DNA from: Dicyema japonicum
Taxonomy: Eukaryota; Dicyemida; Rhombozoa; Dicyemidae
Direction of reading: 5' to 3'
Length of the DNA: 64,000 nucleotides
Assembly: GCA_011109175.1 (NCBI GenBank)
Contig: RDEW01000020.1
Span: 495,273 to 559,272, forward strand
Made by a program: the position numbers and the translations under genes
Notes under the pieces: generated by a model
Database searches by the model: none
Seen by the model: only the letters and a program-made list of their open reading frames with translations
Told to the model about the DNA's origin: nothing
Shown here: piece after piece, positions 1 to 64,000 of the stretch
Position numbering within the stretch: the first letter of the stretch is position 1
Layout of the letters: each line of letters starts with the position of its first letter

Positions 1-480
1 GTTTATCTCGGCAGACACAGTCGAATGATTTTGATTAGTCGACTCCCAGAGTATATATTGGTTTTGTGTACTTCTTACATATTGTCGTAAGCTAACGATG
101 ACTCCATACTATATCAGCAGTTGATTTTCCTGGTCTGAATCCGCTTTGACTTGGTGACAAGTATTGGTCATCTGAATTTGATATTCGATTCAATGTTGTA
201 ATCGACAATGTTTTTCGCAAAGTGGTCAAAAGCACTATCGGCTTGAAATTTTCAATTAGACCTGCAGGTTTGTCAGGTTTTTGTAAAGGAAGTAGAACTC
301 CCATCGCGATGTCAATTGAACAATGAGTCCTGAATATCTAGTTGAATATGAAAGTTATCTTTCCTGCTAGCTGGGTTGGTGCGTATTTTAACAACTCCCC
401 ACAAATATTGTCATAGCCAGCTGCTCTGTTGTTATTCAGCCGAAGGAGTGCTCCGCGAATTTCGGAATCCGTAAACACAT
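1..480 (-). mobile_element. Family A (RTE-like) RT fragment
   Basis: Minus-strand translation gives the N-terminal RT region of an endonuclease-type LINE. It includes a NNNRAAGYDNI-like motif near 430 and, at 304-92, the block KPIVLLTTLRKTLSITTLNR followed by SQSGFRPGKSTAD. The fragment runs off the left edge. It matches the RT of the family A copies near 52 kb and 61 kb. Stops and missing parts make it a dead copy. Confidence 0.75.
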
Positions 481-905
481 TATTAACTGCAATTTAAATT
501 AGCATTTAAACAAAAATTTTTTTTTTTTAAATGCATTTATTAATTTAAACAATAGAAGTCAGGTAGTTGCCGCTCTCACCGCGTGGCTGTTCCCTCTCAA
601 AATTGCGAGCGAAATTCGCTCAAATAGCCAGCGGCGTTCGCGGAGATCTCCAGTGCATGAGGTGATCCGGTTTCCAAGACGTCCGAAAAACTCGAGTGTA
701 GAGGGGGAGTAGGATCCGGAAGTCTCCATAGCAAGGGGAACAAATTTGACAACAAAAATTAGCATTTAAAATTAAAAATAGCACTTATAGCATTTATAAT
801 GTATGTTTTTTTAACAAAATTAAAAATAATTATTCCAAATTCAATTGTATATTTAAAAAAGTATAAAAAATAAAAATAGCATTTTAGCACTTAAATTGCC
901 CTACT
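481..905. mobile_element. hAT-like AT-rich terminal DNA containing a family D 3' fragment
   Basis: This AT-rich stretch repeats the motif attagcatttaaa and ends in ttgcccta at 898-905, the same end seen at about 4098-4105 beside a hAT transposase remnant. On the minus strand, TAGGGCAA would be a hAT-style terminal sequence. Inside it, 543-757 (minus) encodes the last part of a family D endonuclease ORF with ISLAILRGNSHAVRAA, matching 36060-36140. Nesting order is inferred from the flanking repeats. Confidence 0.5.
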
Positions 906-1100
906 AATCATCCTCTCCGTCAGCCTCGACCATGATCATCTGTTGCGCGCTAGTTCTCTTAGGTAAACTAGGTCGTCCGCCATTTCCATTATAATGTTAG
1001 ATGCTTCCCACACTCTTGTAACACAGTGAAACAGGTCCTGATAGACTGCAAATCCGAGACCATAATGTCGGCAGGCCGATGAGAGTGCAAAAAGGTGGAT
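906..1100 (-). mobile_element. Family A fragment, EEP piece joined to 3' end
   Basis: Minus strand from about 1095 to 1000 reads PHYGLGFAVYQDLF, the endonuclease segment equivalent to CPHYGMGFAIQKEL in the copy at 52.6 kb. From 985 to 906 it reads the extreme C-terminal and 3' region, also present at 27110-27035. The middle of the element is missing, so this is an internally deleted copy. Confidence 0.5.
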
Positions 1101-1199
1101 TTTAATGATATTTTATTATTTTTAATTAACAAAAAACTTTATTAATATTTAAAATTAAAAAAAAAATTTTATTTCTGGAATTGTAAATCAGTATCTTGT

Positions 1200-2082
1200 G
1201 CCTATGTCTGAGGTTGTGACGTGCCTCTCTTGCACCTATGTCTGCAAAGGATTCTGAACGTGTCTAAGAGGCAGCTTCTATTCTCCGATGTTGATAAATG
1301 CAGGGGTTCTGTATGCTGCCTGCAGGAGACTAAAATAAAAAATGGACTCGATTAAACATATATAAACTACAGGTTAATATTGCTTCACTCGGAATCGAGG
1401 CATTATAGACAAGGCTTTGCCACATACAAGGACTATATTCCCAGTTATTGTAAAGTCAATGACAGAATCAGTGTCTTACAACTACGTACAAGATCAAGCA
1501 GAATTTCGAGGAGACTAAAACGTTAACGCACCACACAGTGACGTATCCTAAAAAAATCCGGAAGAACTCGACCTGTTGGGAAGGATATTAACAGACCTCA
1601 GTTTATCATACTTATTGTTTATTTCCGGGGACTGGAATGCGAAAGTAGGAACTTGTAGAGGAAATGAAATCTTCATTGGCCAGGGAAGAGGAATCAGAAA
1701 CTTTCCGGGAATCATCTTGGCAGAGTTTTGCCAGGCATTTGATCTGTTCCTATGTAATACTGGTTTCCAACATTCCGCGCGTCCTAAAACGACATGGACT
1801 GGGCAACGATTCTTACCTACCGAACGTTTTCAACCAATTGACTACATAATCACTCCTACATGTTTCGAGGTCTTACGGAGGTGCAGCTATCGACAGTGAT
1901 CACAAGATAGTCTCTCCCAAGTTCACAACGAGGAGTTTGACTGACCTAATAAGAAGAGAGCCAAACGTAGATGTAAGAAGAAGCTATAAAATGGAACAAC
2001 TGTGTTACTCTACATCGATCAGAGACAACTACCAAATATCAATTACGAAATTCCTCGGAAACCTGGATCCTGGACGGTAACC
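1200..2082 (+). mobile_element. Family A endonuclease (EEP) segment
   Basis: It starts with a family A 5' motif (gttgtgacgtgcctc near 1215, compare 52357 and 59896). Broken ORFs follow: FISGDWNAKVGTCRG, then FIGQGRGIRNFPG, FLCNTGFQHSARPKTTW and QPIDYIITPT at 1576-1899. These are the GDWNAK and product-binding regions of an APE-type endonuclease. The reading frame is lost near 1900. The element resumes at 2990 after an inserted inverted-repeat element. Confidence 0.75.
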
Positions 2083-2989
2083 GGTAAATTCATCGCGAGG
2101 TAATTTTATCGCGAGGTAAATTCATCCCAGTTAAATCAAGGACCACGTGGGCGGGTTTCTAGATAGAAGAGGTCGAAATTTTGATTTTTTATATTATTGT
2201 TAAATTGCGATTTTGGAGATTATTCGGCGATAGGAGTCACGTATCCGTGACGGTAGAACCTATGAAAATTGAAGAGAGAGGACCTATTTTTTCACCTCTC
2301 TTCATAAGTTGACGTATGCCTGCCATGTATTATTGGGGGATTAATTTAGTTTTCACAAGCAGTCGTTCTCTTTTGCGTTCCCTCCTTGGATTAATTACCA
2401 ATGACTGTTTTTGCTAGGCTTACCAAAGATTGTACGCCTGTGGCTAACAAATAATAAAATAAATAACTGTCAGTATTCATCTATATACGACAATTGAACC
2501 TTTAGAGTTGAGGACAGTATTCATCTCTATCTTAAACACAAGAGTAATGGTTGCATGTAATTGTGTTTCTTTTTAAAAGGCATTGCCTATAATTTAGCAT
2601 TTTAGAAATTAACACAATGTTTTTGTTAATAATTGTCATAAACTTGTTTTCTAAAAATTATATTATCATAAATATACATTTAAAGTTTGACCTTCATTAT
2701 TAATCAATAATCAGTAAGATAATTTTTCTATCACTTTAACCAATACACACACGTGTGGTGCACATAGTTGATTAAAATTTAACACTATTTGGAGAATTGA
2801 GGTTTTCAAATTTCTTCTATCTTAGGGATCTGGCCACGTGACTCATATCGTCAAATTAATCTCCAAAATCACATTTTAATGATAGTATAAAAATCAAAAT
2901 TTCGACTTCTTTTTTCAAGAACCCACGGATCGCTTGAATCAACCGGCGATGAATTTACTAGCGATGAATTTACCAGCGATGAATTTACC
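2083..2989. mobile_element. Inverted-repeat DNA element (MITE-like) inserted in family A
   Basis: Left end ggtaaattcatcgc (2083) is the exact reverse complement of the right end gcgatgaatttacc (ending 2989). The inverted similarity continues inwards for about 150 bp: gaggtcgaaattttgatt near 2168 pairs with aatcaaaatttcgacttc near 2892, and ttttggagatta near 2213 pairs with taatctccaaaa near 2860. The short unit gatgaatttac(c/t) repeats three times at the right end. No transposase ORF lies inside (about 600 bp). A family A LINE continues on both sides. I found no clear target-site duplication. Confidence 0.65.
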
Positions 2990-3703
2990 TAGAACCTTAT
3001 CAACCAGAGATTTGAAAGTGCAACAACAGTCCTGAGAATAGACTTCTCTAGGGCCTTTGACACGGTCCATCGTGGTCTACTTCTCAGGATACTGGAACAA
3101 TTCTTGGACCCAGATTCTGTCAGTATGATCAGAGTGTTGCTATCTAACACGAAGCTCAGAGTGCGGGTCGGTAAGACGTTTTCCCGTGAATTTACGTGCA
3201 AGTTAGTACTCCCAAAGAGATTCCCCTTCGCCCCTGCTATTTGTCATATATCTGGAGGCGGAATTACGAGATTTTCGGAAGTTCTATGATGGCAACATCG
3301 TCGAATTTGCCTATGCGGACGACGTCGACTTTGTGTTGGAAGACAAATCGGCCCTACTTCGACTCCTTGAAGTTGCCTTATCTCCTTAAATCTTCGGATG
3401 TGCTTATATAGCGCGTTCATACAACCAATCCTATTATATAACTCTGGAACATGGGGAACATCAAAAACGGACCGTGACTGACTAGACACATTTCATAGAA
3501 ATCAATTGAGAAAAATTGCGGGAATTAAATGGCCACAGATTATCAAAAAAGACACTCTCTACAAATTATGTAAATGCAAACCGATAAGCAGAGAAGTAAT
3601 TACCGCACGCTGGCGACTTATCGGACATGTTCTGAAAATGGACGAAGTGATTCCTTGCAATCAAATGATGGAAGAGTACTATTATACAAGAAATACATTT
3701 TGA
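2990..3703 (+). mobile_element. Family A RT continuation
   Basis: Reads VLRIDFSRAFDTVHRGLLLRIL near 3030 (RT motif A), LDPDSVSMIRVLLSNTKLRVRVGKTFS at 3104-3200, FAYADDVDFVLEDKSAL near 3300 (motif C) and, after a deletion, LRKIAGIKWPQIIKKDTLYKLCKCKPIS at 3506-3610. The order is that of family A. Several frameshifts make it non-functional. Confidence 0.75.
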
Positions 3704-4105
3704 TAATGACAAGGCAAATATCAAAAATTATATAAATAAAAGAATGGAGGAAAATGGATTTAAACTTATTATTGAAATGACTGAACCAAAAATTAGCCAA
3801 CAAGATTTTTTTTCTCTTTCACGCTGTCAGGCATTTTATGCATCTGTTGAAAGAGCTATTAAAATGCTAAAAAATATTTAAAAAAAGATAGGAACTTCCA
3901 TCCAGACAATATCAGGCATTAACTTTTATTATATTACAATAAATAAAATTTAAATGTTATATTTTATTATTTTAAGTTATAGATTTGACAAATTTAAATG
4001 CTAGATTTTATCATTTTAAATGCTAACTTTTTTAATTATAATTGCTAGATTTTGTGATTTTTTAGCGCTAAAAAAATTTTTTTAAGTGCTAGAAACAACT
4101 TGCCC
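3704..4105 (+). mobile_element. hAT transposase C-terminal remnant and terminal region
   Basis: Translation from 3720 gives CQAFYASVERAIKMLKNI, a stop, then KKDRNFHPDN and LLYYNK. This resembles the C-terminal dimerisation region of hAT transposases (VER.FSml...R.....v...). A second copy at 5760-5885 reads VERCFSMLNKILEKDRNF. The AT-rich tail has repeated aaatgctag motifs and ends in ttgcccta. The family A LINE resumes immediately after. Confidence 0.5.
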
Positions 4106-4195
4106 TAATGATTAGGAATACGGCACAAGGGAAACTTTACTAATTTATGTTTTCTCGGAAGTGCTTTTTAATAATTTTTAATAATAATAATAAAA
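4106..4195 (+). mobile_element. Family A 3' end with (AAT)n tail
   Basis: The sequence gattaggaatacggcacaag followed by a (aat/ata)n tail also occurs, reverse complemented, at 26985-27040 and at the 3' end of the copy at 50954. It marks the 3' terminus of family A. Trinucleotide tails are typical of RTE-clade LINEs. Confidence 0.6.
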
Positions 4196-4495
4196 TGACA
4201 CTCTATTTATTTGAGTGGATTTTTGCTACTTTATAATTTTCAAGTATTAACGATTTTAACCAAAAATTAAACCATTCAACTAAAAAAATCAGAATTATCC
4301 AGTGTACTAACTTTTATTTTGATTGGTTCTAGTGGAGTTCCACATACGGACGGTGACAATTAATTTTAACACAGAATTTAATAATTGACCTGACATAAAT
4401 ACTTGGATTTTTTGTTATTGTTGAATAAACAAAAATATGGACATGCTTTCGAAGCCTCAAAAAACTGAATTCACCAAAGGAGTCATTACGCCGAG
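4196..4495. other. No gene recognised
   Basis: AT-rich sequence between two LINE fragments. A 71-codon minus-strand frame here is antisense to the LINE start and has no recognisable motif. Confidence 0.4.
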
Positions 4496-5350
4496 GGAAA
4501 GTGTGCGTCGGAAACAAAATTTCCAGATCGAGATTGTTACCCAATGATGTACCCCAGGAATCTCCTTTGTCTCCAATCCTATTTAATTTGTTTCTGAATG
4601 ATCTCCCCGTTCATACGAATAATAATGACATGTTACTTTTTTATGCCAATGACATAGTTGTCGCATCTAGAGGCGTAAATGTCGAACATGCTAAAGAAAG
4701 ACTACAAGGAATACTAAATACCATATATGGATGGTTGTGCAAAAATCGATTAATGAATAATCCGAAAAGTCATCAGTCACTCTATTCACTAAGAATAGAA
4801 AGATGGGAACGCAACAGTCACATTAAATGGAGAACCTATACCACAAAAGAAATCGCAGAAGATACTGAGAGTAACTTTTGATACGTTCATCTGCTTCTCA
4901 GCCTATGTGGAATCCATCATATCAACCTGTGCAAAGAAGATCAATTTTGTAAAAACCTTTTATGGAACTGTGGAGGGATTTATCCGCCAGGTATCGGGAC
5001 CCACTACAAGTAGAATATCGACCCAACAATAGGGTATGCATGTGCTGTGTGGGGTTCTAATCTGGCGGCAACGAACCTAATAAAAACTCAAGAGATCCAG
5101 TTAAGAGCAATAAAGTTACTGGAACAATATACAGATGAACAAATTGCGCCGAGAACACTAGAGTCAATCATAGAGGTAACTGGAGGAAATTTCAGAAGAG
5201 GAGGGGGAAAAGACCCCCCGTCCGTATAGAAAAGGTGTGGGGTCACGGTCGGAGCATTGAGAATAGATGGCCGAATTATTGAGAGATTCAGGGATCACCT
5301 GAATGTTAGTTAGTGGTTGAGACGGCGTTTCATGGGCTTAAATAATAATA
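4496..5350 (+). mobile_element. Family C RT fragment
   Basis: VCVGNKISRSRLLPNDVPQE, then SPLSPILFNLFLNDLP (motif B) and MLLFYANDIVVASR (motif C, FYANDI instead of YADD) at 4501-4690. After a frame change, KITLRVTFDTFIC near 4870 is the region after motif C, and 5040-5200 gives CAVWGSNLAATNLIKTQEIQ. It matches 7120-7473 and 17172-18374. The changed catalytic YADD and frameshifts show a dead copy. A short aat tract ends the fragment. Confidence 0.7.
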
Positions 5351-5359
5351 ATAATTGAA

Positions 5360-5645
5360 GGGGATTTAGTCTATTCTATCCACACGGAATTTTGAGATAA
5401 GAGTCGATACGTCGATTCCGACTGAAACGAATATACAGTTCAACGAACCAGATATTTTGGTATATAACAAGATCAAGAATAAGATAGTTCTAATCAAAAT
5501 GGAAATTACATCTCTGGATCGCATAAAACAGGTGGAAGTAGAAGACTGTCACAAGTACTACCTCTTTGCAATTGAGCTTTCGCTTCTCTGCGATTGTCAA
5601 GTAAAGATTATCTCATTGGTTGTGACCTGGGATGAGTTTTAACAG
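5360..5645 (+). mobile_element. Family E restriction-like endonuclease fragment
   Basis: Reads NEPDILVYNKIKNKIVLIKM, then EITSLDRIKQVEVEDCHKYY and LLCDCQVKIISLVVTWDEF. This aligns with the PD-(D/E)xK region of the family E element at 31400-31550 (KPDIVVHDKESGQVLIIEVG, ITSQDRLQTVEVEKKRKYDF, GCKVLVIPIVMTWEG). Only the C-terminal domain remains. Confidence 0.7.
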
Positions 5646-6289
5646 GATCCGTGTGATTTCAAATTATATCTTGAAAAAAACATGTAAATGGAATTAAAAA
5701 TTGTTAGAAATGCGAAATTTACGAGTTTTGTTCAGAATTTTTTGTAAGCTAATTTAAGTGTCCTGAAGCTACTATTCTGGTAGAAAGATGTTTTTCTATG
5801 CTAAATAAAATTCTCGAAAAGGATAGAAACTTTAATGATGAAAGTGTTAATAATTATTTGATGCTTTATTTTAATAAATTTGATTAAATAAACATTAACA
5901 ACTCGAAATTAAAGTCCTAAAAGTTATATTTTTAAGGTCATATTTCAATCATTTTTAGGTCATATTTATTGTTGCCTTAGTTATGACTTTCAGAAATAAT
6001 AATGTATAGAAAACTTTACAAATTTTATTATAGTGTATTGGCCAAAATGTTCAATTCTAATCCATATTTTTTCAAATTTAGCTATAGTTTCATCCTAAAC
6101 GAGTAAAACTCGGAATCCGGATATTCTTTCAAATCATTGAGGGTTCCTTTCATTGTTTCATTTCCTCTTGATTCACCGTTATATTTCATCATAGATTTAT
6201 TCCTCGTAATAATTCTCTATAATTTCTGATGCATCGCTTTGATGATTGAGATTGTTTCATTTTTGTAAATACTGTTAATTAAATTTAAA
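5646..6289 (+). mobile_element. AT-rich region with a second hAT C-terminal remnant
   Basis: Codons 5755-5885 read EATILVERCFSMLNKILEKD, RNFNDESVNNYLMLYFNKFD and a stop, a good match to the hAT dimerisation domain and to the remnant at 3800. The rest of the stretch (5900-6290) is AT-rich with no recognised gene. Confidence 0.5.
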
Positions 6290-7500
6290 TTATTTCCAAA
6301 GACCAAGGGTAACCAAACTAACTATCTCCTTGATCCTTACTCGTTCCAGCATTCCAGAACTTGTCATCAGGTAACGACGTTGTCTCCGAGGAAGAATTGT
6401 TGGATCCTCTTGATGCCGGCCAGGTATTGGGCGCCTCCAGTGACGCCATCGGAAAGAAGGAAAATAATTTTGACAAACTATCCACGTAGCACCAAATGGC
6501 GCCACGCGATCAAAAAATAATAATTGTAAATACTGTTCCAACATTTTATTAAAGATTCATGCTGTATATTTGCCATGCCTTAGATATCAAAATCAGTGTC
6601 GTAAATTGAAATTGAAATTTATTTCCAAAGACCACAGTTACAAAAACAAGAAATTATGTGATCCCGGCGAATTTCAATAGTGCTCTCAGCTTGGCCCGGT
6701 GGTCTTCCTTCGATCCAACACAGGCACTTAGTGGACGAGTGATCCTCTGGTATCGTTGACTCTGGCCTCCTTTTCTTATTAGGTTTCCCAAGGGGGTAGG
6801 TATAGAATTTAAATCTCCTTTGATCCAGTTTACTATCACGGAAAACGCTTTTTTTGGTTGCCGCAATTATCTGGGCATTCATCCAAGAAATTGAGGGGGT
6901 CCATGATGCACATGCATATGATATGCATGGCTTTCCGTACTAGCTGTATAGTGATTTCAGAACGGGATGACTTCCGATCTTCCATAAACCAGAGATTTCC
7001 TTCAGGAAGTTGATTTTCTTTTCACATTTGTTTAAAACATTTCCCACGTGGCACGAGAAAATCATGAATGTTGAATACTACTCCCAGGATTTGGAATGGC
7101 AACTTACTTCCATCTGCTTCTATATCACTGTACTGTTAGATATCCTCTTGTCAGAGGTAAGTAGAGACGTAATCGATTTTTCCGGGCTGATCGACAGACT
7201 GTTTTCATTTAACCAGTAGATTAAGCAGTTTACATGTAATTGTAATCTCTCCGAGGCGACCCGAACGTCTCGGTCTTTAAATTCAATAACAATATCATCT
7301 GCATAAGTCAGTAAAAGGTCATCCTCATGCTCCGAAGTAGGGATATCATTCAAGAAAAGGTTGAAGAGTATAGGGGACAGCGGAGATCCTTGGGGTATTC
7401 CATTTGGAGTTAAACGCAAGGAGGTCGACCGTAGGTTTCCCAAACAGACTCGTCTTCTTTGTAGGTTTCCCAACAGTGTCGTAAATTAACTTTAAAGATT
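6290..7500 (-). mobile_element. Family C RT and 3' regions, minus strand
   Basis: 7473-7120 encodes SLRLTPNGIPQGSPLSPILF (motif B) and LLLTYADDIVIEFKDRD (motif C, intact YADD). 6900-6619 holds the C-terminal and 3' region ending tggtctttggaaataaattt, followed by caatttcaatttacgacac. A related 3' copy lies at 6500-6290. The 6290-6500 block recurs at 12125-12330 and 45425-45520. Confidence 0.7.
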
Positions 7501-8464
7501 TCAAATACAATCTTCTTGGTCGATAAAATATTATTAATTTTGAATAATCTTGTTATTTTAGCTACAGTTTCAATGCTCGTTCCGAACTTTTTGTAAGAAT
7601 CTGTTAGAATAGATATTTTCCATAGAAGGGATATTTCAAGTTTTTCTTGGTATTTAGGCTCATTTTAAGAACAGCACATGGACATTAAGTCAACGTGAAA
7701 TTTTTTTAAATAAACCATTAAATAGGTCACAATAAATTAATTTTGTTCCACATCGAGGTTTTTGGTCTTTACATTTCTATGCCAATCCCACCAAGTGTTC
7801 TAAAATCTGAGTGTGTTCCAAAACCAAGGTGAGGTTTTCTCGAATCGAGGTCGGACTGTATAATGAAAATGTGTGATCTTATTAAAAATGTTAAGAAGTC
7901 ATCAGAAAGAGGTCCGGACGGAATTTGTAGTTACCAACTGAAAAATTTCGTTCCACGTTGGTCTTGTCAGACGAAAATTTAACGCTGTTTCTGGAATCAA
8001 AACTGGACACAAAACAGCCTTAAACTTATATTCAAATAGTTCTGGGTGGTCTATCTATGTTTCCCACTCAAATCTACACTTCAAAAATCAAATTTGGGTT
8101 TGCAACCAGCGTACATTTATTTATAAACCACCTACATTGGAATCCTGTATTCTTCCAATCGAAGATCACCTATATATACGAAACCTACAATTTCTCAATG
8201 ACCTGTCTGATCTTATGCATCTTTGCAATGACTTAACCTGAAACAAGAATCTGAGACATATATTCTACAGTCAAGACAGCAGCAAATGTTTAAGAAGATT
8301 CCTCCGCTAATTCAAAACTCCACAGCAACGAAGACGATTCATGATTTCACATCAACTATAGCTACTCGTTGCCTAAAAATAAACGCTCTGCTGGACTACC
8401 CTATCCGCCAATAGATGATTCACGAGGAACCCTTGATAGAGATTCTCGAAGAAACCTATTGCAA
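7501..8464 (+). mobile_element. Degenerate LINE fragment
   Basis: Weak RT-like text in the plus frames: KNVKKSSERGPDGICSYQL near 7890 (region before RT motif 1) and NSTATKTIHDFTSTIATRCL near 8325 (C-terminal tail seen in EEP-type LINEs). It ends in an (ata)n tract at 8465-8490. The first 350 bases have no recognisable feature. Confidence 0.4.
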
Positions 8465-8715
8465 ATAATAATATATAATAATAATAATAACAGCCTTTTT
8501 CACGGAGCCGTGGTATTAGCTCCGCATAGGCAGGACACACACTTTATTTAAGTAAAGAACAGTTAATTTTAACTAATCGTAGAACCAAGGAATGATCTTC
8601 ACTTCTTTTTTTTCTTTTTCTTGTGTGAGTGTCCTTTCTAGACAATCCAGTTCCGCAGTGAGTATTCACTGATGACGGCGTCACTCGTCAAACCTCACAT
8701 GAGAGCCATAATATT
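8465..8715 (-). mobile_element. SINE copy, minus strand (left arm of inverted pair)
   Basis: Positions 8525-8693 are the near-perfect reverse complement of 9486-9653. Read on the minus strand the copy ends with cggagctaataccacggctc, cgtgaaaaaggctg and an (ata/tta)n tract, the same kind of 3' tail as family A. It lacks the tRNA-like head found in the plus-strand copy. Confidence 0.65.
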
Positions 8716-9367
8716 GCAAACCAACTCCAAAATTTTCACCTCTGAGATGGATTAGAGTTTCGGCTCCCCTTACCTTGGGAATATCATCAATCAAATCCTT
8801 TTCGCATTAGTACCACCAATGATACTAAGGGAATTGTGGGATCTCCCAACACTATCATTTGGCCAGCATAGCGGGTAGAATGTCAGTCACTAAAAATACT
8901 CCTTGAGTTCAATTATCCTCCACTAACTACTTGGTCTGAGAATTCTTTTTTTCCCTCTGTTCCTTCCCCCAGTCGTTCTGGAATGGTATCATTTGATTCG
9001 TACGTTTTAGATGGCCCCCAGTGTCAGGGTGGAACGGCAAATATTAGTTGCTCTCCTTCATTCCAATGAACGGGTTCCCAAATCTTAATGGGGTTAATGT
9101 TTTTCTCCTTCCTCCGCTTCTGGGTGGAATCGTGTGATGTTGGAAGGATTATTTGCTTCTTTGGCCTTGAAAACTAAATTTTCGAAGTATCTGGGAGTAA
9201 TAAATTTAGTGTCTAAGGAAAGGATCTACTTGGAGATACTGTAAAGTATCAGATAACTTCCTACAAAAGCAACAACGTCTGGTAAATTTAACCCTGAGGC
9301 TGTAAAAAATCTACCCCCTGTTGATCACTTAATGGGGAGACAAGGATCTTACCATTTGGTGATCACT
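8716..9367. other. Spacer between inverted SINEs, no gene recognised
   Basis: About 650 bases of moderately AT-rich DNA. No ORF above 60 codons and no recognisable LINE motif. Confidence 0.4.
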
Positions 9368-9690
9368 TCGAAGTATCCGGGTGGCTTAGTGGTTAGGTGT
9401 CGGGCTTAAGTGGCTTAGGCTACGAGTTCGAATCTCGCTGCTGTAAACCTGGTGGAAGGTTCCACGCATCTACGATGCAGAAAGGGTTTGACGAGTGACG
9501 CCGTCATCAGTGAATACTCACTGCGGAACTGGATTGTCTAGAAAGGACACTCACACAAGAAAAAGAAAAAAAGAAGTGAAGATCATTCCTTGGTTCTACG
9601 ATTAGTTAAAATTAACTGTTCTTTACTTAAATAAAGTGTGTGTCCTGCCTATGGGAGCTATAAATATTATGGCTCTCATGTGATGTCAAA
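9368..9690 (+). mobile_element. tRNA-derived SINE, plus strand
   Basis: The head at 9371-9445 carries an A-box-like tggcttagtgg (9382-9392) and a B-box gagttcgaatctc (9424-9436), the split RNA polymerase III promoter of a tRNA. A body of about 200 bp follows. The tail has ctataaatattatggctctc (9658-9677), found exactly at the 3' end of the family A LINE near 62771-62790. A SINE sharing its tail with a LINE is expected to use that LINE's reverse transcriptase. The cloverleaf is incomplete, so this is not a working tRNA gene. Confidence 0.7.
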
Positions 9691-10369
9691 CATCCGACTT
9701 ATCTCCATCATATTACAACAGTTTTTAAGAAAGGGTAAATGGGATTAATAACAGATTAATTGAATAAAATACTTTTTTCCTAAATTATTTATTAGTATAA
9801 TATATATATATAACTTGGACATCATTTATGGGAATTGGGTCAACATTTATGGGATTGAGTGAAAATATTTTTAATGAAAAATCACCATGCTTTGAATTAA
9901 AGTGTCTCTACAGACTTGACTTTTTATTATGGTTGAATCTTTCGTGACAAATGAGCTTGATATGATGGCAAAAAATCTCAGTCCATTGAGGATGAAAAAG
10001 AAGTTTTCTAGAACACTAGTTTGAAAATATTTTTATTTGAGATGTACGTAATCATTTGCGATAATTGAAAGAGCAACAGCTCCTGACCCCTGTACTATAC
10101 ACACCAATTGCCTAAATATGTAATCACAAAAAAAAGGCCGAGTCATACTTAAAGAATGCAACAATATGGGTGACATTTACTAAGATTGAGCGGCATCAGA
10201 AAGCAAATCATCAAATTATCAGAATCATGACTGGCTTGCTTACAAATCATCATATGCCTAACAACAAAGACAATTAAACGTGGAATTTTTAATTAAAAAA
10301 ATGTTATTTAATTTCCGGTTTATTTAATTAAATAAACATTAAAAATTTTAATGATCTCAGAGCTTCGGC
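9691..10369 (+). other. AT-rich region with a weak LINE C-terminal trace
   Basis: Around 10150-10280 one frame reads ATIWVTFTKIERHQKANHQI then IRIMTGLLTNHHM, faintly like the RNase H-type C-terminus of some LINEs. A (ta)n tract lies near 9800. Nothing else recognised. Confidence 0.25.
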
Positions 10370-10650
10370 TCATATCTCTTGATTTGCCACGTGCCCGTGT
10401 GGTGCTACATGGATAATAGGTTGAAGTTTTCTGCTTGTTTTGTTTGCTCCTCCCATTTCCTTTCTTACTAGAGTGGCGTCATGTGATCCACCTTGGCGCC
10501 CAGTTCCAGTCCGGCACGAAAAAGGATCATTTGCTCTCCCCCACTCCACTGAAGGGGTTTCCACAACTGCAAATATGGACATCTTTTATCCTTTATGTTG
10601 ATTCTGGATGGACTCTGTTTCTATATAAGTGGAAACTGGATACACTTAAT
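10370..10650 (+). mobile_element. Family C 5' module
   Basis: Shares the sequence tggcgtcatgtgatccacct and the following cacgaaaaaggatcatttgctct with 15690-15770 and 54470-54540. In the 15.7-kb copy this module leads into a 2A peptide and the endonuclease. Here the 2A codons have been lost (the frame reads WTLFLYKWKLD). A solo or 5'-end fragment. Confidence 0.5.
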
Positions 10651-10657
10651 TAGTTGT

Positions 10658-11990
10658 TTACTTTAACTTCTTTCTCGGTGTATCCGGGATTAATAAAATA
10701 AATCTCTTGTTCGTCTGGAGATATGAGATGAGTAGCTCATGCAGAGGATGATCTAATATCCTTGCGTCTCTAATGAGAATTCTTTGTTTTTGGATGAAAA
10801 GATCTTCTGTAGATATAGGGGAGAATGTTGGCCCGATAATGGTCTTTACGGCTTTTTGAGTATTTGAATATTTGATGGTCGATGTTATTAAAACAAACAA
10901 AGACCAAACCTCACTTGCATAGAGCAACGTCGGCTGGACAAACTTTGTAGATCATCTGAAGGCATCCAGCGTCACTTCTGAGAGCCTTGGTAACGACTTT
11001 TAATATCATCATCCTCTTCAGTGCGGCCGTTACCCGGTTATCCACATGCTTTGCGAAAGAGAGTCCCTGGTCGAGTGTCACTCCAAGTATATTTGGTGTG
11101 TAATTGATGGGAATTACTGTGTTATTGAGAGAAATGTTAGGTTTCAATGAATAGTGCCTCTTTGCACGTTGTAAATAGGGTAGTATAGGATTTTGTAAGA
11201 GAAGCTTCAAGACGGAGTTTCTTGAGCCAAGAAGTTAAATTGTTAAGCATGTTCTGGGCCATCGTGGTAGCAGTTTGGTACTTTTTGTCCTTTGCAGCGA
11301 TAATGATATCGTCCGCGTATGATAGTAGAAGACAATTTTCGTAGTGCGGTTTCGGAATGTCATTGATGTACAGGTTGAAAAGAGCTGTCAATAGTGGAGA
11401 TCCTTGAGGGACTCCATTTGTTTGGAGACGGGATATTGACTTTATGTTATTGCAAATCACTTGTCCACGTCTATCACATAAGAAGTTGGCAATCCATAGT
11501 TTTATGTTTTAGTGGATGCATGTTCGTAAATTTTCTCAGTAAGGAGTTTTCTTGAGACTGTGTCGAAAGCCTTTTTTATATCAAGGCGCTCAAGAATGTT
11601 CGTTGGTGTGGTTTAGTGGAATTGAAACCCTCCACAATGAACTGGCGCAGGGACGTTAGATATGTTACTGTGTAGTGTTTAGCCCTGAATCTATATTGGA
11701 AAGGAAAGAGCAGGATGTAGTCTTTGATATTTTCAGGAACTAAGCTTTCGAGTATTTGGGAAAGTGAACATAGAATCGAGATTGGTCTGTAGGAATAGGG
11801 GTCATTTTCGGATTTTCCTGGCTTCAAGATCGGTTTGATGTATGTTCTCTTCCAGACATCCGGAATAATGTTCATATTTATTGATATTGTGAATATGTAA
11901 GCAATTAAATCTAAAGCAAGTGGTCCTAGATGCTTTAGTTCTGTTGTAGAAATATTGTCAGCATAAGGACTTTGGAGTTAAAGCCTTTGA
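10658..11990 (-). mobile_element. Family C RT, minus strand
   Basis: Ordered RT blocks from 11875 down: NIIPDVWKRTYIKPILKPGK, DPYSYRPISILCSLSQILE, a motif A region near 11560, SRLQTNGVPQGSPLLTALFN (motif B), LLLSYADDIIIAAKDKKYQ (motif C), ILGVTLDQGLSFAKHV and IYKVCPADVALCKSEVWSLF. Three ORFs overlap with frameshifts between them. The same subfamily occurs on the plus strand at 30013-30600. About 1.3 kb of a dead copy with an intact YADD. Confidence 0.8.
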
Positions 11991-12390
11991 TATTAAACAA
12001 GAGATATGAGCCGAAGCCCTGCCATTTTTGAAGGGCAATTCTGGACGACCGTCCCGGGCGGACCCAGGTCCCAAGTTGTCGGTCTGGATCAAAATTGTAT
12101 CAAAAGGGGAGATGATTAAAAAGGAAGTAGTTGGTCATAAATTATTTTACTTCCTTCCAATGGCGTCAATGGATCCACCTTACTGAGAAGACGCCCAATT
12201 CCTGGCCGCATCAAGAGGATCAAGCTATTTTTCCTCAAATACAATGTCGTACCTGGAGAAAGTTCTGGAACGCTGGAACGAGTCAGGATCAAAGAGTTAG
12301 TTTAGGTTACCTTTGGAATTATTTTAATTTAAAGTACGCTAAAGGCCGAATCTATGCATTTCGAGGACCGCATGTTTGACACCCTGATAT
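11991..12390 (+). mobile_element. Family C-associated 3' repeat
   Basis: 12125-12330 matches the reverse complement of 6290-6510 (shared text includes ggatccaccttactgagaag and agttctggaa(c/t)gctggaacgag). It ends like other family C 3' regions. No intact coding sequence. Confidence 0.45.
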
Positions 12391-12900
12391 ACAGGTTCTC
12401 TGAGATGCGGTGAGACTACAAGTGACGAGATTAACGATTGACTTTCGGACACATTGCAAGACATTGCAATGGGCAAAGAGATGTTTCTTATGTGGAGGAC
12501 CACATAGTTCCCCGGAGTGCCCAGAACCGAAAATAGAAAATCTTGAATCAACTGCGGGTCTGGTGATCACGGAACGAGTTATGGTGTTGTCCGGTGGCCA
12601 GGGAAGCCGTGGCCTCCACAGGAAGAGGAACCGAATGTCATGGGTTAGGATCATGGAGGAGATGAGAAAATTCCCTCAGTCTTCTAGTGAAAACAAGTAG
12701 GACGCAATAATCAAAAATCGACCTCTAAAATACGATATTATGAATCCAACAGAGAAAAAGCCAATTGTGGATAAAGAATACCTGGAGGAGAAGCTAAAAA
12801 AATCTTGCTGGGAATCTATTCCGGGGGTATCTGAAAGACAATCGAAAGAACTTTACATATGTGATTTAACCGTCTAAATCAGGTTTCCCAAAGTGAGCGA
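12391..12900 (+). mobile_element. Family B gag zinc-knuckle fragment
   Basis: One frame reads TFGHIARHCNGQRD near 12440. After a frame change, KRCFLCGGPHSSPECPEPKI follows at about 12478-12537. These are the first and second CCHC knuckles of a Jockey-type gag, as in the intact element at 38.07-38.2 kb. The remaining 200 bases (12700-12900) show no clear domain. Confidence 0.6.
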
Positions 12901-12907
12901 TATAGAA

Positions 12908-14570
12908 ATTGAACTCGCGATTATGAGAGGTAACTACCATTATGTTCTCAATGCCTGAGGGCCATAATAAAGACTTTTTCAAACTTTTCAAAAACAACTT
13001 TAATTTATGTTAATACAGCAACTCGTGTGTTTTCTTGAACCGGTGGAGCCATCCATTTGATGCCTTAAATGATTCATAATTTATTTTTGTAAAATTTTTT
13101 GCAATGAGTTTAAAATATAGTTCCTGAAGTTGAAAGGAATTCATCTCTCAAATGTAGAAAAGTTTCAAAAACTAATCTATCTAGTGTAGACGATTTATCT
13201 TGTGTAGAGATTGATTATTTGGATCGCATGATTCCTTGTTGATCGCATTCAGTTAATCCCACGTCAAAAAAATAAACCAAATTTTGTTTAATGCGAGAAA
13301 TAGTACCTGTAAATTAATTAATTATTTAAAAGATACCTTTGATCGTTTTATACTTTTTAGCTAGATCTCTTTCTGAAAATTGACCATGTTTTATATCTTT
13401 AGAATTTTAATTTTTTTTCATAATTTATCTTTGAACTCTTTTTTACGAACCATACAATAATAAAAATAAACACGTGAAATAATAGTACTATTTAATAATT
13501 AATAAAATAACATTTTGTTAATTAAATAATTAAATATGTGCCCCAAACCGGGGTCATCAAAAATAAATAATATGTCACAGGCGCTACGCGTTACATAATG
13601 CTCAAATTTTCAATTTCAAAGCATTTTTTATAAAAACTTTACACATGTTTTTTTTATTTATTATATTTAAAATTAAAAAAATTCTAATTTAAATATTTTT
13701 GAAAGGCGCAACAGTTTTTAAATTTTAAATAGCATAATACAGGCGTGTTTTATAAACTTAAGTTGATAGCTTCATCTTTCGTTAAAACAACCCAGAATAA
13801 ATTGATATAATGAAATAATGAAGAGAAGGGGATCGTCGATCTAATGACAAGACAAAAAATACCGATTAACTCAAAAGTCAAAGAATTTTTTATCTATCAA
13901 TCGGAGGTTATACCTTAAAGACACAAACGGAAACCACAAAAATTGTCATCTTCTCTGATAATCATGAAGAGATGGAATTAGTGGCCCCGCAAATTCATCA
14001 ATTGACCCATTGTGGACACAACACATTTGAACAATATTGCAATGAATGATATTTTTTCGTGAAAAGAGAAATTATTTCGGAAAAAGTGGTGTCAGAATGT
14101 GACATTCCATGTAAGAGCATTATGTGACTGCTTAAACGTTCTAAACAAATTCATAGTAGGTCTAATAATCCAAGGAGTCAAGGGATTATCGAACGCTTCA
14201 ATCAGACAATCACTATCTAAGATGATGCAACAAGATAAGTGTTAGACTAAAAACATAAAGGAAGCAGTTGAAGTGGAATAATGTATGGACCAAATCGCAC
14301 ATATTGACGGGGTCTTCCGTTCGACATCGGAGCGTATCTCCAACTTCTGGCTTGAGGAATACTCACGGAAGCGGGCCAAACTGGCGGTCAGACTCGGAAA
14401 ACTTGGAATCACTGCTTTATAGACATTTCTCTCCCTGCATATCTCTTGTCGCTAATGGCTTGTAACACCCTTGTCAAGAAAATTCTACACTCCCTTCTTG
14501 AATTCTTTCCATACCAGGACGTCGTTCATGATCATTAGGCCTGGAGCCGTACCTATTAGTTTTCCCAATA
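12908..14570 (+). repeat. Integrase-remnant unit, copy 1
   Basis: This 1.66-kb unit is repeated at 19476-24201, where it is split by a family D element. A frame at 13960-14110 reads MELVAPQIHQLTHCGHNTFE, then QYCNE and CDIPCK, an integrase-type HHCC zinc region. Almost directly after comes SNNPRSQGIIERFNQTITI (about 14158-14215), a motif normally found after the DDE core. The core is therefore deleted, and both copies share the deletion. I see no LTRs or inverted ends. The source could be a Ty3-like or Ginger/KRBA2-type integrase element. Confidence 0.55.
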
Positions 14571-14571
14571 A

Positions 14572-15666
14572 GGTTCTAAAGACCTTAGAAAGTGTTGCAC
14601 AGAAATTGAAGAATTCTTCACAAGAAATGATATGTCTATCCTAGTGGGTGATCTAAATGCCAAAAACATTGAATATGGATGCCTCAGTACTAACGATGAT
14701 GAAATCAGACTAAGGAAATTTAGTGATAAAACTGGATTTGAGATTTTGACACCGGAAAAACCGAATCATTACTCGCACTATGGGGGAGACATGCTTGGGT
14801 TATTCCTGGTGTCACCACCACTCTACAATTATGTAGAAAAGTTGATGATCATGTGGGACATCGGGAGTGATCATATACCCCAAGAGATGTTATTGAACCT
14901 AGCTCCAGACTACATGGACTCTGTTTACAGGTTACATACGACCTAACAAGAATAAACTGGGAACACTACAGAAGGTACATATCAAGAAACCTCAAAGACT
15001 AAAAGGATAAAGATTATTCCCGAAGTGATATCGACATCATAGACAATGAACTCTATCATGATGGAGACATACTTAATGATTTACGCAAGAAGGAGATCCT
15101 CAAGTACTAATCATGGAAAGAGCATCAGTCTTTTGATTTTCACATTATCTTTGATCAATGAAAGGAATCGCCTGAGGATAAACTCAGAAGATGTGTGGAC
15201 TGGATAGACCGGATTGCACTGACCGGACAATTGAAGATAACCAAGAAAGCCATTGAAGAAGGAACAAGACTATCTCAAGAACAATGTTTGAGAGTAGAGG
15301 CAAGCAAACTAAACACCAAAGACCCCTCGTTCTGGAAGTTCTACAAAAGAATAACTAGCCAGAAAAAAAAATGACATAAAAATCTCTTTGACCAAGCCAT
15401 AAGGTGGACTGTGTTCTATGGAAGAAGCTCCAGATATTTTAAAGAAACAACTGGACCGTATTCAGGGGGTCAACCCGATGGAGTTTATTCCGAGGGAGAC
15501 GTTAGATTCTTCACGTGAAATTTTAACCTACTGTTTGGACGATCTTAAAGATACTGAAATGAAAATAACTACGGATGAAGTCATGACTGCAATTATGAAA
15601 TGCAAGGCTAACGCTCCTGGACTTGACCATCTAAGCATGAGATTGTTCAATTATATTATTCATTTT
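14572..15666 (+). mobile_element. Family B endonuclease/RT fragment
   Basis: Starts within the endonuclease: SILVGDLNAKNIEYGCLSTN at 14635, NHYSHYGGDMLGLF, then DIGSDHIPQEM (catalytic SDH). After a broken linker, 15418-15660 reads EEAPDILKKQLDRIQGVNPM and EVMTAIMKCKANAPGLDHLS. These match the intact family B ORF2 (GDMNAKHVDYG, DIGSDHIPQ, NVLRRQLSKIQEIDP, CKNKAPGWDFIP). It is interrupted on the right by a family C insertion. Confidence 0.8.
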
Positions 15667-15676
15667 TATACGCCAT
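15667..15676. repeat. Target-site duplication of family C element, left copy
   Basis: tatacgccat here and at 18648-18657 flanks the family C insertion and marks its ends. Confidence 0.7.
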
Positions 15677-15695
15677 TATATTTTCTCGTGGCGTC

Positions 15696-16193
15696 ATGTG
15701 GTTCACCTTTTGTGGTGGCACTCAGTGTAATAATACACCAAAAAGAACCATTTGCTCTTCCCCATCCAGACTCTTTATGCCTGGATGGTATACCTCAACT
15801 GGAAACTCGAGATGTTGTTTGTTCCCCTTGATTCTATTGCTTTCTGGAGATATTGAACAAAACCCTGGACCAAAACCCCTTGTTATTATGCAACTCAATG
15901 CTAACGGAATAAAAACAAAGATTCTGGAGTTACGATCTTTATTAACGAAGCACAAGATTGACATCTGCCTTATCCAGGAGTCAAAACTTTCTACAAACAG
16001 TTCAACCCCACTTTTTCCTGGATACATCTCTATCAGAAAAGACCGCATTGGACGTGGTGGCGGCTTACTCACAATTATCATAAACGGTCTATCCTTCCAC
16101 GATGTAAGCTTGCAAGTGGATGATTTAATTTACACAAGACCGCGGAACAAATTTCTATTGATCTTATTAATGGGTCAGAACATCTTATTCTAA
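15696..16193 (+). CDS. 2A peptide followed by LINE endonuclease N-terminus
   Basis: 165-codon ORF. Residues 51-59 are GDIEQNPGP, the 2A ribosome-skipping consensus D(V/I)ExNPGP, preceded by hydrophobic LILLLS. Skipping between Gly and Pro would release a leader of about 58 residues from the downstream endonuclease. The endonuclease starts directly after, with LVIMQLNANGIKTKI and IDICLIQESKLSTNSSTPLF (catalytic Glu), then GRGGGLLTIIINGLS. The frame breaks at 16193. Endonuclease text continues in another frame (NIYIPPPGSCP, CRDFNAKHPHG). The leader has CGGTQC and other cysteines but no clear domain. Confidence 0.75.
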   Translation: MWFTFCGGTQCNNTPKRTICSSPSRLFMPGWYTSTGNSRCCLFPLILLLSGDIEQNPGPKPLVIMQLNANGIKTKILELRSLLTKHKIDICLIQESKLSTNSSTPLFPGYISIRKDRIGRGGGLLTIIINGLSFHDVSLQVDDLIYTRPRNKFLLILLMGQNILF

Positions 16194-17171
16194 TCAACAT
16201 TTACATTCCACCGCCGGGATCCTGTCCTAATAACTATGCTCCGAAGCTCGACAAACTACAAGAAATTCTAAATGTGTTACTATGTAGGGATTTCAATGCC
16301 AAACATCCGCATGGCTTAGTACTCAGTCGGCAGACAAGAGGGGGAGTCTAATCATCGACTCTCTCGAAAAAATGGTGATTCTGAATCACCCGAATATGTT
16401 CACAAGGACACCTATCCGAAGAAATGACAACCCAGCCTCCCCCGACATATCCATTGCTTCACCTAGGATTGCCCTGAAGATTTCATGGAACGTCTCCTAC
16501 GATTTTCATAGTGATCATAATCCAATCATATAAAAACTGAGCCGATTCAATAACTCGCGTAGAATTAAAGCAACCTTCAAGGTCTACAAGAAAGCTGACT
16601 GGTCGAATTTCAAGCTCTTCATTGACAATAACCTAATACACTTTGATCCCACCTCATTTTGCTCCATCGACAAAGCAGTGGACCATCTAAACCATGTAAT
16701 CCTTCAAGCCGAAAAGTTGTTTGTACCACGTGCAGTTTACAAATCCTACAAGCCTACTCTGGACTCGGAGACTCGTCTCCTCATTAAACAAAGAAACTCC
16801 TGAAGATGAATCATCTGCAAACCTCTTCTGATTTGCAAAATATAAAATGCTTAAATCAGAGAATTACAAAGCTCATCAGAGAAAAGAAAGATAGGGCGTG
16901 GAAGCGCCTATTATCATCTATTGGACATATGAAATCCACGAGTCTTTTATGGAAAACTATTCGTCGAATCAAGTTAAACTTATCAGATGAATCAGAATCT
17001 TTTTCTGCTCCAAATACTGTGCAAGCTAACAACCTAATGAAATATTATGCATCCATAAGCCACAAGGACTTCTCGAAATCCCATTCTTATCACTTTCGGA
17101 ATTTAGTGCCTAAACCAACTTCATGGATCAATTTATTTACGCATGCCGAGGTCACATAGGCTATAAGATCG

Positions 17172-18374
17172 ATGAAGAGATCTTTTACGTGTGGACCTGA
17201 CGGCATTCCGGGAATTTTGTTAAAACACCTTGGTAATGCTGCAATCAATTCGATTACGTCAATTTTTAATTTGTCTTCTAACATGAACGTCATCCCATGC
17301 AAATGGAAGAACTCACTTATAATACCAATCCTTAAACCAGGAAAACCGAGAACCTCACCTTCTTCCTACCGTCCAATTTCATTAACGTGCGCATTATCGC
17401 GCCTAATGGAGAAACTCGTACTCTGGAAAATTAAACCCCATTTGCCCGACTGCCACTTTCAACATGGTTTCAAATGTGAGCGTTCAACTACGACACATTT
17501 GACTTCACTGTCTCAATTTATATCAGAAGGGTTCAACGTACCGAAACGCCATCTACGGACAATAATGGTTTCCCTGGATATCCAGAAGGCGTTTGATTCT
17601 GTCTCGAGAATATTACTCACGAAGAAGGTTTTTGACACCACCATTCAGTCGGATTTGAAAAGATGGATAGCCAATTTTCTCTCCGGAAGAAGAGGACGTG
17701 TCTGTATAGGCCACGCAAGATCGAGGTCCCGTCTCCTACCAAATGGCGTCCCTCAAGGATCGCCCCTCTCTCCGGCGTTATTCAACTTATTCCTCAACGA
17801 TTTACCCTGCCCTGGAGGACCAGATTCAATGCTTCTCACTTATGCTGACGACCTAATCATCGCTAGCAGGAACAAATACGTGGGTACAGCAAAATCAGAG
17901 CTTCAGTCACATATTGACGACCTGGGAGCCTGGTTGAAGTTGAATCGTCTCTCCATATCCAGGGATAAATCAACGTATACAATCTTCACCACGGACAGAA
18001 AAGAAAAACATACACTGGATTTGAACATTTATGGAGACTCCTTACCACTACAGATTCGTCCAACTATCCTGGGAGTGACATTTGACCCTTTGATGACATT
18101 TTCTCAACATGTGAAGAACGTTATGACAAAGGGTCTCAGGAAACTTAATATAATCAAACCGCTCTTGAAGTCCAGGCCGTCACAGGAATGCGCCCTCGTC
18201 GTGTTCAATCAACTCCTAAAACCGACGATTGAGTACGCTTGTGCCTCATGGGCCTATGGAGCTTCGATATCAAATTCACTCAAGATCAATACCCTAATTG
18301 GAAAACTAGCACGTCAAACGAATCTACCCCCGATCTTTTCCCTCCAATGCTTGACCACGCCGAATCAAAAATAA
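17172..18374 (+). CDS. Family C reverse transcriptase ORF
   Basis: 400 codons without a stop. Motifs in order: TCGPDGIPGILLKHLG, SLIIPILKPGKPRTSPSSYR, VSLDIQKAFDSVSR (motif A Asp), LLPNGVPQGSPLSPALFNLF (motif B), MLLTYADDLIIASRNKY (catalytic YADD), LGVTFDPLMTFSQHV and PTIEYACASWAYG. The ORF is C-terminally truncated by a frameshift, but the residual text carries on to about 18590. It encodes the polymerase used for target-primed reverse transcription. Confidence 0.85.
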   Translation: MKRSFTCGPDGIPGILLKHLGNAAINSITSIFNLSSNMNVIPCKWKNSLIIPILKPGKPRTSPSSYRPISLTCALSRLMEKLVLWKIKPHLPDCHFQHGFKCERSTTTHLTSLSQFISEGFNVPKRHLRTIMVSLDIQKAFDSVSRILLTKKVFDTTIQSDLKRWIANFLSGRRGRVCIGHARSRSRLLPNGVPQGSPLSPALFNLFLNDLPCPGGPDSMLLTYADDLIIASRNKYVGTAKSELQSHIDDLGAWLKLNRLSISRDKSTYTIFTTDRKEKHTLDLNIYGDSLPLQIRPTILGVTFDPLMTFSQHVKNVMTKGLRKLNIIKPLLKSRPSQECALVVFNQLLKPTIEYACASWAYGASISNSLKINTLIGKLARQTNLPPIFSLQCLTTPNQK

Positions 18375-18647
18375 TGGCTCCGACTTCATCTGTCTGTGTG
18401 GCCAAGAAACAAGTCGTTTCTTCCATTCAAGGCTAAAGGCTTCAAATACACGAAATTTGGGGAAAAACCCCACTCCTCTTCAAACCCTAATGAAAGATGA
18501 TCGTCGTCTATTCAGGAAAGCCGTGGGTACTCTGGAGGAACACAGGAAAAACCTCTCGATCCTGTTGAGGCGTATTGGGATCACTTAATTAGTTGGATTA
18601 CTCCTTCTTTCTTGGTGTTCCCTTTTCGGGGTTATTAAATAAATAAA

Positions 18648-18657
18648 TATACGCCAT
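18648..18657. repeat. Target-site duplication of family C element, right copy
   Basis: tatacgccat, identical to 15667-15676. Confidence 0.7.
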
Positions 18658-18699
18658 AAATGCCACTTTTCCCAACCAGATATTCAAATTAAATTGACT

Positions 18700-18965
18700 G
18701 GTTATAAATAAATCAATAAGATGACGAAATTTTAATTGCCAAAAGGCTTAGATTCTTGAATGAGTAATATGTCAATCTTGAAATAATTTCCCCTTTAATC
18801 CTGTTCACGTTTAGTTGAACAACAAAGATTCGATCCTTCCATTTGAATTGGTTAGAAACTAGGGTCTGAGAAGCTGATGCCAGAAATTCATTGATCGGGA
18901 TAAAGATGTTCTCTCGATGGAAGAGAGCTAATGGTTTTTTTTCATGATGTATTAATTGCATCCTC
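18700..18965 (-). mobile_element. LINE endonuclease N-terminal fragment
   Basis: The 82-codon minus ORF has WKDRIFVVQLNVNRIKGEII followed by YYSFKNLSLLAIKISSSY. This is like the first motif of an APE-type endonuclease (LNVNGIKGKI...LAIQE) with the catalytic Glu lost. Confidence 0.45.
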
Positions 18966-19059
18966 CAGAACTTTCGCAGCTGGTGAATCGCTTGTCGCCA
19001 TGTTTTAACATTAATATAATCAATGATTCCTTGCTGTCTATTCTTATCTATGGGAGAAA

Positions 19060-19470
19060 AGTCGATTTGTTCTAGCTCATTACGGAAAAGCTTTAAACTC
19101 TTGAACTCCCGTTGATTTCCTCGTCACACAATGTTAAACGCGACTGTCATGAAACCTATCGAAAATGCCGGGCAACTTGTCTTCTGGAGCCCGTCAACCT
19201 TGGCAGAGGTGATGGCAAAAGGTAGGATGGCGTAACAACCATGCCATGTGAATTGCTTGAGATTCAACGTGATAAAGCACTTTCTCGAATGATAATTTGA
19301 TTAAGTCATTATTGCAAGCTGGATCCGCAGAGAGCACTGCCGAATATATGAAAAAAAGGAAGTATCACGGCATCGTTTACCGGTTATGTTATTGACCCGA
19401 TCACGTCAGATTTTTTCAGATTTGTCGGTGAAACGAAAAGGCGAACCTAGAATGTCGCGATGGCTTTTTT
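19060..19470 (+). mobile_element. Family D endonuclease fragment
   Basis: Around 19165-19230 one frame reads RATCLLEPVNLGRGDGKR, a stop, then DGVTTMP. This corresponds to [18 protein letters not shown] in the family D endonuclease. The surrounding DNA is too decayed to extend the match. Confidence 0.45.
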
Positions 19471-19475
19471 AGAAC

Positions 19476-20240
19476 ATTGAACTCGCGATTATGAGAGGTA
19501 ACTACCATTATGTTCTCAATGCCTGAGGGCCATAATAAAGACTTTTCAAACTTTTCAAAAACAACTTTAATTTATGTTAATACAGCAACTCGTGTGTTTT
19601 CTTGAACCGGTGGAGCCATCCATTTGATGCCTTAAATGATTCATAATTTATTTTTGTAAAATTTTTTTGCAATGAGTTTAAAATATAGTTCCTGAAGTTG
19701 AAAGGAATTCATCTCTCAAATGTAGAAAAGTTTCAAAAACTAATCTATCTAGTGTAGACGATTTATCTTGTGTAGAAGATTGATTATTTGGATCGCATGA
19801 TTCCTTGTTGATCGCATTTAGTTAATCCCACGTCAAAAAAATAAACCAAATTTTGTTTAATGCGAGAAATAGTACCTGTAATTAATAATTATTTATAAAG
19901 ATACCTTTGATCGTTTTATACTTTTTAGCTAGATCTCTTTCTGAAAATTGACCATGTTTTATATTTTTAGAATTTTAATTTTTGTTTCATAATTATCTTT
20001 GAATTCTTTTTACGAACCATACAATAATAAAAATAAACACGTGAAATAATAGTACTATTTAATAATTAATAAAATAACATTTTGTAATTAAATAAATTAA
20101 ATATGTGCCCCAAACCGGGGTCATCAAAAATAAATAATATGTCACAGACGCTACGCGTTACATAATGCTCAAATTTTCAATTTCAAGCATTTTTTATAAA
20201 ACTTTACACATGTTTTTTTTATTTATTTATTTATTTTTTT
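19476..20240 (+). repeat. Integrase-remnant unit, copy 2 (left part)
   Basis: Matches 12908-13650 nearly base for base (shared start attgaactcgcgattatgag), then stops at an AT-rich run where a family D element has inserted. Confidence 0.8.
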
Positions 20241-20278
20241 TTATTTTTTTTATTTTTTTTTTAACAATTAAACAAATA

Positions 20279-21422
20279 TCAGTTGAGGAAGCCTGCTGCG
20301 TGGATTGCGAACGAGTTCCCTCGGAGTATGGCTATTCCAATCTTTTGTCTTAGCCATAGCCCTTCTCGTTGATCCCTTTTCTTTCTGGCAAGCAATCCTC
20401 CGAGTTCTTGCAAGAATTCAGCCGTCATTGGACCAACGGCTCCCGATGATTCGGTCGCAACAGGAGTAAATCGGTAGCGATCCCCGAGGCAAGAATATTT
20501 CTTGATTTTTAGGTTTTCCGCGGTCGAAGCAGCTGCTCCAGGTGTCTGAACAGATTTAAAAATGTTCGTGCTTGAGAACGTGTCTATGCAAGTTGCGTCC
20601 CAGACCAAAGATCTTCCAGACGTGAAGGGGAAAAGGGTCATCCCGTCAGGTCTCTTCCCATCTCCTCGATCAAGACCCACTGGTTCAAGCTGTGCTGGGA
20701 AGCCTGAAGCCTTCAGAGCTCTGACGATCACATCATTCAGAGCAGCATGACGTGGTCCCCTTCCGGCGCTTCTTCTGCAGGACAGCGGGTGCAATCCTTT
20801 CACATCGACTGTTTTCCCGCATCGGCATCGGTGCTCCTGGCAAACGTCTAGTCCCAGCCTTTGTCCGATTCCAATCCTCAAAGAATCGTCGTCCAAAAAG
20901 GTCCCGAGGTTTGGGCAAGGTATTGCACCAAGCCATGCTCCACTCCCTCGACTTGAAGCTGACACCAAACAAGCCAGACGATGTTGATTTGCTTCTTTTT
21001 AAGAGACAATGTCAGCCCAATTTCTTTGCTTCGTTGTGTCTTCTGGGATTTTGAGTCCGGACCCGTTCCATTTCCGACAAGCTTCGTCAAATGACTCATT
21101 CCAGCAAAGTCCAATTGTGTTATGAAGGACTTGCCGTGTCAAATGCTGCAGCTTGAGAGAGATGATAGGTATGCCGGGTACGCAACCTCCAGCGCCGATC
21201 TCATTCCGACACCCCCAAATCCAGAGGGAAGCTTGCATTGTTTCCAACCAAGTTCGTCGAAGCGGACGTTAATTATTGACTCGACTGTTTGCTTGAGAGA
21301 CTTGTCTATCGAAAGTAGAATGTCATATTGTTCGTAGCAGGGTGAACATCGGAGTAGATATAAAAGCTTGGGTAGTCCGATGTTGTTTCTCATCAGAAGA
21401 AAGATGTGTGAGAGTCGAGACA
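20279..21422 (-). CDS. Family D C-terminal endonuclease domain
   Basis: Carries HRCRCGKTVDVKGLHPLSCR, a C-x-C-x8-H-x4-C cluster like the CCHC finger before the RLE domain in R2-group elements. Next come [18 protein letters not shown] and GRSLVWDATCIDTF. The RPD...WD.T pattern fits a PD-(D/E)xK nuclease. It ends with LRGNSFAIHAAGFLN and a stop. Breaks occur near 20970 and 21140. Confidence 0.7.
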
Positions 21423-22567
21423 TTACAATCTTTTCGCAAGGCGTGTTAATTCTTCATTTTTGGAAAGTAGATGGTTCTTGAGTTCTTCTTCGCTGAGTGG
21501 GCATCCGAGGAAATATAATTTATCAACTGGCACAGTCGGGATCCCAGGAAGCAGTTCGTTAAAAGACTCCTTGATAGAGAGGAAGTCGGTGTATGGATAT
21601 GAGACATTTATTAGCTCTGATTTGTTAACATTGATGTCCAAGCCCAAATGTTTTAAAGCGGGTAACGCTTTACGTAATGAATTGTATGTTTCTTTGAACG
21701 ATCCTCCAATTGTGGCATCATCGAGGTACCAGAGATTTAGCTGAGCATCAATTGAGCTCACAACCTCATCAATGGTCAAGGCAAATAATAGAGGTCCGAG
21801 CGGATCTCCTTGTTGTACACCCGTTTTTGATTTAATAATTTCATTTTCAAAAACCAAAGACGTATCTTCCCATAGGATAGATTGACAAGAGGGTAAAGCT
21901 TTGGAGCCCTATTCCAACACGTTTTCATAATTTCGTCTCTTCTGAGAGAATTAAAGGCATTCGTTATGTCCAACTTGATTCCAATGCATTCATTTGAAAT
22001 ATTTTTCTGTGTGAAGAAACGCCTTGCTGCATGAACCGCAACCTCACATCCGTTCTGGATACTAACACCCATTTGTTTAGGAAAGAACTCCTCTCCGAGT
22101 TGTCGGCTCACCATGGTCGATGCTACTTTTGCTGCAAGTCTTCTAAAATAGTTCCCGACCGCAATGGGGCGGATTCCTCCGTTGGGTTTTTTGAAAGCAA
22201 GTAGCCTTGCAGAGAAGAGCAATTCTCTGGCATATTTTGGGATGTCGCCGTTAACCATTTTTCTGATTAGGTCCGTAATTGATTTGACAAGACACCGTCC
22301 AGCTTCCGAGGTGTAAGTGGACGTAAGGTCCTTAATATGGCCAGGACGTAACCCTTCCAAGCCTCCACCGCTGCTAGCCGCGAAGGAAGTTATTCCGTGG
22401 CGCACTTCGGATTCAGTAATGATTATCTCCTGGGTTCCTTCAGGATTCAAAAACTTTTCATAGTCAGTCGGTGCATCTGGATGCTTTAGTATTAAGGTAT
22501 TTAGGACCTCGGGGGTACAAGACAATACTGTGTCATCGGATGTGATAACTCGTAAGGCTGCCCGCAC
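21423..22567 (-). CDS. Family D reverse transcriptase
   Basis: Two overlapping minus ORFs (22567-21776 and 21857-21423). Motifs: GGLEGLRPGHIKDL, NGGIRPIAVGNYFRRLAAKV, KLDITNAFNSLRRDEIM (motif A), TGVQQGDPLGPLLFALTIDE (motif B) and LWYLDDATIGGSF (motif C, YLDD in place of YADD). A one-base break near 21840 separates the ORFs. It is the polymerase of the element, and the fold motifs are intact. Confidence 0.8.
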
Positions 22568-23260
22568 GTCGCCTTCCAGAAGTTTCCGGTTTACTCTCTC
22601 CTTTAGTTTGTTGGGGGCATCTTTGATGAATGCTCCTCTGGTTTCGACCTCATTGACATTAAGTGGATGTTCAAGTATTGCGTGTAGTTATGGACAGCTA
22701 AAATTCATTATGTTTCGTTTCAGTTTCCCGGATAAGTTGAGTCGGGAGTTTGTTTCTTTATTATTGTACTCAGATTCCTTTGTAGGTATTCCGAGTGCGA
22801 CAGGTGCAAAGCATATAAGTTTTAGCCAGGATTCCCAACTGTCAGAGGATAGTGCGTGATCAATGGCATCTGAAAGACACGTTGCTGCGGCAATTCGTAC
22901 TCCTTTAGGGATTTTTACTGGGATCTTCATGGCTTTCCTGAGGTTCGAGATCTTCAAGAGAGTATGGTCTGTATGTGGCAGTGTAAAGTTTGACTGAGTT
23001 ATTTTTTCCCGCCTGGGGGCCTCCATTCCAATACAAGAGGGGCACAGCCAACTCGACAGCTTCTCGGCGCAAGCTTTACTCATTTTTATGCAGCCCAGAT
23101 GGGCGAATGATTCACATTGTGTGCAGTTAATCCCATATTTCCTGATGTTCGATTGTCCACATAAAAAACATACCTGATTTGTCCGTACTGGATTTGTTCC
23201 TCGTACTTTGTCTTCTTTTCATTCTTTAATTTCCATGAGATTTTTGTTGGCCACACCACA
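22568..23260 (-). CDS. Family D N-terminal region with PHD finger
   Basis: Starting near 23181 the minus strand reads VCFLCG, then GINCTQCESFAHLGCIKM, then SSWLCPSC. This gives C-x2-C, C-x2-C-x4-H-x2-C and C-x2-C, the C4HC3 spacing of a PHD-type finger. An ORF from 23083 to 22688 continues with a basic linker (KIPVKIPKGVRIAAA). An in-frame TGA lies close to a possible start near 23237, so the reading frame is damaged. In chromatin proteins PHD fingers bind histone tails; a role in choosing insertion sites is inference. Confidence 0.65.
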
Positions 23261-23269
23261 CCACCTAAA

Positions 23270-24201
23270 TATTTTTATTTATTATATTTAAAATTAAAAA
23301 AATTCTAATTTAAATATTTTTGGAAGGCGCAACAGTTTTTAAATTTTAAATAGCATAATACAGGCGTGTTTTATAAACTTAAGTTGATGGCTTCATTTTT
23401 TGTTAAAACAACCCAAGAATAAATTGATATAATGAAAATAATGGAAGAGAAGGAGATCGTCGATCTAATGACAAGACAAAAAATACCGATTAACTTAAAA
23501 GTCAAAGAATTTTTTATCTATCAATCGGAGGTTATACCTTAAAGACACAAACGGAAACCACAAAATTGTCAATTTCTCTAATAATTAGCGGCCTCGCAAA
23601 TTCATCAATTGACCTATTATGGACAAAGATATTTTTTCGTGAAAAGAGAAATTATTCGGAAAGTGGTGTCAGAATGTGATATTCCATGTAGGAGCATTAT
23701 GTGACTGCTTCAACCTCTAACAAATTCATAATAGGCCTAACAATCCAAGGAGTCAAAGGATCATCAAACGCTTCAATCAGACAATCACATGATCATTATC
23801 TAAGATGATGTCCGAGGATAAGTGTTGGACTAAAAACATAAAGGAAGCAGTTGGAGTGGAATTATGTATGGCGTGGACGTGACGTTACTGGTAATTGATT
23901 CAATGCACGACAATACAACGAGCGAAAATTCGACCAACTCGCACATATTGACGGGATCTAACGTTCGACATTGGAGTGTATCTCCAACTACCGGCTTAAG
24001 GAATACTCATAGAAGCTGGCAGTCAGATTCGGAAAGCTTGAAATCACAGCTTTATAGACATTTCTCTCCCTGTATATCTCTCGTCTCTAATGGCCTGTAG
24101 CACCCTTGTCAAGAGGATTCTACACTCCTTCTTGAATTCTCTCCATACCAGGACGTCGTTCATGCTAATGAGGCCTGGTGCCGTACCTATTAGTTTTCCC
24201 A
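23270..24201 (+). repeat. Integrase-remnant unit, copy 2 (right part)
   Basis: Continues the match to copy 1 from 13653 to 14570, including the NNPRSQ-type motif near 23745 and the end gccgtacctattagttttcc. A few deletions relative to copy 1 (near 23580-23640). Confidence 0.8.
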
Positions 24202-25984
24202 ACCTTCCATGATCATTACAAAGATGAATAATTTTTACATGATCTTAATTTTAAATTAATAAAAAAATACGTTTTTCCCAATATCTTTTTAAGAAGCGTT
24301 TGCAGCTCTGGGAAATTCCCAATCAACCTCATTCAAAAATCGGCCAGATTATTCTCGTAGTCCATCCAAAGTGCACCCCGCCGACATTATCGACGTTGCG
24401 TTGCCTCTCACGATTGCAACATAGATCAACTGGAGTAGCCACCGGGTCTCACTTGTGTCGTGGCTTTTTAGTGTAACTAAGCGTCCAAGTTTCTTTAGGA
24501 AGCGAAGCGATTTTCCACTTATTCCTCCAGTTGTCTCGACCACTATCGGATAAAACGCGAATCGGTCGCGTAGCGCTTCGTATTTCTTCTCCTTTGCCTC
24601 ATCGTTTTTTCCGCGGAATACAGTGTGTCTACCGCGCTCCCGACAATGTTGGACGGGCAAAGCGTGTCGACACAAGTAGCGTCCCAGACCAAAGGTTTCC
24701 CCTCTTCAAATGGGAAAATTGTGATCCCGTCGGGACGTTTTCCGTCTCCTCTGTCCAGGCCAACAGGTTCTAGTATGGCTGGGTATCCCGCAGACTCCAG
24801 GGCTCGCTTGACAATTCCGTTGATCGCCTTGTGTCTTGGGAATCGTCCTGCACTTCTCCGACAGGAGAGGGCATGGTGTCCATAACAATCGACGGTGGCG
24901 CCACACCGGCATTTGTGAGTCCGGCAAATCTCCAGTCCAAGTCTGGTGGAGATGCCGATGCGGACAGTATTGTCGTCAAGGTGGGTCCCGACACTACCAA
25001 CGGGGAGTGCATTGATCCATGCGCCACTCGATTCGCATCTTCCAGTGACTAGACAGGCACGTCTGTGTTGGTTTGATTGGTTCAGAAGCCTCTCATATTT
25101 ATCCTCGCAGATGGTCCTGTAACGGTCTTTCTGCTCAGGCATCATCCCCTTCAAATGCTCCATCTCTGTGATTTCAGATGATTCTGTTTGGAGTTGGAGA
25201 ATCATCCTGATCAGCAGTCGGCTGGAGCCCAAAGAGGATAGATACGCAGGGCAAGCCAGATCTTTCGGTGAAGGGATTCCCAGTCCGCCCAGGCTAACGG
25301 GTAGGGTCGCTTGGTCCCACCCTTGGTCGTCAAATTTCACATTTGTAATACGTTCAATAGTACTCCGGAAGAGGGAATCGATAGCATCGAGCTGTTGCAT
25401 TTTCAGGTAGCAGGGTGCCCCCGAAGAACGTAGTTCAGTTTCTGTGCTTATAAGGCGTTTCTCAGGAGTAATAAGGAGGTGTGTGCGTCCAGCATCTCCA
25501 GACGTCTGAATGTTTTTTTTAGTTGATGTTCTTTTGTTCCTAGAGTGTTACTGATTCCAGCATCAGTAAGAGGGCATCCAAGTATTTCCAGTTGTTCTGA
25601 TTTGGTTTCTATTGCTTTCGGAATGATCTCTCAGAACATACCAAGGATCAGATCCCATTCAGACTGTGGAAATCCAAAATTGGTTACTTCACACTTATTG
25701 GTGTTTAGAGTTAGGCATAGGGATTCCAATTGTACTATCAGACTTTTCAAACAATCTAGTACATCCTTCGGATGGCCGCCCAGGAGTGAAAAATAATTTA
25801 ATCATTGGCAAGTTATCCTTGAAATTATTAAAAATTCTATCAAATTCTTCAATTAGATCGCGAATAACGTGAGTATATTTCTTAAGTATATTTAACACGC
25901 TTTTAAGACATTAAAAATATTATTAATCTTTATTTAACAAACAATAAAAAAGTTAATATATTTATTAATCAACAAACCTTCCTC
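24202..25984 (-). mobile_element. Family D copy 2, endonuclease and RT C-terminal part
   Basis: Minus ORF 25400-24543 reads [96 protein letters not shown] and GKPLVWDATCVDTLCPSN. It is clearly homologous to the D copy at 20.3-21.4 kb but diverged, so it is a separate subfamily. The 3' end lies near 24340. 25400-25984 holds broken RT text. 24202-24340 has no recognised feature. Confidence 0.8.
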
Positions 25985-26175
25985 GCCTGCCAGCCTACTC
26001 AGGCAGGTTCGATTCTAATTGCTGAGACAACTCCGAGAGCGCATTGTCAAATTGAACCCTCTGCCCATATTGCATCTCAGGGCTCTGCCTCCTATACTCC
26101 AGTGTCAAAGCTCTCTAGGGTCCGCTTTAACACAGTGGACTATAGATAAGTCTGGAGCTTCCTACCTACCCCCAA
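25985..26175 (-). mobile_element. Family E 3' fragment inside family D copy 2
   Basis: Nearly identical to 31140-31320, the 3' end of the long family E element (shared cgagagcgcattgtcaaatt and the following coding text). It interrupts family D RT sequence that resumes at 26176. Confidence 0.75.
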
Positions 26176-26950
26176 CTGCTTCAGATAACGACGGAAGACC
26201 ATTCCGACTGCAATAGGGCGTATTCCACCTCCCTTCTTGTCGAATGCGATTAACTTTGCGGAGAACATTACGTGTCGAATTGTTTCTGGTAGTGTCCCTG
26301 ATAGCATCCTGTTCATTAGTTTGGTGATAGCCAACACGAGCCGGACCCCAAAGTTGCCCATGTTATGAGCAATGAGATCTTTGACTCGGACGGAGCCCAT
26401 CTAGTCCTCCACTGCTACTCGGGACGAAAGAGAGGATCCCATCGTTTATGTCCTCTTCAGAGAAAAGTAGATTGGGTAATTGTCCTGGGCAAGGGGGAAC
26501 CCGGTGGTCGTTGGGAGACTTGGGTGTCGCACAACAAGTGATGCGTAGGACTGTTCAGACGGCTCAATTATACATTGTTGATCTGCAAGGATCCTCACCG
26601 CAGCACGGATACCACCTTCCGAAAGTTTTCGACGGATCGCGCTTCTTAATCTCTGAGTGTTCGAGATAGTCTATGTATTATCTGGTAGGAGACAAGATCG
26701 ACAGTGCCAATCGGGAATGGCAGCCAGGGCTCTTTTAGTCATTCCGGCACAGGACATGTGGAAGCCATACGAACATGCTGTGCAATGGATCATCCGCTTT
26801 CTTTTGTTTATTATGTTGAACTTTGTGCAGATCTCATCTTCTTTTTCAGTTTTCTGCATGTTCTTTTCTGATTTTCCTTTCTTATTCTCTTCTTTTAGCA
26901 ACACAACGACAACAGACGACACAACGTGCAGTTCCTAAAATTTCATCAAA
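26176..26950 (-). mobile_element. Family D copy 2, RT N-terminal part and PHD finger
   Basis: 26400-26176 reads SVRVKDLIAHNMGNFG, KLMNRMLSGTLPETIRHVMF and GGGIRPIAVGMVFRR (RT motifs 1-2). 26922-26671 reads MIHCTACSYGFHMSCAGMTK then PDWHCRSCLL, the second half of the PHD-type finger. This confirms that the finger belongs to the element. Confidence 0.7.
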
Positions 26951-27514
26951 GGTAAACAATCAGACTGGGACTTATTATTATTGTTATAAAGCACTCCCGA
27001 GAAAACATAAATTAGTTAAGTTTCCCTTGTGCCGTATTCCAAATCATCCTCTCCGTCAGCTTCGACCATGATCCTCTGTTGCGCGCTAGTTCTCTTAGGT
27101 AGTCAGGTCGTCTCCTGAAGTTAGTCTCATACCAACAGCCGATAGGTCCATTCAAGATAGCCATAGGTGTCGTTCATAGCCTTCCTGTATGAAAGAAGTA
27201 GTTGACCATTGCGACATTTGCGGGGACCTGATCAGACTGGGAGTACGACAAAGATTATAAACATTTCTGTTGCTAGGAATCAAAGGTTGAAGAGATTCTA
27301 AATATAATCGTGGACTTGTCAATGTACCCATGCCAATGCAAAATATTTAATAGTTTCTAGAGGAACTAAGTTGGATCTGTTCGCTCAAATGTAGGCAGTT
27401 TTCTCCGCCCACATGAAAACATGTCACCAACTCAATCTCAATTAAATACTTAATTAATTATAAAAATTTAATGAACAAATTATTTAAATATTTTAAACTT
27501 ATGCCAAATTCCAC
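26951..27514 (-). mobile_element. Family A 3' end and unassigned DNA
   Basis: 27110-26985 on the minus strand is the family A C-terminus and 3' tail (ggaatacggcacaagggaaa, then an (aat)n tract). 27111-27514 upstream of the poly(A) polymerase gene has no recognised feature. Confidence 0.5.
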
Positions 27515-28959
27515 ATGGCTAATAAACTTCTAGGCAAGCACCTGGAGAAGGCAAAGTCTGCCATAGCCATAAAGGTGTTCCGATTCTAATAAATTTAAGG
27601 TCAATTCTTACAAGTACACGGGGGCGGTATATGAGGCACTGAAAAAATTCGGACAAATTGAGAAAATGGTGGAGATTGTTGGCATGAGTGATATACCAGT
27701 TTGTTGTTTAAATATAACAGACTCGTTATCTCTACGCTCAGTTCTCGTCCCCCGATTCAGTCACGGAATTGTTTAGATCCACGAGATCCTCGATGCACTA
27801 CAATGATTTCGTTGTCCTACCTTCGCGGATTCTATCATTTAATCCGTCCAGAAAGTCGGGGATCCTCTCTTCGTCTTTATTCTGTGATATCTACATGATC
27901 GAAAAGCAGAGTATGTGGCTTCCAAAAAGAACGAAGGTATCCCTTGTTTTTATGTGGTAGTTGAGTGACCAGATGACTTATTTCTATGACAAATCACGTC
28001 TCACGGAATTCGAATTCGATCTCCGTGCTTTTATTTGCCAGCAACTCGATGACATTTTTTCCGAGCTGATAGACTGCCGTTTTGTCCCCTTTACTGGCAT
28101 CTCATGGAAGTGACCTTGACATCGAACTGCAGTGCTCAAGAACCTGCAAGTTGCCGGAAACAAAAGATAAATTAAACCTTGAGGTCTCGACCATCGACTC
28201 TGAGAGTATCCATGGAAAGAGACAGATTCTCAGCAGAGTGGCCAATTTGATACAGAATTCAGGGTTTTCCCGTACGTTGGAGATCCTAAATGCCAGAGTA
28301 CCCATTATCCGCTTCAATTCTGATCTCTGTGGGATTTGCTGTGACCTCAGTGTAGGAAATTGGTAGTCAGTTGGCTTACTTTAGTGTGAGGAAGATAAAT
28401 TTGTCTTCCCTTTTGCAGTTCTACTCTGTGATTGTCCCTGGATTCCCCATCCTCGTGTGTACCCTGAGGAATTGGGCTAAGTTTAAAAAAGTCGTTGTCC
28501 CGTCTCCCTCTTTTAGTTTGACCAACTTTGGATTGACTCAATTGATTTTGTTTTATTTGATGATGGCACGTGGTGTTCCCCCGTTGTCGAAGGTGATGGA
28601 TTCAAACGGTCCTCTGGTTATGTTACTTGTAGATAATTTCATTTCTCCTAAAGAGTTTGTTGACTTGAAATTAGGTTGGTGGGTCATTTGAGACCTTAGG
28701 TGACACTCTCATGGGGTTTTTTGACTTTTACGCCAATTTTAACTTTAACAAGAAAAAGCTTGACTTGGTGACGGGGAGGGATGTCGCCTTTATCAGTGGG
28801 TACTCCGTTTTCTTGCAGCACCCATTAGAGACGGTTGAAACGAACGTTACTAGGAACGTAAAGGAATATCAGCTGGCCTTTTTCAAAAAGGCTTGCAGAA
28901 CGGCTTACACTGATCTTCATAATAAATCTGGATCTCTTAATTTATTGTTCGCTAAATGA
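27515..28959 (+). CDS. MTPAP: Mitochondrial poly(A) polymerase-like protein with tiny introns
   Basis: Non-canonical nucleotidyltransferase of the MTPAP/PAPD1 group, which in animals adds tails to mitochondrial RNA. Start ATG 27515. Introns read by frame: 27575-27599 (25 nt), 27699-27720 (22), 27937-27960 (24), 28352-28370 (19) and probably 28659-28692 (34). The N-terminal RNA-binding-like region has YEALKKFGQIEKMVEIVGM, RYLYAQFSSPDSVTELF and VLPSRILSFNP. The catalytic region has GSDLDIEL (two Asp), ILNARVPIIRF, GICCDLS (third Asp), ITLR-like NWAKF, SFSLTNFGLTQLILFYLMM, TLMGFFDFYANFNFN and FLQHPLETVETNVTRNVKE. One break near 28100-28118, just before GSDLD, is not explained by an intron, so it is either a sequencing error or a disabling mutation. 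No targeting signal was identified. Confidence 0.75.
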
Positions 28960-29595
28960 ATATGTTTTGAACTGTGAATTGTTTTTGATTTGTTTGGGGT
29001 TGGTTAGTTCTAATGGGAGTGCCGCATGACTGGGGGTTTGAACACACTTGCCTTCTCCAGTACAAATTGAGATTTATATTCATGTACTTTAGTAACATTT
29101 GTAGAAAAGAAAGGACTCTGTCATGGGTCTGAACGTCATCCAAAATTTGTGGATAACAACACTTTAAGAAACAAAGTTTCAAAAGGCAAGGGAATATTTC
29201 AAATATTACTACACTTGGATATCAAGATCACTCATCAAGGTATGGTTACTAATATTGGTGGCAAAAATGATGTTGTGTAATACTTCAATAGTGGTCGTAA
29301 TACAATAGAGTGTTTTCAAAATTGAGAAGTGAGCTACATCAATCCGAGAAATTTTAACATTATTGCGAGAATCTGTCACATTTAACATCTAGGCTAGAAT
29401 TGATCACATTTATCCGCCATGTGACCACGTCGCTTCATATATTGTATATTTTGACAGTTATCGCTAACTTGTGTATTTTGCAAATGTTTGAGAATCTTAC
29501 AAATGTAAATAGACAATGGAAAAATATCGATTTGACGTCCTTATATTACAAGAATCCAAACTCAGAAGTGCGAACACAACTCCAAAATTTCCTGG
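28960..29595. other. No gene recognised
   Basis: Intergenic DNA downstream of the MTPAP-like gene. A 76-codon minus frame (29182-28952) and the first part of a plus frame starting at 29400 (text DLTSLYYKNPNSEVRTQL) have no motif I can name. They may be host exons or unknown LINE leader. Confidence 0.3.
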
Positions 29596-30600
29596 ATACT
29601 CAGTTATCCACAGAGATAGATGTGGAAACTTGGGGTAGGCTTACTACTATCATACGAAACGGGATCCCTTTGAAGATATCACCAAATACGTCTACAACCG
29701 CCTCCATAACCATGAAAGTATCCAAATTCTGGCCACAAAAATCCAACTCCCAAGAAGTATTTTACTTTGATCAATTCACATCTACCTCCTTCATCATCAG
29801 TTACTTGCCCGAAACTTTCGTCAATCAGCTCACTAAGAAACGTTCTTCTTTGCGTTACCTAATTACAAAACACCCGCTCTGGCTGAGAAGTCAGACGTCA
29901 AACATGCGGGGAGACATGCTAATCGAAGACTTTGGAACCTTTTGCATCCTAAACGACCCTAACTTTCACACAAGAACCCTCTCAAGACAAAATGATTCAC
30001 AATCTCAATAAATATGAATATTATTCCGGATGTCTGAAAGAGATCTTACATCAAACCAATCTTGAAGTCTGGAAAATCCGAAAATGACCCTTTTTCCAAC
30101 AGACCAACCTCGATCCTATGTTCACTTTCCCGAATACTCGAAAGATTAGTTCTTGAAAATATTAAAAAATAATCCTCCTCTCTCCTTTCCAACATGGATT
30201 CCGGGCTAAACACTCCACTGCAACATGCCTAACGTCCTGTGCCAGTTCATTGCGAAGGGATTCAATTCCTCTAAACCACACCAACGTACAGTCTTGGTCT
30301 CTGTTGATATAACAAAGGCTTTCGACACAGTCTCAAGAAACTCCTTACTGAGAAAATTTACGATATATGCATCCACCCAAACATAAAACTATAGATTACC
30401 AACTTCTTAAATGGGAGACGTGGACAAGTGATTTGCAACAACATAAAGTCAAAATCGCGTCTCATACCAAACGGAGTTCCTAAAGGATCCCCACTATCGC
30501 CAGCCTTTTTCAATCTCTACATAAACGACATGCCACAAACCTGTAATGAAAACTGCCTAATTTTCTTCTATGCCGACGATATCATTCTTGCCTCCAAGGA
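29596..30600 (+). mobile_element. Family C endonuclease/RT fragment
   Basis: RLTTIIRNGIPLKIS near 29635, TKHPLWLRSQTSNMRGDML near 29865 (endonuclease region) and CILNDPNFHTRTL. An RT follows directly: MNIIPDVWKRSYIKPILKSG at 30013, SRILERLVLENIK, VDITKAFDTVSRNSLLRKF, SRLIPNGVPKGSPLSPAFFN and IFFYADDIILASKD ending at 30603. Same subfamily as 10.7-11.9 kb. Many stops. Confidence 0.75.
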
Positions 30601-30603
30601 CTA

Positions 30604-31068
30604 AAGCATTTAATCCAATAGAAAATATGTTTTCAAAAGTTAACAAAAGTAAAGGATCTAAAACCTACTAATGAGAAATTATTTTATTTGCAATTGAAGG
30701 GGATCTCCAAACAATTAGAAGTGTTTACTGTGAATTTTTTTTTCATGAAATCAGTAAATCAATTCATTATTTTTTTAAATTATTGTTTTGGTTCCTTTTT
30801 TTGAAAATTTCTCGGATATCAAATTTATTATTTTATTAAATTACGGTTTTGGTTATTTTTTTGAAAATTTCTCGGATTCCCATAGTGATGTGAAGGTGTT
30901 ATCACTTGGACTTGAAAACTCTGTATATCAGTGACAAAATAGTTCCAAAAACCAAGATAAAGTTTTCTCCAAATCGATGTCGGACTGTACCTCGATAATC
31001 ATTTAAACTCTATTTTTGAAAAAAACACAGTTCATTTTTTTTAATATTTGATTTTTGAAAAAAAAGAA
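30604..31068. other. AT-rich region, no gene recognised
   Basis: Contains two near-identical segments tttgaaaatttctcggat (about 30800 and 30866) but no coding sequence. Confidence 0.4.
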
Positions 31069-31081
31069 AAAAGTCTTTTAG

Positions 31082-32251
31082 TTAAGAGACCAGGATCGCC
31101 AAAGAGATTAAAGAAAAAAGTCTTTTAGTTAAGAGATCAGGCAGGTTCGATTCTGGTTGCTGAAACAACTCCGAGAGCGCATTGTCAAATTGAACCCTCT
31201 GCCCATATTGCATCTCAGGGCTCTGCCTCCTATACTCCATTGTCAAGCTCTCTAGGGTCCGCTTTAACACAGTGGACTGTAGATAGGTCTGGAGTTTCCT
31301 ATCTACCCCCAACTGCTTCAGATAACCCTTGTGGTACTTTGTTGCAATTCCTTCCCACGTCATTACTATAGGAATAACGAGGACCTTGCAACCAAGCATC
31401 TGCCCCATCTCGTTTGCAAGAAAGTCATACTTCCTTTTTTTCTCCACCTCCACAGTCTGCAAACGGTCTTGAGACGTGATGCCAACCTCTATGATAAGGA
31501 CTTGGCCAGACTCCTTATCGTGTACCACAATGTCCGGTTTATTGTGCTTGACTAGCACCGAGGTACGGATAACACTGTCTACCTTAATTTGGACCCTGGT
31601 GTTCTCTACTACAGATTGCACCTTATGAGTCCGCAACTTTCTGGTGTGGCGAATACCATACTTATTGCATAGTAGAAGATGAAGACTCCTTACTACCTCG
31701 TTGTGCCTCCACACATAGTCGTGGCAGAGCATGGATCCACATCGAGTGGCTAAATGATCAACCGACATGCTCCTTGACTTACAGTGGGGACATGTATTTG
31801 TTGATCGACCCCAAAAAATATTGCGGTCTTGCATATACGTGTACAACGCCTCCGATCGAGGTGAGTTGTCACCGTATTTTAGCCATATTGTCGACGACTT
31901 AAGGTCGACATGTGGGTTGTCCAATGCTCTGAAGAGGACCTTATGAAGGCTTTTTAAGTTGATCTTTTCCATCAAATTATTATATTGTAATTCGATCAAC
32001 GCCTTCACATTTACTAGCCCACCATCATCAACACCATACTTAGCAGACAAAAAAGGTCTGATAGTGCCTAGGTGGGTTGCCCGTGTTTTCTCGGTCGTTA
32101 TTATGGCGTGCTTCCTAGCAGACACACTTGACCCAGCTATCAGGGTGTCGTGCATTCGCATTAGGATACGCTCACTTAGTTGGACTACTCCACACAGTCC
32201 ACGGCCGAATTTATCACGGGGTAAATATAGTCTCTCCTTATTGGCTGCCAC
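31082..32251 (-). CDS. Family E C-terminal ORF with CCHC finger and PD-(D/E)xK endonuclease
   Basis: 389 codons. CPHCKSRSMSVDHLATRCG (C-x2-C-x7-H-x4-C) followed by YVWRHNEVVRSLHLLLCNKY is the conserved finger and RHN block before the nuclease in R2/R4/NeSL/CRE-type elements. KPDIVVHDKESGQVLIIEVG then ITSQDRLQTVEVEKKRKYDF is the catalytic PD...E region, and PIVMTWEGIATKYHKG follows. This nuclease nicks the target to prime reverse transcription. The fragment at 5360-5645 and the piece at 25985 belong to the same family. Confidence 0.8.
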   Translation of the reverse strand: MAANKERLYLPRDKFGRGLCGVVQLSERILMRMHDTLIAGSSVSARKHAIITTEKTRATHLGTIRPFLSAKYGVDDGGLVNVKALIELQYNNLMEKINLKSLHKVLFRALDNPHVDLKSSTIWLKYGDNSPRSEALYTYMQDRNIFWGRSTNTCPHCKSRSMSVDHLATRCGSMLCHDYVWRHNEVVRSLHLLLCNKYGIRHTRKLRTHKVQSVVENTRVQIKVDSVIRTSVLVKHNKPDIVVHDKESGQVLIIEVGITSQDRLQTVEVEKKRKYDFLANEMGQMLGCKVLVIPIVMTWEGIATKYHKGYLKQLGVDRKLQTYLQSTVLKRTLESLTMEYRRQSPEMQYGQRVQFDNALSELFQQPESNLPDLLTKRLFSLISLAILVS

Positions 32252-32427
32252 ACATGGACATGGTTCTCTCTGAGTACTCCACGGATCATAACATCCATCT
32301 CATCATACTCTTTGGGCTCCACAACACCTATGTAGTAGTTTAGCAGCGAGACAGCATACTCATTTAATGCTAGGAACAAATTCCTTGCATTTAGAGACGT
32401 CTTACAATAACGCTGCTCTTTTACGGA

Positions 32428-32697
32428 TGCCTTCAGTAATTTGTCGCTTTGTCTCAGGCATTATAAGGGACACTTTGGAGATTCGGTAACACCCAGATAC
32501 TTATATCCTTCGTGTTCCTCTAGGACTCTTACTAACTCGCTACATACTTGCGTGTTACGCAGNACGATGCCTTCAGTAATTTGTCGCTTTGTCTCAGGCA
32601 TTATAAGGGACTTTGGAGTTCGGTAACACCCAGATACTTATATCCTTCGTGTTCCTATAGGACTCTTACTAACTCGCTACATACTTGCGTGTTAGTC
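32428..32697. repeat. Direct duplication flanking an N (likely assembly artefact)
   Basis: About 130 bp starting gatgccttcagtaatttgtc is present at 32428-32560 and again at 32566-32697, with the N at 32563 between them. It breaks the RT frame of the family E element. Confidence 0.7.
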
Positions 32698-33786
32698 GCA
32701 GACTTTGAATAATTCAAATCTAGCCCTATACTCTCAAAGAATTCCCTGGCACAGACCCCCATGGAGTAGAGCTCCTCGGCTGTTCGAGCATACATCTTCA
32801 AGGTCATCGATAAAAAGAAGGTGATTTGTACTGAAACAGACCCCTTCACAATGAACTGGTATTTGCTCAACCGGTCATTGAGGCGGCGACTCAATGGCTC
32901 CAAACAGAGAACAAAGAGTAGCGGAGACATGCTATCCCCCTGAAGGATCCCCCTCTTGAGTTTTACCTCGCCTATCCGGTGCCTATTATAGTTCAGATGA
33001 ATAACCTATTCATCACAGCTACAAAGCTGATGAACCACACAGGCATACACAGACTGTGTAGGCACTCGACAAGGTAAGAATGATCAACTGAATCGTAAAC
33101 CTTCTTCACATCCACACACATAGACAAAAGTGAGTTTCCGTGAGACACAGAAAGGCACTTTTTGATCAAATCCTGCTCTTTTGCCCCCTGGCAATTTCTC
33201 ACAATACCAAATCGATTCTCGGAAAGAATCGCATTTGCTTCTCAAAGCTACTGACCTCAATAGCCATCAATTTGATCATCAGCTTATAAAGGGTTGGCAT
33301 GCAGGTTATCGGTCGATAATTTCAGCAGACTGAGAGTTGTCCAGCTTTAGGATCAAAAAAGTTGTCTCCAATCATGAATTGTTTCCGGGTTAGTGATGCT
33401 TTTCTGTAATACACGACACATAGACTCGTGCAATGAAGTGCATCTTTTGATAAAGAAATTATAAACTTTATCGACCCCGGTCGTTTTCCAATCAGGGAGA
33501 TGTCTCACTACCGCCTCAAATTTCTTGCGAAAATCGAAAATTCCGCAAGATTCCGCCAAGAAAGGAGCGGCGCTGTACGGGACATTCCACGCATTTCCTC
33601 TGCGTGGTTTAGCCTCCCACATACTACCCCATGTGGAAAGCATTTCCGCGTCCTGCTGGGAACATACACTATGGCCATTTTCGTGTAGGCGACGGTAAAA
33701 CAATCTGCGATTAAACTCAAACAGATTATTTTCTCTCCTTCTCTTACACCGACTTTCATGTGTATAGAGTTTCCTCTTATACACCA

Positions 33787-34599
33787 TTATTGCCCCTCTA
33801 ACTCCACCTTTGCCCTCCTCAACTCTTTGAGGTCCCATTTGGGAACACGGAGTTTACTAATTAGCCCCTTTACTATAGCCGGTGCTTTTCCTCTAACCCC
33901 TCTCGCCACACTACTTATGTGCCCCTCCAGTGCTTCCAGCTCAGTCTGTCTCCAAGCAATCTTGGCACAGATCTGCTCCCTCCATTTACTGGGTGGTCTG
34001 GGCTTGTCCGTCAATTCCTCATAGGTGATCTGTGCTGCATACAACACTAGGGAGATGTCACCAAGTGACCCTACTGGCTTAGCCTCCACCGTATAAGCCA
34101 CAGCCTTATTGATACAGGTTAACACTACCCTTAACCTTACAATGAGAGATCTTGCAGGTAAATCTACGGTCCTCAAGTGAGACATCTGCCGCTGCAGCGA
34201 GATTCCCCGCAAAACCTCATAGACATGCTTGAGTTGCAACGTATCACAGCACTGGTGCTCGTGCTCTCTTTGACAGTTGTGGTCATCTGTTCCCCACTCC
34301 TTTAGACCAGTACCCTCTTTGTCTACAGCCATTTTCTTGAGTTCACTCACAGATATAGCAGTACTGAATCTGCCACTGCAGAGCTCCGCCAAGTATGGCC
34401 AACCATTCCAGGGCATTCGAGATAGCCTGCTACGTACATGCAGGACTACCTGCCTCACCCATTCTTTTTGGTCAGCTGCCACAACGCTCTCGGATATGGC
34501 AAGAATTATATTCATACCATCAGGTAACGCAAGTGACCCTTCTCCTTTTTTCCTTTCAACATTTTTATTTTTACCAACTCGAGAGAGTTTTAACGTCAC
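33787..34599 (-). CDS. Family E N-terminal ORF
   Basis: 270 codons with no stop. Near the end it reads KPRPPSKWREQICAKIAWRQ, then TELEALEGHISSVARG and RVPKWDLKELRRAKVELEGQ, the conserved linker upstream of RT in related RLE elements. The first half has no zinc finger or Myb motif that I can see. It ends at 33787 and the next ORF (33838-33353) continues in another frame. Confidence 0.6.
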   Translation of the reverse strand: MTLKLSRVGKNKNVERKKGEGSLALPDGMNIILAISESVVAADQKEWVRQVVLHVRSRLSRMPWNGWPYLAELCSGRFSTAISVSELKKMAVDKEGTGLKEWGTDDHNCQREHEHQCCDTLQLKHVYEVLRGISLQRQMSHLRTVDLPARSLIVRLRVVLTCINKAVAYTVEAKPVGSLGDISLVLYAAQITYEELTDKPRPPSKWREQICAKIAWRQTELEALEGHISSVARGVRGKAPAIVKGLISKLRVPKWDLKELRRAKVELEGQ

Positions 34600-34710
34600 C
34601 GAATCGAAAGCACTTCAAAAATGAATAAAAATAAATATTTTAAATAAAAAAACATTTAATTGTGAAGAGATTAGTTTAATATTTTCAATAAATTGTGTAT
34701 CTAAGGACAA

Positions 34711-35446
34711 ATGTCTGGCGATGAATTCGAAAGTTTTGAAACCAAAGTAGACGAAATCAGTAAAAAATAAAATAATTATAATCAGCAAGGTTGATTAAAA
34801 ACATGAATTCACCAAACGAAGAAATTCAACTGAGAGCTCTAGAAGAAGCCGATAAATACTGCCAGCAAACTCAAGGTTAAACAAAATCAATTTTTAGGCA
34901 AAACTACAAGATTTGACAGGAATATTTTTAACAAACCTAAAAAAGATGACGAATCACACCAAAGTAGTTCTCGGAGTAACTTTCAGACCAATTCTTGTTG
35001 TCAATGGAGGAGGATGCTAAGCGGAGAAGTCTTGACCGTAAAAAACGTTACGCAAAAGCCAACGAATTGAAAGATAAAGGAGTGGAGGATTACAAGAGTG
35101 GAAACTATCAACTGGCGTATGAAAATTTTACTGAAGTTGTCTATTCTACAACTTTAGGCGTTGAAAATGACTAAAGATTACGGTGAGGTCTATGGAATGC
35201 GAGGACAGGTACTACTGATGATGGAAAGGTTCGAAGACGCATTGAAGGACTGCGAATCATGCTTAGAAGTTATCTTTAATATTATTTTAGTTAACCAGTG
35301 ATAAAAAAGTCTATGTAAGAAAGCTCAAGTGTCTTATAAAGTTGGGAAGAGACCGAGAAGCATATTCATACTTGGGAGAATGTATCAAACTATTTCCAAG
35401 CTATGAGGAACTGTTTAATAGTAAATTTGACCAATTTAAACGTTAA
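34711..35446 (+). CDS. TTC12: TTC12-like TPR protein, six exons with 22-26 nt introns
   Basis: In animals TTC12 is a TPR/ARM protein needed for axonemal dynein assembly. Six exons join in frame to 206 residues. Introns: 34760-34785 (26 nt), 34876-34897 (22), 34964-34986 (23), 35136-35157 (22), 35269-35290 (22), all GT-AG. The N-terminus FETKVDEITRLIKNMNSPNE resembles TTC12 (VDEI..LI..MN). It continues LLSMEEDAKRRSLDRKKRYA, ELKDKGVEDYKSGNYQLAYE, MRGQVLLMMERFEDALKDCE and LKCLIKLGRDREAYSYLGEC: three TPR units. Vertebrate TTC12 is about 700 residues, so the ARM-like part is missing here. The stop is 40 bp before a family D fragment, so this is either a natural short form or a truncated gene. Confidence 0.8.
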
Positions 35447-35489
35447 TTTTTTATTGTGCTGGAAATCATTTGGACTCTTACTGGAATCA

Positions 35490-36180
35490 GCCAATCAGCA
35501 ATCGACGCGCTTGTTTGTTTTCGGGGGCTTCTTCTGAGAGCGGAGCTTGGCTAAACGCCATCCCCAAATGGAGCTTTGGGAACCTTTCTGGATAATGAAT
35601 GCGTTAGAAGTGGCATCTCTCTGCGGTTGGGACTGAAAGTATGTGTACCTCACCCGTGCCGATGTGGCATCCTGATAGACTGTTATGGCCTGCACCCTCT
35701 CGCCTGCAAGAGGAGCGCTGGAAGAGTTCCAAGGCTCTGAATGAAATTGTCAAACTGGCTATGGATGCTGCTGGATACTCGGCCCATTCTTGAAACCGGA
35801 CGGGATGACCATATTTCCCTTCGAGGTAGGGAAACCACTTGTTTGGGACGTAATGTACAGACATGTTCGCCCCGAACAATCTTCACAAGTGCGCTTCAAG
35901 GGCCTGCTCTGCGGCCGTCAAGGCGGAGAAGGCCAAACTCGAAAAATTCGGCGACCTTCCCGATGATATCCAATTTGTTCCGCTTGCTATGGAGACTTCC
36001 CCTCTACACTAGAGTTTTTTGGACGTCTTGGAAACCTGATCACTTTATGGACTGGAGATCTCCGCGAACGCTTCTGGTTGTTTGAGCAAATTTCGCTCGC
36101 AATTCTGAGAGGGAACAGCCACGCAGTGAGGGCGGCAGCTAATTGATGTTTTGTCTTTTTTTTAATAAATTTCTATTTTC
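35490..36180 (+). mobile_element. Family D 3' fragment, plus strand
   Basis: Broken frames give SGISLRLGLKVCVPHPCRCG, DCYGLHPLACKRSAGRVP, DMFAPNNLHKCAS, EKFGDLPDDIQFVPLAMETS and QFxEGTATQ-type text, in the order of the family D endonuclease C-terminus. It ends with a ttttttaataaattt tail at about 36150-36175. It lies directly downstream of the TTC12-like gene. Confidence 0.7.
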
Positions 36181-37571
36181 TTATCTATTTACAGTAATCA
36201 TTTCCTTACGATTTTAAAGACATTCGCTCAATGACTCAGCTCCTCTCTCGTTTATCTATTTTTTCAGCAAGGTTAGTGACCTGCTTTAAATGACCGCTGA
36301 TGGTTCGACAGTTATCGGTTCAAAAATGAACTGTCTACCGAGACTTTTGTATATTTTTTAAAGGTCTCAGCCCTTTCCGAGGCTGATCCTGTTTAGTTGC
36401 CTTCATGCAAGGTTGGATGAGGAGTACAGGGGGCTTACCAGGAANAGACTATTATTTGGTACTTCGAGATTCAATATTGTTTCTGGGTCTGATAATAAAG
36501 TGATCGAATTACCAGCCCAAAGAACTGAACATTTTTCAGATAATGAAATTCAAGAAACTGTTATATTTCTGAAATCGAATTACATCATCAAACATCAGAA
36601 CATTTTGAAAATTATAAAAGAAAAGTAAAGAAAACGCAAATAAAATTTTCAAACAAATCATGTCAAAATAGGCGATACTGTTTTCATCAAATCAGATTTT
36701 GATAACAACCAGAAAAAAAAAAACATGCCTTGGACAGTTTTTTGAACGGGAACATTATGTTGTTATAGAGGAACTATTACATTTTGTTATCGTTAAGGGA
36801 GTTTCTACAGATGAAACAAAAAAAGTTTCAAAATCAAGAATTAAAAAATTAATTAGTCTTTAAATACAGTTTATTTGTATGATAGAAAAAAGGTTTTGAT
36901 TTTTTAAAATTGTTTTTATATTAAAAGTTGTTAAATTTTGTTATGATCATTCAATAACGGTTCCATTTCGGGTCCATATAAAGGTTCCATTGATTCTGTT
37001 AGAGCCATTCTTATTCGTTAGCATACGTTCTTTCACTCATATTCAAAGATCTGGCATATTTCAGGAATGTGTAGTCACTAGGCCATCCCAAGTGAGTACA
37101 ATCGGAACAATCAAAAACTCTTCTAGGTGTATCAAACTCCAACTCATTGGAAAGAAACTTTTAGTTAGCGAAAGAAATGATTTCTACCTTTCAATTTTTA
37201 TTTATATTCTCTTTCCAATTTGATGACTCATTTTTTTCACTGAAAAAATGATGAAAATTAAAGTACAGAAACGGTGAGTTAAATTTAGAAACAAATACAC
37301 CATATTCAACAGGGTCCTGGGCCAATTGCTCACTGGGTACTTGTCGGCGTCTTTGAATGTATAAGAGCTTCCTAACTCAGACTCTGTTTATATCTTCATC
37401 GAAAACTTTTTAATCATCGATATTTGAGTTATTTGTAATTTTTATCACATATTTTAATACTTTCTTTTATATTTTAAATTTTATTCTTAATTTGAATTAC
37501 TTAATTCAACCTTATCAGTTTAATGTTATAAGATATAAATATCTCAATAATATGGCATTACCTAAATATTT
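36181..37571 (+). other. AT-rich region with a possible integrase C-terminal remnant
   Basis: 36413-36628 is a 71-codon frame (contains the N at 36445). At about 36665-36720 one frame reads IGDTVFIKSDFDNNQ, which resembles the SH3-like C-terminal domain of LTR-type integrases (GD.V.i). 36860-37571 shows no recognised feature. The region may be another piece of the integrase family at 12.9 kb, but there is no direct overlap to prove it. Confidence 0.3.
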
Positions 37572-37581
37572 TCTTGTCGGA
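37572..37581. repeat. Possible target-site duplication of family B element, left copy
   Basis: tcttgtcgga also occurs at 41365-41374 at the 3' end of the element. The 3' tail itself is made of ttgtc repeats, so part of the match may come from tail slippage. Confidence 0.45.
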
Positions 37582-37595
37582 CTCGTGGTTCTACA

Positions 37596-38639
37596 ATGTT
37601 CTCTGTCAGGTTAATTATTAATTCTAAACATGGGAATTTAACTATTGTTAACATCTTTGATGGGATGGAATCAGCCAGAAGAGCTAGGATTTCTCGTCGA
37701 CATACTGGCGATTTTATCCTGCAGTTTAAGAACTTGGAAGACCTTGAAGATTTCAAAAAGTCAATGAATGATAGTAATCCTTTTGGATTGGGTGGACATG
37801 AGATGGAGGAAGTAAAACTGCCTCCTTCGACTATAATTCTAAAAAATGTTCCGACATGGATAGAGATGGATGAATTAAAGGATTTTCTTCGGTCAAAGTT
37901 GACAGGAGAGTTCCGAGCTGAAAGATTTGTACGCCGTGGTGTTAGCTTGCCTATTGTTAAGCTTGTCTTAACAAGCAGGGGAGAAGCAGAATCCATTGTC
38001 AGATTGGGATTGATTATTGGATTTTTGAAGATGAAAGCGGAATGGTATATAAAACGAGAAATTCAGTGTTTTCGTTGTCAACAGTTTGGACATATTGCTC
38101 GGTTTTGCAAGAACTTAGAAAAGTGTCTACATTGTTCGGGATCACATAGAAGATCTGAATGTAAAGCATCGCATGATACAAAAAATTGTGTTAATTGTGG
38201 GTCGACTACTCATCTGGCAAATTATGGAGGTTGTCCGAAAGCTATGGAAGCCAATCGTGAGAAAATGAAGAAAGTTGCTGAAAAGTCAAAAGTCTCCAAA
38301 AAAGAAGATAAGAAACTTGCCAAATCCGGAAATAGTCATACTATATCAAAAAATGCTAAGTCAGCTTTTCTTGATGGTCGAACTTGTTGGAATATTCCAA
38401 CGGTCAAAAGGGCAACAGTAGAAGCTTCTACTCAGACAGAAGAACCTGTGAAGGGAAAGAAAGAAGAAATCTCAACACAGGTCAATGATGGTGAATGTCA
38501 ACTTGATTATTCACAAACTTTGAAAAAATTAGAGAAAAGCATTATAGAAGTAACGAAAACAAAAAAGGATACGAAGCATTTATTGGATTTGGTGGCGATC
38601 CTAAGAGGAGGGATCAGCCACCAAAAAAATCAGAAGTAA
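37596..38639 (+). CDS. Family B ORF1, gag-like protein with three CCHC zinc knuckles
   Basis: 347 residues. The N-terminal half has an RRM-like or gag matrix-like region (STIILKNVPTWIEMDELKDF, then LPIVKLVLTSRGEAESI). Knuckle 1 is CFRCQQFGHIARFC (from residue 158), knuckle 2 is CLHCSGSHRRSEC (from 177) and knuckle 3 is CVNCGSTTHLANYGGC (from 198). A basic coiled segment follows (EANREKMKKVAEKSKVSKKE). It binds the element RNA in the ribonucleoprotein. The last codons contain a -1 slippery site. Confidence 0.85.
   Translation: MFSVRLIINSKHGNLTIVNIFDGMESARRARISRRHTGDFILQFKNLEDLEDFKKSMNDSNPFGLGGHEMEEVKLPPSTIILKNVPTWIEMDELKDFLRSKLTGEFRAERFVRRGVSLPIVKLVLTSRGEAESIVRLGLIIGFLKMKAEWYIKREIQCFRCQQFGHIARFCKNLEKCLHCSGSHRRSECKASHDTKNCVNCGSTTHLANYGGCPKAMEANREKMKKVAEKSKVSKKEDKKLAKSGNSHTISKNAKSAFLDGRTCWNIPTVKRATVEASTQTEEPVKGKKEEISTQVNDGECQLDYSQTLKKLEKSIIEVTKTKKDTKHLLDLVAILRGGISHQKNQK
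38624..38630 (+). promoter_or_regulatory. Candidate -1 ribosomal frameshift heptamer
   Basis: A AAA AAT in the ORF1 frame, nine bases upstream of the ORF1 stop (TAA 38637-38639). A -1 slip continues straight into ORF2 (TCA GAA GTA ATC). ORF2 has no ATG before its first endonuclease motif, so a fusion by frameshifting is plausible. Confidence 0.55.
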
Positions 38640-41203
38640 TCAGGATAACCCTGATTAATGCCCGCTCTCTTCGGAAGCGGGCTTCAGAGCTGACTGCATT
38701 GGTCAGCACAGTGCATATGGATGTTTTGATAGTAAATGAGACGAAGATCAAGAAGGGAAGTTCTTTTAAACTTAATGGATTTTCATCAATTGATATTCCG
38801 TGGAAGAAGGGTTCTATTTCTGGAACTGGAACTTCGATTTATTATAAATCTAATTTGAATACGAAGAGACCAAGAATTATTGAAGAAGATGTATGTGAAC
38901 TAGTCAGTGTGCAAATACAAACAAATATTGGATGGATAACAGTTGGAGGAATTTATTCTAAGAGCTTACGTGAGTACCCTTGGATCATTGAGAAATTTTT
39001 TAACGAAAACGTGAATTCGATTTTGGTTGGGGACATGAACGCAAAGCATGTTGATTATGGATGTGTTACAACAAATCAGGATGGAAAATGTCTTATAAAG
39101 TGGATGGAATCAGGAGAATTGAAAATTTTGACGTCAGCAGAAATAAATCACTATGCAACTTATAGTGGTGATAAACTTGGATTGTTCATAATGCCTCTGA
39201 CGATGAGTGAAATGTGTGATCCTCCATATATCGAAAATGACATAGGAAGTGACCACATCCCACAAACGATTGAATTAAAAACTGGTCCGGTTTACACACG
39301 ACAGTTATTCATTGGATATGATGTCAGCAAAATTGATTGGAATCACTTCAATTTCTACATCAGGCTGAAAATTGGTAATGTTTGTGATTTGGGGATTTCG
39401 AAACCGGAAGATATCGACATTCTGGATAACAAAATAAGATCTTTGTTGTTAAGTTATCTGGAAAATTATGGAAAAAGAAAAAATCTGTTGCCGCAGGAAA
39501 ATATGATAATAGGAGTAGAAGAACGCTCTTTGCGTCAGGAGAAGAATAAGTTAGAAAATAAATTAAAGAGGTGTTGGGATATCTTCGACTCTCAAGAACT
39601 TAAAATGCAGATCAAGTTAGTGAAGAAGAAAATAATGGATGTTGTAAAGAAGAATGAAGAAAAAGTATGGAAAAGAGAATGTTCAAAGTTACGTCGACAG
39701 AACCCAAAATTTTGGAAACTATATGCAAGAATGAATTCTCCCAGTAATAAGAATGAAGAAATATCTCTCAAGTCAGATGATGGTCTCACTATTCCAAAAG
39801 AAGAAATTCCAAATGTTTTACGTCGACAATTGTCCAAAATTCAAGAGATAGATCCGGCATCTTTTATTCCGATAGAAGTACAAGATACAAGAAGTAGTTA
39901 TAAAGAAAAGTCGAAATTGAGTGGTCCCTTGTGTCATCCTATAACGCTGGAAGAAATAAATGCTGCAATTAAGGGTTGCAAAAATAAAGCACCAGGGTGG
40001 GATTTTATCCCAATGAGTATTTTCAAGAACGCAGGCCCAATTTTGATTGAGTGCCTAAAAATATTATATAATTCTTCTTGGAGTTTTGGTCATGTTCCAG
40101 CTTATTGGAAACGAACAATTGTACGCATGGTTGTGAAAAAAGGAAAGCCAAGGTCAAAAGCAGATAGTTATAGGCCAATTAGCCTAGTCTGCTCAATATC
40201 GAAAGTTATGGAAAAAATTGTTTTCAATCGTCTATCAAGGCATGTTGAGGATAATAATTTTCTCTCTGATAATCAACTGGGATTTCGGCATAAAAAAGGG
40301 ACTGGAGATTGCTTTAAAGAGCTAAGATCTGCAATCGAAATTTCACGAAATAAAAAGGAATTTCTTACAATAGCATGTTTGGATATAACAAAAGCGTTTG
40401 ACAGTGTTTGGCACTTTGGACTTGTTGATACGTTGTCAAAAGCAGAAATTGGGAAAACTGCGTTATTATGGATAGAAAACTTTCTTTCAAAAAGAAAGTC
40501 ATATATACGTGTTGGAAATTTAATTTCAAAGAAAATTGAATTGCGAAGAGGAGTTCCACAGGGTTCAATTCTCAGCCCGCTACTCTTCAATTGCGTAATG
40601 AGAGATTTGCCGAAAACAGAGAGCGTAAATAGTCAAATGATTATTTATGCTGATGACATTCTTGTGCTTGATTCAAGCATGAATAAACAAATTTCATGGA
40701 AAAGGGTGGAATCCCATATTACTAAGATTGGAAAGTGGTGCCAAAACAATGGGTTGACTCTATCGAGGGAAAAAACAACAGTCACTTGGATTGCAAGTAA
40801 AAGAAAAAATATTAATCAATGTGTGAATACTGGGGATATAAAAATCTCTGAAACATTGAAGTATCTCGGATTGTTGATAGACCGAAGAGGATCTTTCAAG
40901 GAACATATTAAAACACGAAGAAAGAAAGCTACAGGAATGTTGAAATCTTTAATTCGATTTCATTTGGAGCCTGAAACTTTTCTTTTTGTGTATTCGGCGT
41001 GTGTTGAACCATTCTTGATATATGGTTATCAAGGATGGTTTAGAACAAAAGAAAGTGATGTCTTTGTCAAAAAATTGGAAAAGTCCAGAAGATTTGCGAT
41101 TAAATTGGCATATGGACTGGACTTAAAATCCAATATCGAAGAGGATTACGACCTGAAAGTCAGAAAGATAGAAAAATTATTACATCACTTATGGAAAATG
41201 TGA
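38630..41203 (+). CDS. Family B ORF2, APE-type endonuclease and reverse transcriptase
   Basis: 857 codons from the slip site, no stop. Endonuclease: ITLINARSLRKRASEL (Asn), MDVLIVNETKIKKG (Glu), SILVGDMNAKHVDYGC (Asp, Asn) and NDIGSDHIPQTIEL (SDH), so all catalytic residues are visible. RT: NAAIKGCKNKAPGWDFIPMS, ADSYRPISLVCSISKVMEKI, LDITKAFDSVWHFGLVDTL (motif A), GVPQGSILSPLLFNCVMRDL (motif B), IIYADDILVLD (motif C) and LKYLGLLIDRRGSFKEH. The first in-frame ATG (38714) lies after the first endonuclease motif, so initiation there would lose the catalytic Asn. It looks active or recently active. Confidence 0.9.
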   Translation, partial: SEVIRITLINARSLRKRASELTALVSTVHMDVLIVNETKIKKGSSFKLNGFSSIDIPWKKGSISGTGTSIYYKSNLNTKRPRIIEEDVCELVSVQIQTNIGWITVGGIYSKSLREYPWIIEKFFNENVNSILVGDMNAKHVDYGCVTTNQDGKCLIKWMESGELKILTSAEINHYATYSGDKLGLFIMPLTMSEMCDPPYIENDIGSDHIPQTIELKTGPVYTRQLFIGYDVSKIDWNHFNFYIRLKIGNVCDLGISKPEDIDILDNKIRSLLLSYLENYGKRKNLLPQENMIIGVEERSLRQEKNKLENKLKRCWDIFDSQELKMQIKLVKKKIMDVVKKNEEKVWKRECSKLRRQNPKFWKLYARMNSPSNKNEEISLKSDDGLTIPKEEIPNVLRRQLSKIQEIDPASFIPIEVQDTRSSYKEKSKLSGPLCHPITLEEINAAIKGCKNKAPGWDFIPMSIFKNAGPILIECLKILYNSSWSFGHVPAYWKRTIVRMVVKKGKPRSKADSYRPISLVCSISKVMEKIVFNRLSRHVEDNNFLSDNQLGFRHKKGTGDCFKELRSAIEISRNKKEFLTIACLDITKAFDSVWHFGLVDTLSKAEIGKTALLWIENFLSKRKSYIRVGNLISKKIELRRGVPQGSILSPLLFNCVMRDLPKTESVNSQMIIYADDILVLDSSMNKQISWKRVESHITKIGKWCQNNGLTLSREKTTVTWIASKRKNINQCVNTGDIKISETLKYLGLLIDRRGSFKEHIKTRRKKATGMLKSLIRFHLEPETFLFVYSACVEPFLIYGYQGWFRTKESDVFVKKLEKSRRFAIKLAYGLDLKSNIEEDYDLKVRKIEKLLHHLWKM
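38660..38682 (+). other. GC-rich hairpin downstream of the frameshift site
   Basis: gcccgct (38660-38666) pairs perfectly with agcgggc (38676-38682), leaving a 9-nt loop. It stands out in AT-rich DNA. The spacer from the slippery site is 29 nt, longer than the usual 5-9 nt, so its role as a stimulator is uncertain. Confidence 0.45.
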
Positions 41204-41374
41204 TGTAATTTTTGGGGTCCAAACGAAGTAGAGACATGTGGTGTCTCATAAAATGACCCTACACGATGAATACAAACCCACTTAATTAGTTTTGGTTCAG
41301 GTTTTGGTTTCTTTACAGTAATTAGTTTTGGGGTTTGTTAGAAAATAAAATTTGTCTTGTCTTGTCTTGTCGGA

Positions 41375-41640
41375 TTTGCTAAAAGTAACCTTATATCTCG
41401 GTTCTTTTCCTTGGGGATTTAACATCTCTACTTTACTCCGGGATTTTACTTTTCTATTTTCCTTGGGATTTAACTTATCTCTATTTTGTTTCTCTTGAGA
41501 CAAAACTTAGTGGTTGTTAATGTTTTCAAGTGATAAATTTGTCTCTTCAACCCGGACAGTATCAACGCCCCCCGGGTTCTTATGACATACGACATTTAAA
41601 TAACTTCAGTTTTTTTGTATCTATCTACTTATTTGATGGA
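41375..41640. other. No gene recognised
   Basis: Pyrimidine-rich on the plus strand, with irregular repeats of ccttggggatttaac-like text (41410, 41460). No coding call. Confidence 0.35.
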
Positions 41641-42040
41641 GTAGCAAGTAGCAAGTTTTTTTATAAACGTTTCATTACTACATGAATTATTATGTTGAAA
41701 TAAAATACTGTGATAGACTTTAAGAATTTAACATTGTATTTCACCAGTTTATAGTCAGCAAAAGTAGGTAATTTCCTACAGTCAACATTCCTGTAGTGAC
41801 AAATAGAAACGCTGTTTGTGGAACTCTTTTTTTTACTGAAATAAATATTGGGTTTGGTCACTCTTGAATTCGTAAACCACAGACCATTTCACGAAAAACA
41901 CGAAACTACCTAAAGGAAGCGAACGATCGGGAGAAGTAATACTGTCATTGGTTCTGTACGGTGTTCTTGCAAGACTACCAAGTCTTCCATTTTCCTCAGT
42001 ATGTGCCAATTGCTTTATAGCCAGGTGGGTGTTTTATATT
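41641..42040 (-). CDS. Unrecognised small membrane-protein candidate with a 26-nt intron
   Basis: Minus strand from about 42030 reads HLAIKQLAHTEENGRLGSLA, RTPYRTNDSITSPDRSLPLG and SFVFFVKWSVVYEFK. A GT-AG intron of 26 nt (41844-41869) then restores the frame into KKRVPQTAFLFVTTGMLTV and GNYLLLLTINW, a likely membrane segment. Start and end are not resolved and no family is recognised. It could also be an unrecognised cytoplasmic extension of the neighbouring cadherin locus, which lies on the same strand just upstream. Confidence 0.35.
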
Positions 42041-42117
42041 CAGTTATTCTCTAATTAATGATTATTTAAATTAAAAATATAAATTTAGTTAATAAATTAT
42101 TCAGAAGCAAAATTCAT

Positions 42118-44250
42118 TCTTAGAGTTCGTATACATTCTCATATACTTCGTTTATCTCGCTGTTATAATAATTATCTGATCTCCTTTTTCTCCAAAATAT
42201 ATATCCTCCAAAAGCAATCAAAAGCACAACAATAAAAGTACAGAAAAATATCAGAATAACAATACTACTCAACTTTGACTCAAATGACGATATTCCTGTT
42301 GTTTTGGTAGTTTTTGTGTTTTTCATGTCATATTTGAAATATAGAATAAAGTAGTATCTAAAGGTTGAATTTTTGTGAGGAATATTTTATCACGAGTGTA
42401 TAATCCTCTGGTAGTTGAGTTATTATGAGAGATCCAGTTTGGGGGTCAAAGTCAAAGTATTTATGAGATTCGTCTGAAATATAATATCTCAAATCGGCGA
42501 TTTCCTTAGAGACTGATTTGGCTGTATTCACAATACTGTAGTTAACCATCATACGACGAGTGTCAAAAACAGTACCAGGTTCCACATAAGACCCAAAATA
42601 GTTATATTTAAACATATTTGTGATGTTTATGACTTTAACAAAGCAATTTGTTTGAGTGAATAGTTGTTGTGGTCCTGAGTCATAAGCCTCAATGATAACA
42701 TTATATATTGTTTCTTTGGTTATTTCTCTTATTTGTATAAACTATTCCTGTATTTGAATCTATTTTGAATAAATTGTCAGTGTTATTCTTTGAAGGACAG
42801 TCAATAATACTCAATTCATTGATTGTATGTATTCTATATTTGACTTGGGAGATTTCTTATGAATCACTGTCTTCTGCTTTTATAGTGAATAATGATTGTT
42901 CTGATGGTAAGTTTGCCATAATATATTGTCCACATGTTTTTTTCATGAATATTGGTGGATTGTCATTTACATCCAGTATAACAATATTTTTTGTAGTTTT
43001 TTTGTTATTAGTTGTTAGTGTTATCGACATATTAACATTATTTTCAGTCTCATAATCAAATACTCTGTTTGATAATGCATTATATGAATGTTTATCGTAA
43101 ATAAAATTAGATGTATTATGGATATCCCAGTCTTCGTTAATTCCAATATCAACTGATGTTTTAATTGGCATTTTTCATAAATTTTTAGATGCATAGCCTT
43201 TTCTAATATGCTTTTAGAAATAATCTAACAATAATATTAATAATATACTGTCAAGTTTGTTATGTAAACATCTTGTCCTCTATCCCATGAATAAGGACAC
43301 CCATCATCAGTTAATTTAATACATGTAATATTAATAGTTGTGACGGGAATCACACTATTATAGTCATTCACATACACATTGTATTCATTCTTTACTGATA
43401 AACTCAAAACTAATTGCACGTGAGTTTGCAATACATGAAATTGTATCATTGGCTGTAGCAGTTGAAGTCTCCAGTAATGAAGTGGTCTTATTAACAACAA
43501 AGTATTGGATTTGCCCTTCCATGAGAATACTACATCTCCCTTTGCAGTCACATTGTTGTATTTGGGGATTGGGTAGTTAATTTTAACATCAACGTAATTG
43601 AGATGTTCAATGTATAATTGTCAATGGCAATAATTCTGAATGATATCTTAGTGGGTTTGAAATTTATAAGTGATTTTAAAGTTAAGTTTGTATTATTTTC
43701 AATTAATATAAAATTATTGTTTCCAAATAATATGTAATGAATAGTATCATATTTGTCAGCATCTGTGGCTTTAGGGATTGATAAAGTTGTCCCAATATTC
43801 AAGTCACTAACATTCCAATATATTACTCGACTATTAAACCTCGGTCTATTATCATTTATATCCAAGACCTATTATGTTTTATTTAACTGAGTGTATACCT
43901 TAACTATCAGATTTACCACTATTGTTTTAGATCCTTTATAAAGATATATTTAAATCTAAGTTCGTCATTTATAATTGGCATTTGAAAATCGTAGTCGATT
44001 CTTGATTTTACCTAAAATATTACAAATAAACACAAACTTTAATATTGTTTGAGCTGTCTAAATAAAAATATAAGTATCAAAAACAATCTATAGCCAGAGC
44101 AATTAATGGCCAGATCATTGCAGAAATTGCCAATAGTATATCCAATGGGTAATTCCTCCTTGATGGTGTAATGAACTTGGTATGAATATATTAGGGGCAT
44201 CCATATCATCAGCATTAATGCATTCTACGTTACTACTGATAATAACAAAC
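42118..44250 (-). pseudogene. Cadherin-family gene with tiny introns, frame-disrupted
   Basis: Cell-adhesion receptor of protocadherin type. From 44200 down: MDAPNIFIP, IKEELPIGYTIGNFCNDLA, VKSRIDYDFQMPIINDELRF, VLDINDNRPRF, IGTTLSIPKATDADKYD, MPIKTSVDIGINEDWD, IVILDVNDNPPIFMKK, FTIKAEDSDS and FKIDSNTGIVYTN. At the end come a transmembrane helix (SIVILIFFCTFIVVLLIAFG) and a short tail RKRRSDN...YENVYEL. LDxNDNxP and A.DxD are cadherin calcium-binding motifs. In-frame introns: 43869-43898 (30 nt), 43395-43419 (25), 43225-43248 (24). An in-frame TAA follows EDSDS near 42858, and single-base frame breaks occur near 43930, 43590, 43172, 42730 and 42360. Either a decaying gene or a poorly polished stretch. 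Confidence 0.7.
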
Positions 44251-44399
44251 CATTCCTTCTATGTAATTATATCACATAAAGTCGCAAACAATATTAAATA
44301 CAACGATAAAACCGCAACATTATCGTGGTTATTCCTATAATCAAGTGTTAACGTTATATTCACAATCAGGACATTTATTCCAAGTTTTTAATAATTAAC
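44251..44399. other. No gene recognised
   Basis: Short AT-rich gap between the cadherin locus and a family D fragment. A further cadherin exon could lie here but I cannot read one. Confidence 0.3.
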
Positions 44400-44870
44400 A
44401 CAGCCAACCATCCACAGTGGACCCCGCCGACATTATCGATGTTGCGTTGCCTCTCACGATTGCATCTGAAATAAACTGGAGAAGCCACCGGATTTTACGT
44501 GCATCGTGGCTTTTTAGTGTAGCTAGGCGTCCAAGTTTTTTTAGAAAGCGAAGCGATTTTCCACATATTCCTTAAGTTGTCTCGACCAAAATGGGATAGA
44601 AAGTGAACCGATCGTGCAATGCTTCATATTTTTTCTCCTTTGCTTTCATTGTTTTTTTCCGCGGCGCTCCCGACAATTTTGGATGGGAAAAGTGGGTCGA
44701 TACAAGTGGCATCTCATACCAAAGGTTTTCCCTTTTCGAATGGGAAAATTGTGATCCCATCGGGACGTTTTCCGTCTCCTCTGTCCAGACCAACAGGTTC
44801 AAGTATGGGGGTAACGCAGACTCAAGGCTCGTTTGACAATTCCGTTGATCTCCTTCCATATCAATTTATA
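44400..44870 (-). mobile_element. Family D (subfamily of copy 2) 3' fragment
   Basis: Nearly the same sequence as 24360-24800: the order is ends with tccacagtggaccccgccga on the plus strand, KAKEKKYEALHDRFTFYPIL, DNFGWEKW-type text antisense, and the nuclease region with a deletion. Broken frames. Confidence 0.75.
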
Positions 44871-45090
44871 TTAAAATAACAAATTTACTGGAATTAAGAT
44901 ATGTAAATGAAGATTATAATATTATAGGGGATGATCTGATTAACTCCAATATTAATTAAGACTCAAACTCCACAATTCAATCAAATTTGCCACAAATTAT
45001 AACTTTAATGGTTAGTGGTGTCTTCAATTTATGGCATTAAAGAAAAAAATATTGTTTTACATATTAATCATAATCTTTATTTATAACCTT
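44871..45090. other. No gene recognised
   Basis: AT-rich gap. Confidence 0.35.
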
Positions 45091-45600
45091 TTAGATCGGT
45101 TGACGTTCCGCGCTGTTTTTGTTGAGACAACTGGAGGCATAAGTTGTAAATCACTGTTTTTTAAGAAACTGGATACACTCAGAAGCCCAGTGGTTCCTCT
45201 CGTGAGAAACAAATGGTTAGAATGATTTTTTGTTTGGTCGGCGTTGAGAACAGCAGGAATGGTTATTCTTGGTCTTCCTTAGAATTTCGGGGATTCCTCC
45301 GTGAAATACACTTCCATTGCATAATTCAGTGGAGTTATAGGGTCAAGGCGCATTGTGTCAAAGTTTCCATTGATCTTCGAAAATATAGCCGCGTGTTGCA
45401 GTATGGTGCTTTGTGAAGAGTTGGCTAAAAATTTATGTTCCGTCATTGGATCCACCTTACTAAGGAGACGCCCAATACCTAATCGGCATCAAAAAGATAC
45501 AACTATTCTTTTCACCGGGAGACAATTTAGCTTTATCTTTCCTGATCTACTGGTCGGGTTTTCACAATATCGAATATGGAGGAGATGCTAGGAAAAAACT
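45091..45600 (+). mobile_element. Mixed LINE fragments (family D end, family C-type repeat)
   Basis: 45100-45225 reads FRAVFVETTGGISCKSLFFKK, like the family D C-terminus at 24500. 45425-45520 matches the family C-associated repeat (cattggatccaccttactaa). The part between has no clear assignment. Confidence 0.45.
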
Positions 45601-46990
45601 TGGAAACTGGATATACCTTACTTAGACCTTGAATAACTCTTGGCTTTTTACGGACAAAAACTTCATTGGAACTCATAGTAGAGGAAGAGAAATTCTAATG
45701 CCACTGCACTCGCAGGATTCTGCTGTGCATTTGACTTCTTTTTGTGCAAAACGGTGTTCAAACACCCCGCAAGGCACGTGACGATAAAAAAATCGGAATA
45801 ATGAGATAGTTCCGATTTACAATCAAATTGATTATATACTGTGTAAGCGTGAATTCAAGTGCATGCTTATGGACTCGCGATCTTATGGACGCACTATTTT
45901 ACTAAGTGATCTTAAAGCGGTCATCTCTAGCTTTAAACTAGGAAGAAGTCAAGGAGTGATTAAGAGAAAACAAAAAAAACAACTCTGGAAGATTGCCGGT
46001 GGAAAGTCTGAACACAAAAGCGTCACTCGCAAAAGAATTGCTGATAAATGGACGTCTTCGTCTCAAAATTGGACATGAGAGGCTCATCAAGTCAACACAA
46101 AAAAATTTGAGACTCCGGGCTGAGAATACAAAATGTCCAAAAATAAAGCATTATTAAAAGAAAAAAAGAACTTTACCCTGCTGAACATAAAGAAAAGAGT
46201 ACGCTTGCACCATGAAAGGACACATGAACTGTACGCAGAGGAGGTTGAAAAACTTAATTTTGCCCCGAAAATGTTCAGAGCAATCCGGCATTTAAACAGA
46301 GTGGATAAACCTAAAGGATTGATTGTGAATGACAAAAATGGAAGATGAATATTAGAAAAAATAAGTTGCAGAAAATATTACTGATCACTTTTAATTGCTC
46401 TTGAGTAGTGACGACGAACGCATAACTCAATTTGTATGACACCCCAGATCTTTGACAAAGCCAATTACGGTGGCGGAGATACAAACGGCTCTGCAAAATC
46501 TGAACAATAATAGAAGTCCGGGCATTGACTGCATCAACAGGGAACTTATACAGAAACCTGGGAAATCAAACAACTATACGGAAACTACTATCTCTGATTG
46601 TTCTGGATAGGATTTCTCCTTCTGTTGACGAATATCTGTCTCTGGGCCAAAGTAGATTTAGAAGAGTAAGATCCACATAGATGAATATGCGCCATGACAC
46701 TGAGATTCCAGAAGGCTGTTTCACGTACTGGGGATTGATCTCTCCGAGCGTTCGATACTCTACGCAGAGGGAAACTAATGTTGTTACCTGGTATGTTGCT
46801 GGACGAGGACAGTCAAGGGATGATTGGGTCCTACTTGCGGACACTGAAATACAAGTATGGGTTGGTTCAGGAGCGATCTAGTAAATTTGAGACACATATT
46901 GGGCACTCCTCAAGAAGATTCTTTATCGCCATACTATTTGTTATCTATCTGGAAGCCGCCCTTCGGTACCTACGAGCTAATACTGCGGCC
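45601..46990 (+). mobile_element. Family A endonuclease/RT fragment
   Basis: Broken frames give DKNFIGTHSRGREI, FCCAFDFFLCKTVFKHPAR, NQIDYILCKR, then HMKRTHELYAEEVEKLNFAPKM-like linker text (46200-46280), ALQNLNNNRSPGIDCINREL near 46495 (RT start) and RHTIFVIYLEAALRYLRANT near 46930. The order follows family A. Much decayed. Confidence 0.65.
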
Positions 46991-47399
46991 GACTTTCTAG
47001 TGTGGATTTGGAGCATTCATAAATTGGATCCAGTTTTGTTAAATGGGTTTTTGTTGACTTTCCTTTGAGGAGTTTGATGTAGAGAAGATGGAAGAGTTAC
47101 GAATGGACAGATCTTGAGAAGGAAAAGTTTTAACAACATACGTTGCAACGTACAGTGATGGATGCCGGTCGGTAGGAAGACAGGCAGTTTGGTGGTTTGT
47201 TTTTCTTCGGGATAGGGTTTATCAGTGATTTCTTCCATATCCACGGAATCTTGTTCTTGTTTATTGAGAAATTGAAAATTTGTGTTAAATCATTGTGGAT
47301 ATTTACATTTGCTAGTCTACTAGTCTCTTATTTCCTAAGAGATTTAATAGTATAAATAAGTGTCATAAAATTTAAATATCTCAATTTTGAGTTCTTAAT
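46991..47399. other. No gene recognised
   Basis: A 75-codon minus frame (47244-47017, text ITDKPYPEEKQTTKLPVFLP) has no motif I know. The rest is AT-rich. Confidence 0.3.
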
Positions 47400-47990
47400 T
47401 ACATTGAACAGGGATTTGCCTTTTATGTTAATTGTCAATTCCTATATTCCACCACAAGGATCCTCGCCAAAATCCTACACCCCAAATATACCCCGCCTCT
47501 CAATACTAAAGAACGCTCTAATATGCGGCGACCTAAATTCCCGATACCCCGTTTTGCTAGCTTCACAGTCCTCTAACAGCCGAGGCGAGTTCACCGCAAA
47601 TGGTCGTATTTGATATGTTTATCCTGAATGATCCTAAATTACACACAATAACACCTTTAAGGAGCACTGATAGCTGCACTTCTGATTTAACTTTATGTTC
47701 ATTCTCTTTAGCAGGAATGGTGATGTGAAATATGGCTTTTCCATAGACCATAATCCCATCATTCTTATGTTAAGAGGATTTCGGAGACGCCGGATATTGC
47801 TAACTAAAGTGAAAAGTTTCAAGAAAGTTGACTGGTCAGGCTTCTCTGACTTTGTCGACCTGGAATTGGTCAATGGACTATCATCCCATATACGTTCGAT
47901 AGATGAAGCTGCAAAAATCATAAGTGTGGCCATTCAAAAGGCTGACAACATATTTATTCCTCTCTCATAATACACGAATTTTATACCCTC
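47400..47990 (+). mobile_element. Family C endonuclease fragment
   Basis: MLIVNSYIPPQGSSPKSYTP, NALICGDLNSRYPVLLASQS (catalytic Asp region), MVVFDMFILNDPKLHTITPL, then SIDHNPIILMLRGFRRRRIL (SDH replaced by IDH) and SFKKVDWSGFSDFVDLELV. This is the same order as in the family C element at 16.2-16.75 kb. No RT part remains. Confidence 0.7.
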
Positions 47991-49330
47991 AATTCCGGAC
48001 ACTTACATTCATAATCGAAGAAGATATTGTCCCTCCTTAGTATTGAAGGCGTTCTTGATGTCCTGTTTTGAACAAGACATGTCCCCGGGAATCCTTTATA
48101 CTGTGGTTTATGATGTACTCACTGAATGGACATCCCAAGTGAATACCGACGCCTACTTGGGGGGGTTCAAGAATTTTGTGACAAGTGGAGTAGAATGTCT
48201 GGAGGCAATTTAGCAGCCAGTCTCCGAAGACAAACCCGACCGCAACTGGTTGTACTCCGCCTTCCTTCTTATCAAAGGCTATCAAATTGACGGAGAACAG
48301 GACATGGCGGATAACTTCAGGAAGAACTCCAGACAGGATCCGGTTCATAAGTTAAGTTATTGAATTCGTAAGACGGAGTCCCTGGTCGCCTACGGACAAA
48401 GAGGTTAGATCTTACATATAGCCAGGTCTCATTCCGTCGAGCCCGCCACTGCTACTAGGGGCAAAATTCCGTATTGCGAGGAGAACTTCATCGTTTGATG
48501 GAATCAGGGGACTCACTCTGGATGGGGGAGCGACCGGGCTTGGGTTTTGGGGTGGCAGAAAAAGCTTATTCAGTAAAATATTGTAGGCGTCGGGAGTCGG
48601 TTTTCGCGGTCCACTTGAAGAAAGTGACATGATGGCTACACGGTACCACTTTCGATTAACTTCGACCAAGCAGTTTTCTTGAGACAGAGCATTTCGATTT
48701 CCTCGTTCGGACTATGTGTCTCCCTCGTACGGTTAGAAGCCATGGGACAACTGGGGATGTGGATTCCTCCCAAAAAAGAACAAATGTTGGTCCTCATGGT
48801 GGTAGGGAGAGACTCTTTTCCGTGACCATCTCGATCAAGTCCCAGTGCGGAAGACGCAACACTGAATAAGTACATCCAATCATGTAATGCTTTAGTCGGA
48901 GAACATCTTTGATCGATTTGGAAAGGGCCTTCGCAGCGACAGGTCGTACGGCCTTGGGGATTCTCATAGGAATAGTCCGTGAAGAACGTAACTCAGAGAT
49001 GAGTTGATGGGTAATTAACGGGAGAGTTAACATTGGCGAGGGCACGGGGAACTTCCTTGCATTGGCCAAGACATGACTTGCAGTGCATACTCCAAGCACG
49101 CTCGCTGCGGTTTGGGATAGCTTGATACACATGAGGTGGAAGAAATCTTCACAAACAGAGCAGGAGATCCCACGCTTCGAGTTCTGACAAGCCGACAGGA
49201 CGAACACATCTCAGATGACTTGGCTGGTGCCTTTTTTCTTCGAAGCGGGAACATTCTTTTCAGGTGCTTTTCTCACGACAGGCATAATCACAACAAACGA
49301 CCGTCACAAAAATTTAAATATAACTCATAG
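47991..49330 (-). mobile_element. Family D copy 3, PHD finger and RT N-terminus
   Basis: 49207-48794 has SCSVCEDFFHLMCIKLSQ (second half of the PHD-type finger) and SELRSSRTIPMRIPKAVRPV. 48669-48412 reads IRNFAPSSSGGLDGMRPGYM. 48348-48037 reads MNRILSGVLPEVIRHVLFSV, LIAFDKKEGGVQPVAVGFVF. The catalytic RT core and endonuclease are missing. Third copy showing a PHD-type finger in family D. Confidence 0.75.
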
Positions 49331-49712
49331 TTGATTATATTCAATAGTCCAGTTATTTGGAGGTAAAACTCATGTTATTTGAACTGTCTCGATTATTAAA
49401 TTTTTGACAAAATCTTCTATTTTCAGATATTATTTTAGAAATAATCGTGTATTATCTAAACTACATCAAAATCACAACGCTATAACTATAAATATTTTCT
49501 AATTCCATATACATTACCAATAATTTAAACTCAGTCACATATCCATGATTAATCTGAACATATATAATTAACCTTTCCATTTCATTAACATGTTTGCAAA
49601 CAAACTCACAAACATTAATATATTGAATAATGTGTTACGTTAATAATAATCATTACTACTTTAATTATAACCTCTCATTTAATTTTATATGAGTAGTTAA
49701 TAAAGAAAATAC
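49331..49712. other. AT-rich intergenic DNA
   Basis: No coding signal, just downstream of the PSMB2-like gene. Confidence 0.4.
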
Positions 49713-50453
49713 TTATAAACTATAAGGTACATTAAGGTCTGTTGAGAACACTTTATCTATATGACTCCAGGATATATCATCTCTCTCCATCTTCCAGACT
49801 TTAATAAAATAAGAATAGACTTGTCCAACATTTACAATATTTTTTACCACAACTACAGTTGCTGATGGCATCATTCAGAGTTTGTAAAGCATTCCTTATA
49901 TATTTAGGTTTATATACTCCTAGGCTATTAATTATTAAACAAACTTACGAGTAGTCAAAGAAATTCATGAAACTTGCTGACCCAGATCCAATGCCTTTTC
50001 CACAGCTTTTGGATATTTTTCTAAATTTGTCGATCTTTATTATATCGAATCCAGAGTCAATCTTTCCCGCTAAAAGGACCTCCTACACATAATATTCACA
50101 TTTACTGTAACGCGGCATCTGTGCTGCATATAATCACGTATTTTCTCTGCTAATTGATTTACATTAATGTGGTAACTATTTCTTACAAAAAATTCACTTT
50201 TTCTAAGTTTACAACAAAAACCTCTCAAATGAGTTGATTTTGGAACATAAATCTGAAACCTCAATTTGTGGACCAGCAATTCCAACTGCAATATCCACAG
50301 TGACTTGTATCATTCTAAAGCACTCTGCTTTCATAACTAAAATAGAATTATCCCATTACAGTGAGATATATCATTAATAGGGAGAGAATCAGTACAAATC
50401 ATTACTCCATTACCATATTTGAAGGCCACAATTGTTAGTGTGTAATCCTTCAT
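49713..50453 (-). CDS. PSMB2: Proteasome subunit beta, PSMB2 (beta 4)-like, with 19-28 nt introns
   Basis: Non-catalytic beta subunit of the 20S proteasome core. Six exons join in frame to 207 residues. Introns: 50337-50359 (23 nt), 50203-50221 (19), 50083-50105 (23), 49925-49948 (24), and a last one best placed at 49820-49847 (28; shorter and longer in-frame alternatives exist). Text: TIVAFKYGNGVMICTDS, DIAVGIAGPQIEVSDLCSKI, HINVNQLAEKIRDYMQHR, EVLLAGKIDSGFDIIKID, CGKGIGSGSASFMNFFDYSL, YIRNALQTLNDAISNCSC. The residue aligned with the catalytic Thr1 is Leu and there is no propeptide, as in beta 4; NDISHFMKAECFRM also fits beta 4. The exact beta type is less sure than the family. Length matches the usual 200 or so residues. 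Confidence 0.75.
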
Positions 50454-50803
50454 ATTGTAATTATTATTCAATTTTAATATGTATTTAATTTATGTTAAAT
50501 TTATTTATTTTTTTTAGGTTAAATTTATTTATTTTTTAGGTAAACAAAAAATTTTTTTAACTTCCTCCAAGCTCCGCGGTTAAATTTATTATATAAATAA
50601 TTTTATATTAAATTTATATTTCTAGAACATGGTAGTGCAACTACGTTGATTATTTAGATCTTTAAGGAATTATTATATTTAAAGGGGATAAGTGAACAAA
50701 TATATTTGTGTTAGAATTTATATCTTTGGAAAACTTGCCAAGAATGATCTCTTTTAAAACCGCATATGTAGCATTATTGTTACTATAATTATATATAATT
50801 TAA
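50454..50803. other. AT-rich DNA with a short LINE-end echo
   Basis: Contains cttcctccaagctccgcggt (about 50561-50580), repeated in the family A C-terminus at 51060-51079. Otherwise no feature. Confidence 0.35.
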
Positions 50804-50953
50804 TTTAGGAAGCTCTCAAAGGTCCAGCAGAGAGTGAGTTTCAGCAATTATATATTTATTTCTAATAATTGACCTATTAGTGGATAAATTACAATTTGTA
50901 TGAATACTTGAAAGTAAGTTTTTAAGCAAATAATTGATGAGATGTTCATTATT
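50804..50953 (-). pseudogene. Host ORF, downstream half, cut by family A insertion
   Basis: Minus frame reading on from the target-site duplication: NNEHL, INYLLKNLLSSIHTNCNLST, NRSIIRNKYIIAETHSLLDL and a stop. It is in the same frame as the upstream half at 54138-53954 once the retrotransposon and one copy of the duplication are ignored. I do not recognise the protein. Confidence 0.55.
50940..50953. repeat. Target-site duplication of twin-primed family A element, left copy
   Basis: agatgttcattatt, identical to 53954-53967. Confidence 0.85.
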
Positions 50954-51108
50954 ATTAATAGCACTTTCGAAGAACCAAAAATGTAATTTATTTAATTAAG
51001 GTTCCGCTTGTGCCGTATTTTTTTTCAGGTTATTTTTTTCCCACAATTCTCTTGACCAACTTCCTCCAAGCTCCGCGGTTACAGGCAGTTATTCCGAGCG
51101 TATCCAGA

Positions 51109-52328
51109 TCATCTCCAGTTTTCAGCTTTCGTCCTACATTGGTCAGGTCCTTGTGTAGAACCTCTGGCAAAGTTATGCGAGGTCTCCCACGGAACGAGGC
51201 AGAAGTAGTTATCCATAGCTATTTTAGCAGGCGTCATCTGGCTCATTCGAAGGATGTGACCAAACAGACGGCATCTTGATTCCAGTATATCCAGACTCAA
51301 TGGTCTTGTATTACATACTTTGTATAGATTCTTGTTTGTAATTTTTTTCGGCCAGTTGATGCCAAGCAACAGTCGGAGTTGCTTACGATGGAAGGCATCT
51401 AGTTTGTCCATTACCGCTTCTGAGACACCCCAGGTTGCAGCGTTGTACATTAGGACTGGTTTCACGAAGGCATTATATAGTCTCACACGTAATTGTGTGC
51501 TAATTTGTTTACGATGATTCCGGACTACTCCCATTTTTCTAAAGGCCGCGACGGACAACATCTTCTTGTTGGTGATATCCTCAGCGTCTCCGAGCAACGA
51601 CTCCAATTTTTTACAGTATCTCCATTTTTCATCAGTTCGGGTTAGTTCACGGCGTATGGTAATTGTCTCCGTCTTTTCCGTATTGATTTTGATAAACTAT
51701 TTTTCTAGGACATCTGGCATCCTTGTCCGTATATAGTTTAATGTTTTCTCGTCGCTGGATATATAGTCGATATCATCTGCATAAATCACTTCAGTTTGAG
51801 GTAGATCGCCAATTAATAGTCTGAAGTCTCTGAGTGCCGCCTCCAGATATGTCACAAAAAGTACCGGTGACAAGGAATCACTTTGCGGTACCCCGAACGT
51901 TGTCTCGAATGGGACAGACTCCAAATTTCCAAAACGTACAATTAGCTGCGTTGTTCCAAGTAATAGGCGGATCATTCTGACACTGTCCTCGTCAACCAAC
52001 TTCTCCAAGATATCCAAAAGTCTCCCTCTGTGTATAGAGTCAAAGGCTTTGGACATGTCCATGCCAAGGATGTCAATAGCCCCTTGTACTTTTGATGTGT
52101 TGCACAAAGCCATCGATGTCCCCAGACCACATCAGCTGTAGATCTCCCTGACCTGAATCCGCTTTGACCGTGAGAGAGAAAGTTTTCGATGTCAGATCCA
52201 ATCCTGTTCAGCACTGTAAGTGATAGTGTCTTGCGTAGAGTCGTCAATAGTACGATGGGTCTTAAATTCGTTAAGGGGCCTTTAGCTTTACCCGGTTTTT
52301 GTAGTGCAATTAGTGTGCCATTACCCAC
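51109..52328 (-). CDS. Family A reverse transcriptase (3' segment)
   Basis: Three overlapping minus ORFs. GNGTLIALQKPGKAKGPLTN, LRPIVLLTTLRKTLSLTVLN, SHGQSGFRSGRSTADVVWGH, GMDMSKAFDSIHRGRLLDIL (motif A), FGVPQSDSLSPVLFVTYLEA (motif B), VIYADDIDYISSDEKTL (motif C), LGxLLGDAEDITNKKML, MYNAATWGVSEAVMDKLDAF and RLFGHILRMSQMTPAKIAMD. The order is complete through the C-terminus with two or three frameshifts. Confidence 0.85.
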
Positions 52329-52381
52329 ATCCAGTGGTGAGTTGTATATGGTTGAGCTGGTGACGTGGCTCTATTCCACAC

Positions 52382-53950
52382 ATGTCTTTTTCGTGCTTTT
52401 CTTCGAGATCTTTCACTATTAGCTCGTTCAATGTAAGAGGATTAAAGTCGGATACTAAGAGAAGAAATTTATGCGTGGATCTTGGATCGTACAAGGTAAC
52501 CGTGGCGTGCTTACAGGAAACGAAAGTAAAAGGCGGACTAGATGAAATCAACAATGATTTCCGCCTGATTCTGCACCCTTCGAATTGCCCACACTACGGC
52601 ATGGGATTTGCAATACAAAAAGAACTGAACAATCGAATCCACAAGACTGTGTTTTACAATTCAAATACTGTGAAAGGAACAATTCCATAATCTCCATTAT
52701 TAATGTATATTCACCAACTTCGGTGAGAGTATCAATCATTGGAGACCAACTAGACGACTTCTATTCCTCCCTGTCGCAACTATATGCATCTTTGGAAACA
52801 TCGTTCATGACATACATCGCCGGAGATTGGAATGCAAAGGCAGGACGTGGGAGTAGTCACGAAGAATTCATAGGAAGCCATGGAAGGGGGATCAGGAACC
52901 ATTCTGGAGAATCGCTTATCGAATTTTGCAATACATTCAAACTATTTCTATGCAACACTGCTTTCAGGCACTCAGCAAAACATAAGACGACATAGAGCTG
53001 CTACCGAAAGGACAAATCTGGGACTATCAAGCCTATATATAACCAAATAGATTACATTATTTGCAAACATGCCTACAAGGCACTGCTAACAGATTCTCGG
53101 AGCTACAGTGGGACACTAGTAGATAGTGATCACAGATTGGTTGTGGCACGTTTCCTTTTCAAACGATATTTTGGGGTTTCCAAAGCGGCTGGCATGAGGA
53201 TATCTGAGGGGAGGTTCGCAGTAGAGCAACTCTGCATGGTGGGACCGACTCGGGAAAGCTATCAAAATACATTGAGAGAAAAGATCAGAGAGTGGAATAA
53301 AGAAAAAATGCCTGGGGAGCTGTGGCAAGACACCATCGATGCAATAAAGTGCGCGGCCCATTCAACAGTCGGAGTAAAACCGAAGCATTTCAACGGGCAC
53401 TATGACCACGAGCTTGAAGAACTATCCAAATTGCAGAGGAACCTACGTTTACAGGTCGAAACCTGCCAGGACCAGGCAAAGGAACACACTCTAAGAGTCA
53501 TGCGGAACCAAACCCTGTATAAAATAAAGAAAAGAACGAGGGAAATAAAGGAAAATAAACTTGCTGGAATGGCTAAAGAAGTAGAAAGACTCAAAAACGG
53601 AGCGCAGATGTTCAAGGATGTTCACTACTACATATAGACACGCAGTCATCAAAAATCACAATACATGATCAGTTTGGAAAGACTATGTTAAACAAAAATG
53701 AAATTCTATTGGCCATATCCAGCCATTATCAGCAGGCCTTCAATGAAAACCACGGGGAAAAATCAAACAATTCGATGGTGAAGCACGAGAACTAAATATT
53801 CCGATAACGATTCTGGAAACAAAAAAAGCCCTGGACAAACTGAACAACAATAGAGCTGCTGGCCCTAACAACATAAATGCAGAACTTCTCAAATATGCAC
53901 CGACCGAGATCTCTGAACTATTAACTGAGATATACAACAAAACATTCAAA
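52382..53950 (+). CDS. Family A endonuclease and linker (inverted 5' segment)
   Basis: Plus strand: SSRSFTISSFNVRGLKSDTK (first motif), VACLQETKVKGGLDEIN (catalytic Glu), INVYSPTSVRVSIIGDQLDD, TYIAGDWNAKAGRGSSHEEF (Asp, Asn), FLCNTAFRHSAKHKTT, YNQIDYIICKH and DSDHRLVVARF (SDH-type). Then a linker ORF (53137-53637) and ALDKLNNNRAAGPNNINAEL (RT start). Frames break at about 52690, 52995 and 53640. Confidence 0.85.
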
Positions 53951-53953
53951 TAC

Positions 53954-53967
53954 AGATGTTCATTATT
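53954..53967. repeat. Target-site duplication of twin-primed family A element, right copy
   Basis: agatgttcattatt, identical to 50940-50953. Confidence 0.85.
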
Positions 53968-54330
53968 CTGAAGAATAAAATGTTTAGAGTTAAGAATATT
54001 TATGTTAGATTTGGCATAGTTGGGTGCAAAAAATTGATATCCGTTTCGATGGTAAGATACTCGAGGGTTCTTTTTAGCACAACAGTTTGTATATGTGGAC
54101 ATTTCTTTGTCAGTAAAATTTGTTGAACTTGGTGACATTTCATGTTATAAGGTATTTTATGATCATACAAATTAATTGTGTATATTACTTGTGTGGTCCA
54201 AATTGTAAGACAAGTACTGCCTTTATGAAAAACAAATAAATTATTAGATTATTAATTCTCAAACATTATAATAACAAGGAATTGGTAATCTTATAATAAT
54301 TAGTTTACTTGTAGGTGTACTTAGTCCCTG
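53954..54330 (-). pseudogene. Host ORF, upstream half, cut by family A insertion
   Basis: Minus frame from 54138: SPSSTNFTDKEMSTYTNCCA, KKNPRVSYHRNGYQFFAPNY, AKSNINILNSKHFILQ, then NNEHL at the target-site duplication. The frame continues at 50940-50804. Further exons with tiny introns may lie up to 54330 (MRPGTKYTY near 54327 followed by a gt donor) but are not proven. The protein is not recognised. Confidence 0.5.
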
Positions 54331-54640
54331 GTCTCATCTGTTTTGCTACTTGTTACTTAGTTATATATATATTGTATCATCGCTTGGCGCTATGTGGTGC
54401 TACGTGGTTAACTGGTTAAAATTTTCTGTATGTTTTGTATGTTCCTCCTCTTTCCTTCATATGAGTGTGGCGTCATGTTATCTACTTGCGCCCAGTGCAA
54501 GGCTGGCACGAAAAAAATTATTTGCTATTCCTCACTCCACTTGAGGGGTTCCCACAACTGCAAGGAATGGACGTCTTTTATTTTTATGCCGGTTCCGGAT
54601 GGGCTCTGTTTCTATTAGTTATTAGTTGATTGAAAATGAC
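54331..54640 (+). mobile_element. Family C 5' module
   Basis: Same module as 10370-10650 and 15690-15790: gtggcgtcatgtta, gcccagtgcaaggctggcac and gggttcccacaactgcaagg. The 2A codons are not preserved in this copy (frame reads MPVPDGLCFY). Confidence 0.5.
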
Positions 54641-55209
54641 TCCAAGAAGTTTGCGATGTTTCGTAACGGGGAGTGTGTGTCCATGAATTGTTTAAATTGG
54701 ATAAAATTTTAGTTAGACGTTAATACAATGACGGTGATTTCGTAGGAGAGGGGGATAGGTGATATGCTCCAACCCACTATTCATTTGTTATGTTATTATG
54801 AAATTAATTAATATTATTAACCTAAGGCTTGCCATTGTAAGCCCAGCACAAACAGTCATAACTAACTAATTCAAGGAAGGAACCAAAAGGAGAACATCTG
54901 CTTGTGTCGATCAAATCCATCTTCTAAACCTTCATTACAGGCTTCTGGTTCCTAAGAGAGCTGGGGAAGTAGGTTTCCCCCTCTTCCATTTTTGTCCCAC
55001 ATCCTACCGTCGCGGATATCACTTCATTCTTTAGCGAAATAGTATTCATAATGCAATCTTCATCAGAGGATTTGGTCAGGAAGGTCCAATATGAAATTAA
55101 TCATGAATCCTAATTCCAAAAATTTTAAAATATATTTTTAATATTAAATTAAGTTTTTATTATAAAAATTTTTAAATTTAATAAATATTTAATTAACACG
55201 TTTAATTTG
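54641..55209 (-). mobile_element. Short LINE RT trace and unassigned DNA
   Basis: On the minus strand near 54685-54630 the text IHGHTLPVTKHRKLLGVIFN is the post-YADD RT segment of a family C-like element. 54700-55209 has no recognised gene. The region just before 55210 is AT-rich and must contain the RPL27A promoter. Confidence 0.4.
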
Positions 55210-55736
55210 ATGGTTTGTTACGCTTTGACTTTTTTCCTTTATAGGCCACAAGATTAAAGAAATCGAGGAACTTGAGAGGACACGTGAGTCATGGACACGG
55301 TAGAGTGGGTATGGAGGATACATTAAAAATAAGGCAAACATCGAAAGCATCCTGGAGGACGTGGAAAGGCTGGTGGATTAACTCACCACCGAGCATACTT
55401 TGACAAATAGTAATTTTAAATATAAAACCAGTCACCCTGGATACTTTGGGAAGGTGGGAATGCGTAAATTCCACACTTTGAAGCATCATAAGATCATGCC
55501 TACCACGAATGTAGGGAATCTGTGGTCAATGGTCCCCGAGAATGAGAGGTCTGCTAATTTTCCAGTGGTTGACCTGTGCAGGAAAGTACTAGTCGGCGTA
55601 ATTTTAGGGATATTTCAAACTCCTTGGAAGTGGGGATGCCCCTCCCAGGCCCCTCATTGTGAAGGCCCTCAGTTTTAGTCAGTCTGCTGTTCGTAAAATC
55701 AAAGAGGCCAAGGGAGTCTGTCTCATTAAGTGTTGA
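55210..55736 (+). CDS. RPL27A: 60S ribosomal protein L27a (uL15), five exons with 22-32 nt introns
   Basis: Structural protein of the large ribosomal subunit. The exons join in frame to 141 residues (vertebrate form 148). The ATG at 55210 is followed at once by a 32-nt intron (55213-55244). The others are 55309-55333 (25), 55410-55431 (22) and 55586-55607 (22), all GT-AG. Protein text: [96 protein letters not shown]. It ends in Cys before TGA. The L15-type signature region is intact and no frame break is present, so it looks functional. It is the strongest proof that the tiny introns are real. Confidence 0.95.
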
Positions 55737-56400
55737 TTTTTGATTCTGTTTTGATTTCCACTTTTATTTTAATATTTTATTTATTGGAGACTAAGAATCA
55801 CCATTAAATTAGGGGAAAGAAAAAGTGACCATAGCTGATGTTACTTATTTTCAGAAACCTCCTTATTTTTGTTGTGTGTTACTTACAAGATCCAACACAC
55901 AGACATTGTATTTGAAAATCAAATTTCCAGCCAGAGTTCACAATAAGGAGATAAGAATTAATGATCATATACAAACTCCGACCAGTGGTAGCCACTTAGG
56001 TGAAATAAACCTATTACCCGATCTACTAACTAGGATCTCGAAGGGGGCAATGTCAACAAAAGACGAAAACTTATTAATAGTTTTAATTACCGAGGATTTC
56101 GTGAATTCGATTTTGTTTAACTGCGTTTTTGGTGGTGTTCCAGTCGTTATAACCGTAGATAATGATTTGTGCTATTGAGCACAGAAGAGAATGAGGTTGG
56201 GTCCGGCATAGTGTAATGTTTCGGACATGAGCCCGGAGTAGGAATATACATGTTTATAATATATATACTTCCTTTTGTTGTGCCAACAGATATTCCGATT
56301 ATCTCCGTGGTTTCATCACTTCGAGTGTATGATCCTCATACTTTAGGCCTTTTCTGATTAATGTAAGTAGTCCTCCACGTTTCTTAGTGCGATGGCACGT
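55737..56400 (+). other. ORF of unknown nature and intergenic DNA
   Basis: 55825-56178 is a 117-codon frame (IKFPARVHNKEIRINDHIQT, DENLLIVLITEDFVNSILFN). No motif recognised and no tiny introns found around it. It could be host or a LINE antisense frame. Confidence 0.25.
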
Positions 56401-56403
56401 ATT

Positions 56404-56572
56404 ATGTCGCGACTGTTACTTGCAACTATGCGCTACCTGCAATATCGATTTTTAATAAAATTAATATTTTATCTTACTAAAAATTAAAATTTTAGTCCAA
56501 AAGAACAATTTTTGTAGATTCAAAAAATCGATATTGCAGGTAGCGCATAGTTGCAAGTAGCAGTCGCGACAT
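56404..56572. mobile_element. Foldback MITE with 50-bp inverted repeats
   Basis: atgtcgcgactg(t)tacttgc at 56404 and its reverse complement ending at 56572 form arms of about 50 bp with one mismatch, around a loop of about 68 nt. The arms contain gcgctacctgcaatatcga. The 3-bp direct repeat att at 56401-56403 and 56573-56575 may be the target duplication. No coding capacity, and no transposase with matching ends in the window. Confidence 0.65.
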
Positions 56573-56784
56573 ATTAAACTCAAAGTTGACATCGTGCTCA
56601 TCCGAGAATCGAAGCTATCAGCAAAAGATACTACGCCCGTTTTCCCGGATACAACATAATAATCAGAGTTCTAAGTTTAATAATTTTTTTTTAATTCCGT
56701 TCACATTTAGTTGTATAACAGAGATCCGGTCGTCAAATAACTTAGCGTATTTATTAGTTAATAAAACAATCATTTAATTACTAA
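56573..56784 (+). mobile_element. Family C endonuclease scrap
   Basis: 56583-56665 reads KVDIVLIRESKLSAKDTTPV then FPGYNIIIR, matching KIDICLIQESKLS...PLFPGYISIR of the 15.9-kb element. The rest is AT-rich. Confidence 0.55.
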
Positions 56785-57475
56785 GCGGATGGAACTACGC
56801 AATAGTGAATGTTGGAGGAAAACCGTAAAGCTTGGCTCTCTTCACGGAGACTCCGAAGACATTGCAAGAAGAAAATTGTTATCTACGGTTACTATGCAAA
56901 AACTTATGAAATGTTGGATAAGAAAATGCTCGGTCGGGCCATCACTCCGACTCAGATTGTATGAGGCGTTCGTGAGGCCCATACTAACATACAACTCTGG
57001 GACGTGGGGAATTTCGAAAACGGACGAACAAAACCTTGACTCCTTTCACAGAAGGCAACTTCGGTCTCTCTTGGGACTAAAGTGGCCAATGCGTGTAGGG
57101 AGTGAAAATTTATATAGAAGATGCGGTTCCGGACCTCTGAGCACCATGATCATGAAGGCTCGCTGGAGATTGTTTGGCCATATTCTCAGATTGGAACAAG
57201 ACACGCCAGCAAACGTCGTCATGGAAGAATACTTCGAAACGTCAGGGGAGAAGTTCAGAGGTCGTCCAAGAATAACTCTTCCGGAAGTCCTTAATGGTGA
57301 CCTGAGATCAGTAACCAGACTACTAAAGGACGGTGAAGACCTTAGTAGTCTGCGGCACTTGGCATCGGACAGGAGGGGATGGGAAAGGCTAATTAAGAGG
57401 ATTGTTCAGACGCGGCACGAATAGAATTATAGTTTATATGATTCTATGTAGTTGCTTATAATAATAATAATAATT
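56785..57475 (+). mobile_element. Family A C-terminal RT domain and 3' end
   Basis: The 211-codon ORF 56789-57424 reads VKLGSLHGDSEDIARRKLLS, LRLYEAFVRPILTYNSGTWG, LDSFHRRQLRSLLGLKWPMR, ARWRLFGHILRLEQDTPANV, then SDRRGWERLIKRIVQT. It ends in the family A 3' tail (cggcacgaatag ... aataataataat). 5'-truncated insertion with an intact open C-terminal part. Confidence 0.8.
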
Positions 57476-57835
57476 ACTAATTATTCAATTAGTTCCCGCC
57501 AATATAATTAACGTTGCTCTCACGATAACAACAGAGAACAATTTGACAAGCCACTGGGTCTCACGTACGTCGTGGCTTTTCAGGGCAACCAGAAGTCCCA
57601 GTCTTTAGAGAAAATGAAACGATTTCTCCCCTTATTCATCCAGTTATATCAACCACAACGCTATGGAGCGTGACCCAGTCCAAGATCCCTTCGTATTTAT
57701 CCTTCTTGTCCTTCTCTGTTTCTTTAGCGTTATGTAATGTGTCTACCGCACTCCCGATGATGTTTGAAGGACATAGTCGATACATGTAGCATATCATACC
57801 AATGGTTTTCCCTCCTCTAACGGATAGTTAAATTG
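57476..57835 (-). mobile_element. Family D 3' fragment
   Basis: Reverse complement follows 24360-24720: the C-terminal endonuclease part with a Lys-rich loop (KETEKDKKDKYEGIL near 57700), then VQLDESNKGRNR-like and HDVRETQWLVKLFSVVIVRA. Diverged and broken. Confidence 0.6.
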
Positions 57836-58089
57836 ACCATGAATTTGACTAATTACAATTATTTAACTATTCAACACAAAATATAGCTGTGAACTAAGTA
57901 AACTAAGTGCTAGTAATTAATAATTTTCATGTGTTCCTCAAGATAGATATCCTTACTTTCGAAATTAGGCAGACCTTCTACAGAAACGGTCATATATTCA
58001 ATGTTCCCTTAATCTATTAATTAACATTGAATGAAAAATTGCAAAGTTTACTGATAAACATTTATTATTTATTTTATTATTAACCCAAA
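57836..58089. other. AT-rich DNA, no gene recognised
   Basis: No coding signal. Confidence 0.4.
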
Positions 58090-58320
58090 AAAACCAATGT
58101 TAATTTCTTGAAATTAATTAGTTGATCCCGACAATCCTGATGAGCTTTCTTAGCTTCTCCCGATGTTGGACTTTTGACCCAACACAGTCACGGTACGGGC
58201 GGGGGACAGTGTTCGTGAGAAAACCAACTGGGGTGATGTGCTTTTGGAAACTGATTGACACAGGACGGTCTGTCGACGACAGGTCCTGCTGAAGGGTCCA
58301 AAGTTAACTGATAAACATTG
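58090..58320 (-). mobile_element. Family C-type 3' end
   Basis: Reverse complement reads to a C-terminal basic segment and ends gaagctaagaaagctcatca, ggattgtcgggatcaac and an AT-rich tail. Similar ends lie at 18560-18640 and 59150-59275. Confidence 0.4.
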
Positions 58321-59149
58321 TATGGTTAACTGATAAATATGGTATTTTTGTCAATTAAGTCAAAGTTTTATGTTTATTAAATTAAATATTAAATTTAAAT
58401 TTATTAAAATTGATGTTGTTTAGTAAGAATATTGTAATATTTATTAGATGGGAGTATGTAATTCGAAAAAATTACTTAAATTATTTTCTTCAAAGCGTAC
58501 AGACTCAGCCAAGAATGCCTATTATAGAAATTTTTATAACAGTATGTTATCATTTACCAAATAGCTCAAAAAATCATAAAACGAAGATCTACTGATTGCG
58601 TAATTTGTTTGGGCTCTTTCCATATGGGCTCTACTGCAGCCAGACTTCCCTGTATGTGTCTCTTCCACGTTGAGTAGTCATATTTAATGTATTGAGGTGT
58701 ATTTGTGGTTGGTTTGATAAAAAGATTAGTTGCCCTCTCCATTATGACTCTAAGTTGTCCCAGTTGACTGTCCCTTATGATTAGCATATTTTGTATAATA
58801 AATTATATTTATGACTAAACTCTACTAGAGTATTCTGTTTTATTGGATTAGTAGTTAACCACGTGCTTTTGTTAACCCACCACACGGATACTCAACTTTT
58901 CTGGTTTCCTACAAGATTCTCCTTCCGTGGTCATAGAATGATCATGCTGTTTCCGGAGGTGTCTGTTTTGTTCCTATGGGCTGATTATGAGGGACAAGCA
59001 TCAGCACGTGTCAAAGATTGCTTAAGTTGATTGTTGGGATCTTCAAAGAAGCACAGGATTCCACGGTTGTCTTTTATTGTGACGATTAAGAGAGGACTAT
59101 GTTGAGGGTAGACTTTTGAATTAGTCGTAGTTATTATTATTATTACCCC
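58321..59149. other. No gene recognised
   Basis: A 73-codon minus frame at 58787-58566 (text RDSQLGQLRVIMERATNLFI and STWKRHIQGSLAAVEPIWKE) has no family I can name. The remainder is AT-rich with scattered LINE-like words near 58960. Confidence 0.3.
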
Positions 59150-59280
59150 CAGGATCACTGGGTCAAAGAGAAAGAAATAAAAGGTCTCATCTAACTAAGT
59201 GATCCCAGACCGACAAAGGTGAGGACGAGTCCGGCGGGGTCGAGAATCCTGAACAGCTCTTCTCATTGGACATGGCATCG
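59150..59280 (-). mobile_element. Family C-type 3' end scrap
   Basis: Contains tgatcccagaccgacaaagg and acctcgtc-type text similar to other family C 3' ends on the minus strand. Confidence 0.35.
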
Positions 59281-59459
59281 GCTCAAAATTTCTGTATGAT
59301 TGTAGATAATTCGATAGTATTTGGAATAGAGGGCAGCTCGGTAGCCGTAGTACTAATAAAGCAAATTATAGAGACCACGTGGATGTTGTAATATGTTTAA
59401 TGATTATGACATAAATGTGAATATTATTATTTTATAAACAAATTTCTAAATGGAATAAA
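59281..59459. other. No gene recognised
   Basis: A frame FCMIVDNSIVFGIEGSSVAV precedes the transporter remnant but shows no clear link to it. Confidence 0.25.
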
Positions 59460-59888
59460 TTGTAAATCTGTTGAATGATGTAACTAATGAGTCTGTCCGA
59501 ATAAAAAGACACGCTGTTAATAGGATATATAGTGGAATACTCATATCAGCGTTGTCAGAGTATTCTTTAATCGATAAAACCCAGGAATGTGGATTAACGG
59601 GACCGAGTTTATTTGTATGGGTGATAACTGGATTATGGCCACCACTGTGAGAATGTCATACGCGGAACTGGGGGAGATTATGCGTATTTACAACAAGTCT
59701 GTGGAAATATGTTCGCATTTCTATATTAGTGGAATGTTCTTATAATAGTAATGTTGTACTCCAGTAAAGGCATTGGCGTTGGAAATATACTCTTCGATCC
59801 ATTTATAATGAATGTGAGCCTCCCTATTTGTCAATTCTAATATCCACAATGTCCATTATTTAATATTATTTGTATTCGCATTGGCTGT
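59460..59888 (+). pseudogene. SLC7-type amino-acid transporter, N-terminal part
   Basis: Light-chain (LAT-like) amino-acid transporter. Frames read IYSGILISALSEYSLIDKTQ, ECGLTGPSLFVWVITGLW, RMSYAELG, GGDYAYLQQVCGNMFAFLY, a stop, WNVLIIVMLYSSKGIGVGNI and LFDPFIMNV. These follow family positions SGIF...P.GVL, SLIVW, YAELG, GGDYAYI..FG...AFL and the following helices. About eight residues between YAELG and GGDYAY are missing, there is an in-frame TAG after AFLY, and the frame changes twice, so the gene is decayed. It is cut at 59889 by a family A LINE and resumes at 62809. Confidence 0.7.
59874..59888. repeat. Target-site duplication of family A element, left copy
   Basis: attcgcattggctgt, 13 of 15 identical to attctcattggctat at 62809-62823. 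Confidence 0.65.
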
Positions 59889-62808
59889 TGATGAGGTGGT
59901 GACGTGCCTCGTTTCTTCCTTGTACAACAGTTAAGAAAAATGTCTAAAAAGCAGAAGATACAAGAAAATATGCTTGCCCTAAAGCTTCTTACGTTCAATG
60001 CTAGAGGAATATCTAAGCCTCAGCCAAGAAATACTCTCTGCAGCCAAGAAATACCTAAAAGATATAACGTTTCTATTGGCTGTATACAAGAGACGAAATT
60101 ACGTACTATCTTGATTAAAACCACGGAAGATAATGACTAATATGCCTATTCAGTGACTCAAAACACTATGGTCTTGGATTCGCCATTCACAGAAAACTAT
60201 CATCTGACATCAGAATGACAGGATCTGTGTAATACAGATCCGTCTGAACAATCAATGTTCCCCTAAAAATACACTAACAATTATAAATGTATATGCACTA
60301 CACTGTGGAAGAGTGGCAAAAAACCCGACCGAACTGGATGAATTCTACTCAGCATTATCAAAGACGTATAATGAATATGAGTCGTCCTCACTTATATTCA
60401 TTGCTGGAGATCTAAATGCGAAAATTGGAACAAAAAAGAACTCAGAAGATACCTTCATGGGAAGACACGGACGTGGGAAAAGAAAGTTTCCTGGAACCAT
60501 ACTTGGCCATTTCTGCACGGCAAACAAACTGTTCTTGTGTAACACCGCATTCTCTCATCATGCATGCCACATAACCACTTGGATGGGCGAACGAAGAAAC
60601 CCAGATGGAAAACTAGTCCCTATATACAACCAAATTGATTATATTATATGCCGGATCAATGACAAACGCTCTCTTATAAACGCACGCTCATACGAAAGTT
60701 CAACAACTGTCAGCGATCACAGAATGGTTATTGTCACCTTCAGCCTGGCGAAACATGGGATCAAACATAACAAACAATAATAATGAGAATACAAGAAATG
60801 GATACGGTAAAACTGATCTCTCATACAGTCAAAAATTACCAAAAATACATCTGCTCTCATCTGAAGGACCTAACAGTAGGAATTTCGTGGGATCGTACAA
60901 AGTATATAATAAACGAAGCAGCAAGCCAGTACATCGGCACGCGGGAGATGGCCAGTAAGGGTCGGACAATACATACAGAACTAGCAAAGGAGTTAAAAAA
61001 ATCCATACAAAAAAACTAAACAAAAAAGACTATAACAAGAGAAAAGCCCTTCAGGGGCAGAGGGATCAAATTTGTAGAAAAATCAGGAGACTGAACAAGA
61101 CACTCCACAAAGAAGAATTACTTCGCGAAATCAATGAAGTATCCAAACTAAAAGATAATTCACAAATGTATATGCCCGCTGTTTATTACGCCACACAAAC
61201 TGGAAGGAACGAATAATCATCAAAGACAAAAATGGCAAGACATTACTGAATACTGAAAAGCGAGCGGGTAATTGCAACAAATTTTGAGAAACTTTTCAAT
61301 GTGACTACAGCAATCCTCCCATTCAAAGGAAAGCCTATACCATTGAAAGAACCAATTATAATTTTGGAAGTAAAAACAGCATGTCAAAAGCTAAAAATAA
61401 CAGAAGCCCTGGACCAGATACAATAAACCCAGAATTACTGAAATACGGCCCTGACCCCCTTTTTGAAAAAATCGATACACTAGTAAATGAAATGTTTTCA
61501 ACTAACTCAACTTTCCTCCTGGGAACGGAATTACTAATACCTATACAAAAACCCAAAGGACCGGTTGAAAACTTACGACCAATTATATTATCAAATTCTC
61601 TACGGAAAGTCTTAGCTAACATTGTATTGGAACGAATATAAGGACCCGCCTATGACTACCTACCCGAAAGTCAAAATGGGTTCAGAGAAGGAAGATCAAC
61701 AGCTGATACAGTCTGGAGTCACAGATGGAGATGTGCAACACATCAAAGATGTTGCAATCCCACCCACATTCTGGGAATAGATCTATCAAAATCTTTTGAC
61801 TCGGTTAACAGGAACAAATTGATGACAGTGCTGGAAGGGTTTATTGATGAATCGAGTCTAAGAATGATCCAAATCCTTCTATCTAACACAGAGCTCCTTG
61901 TGAGAGTTGGAAAAACCTACTCAAGAAAAGTTGAAACAAACACAGGCACTCCTCAAAGAGACTCTTTCTCTCCGCTACTATTCACAATATACTTGGAGGC
62001 CGCTATGAGGGAACTGAGACCATTATACCAAGGAAAAATAGAAGAAGTGATTTGCGCTGATGATGTCGACCTAATTTCTGAAGACAAAGAACTCCTGGAA
62101 TATGTACTGAAAAAGCACCAGATACACTTAGGAAATGGTTTCTCACGGTGAACAGGGAAAAAACAGAATAAGAGGAATGAATAACTCTCTCGAAGAAAAA
62201 TGGAGACACACAAAGAAACTTGGCTCCCTATTAGGAGATAGTGAAGATATCATACGGAGAAAAACCATGGCAAACTCGGCATTACAAAGGCTGAAAAACC
62301 TATGGCTAAAACGGAAAGAGAATAACATAAAACAAAGGATAATATTATACGACACCTTTATCAAACCAATCTGGGAGCTGAGCCACTTCAAAAGAGGAAT
62401 TGGAGAGGCTATACTCGTTTCACAGGAATCATCTAGAAACATAACTGGATTGTCCTGGCCATCCAAAATCTCGCGGAAAGGACTGTACATTAGCTCTCGT
62501 TGGAGACTTTTTGGACACGTCCTAAGGTTGGACCCGATATACCCCCCCTCCCCCGAATATCGCAATGGAAGATTACTCCTCCTCCAATGTAAAACGCTTT
62601 CGTGGATGACCGAGAACAACCCTCCTGGTCGTTTTAAAAAACGATCTGAAAGCCGTAAAGAAAACATTGGCATCTGGTGACGATCTGGACTCATTGGGGA
62701 CCTAGCTAAGAACAGAAGAGCTTGGAGCAAGCTAACTAATTCTCTTATATTTTTTGCTGCACATGCAAGGCTATAAATATTATGGCTCTCGTGAAAGTGC
62801 TAATAATA
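59889..62808 (+). mobile_element. Full-length family A LINE (RTE-like)
   Basis: About 2.9 kb, from the 5' motif ggtggtgacgtgcctcg to an (aat)n tail at 62800-62808. Endonuclease: LALKLLTFNARGISKPQPRN, IGCIQETKLRTI, IFIAGDLNAKIGTKKNSEDT, FLCNTAFSHHACHITTW, YNQIDYIICRIND, TVSDHRMVIVTF. RT: AKNNRSPGPDTINPELLKYG, VENLRPIILSNSLRKVLANI, LGIDLSKSFDSVNRNKLM, ETNTGTPQRDSFSPLLFTIY, EVICADDVDLISEDKEL. C-terminus: LGSLLGDSEDIIRRKTMANS and RWRLFGHVLRLDPIYPPSPE. Motif C reads CADD. Several frameshifts. The tail word ctataaatattatggctctc (62771-62790) is shared with the SINE at 9.66 kb. Confidence 0.85.
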
Positions 62809-63545
62809 ATTCTCATTGGCTATCACAACTGTTTAGGTGTCAAACTTTAGCATTATTCATAATTTATTTAAAGCAGGCAAACATTATTATTATCTGTGTC
62901 TTTATGTTCTTAGAAGGGATTAGAATTAGCAATAAATAAATCCTTATTTGATTTACAAGGTTAATTGGAGTCAAACATCAAGTGACGTTGGTGGAGTTGC
63001 AGGGATATTTACATATTCTGGTTGGAACTGTCTCAACTCTATCAGTGAGGAAGTAATAAACTCTATGAGTGAATATTTTAATGATTAACCACATAAATGT
63101 CCTCCATATTATATTTTTATCAGTTATGCTTATTTATGTGTTAGTCAACTTTTCTTACTTTGTTGTAATCCCTAAACATTATTTGGTTACCACTAACACA
63201 ATTGGATTGGTTAGTCATATTTACGTTATCTTACTCATTTGCTAGTCACGTGTCATAATCACGTGTCCGGCAGTATGATTGGTGGATTCCTATCTTTTTC
63301 ACGTGCTTTCTTAGCTGCTAAAAAATGGGAATCTTCCACGTGTGTTCTCCTTAGTGACTATTAATCTGCGAACTTTTGTTGTTCCCTCCTAATCACAGCA
63401 ATCATTTTTTTATTTCTCTCTCAACGATAGCAACGTTTTGACGTTTAGGAAACAATTTTTTGAAGCATTGACAATTTCCACTCAGCTTTATATGAAAAAG
63501 TACTACAAAACCTATAAACCACATTTAAAGTTATTTTGAGATTAT
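62809..63545 (+). pseudogene. SLC7-type amino-acid transporter, C-terminal part
   Basis: Continues the gene after the LINE. Frames read IHNLFKAGKHYYYLCLY (family: ..FTAGKLLAL), GVAGIFTYSGWNCLNSISEE (family: GSFAYGGWN.LNYVTEEL), CPPYYIFISVMLIYVLVNFS, YFVVIPKHYLVTTNTIG, GSMIGGFLSFSRAFLAAKKW (family: NGSLFTSSRL.FAgAREG) and MKKYYKTYKPHLKLF. Order and spacing match the second half of the LAT family. Stops and shifts between blocks show decay, or unread tiny introns in part. Confidence 0.65.
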
Positions 63546-64000
63546 TTTCATTTAAATCTGTTTTATTTAATTTTCTTAATACTCTTGAAATATTTATGTT
63601 TGTATCGACATTAAAAGCCAAACCTCTGGCCTATGATTACTCTCTACTGATTATAATTTGTGGAATTCTAGTGACGATATAAGAAGTTTTTAACACTAAC
63701 GCTTACATTGAATGAGTAACGATCTGGCAAAAACGAAGCTAAAGGAACTAACAACCAATTCAAATCTATCACAACCATGCAGAGTTTTACCGGCTCTGTG
63801 AACATAATCTCATTCTTTTGAAGATCAAGATAGAAACCTTGATCTGAAGGAATGTATATGCTACTCTAACTACAGGCGTACTAACTGGAGATTTCTTGTG
63901 AAAGTATTAAAGTCACCTGCATTACCTCCTTTGAGAATGTGGTTGTTTATATAGGCAACACTATCTTGATGCAAGAACGATTTCTGTAGCCGAAACATTA
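63546..64000 (+). other. Possible start of another tiny-intron gene
   Basis: ATG 63712 opens MSNDLAKTKLKELTTNSNLS then QPCRVLPAL. Removing a 36-nt GT-AG segment (63799-63834) continues NLDLKECICYSNYR. Further in-frame choices exist before the window ends. No family recognised, and the intron choice is not unique. Confidence 0.25.

Follow-up and report, generated by a model that had tools for sequence, protein, structure and literature searches.

Tiny introns are already on record for dicyemids and are not in themselves new. In the available parts of the published reports, dicyemid introns have a mean length of 26.2 nt in a set of 16 (PMC2222250), a median of 27 nt (PMC6543705), and a genome-wide mean of 38.2 bp according to the report of the Dicyema japonicum genome, of which 67.5 Mb were assembled, with an estimated size of about 65 Mb and a GC content of 36.7% (PMC6736024). 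A comparison of cDNA and genome sequences in Dicyema revealed introns of the same tiny kind (PMC2222250). The 41 dicyemid introns analyzed by Irimia and Roy in 2008 had a 5′ signal of 0.5 bits, weaker than any other known, and, in the text available, no branch signature (PMC2483917); the donor sites examined here agree with the former, but they are accompanied by an adenine peak at positions −7 and −8. Orthonectid introns, with a median of 57 bp (PMC6543705), are unlike the major introns of 20-26 nt described below.

Among other eukaryotes, three systems invite comparison. The ciliate Stentor has introns of 15-16 nt, ordinary snRNAs and a branch adenine near the 3′ end; the present genome also has tiny introns and ordinary-looking snRNAs, with a probable branch adenine in a similar place, but no minor snRNA was found in Stentor according to the text available (PMC9505925), whereas genes for U11, U12 and U6atac are found here. 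Blastocystis, like the genome examined here, is compact and retains minor introns; the 253 that Larue and Roy identified are enriched in AT-AC ends and have a median of 39 bp (PMC10639083), whereas the four described here measure 48-58 nt and lie beside major introns of 20-26 nt. That survey excluded introns below 30 bp, and the string 'dicyem' is absent from its main text (PMC10639083). In Trichomonas, as here, two length classes, one of about 25 nt and one of 50-196 nt, occur in one genome; both classes there are GT-AG, U12-type introns being reported absent in the available text (PMC12316389), while the longer class here is AT-AC and U12-type.

The sequence analyzed, referred to as the window, is a stretch of 64,000 nucleotides from a D. 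japonicum assembly of 64.7 Mb in 191 contigs; its GC content is 38.1%, and that of five other stretches of the assembly is 36.1%. Our best explanation of the sequence evidence, to which we assign a probability of roughly 0.7, is that this genome combines tiny major introns of about 22-26 nt, an ordinary-looking major spliceosome, and a retained minor system with longer AT-AC introns.

RPL27A and neighboring genes in the window

According to a preliminary description of the window, the gene for the ribosomal protein RPL27A (uL15) becomes readable only when GT-AG introns of 32, 25, 22 and 22 nt are removed. Both the coordinates and the lengths proved right (Table 1). From the ATG at 55210 to the TGA that ends at 55736, the joined exons encode 141 residues, and the homology expected of them was found: residues 1-139, i.e., almost the entire protein, match L27a/uL15 chains in the PDB, with a best E-value of 5e-56. 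None of the four intron lengths is a multiple of three, and the unspliced locus contains no single open frame. The sole Pfam match to the uL15 family in the whole genome is this locus, in one exon. When GT-AG or AT-AC ends were imposed, a reference-guided aligner without intron-length preference gave the same boundaries for introns 2-4; when no splice dinucleotides were required (free mode), introns 2 and 3 were unchanged and a 10-nt gap took the place of intron 4. The gene finder described below recovered all four introns and also called a spurious fifth, 58 nt long, at the stop codon. Of 2835 protein matches, the 120 listed come from widely different groups, among them apicomplexans, insects, sponges and molluscs; none of the listed names is a dicyemid, and RPL27A alone gives no placement.

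The same style of intron had been described at further loci of the window. For the TTC12-like locus, the gene finder returned identical introns, the identity of the gene being tested at the level of its TPR domain. The MTPAP-like and PSMB2-like loci fared less evenly. In the former, the first three introns (25, 22 and 24 nt) agree with the gene-finder model, which then predicts introns of 23, 17, 22, 24 and 25 nt in place of those given as 19 and 34 nt. In the latter, introns of 23, 19, 23 and 24 nt were recovered by the gene finder, and the fifth was predicted as 22 nt rather than 28; the alignment of this divergent protein to human PSMB2 is too weak to confirm any of them. A RING-finger gene fragment (Pfam zf-RING_2, 1.3e-8, with a trimmed gene model) and a cadherin-like locus were also recognized, the latter from the motifs DVNDNPP and DINDNRP near 43.0 and 43.9 kb on the minus strand, with a Pfam cadherin match below threshold. 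Low-scoring gene-finder output in the window contains introns of 22-25 nt too, which were left uncounted, as they reflect the length preference of the finder itself.

Table 1. Annotated features of the window and the four AT-AC introns found elsewhere in the genome
Feature	Position or locus	Strand	Length and type	Basis and remarks
RPL27A (uL15) gene	55210..55736	+		spliced reading and PDB match
RPL27A exons	55210-55212, 55245-55308, 55334-55409, 55432-55585, 55608-55736	+		
RPL27A intron 1	55213..55244	+	32 nt, GT-AG	immediately 3′ of ATG; outside reference-aligned part
RPL27A intron 2	55309..55333	+	25 nt, GT-AG	spliced reading and reference aligner
RPL27A intron 3	55410..55431	+	22 nt, GT-AG	spliced reading and reference aligner
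RPL27A intron 4	55586..55607	+	22 nt, GT-AG	spliced reading and aligner; lost in free mode
TPR-repeat protein gene (TTC12-like)	34711..35446	+		gene finder; Pfam TPR
TPR gene introns	34760-34785, 34876-34897, 34964-34986, 35136-35157, 35269-35290	+	26, 22, 23, 22, 22 nt	
MTPAP-like gene	27515..28959	+		gene finder; Pfam MTPAP-like central domain, 6.1e-13
Divergent proteasome beta (PSMB2-like) gene	49461..50453	−		gene finder; Pfam Proteasome, 1e-8; 3′ end of model uncertain
RING-finger gene fragment	58370..58784	+	predicted introns 33, 23, 23 nt	gene finder
Cadherin-like transmembrane gene	42200..44100 (approximate)	−		DVNDNPP and DINDNRP motifs
CACNA1 AT-AC intron	L067		53 nt	ungapped junction against solved structure
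GGPS1 AT-AC intron	L072		52 nt	ungapped junction against solved structure
SMAP AT-AC intron	L071		48 nt	ungapped junction against solved structure
PLC AT-AC intron	L070		58 nt	junction adjoins alignment gap; other 3′ ends possible

Several further observations concern the gene content. Long open reading frames at 15418-18374, 20279-25400, 37596-41203, 51030-53795 and 56789-62705 of the window resemble LINE-type retrotransposon proteins by eye, some perhaps belonging to more than one kind. There are two divergent PSMB2-like genes, the one in the window and another at locus L026, besides a clearer PSMB2 (L018); they may be lineage-specific duplicates. Gene types characteristic of animals are present, namely a CaV2-type calcium channel (E = 2.5e-209), spectrin/Ca-insensitive EF-hand proteins and RPEL proteins, and argue against a protist. 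One predicted RPEL-repeat protein (L057, G000:C126:1200001-1210000; Pfam RPEL, 1.2e-6) is presumably similar to myocardin-related factors, and a further gene (L061) is one we take to be condensin-like; the Pfam search with the latter gave no match.

Length and splice signals of the major introns

To identify introns beyond the window, we used a gene finder that combines codon use, splice weights and intron length, seeded with RPL27A and with proteasome exons located by Pfam. All ten predicted proteasome proteins match PF00227; three of them (L014, L015 and L030) had been trimmed before the search, because some predicted genes overran the real gene. At non-proteasome loci, 12 genes scored above 18, compared with none on the reversed sequence; the 12 include RPL27A, a training gene, and one at L045 that reads like a retroelement. 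In 80 introns from 20 gene loci, each lying between homology-matched ends, the median length is 23 nt and the mean 24.3 nt; lengths of 17, 18, 19, 32, 48 and 50 nt occur once each. These values are close to the published mean of 26.2 and median of 27 nt, as expected if the introns are of the dicyemid type that had been proposed for them; like the published ones, they measure about 22-30 nt and lie in animal genes, each of which they interrupt several times (PMC2222250, PMC6543705). Lengths divisible by three account for 17 of 78, i.e., less than one third (one-sided p = 0.018). We also tried a codon-only version of the finder, in which splice weights were dropped and intron length was left flat; it proved too weak: it gave a comparable reading at 7 of the 20 loci, 14 of 79 introns agreed with the weighted finder, and its other introns ranged from 10 to 118 nt.

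Because the gene finder prefers short introns, and because the codon-only version was too weak, we turned to the reference-guided aligner, which uses a protein reference, has no intron-length preference and applies the splice-dinucleotide rule only optionally. In nine well-aligned genes it placed 38 major introns, of which 37 are 20-26 nt long and one is 211 nt; the divergent PSMB2 paralogues (in the window and at L026) aligned too poorly and were left out of these counts. Thus, the tiny-intron style claimed for other loci extends across the genes examined. When the aligner had to use GT-AG or AT-AC ends, it gave 27 major introns in seven genes, all 22-26 nt long, after removal of eight pieces that were neither GT-AG of 15-70 nt nor AT-AC of less than 70 nt; one of these pieces is the SMAP minor intron of 48 nt, which had been placed with a shifted boundary. 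With GT-AG required, U2AF1 has six introns of 22-26 nt, and the clearer PSMB2 gene (L018, G000:C137:1852743-1855991) has introns of 20, 23, 24, 24 and 211 nt. Major introns are thus not all tiny. The length of the 211-nt intron, which is GT-AG, was also kept when splice dinucleotides were not required. In free mode many lengths remain at 22-26 nt; several boundaries shift or break up, most severely in PSMA5 and PSMA1. The alignments support the view that shrinkage has brought the ordinary GT-AG introns into a narrow length range of about 22-26 nt.

Core components of the major spliceosome are encoded in the genome. Rfam models matched U2 snRNA above the cut-off in 22 of 27 cases and U6 snRNA in 9 of 10, while the best of 11 U1 matches lies 0.5 bits below the cut-off. 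All three are multi-copy, and their recognition stretches appear standard by eye in the copies inspected. The U1 and U2 genes (L002-L009, L034-L045) are dispersed, and their copies differ in sequence. U2AF1, U2AF2 and SF1 are all encoded; over 186 residues, U2AF1 shares 65% identity with its human counterpart. The residue S34 of human U2AF1 is known to affect 3′ splice-site choice, and at the corresponding position the protein encoded here (L085) has a threonine.

The donor sites carry little information. In 78 introns, the intron side beyond the GT amounts to 0.17 bits at +3 and about 0.02 bits at each of +4 to +6, and the exon side shows a weak preference (0.54 bits at −1); the 5′ consensus GTRAGT was not recognizable in the major introns. 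The mean match to CAG|GTAAGT is 4.59 of 9 positions in real introns versus 3.56 in exonic GT decoys. In a comparison with 215 GT..AG pairs of 21-28 nt located in exons belonging to the same genes, the best single discriminator of real introns is A+T content, with an AUC of 0.85, followed by the U1 match with 0.74 and a pyrimidine at −3 with 0.73; combined, these features reach a cross-validated AUC of 0.92. Toward the 3′ end, adenine is found in 56% of 75 introns at −7 and in 43-45% at −8, compared with 15-33% elsewhere from −15 to −5, and the value at −7 was reached in none of 5000 shuffles. The set behind the donor and adenine statistics was partly chosen by the splice-weighted model; in the 27 introns free of that choice, placed by reference only and with no splice weights, adenine reaches 56% at −7 and 52% at −8. 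This adenine is probably the branch point.

AT-AC introns and the minor spliceosome

One match each above the Rfam cut-off was obtained for U12 (85.4 bits), U11 (67.6 bits) and U6atac (37 bits, against a cut-off of 33). In 14 prokaryotic control genomes, the searches for U12, U6atac and U11 gave weak matches in 3, 8 and 1 genomes, respectively, none of them above the cut-off.

We scanned the genome with two patterns of the U12-type signature, differing in the gap allowed between the 5′ and branch sites. At gaps of 4-34 there were 23 matches, versus 24 in the reversed control; that is, the pattern is not enriched in this range, which nevertheless holds all four introns described here. At gaps of 35-65 there were 17 matches versus 6 in the control, several being repeats of each other, and reading 12 of these sites disclosed no intron in a recognizable gene. 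In all, 35 of the 40 pattern sites were read (23 of 23 and 12 of 17), the other five being copies or near-copies of those read, judging by their letters. Coding continuity and protein matches single out AT-AC U12-type introns in recognizable genes at four of the 23 sites, namely in CACNA1, GGPS1, SMAP and PLC (Table 1). Eight of the other 31 sites have, at the thresholds applied, open frames on both sides (L073, L074, L076, L079, L081, L088, L092 and L097). A further pattern site, L069 (G000:C115, around 188874), falls in a predicted alpha-actinin-like gene whose introns are mostly 20-27 nt long and whose product combines a Ca-insensitive EF hand and a spectrin repeat.

All four introns start with ATATCCTTTTT and carry the signals ATATCCTT and TTCCTTAAY; the 5′ site RTATCCTT and the branch site TTCCTTRAY are present in 4 of 4, as they must be in introns selected by that pattern. 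Judged by the signature, the consensus branch adenine lies 46, 45, 41 and 43 nt from the 5′ end. The flat-length aligner, from which PLC was left out, reproduced the lengths of the other three, also in free mode; boundaries shifted in SMAP when splice ends were required and in all three in free mode.

Gene-finder models of these four genes contain 25 predicted major introns, all within 22-26 nt, versus four minor ones of 48-58 nt. One of the 25, in CACNA1, is probably false, because the reference alignment reads through it. A complete separation by length of 25 major from 4 minor introns would arise by chance in 1 of 23,751 orderings, and that of the 10 major and 3 minor introns placed by the aligner in 1 of 286. 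The coexistence of tiny major and longer minor introns in one genome is, at the level of sequence, well supported.

Explanations considered and their implications

The major introns would be excised by a spliceosome with ordinary-looking core snRNAs and the proteins that first recognize the 3′ end. With a branch adenine at −7 or −8, an intron of 22 nt would have its branch about 15 nt from its 5′ end, so that U1 and U2 would have to act in turn on overlapping RNA. The two particles may be guided by the GT and AG dinucleotides, A+T-richness, the pyrimidine at −3 and a fixed distance.

Might the proposed gaps not be introns at all, being instead errors of sequencing or assembly, pseudogenes, or sites of translational bypassing? 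The single-frame reading is indeed broken at every one of them. They are, however, bounded by GT and AG and tightly distributed in length in many conserved genes, even where the aligner has no length preference; the core snRNAs, U2AF and SF1 are present; and similar introns appear in the published comparison of Dicyema cDNA and genome sequences, as far as its available text goes (PMC2222250). We regard this explanation as having almost no chance of being right. Only slightly better placed, and still very improbable, is the idea that the AT-AC introns are spliced by the major spliceosome and that the minor snRNA genes are relics. The U6atac score, 4 bits clear of its threshold, leaves some room for it, as does the scope of the search, which, among the components specific to the minor system, covered U11, U12 and U6atac. 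Set against it is the correspondence, judged by eye, of the signals in all four introns with an intact branch-binding stretch in U12 and with AAGGAGAG in U6atac, with which they can pair.

Why the minor introns should be the longer ones is more evenly contested. In the minor system, both splice sites are recognized at once through one U11/U12 particle. It is conceivable, at rather less than even odds, that minor introns shrank less because this particle, reading both sites together, needs more room. Slightly stronger, and still tentative, is the proposal that the two spliceosomes differ in the minimum length of their substrates, about 22 nt for the major and about 48 nt for the minor (41-46 nt to the branch), as U11/U12 takes both ends together and U1/U2 are under no such constraint. 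A mechanical floor for minor introns is, at the level of four introns, a hypothesis; the median of 39 bp in Blastocystis, in the portion of that study available, means that a floor near 48 nt does not apply to all species (PMC10639083). A competing account, to which we give a comparable and again not quite even chance, attributes the difference to history or sampling: the minor introns may be few and slowly changing, or the strictest AT-AC ones may be those detected. The small number (n = 4) and the strict-consensus patterns favor this account, as do the shorter minor introns of Blastocystis and the covariation of minor and major lengths across many species (PMC10639083). The scans, however, admitted gaps from 4 up to 65, and those of the four introns all fall within 26-31.

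No paper linking CACNA1, GGPS1, SMAP or PLC with minor introns was found in the literature searched. An animal with tiny introns in which the minor ones are roughly double the length of the major ones appears to be without precedent in that literature, subscription papers such as Ogino 2010, reportedly a work on dicyemid introns, lying outside it. What is added here, namely a minor spliceosome, AT-AC introns and a probable branch position, goes unmentioned for dicyemids in the available text of PMC2222250, PMC6543705 and PMC6736024.

Most introns of such genomes would escape gene finders with a minimum intron length of 30-50 nt, much as the preliminary description had anticipated for these genes, and likewise surveys that exclude introns below 30 bp. 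Concrete candidates for tests are at hand in the four named AT-AC introns and in the probable position of the branch. The major introns raise the question of how a spliceosome of ordinary appearance copes with 22 nt, and a genome that has very short major introns and, in the same genes, longer and strictly conserved minor ones could separate a general pressure toward compactness from the limits of each spliceosome. If the two spliceosomes do differ in their minimum substrate length, dicyemids would be a natural experiment on the limits to intron size.
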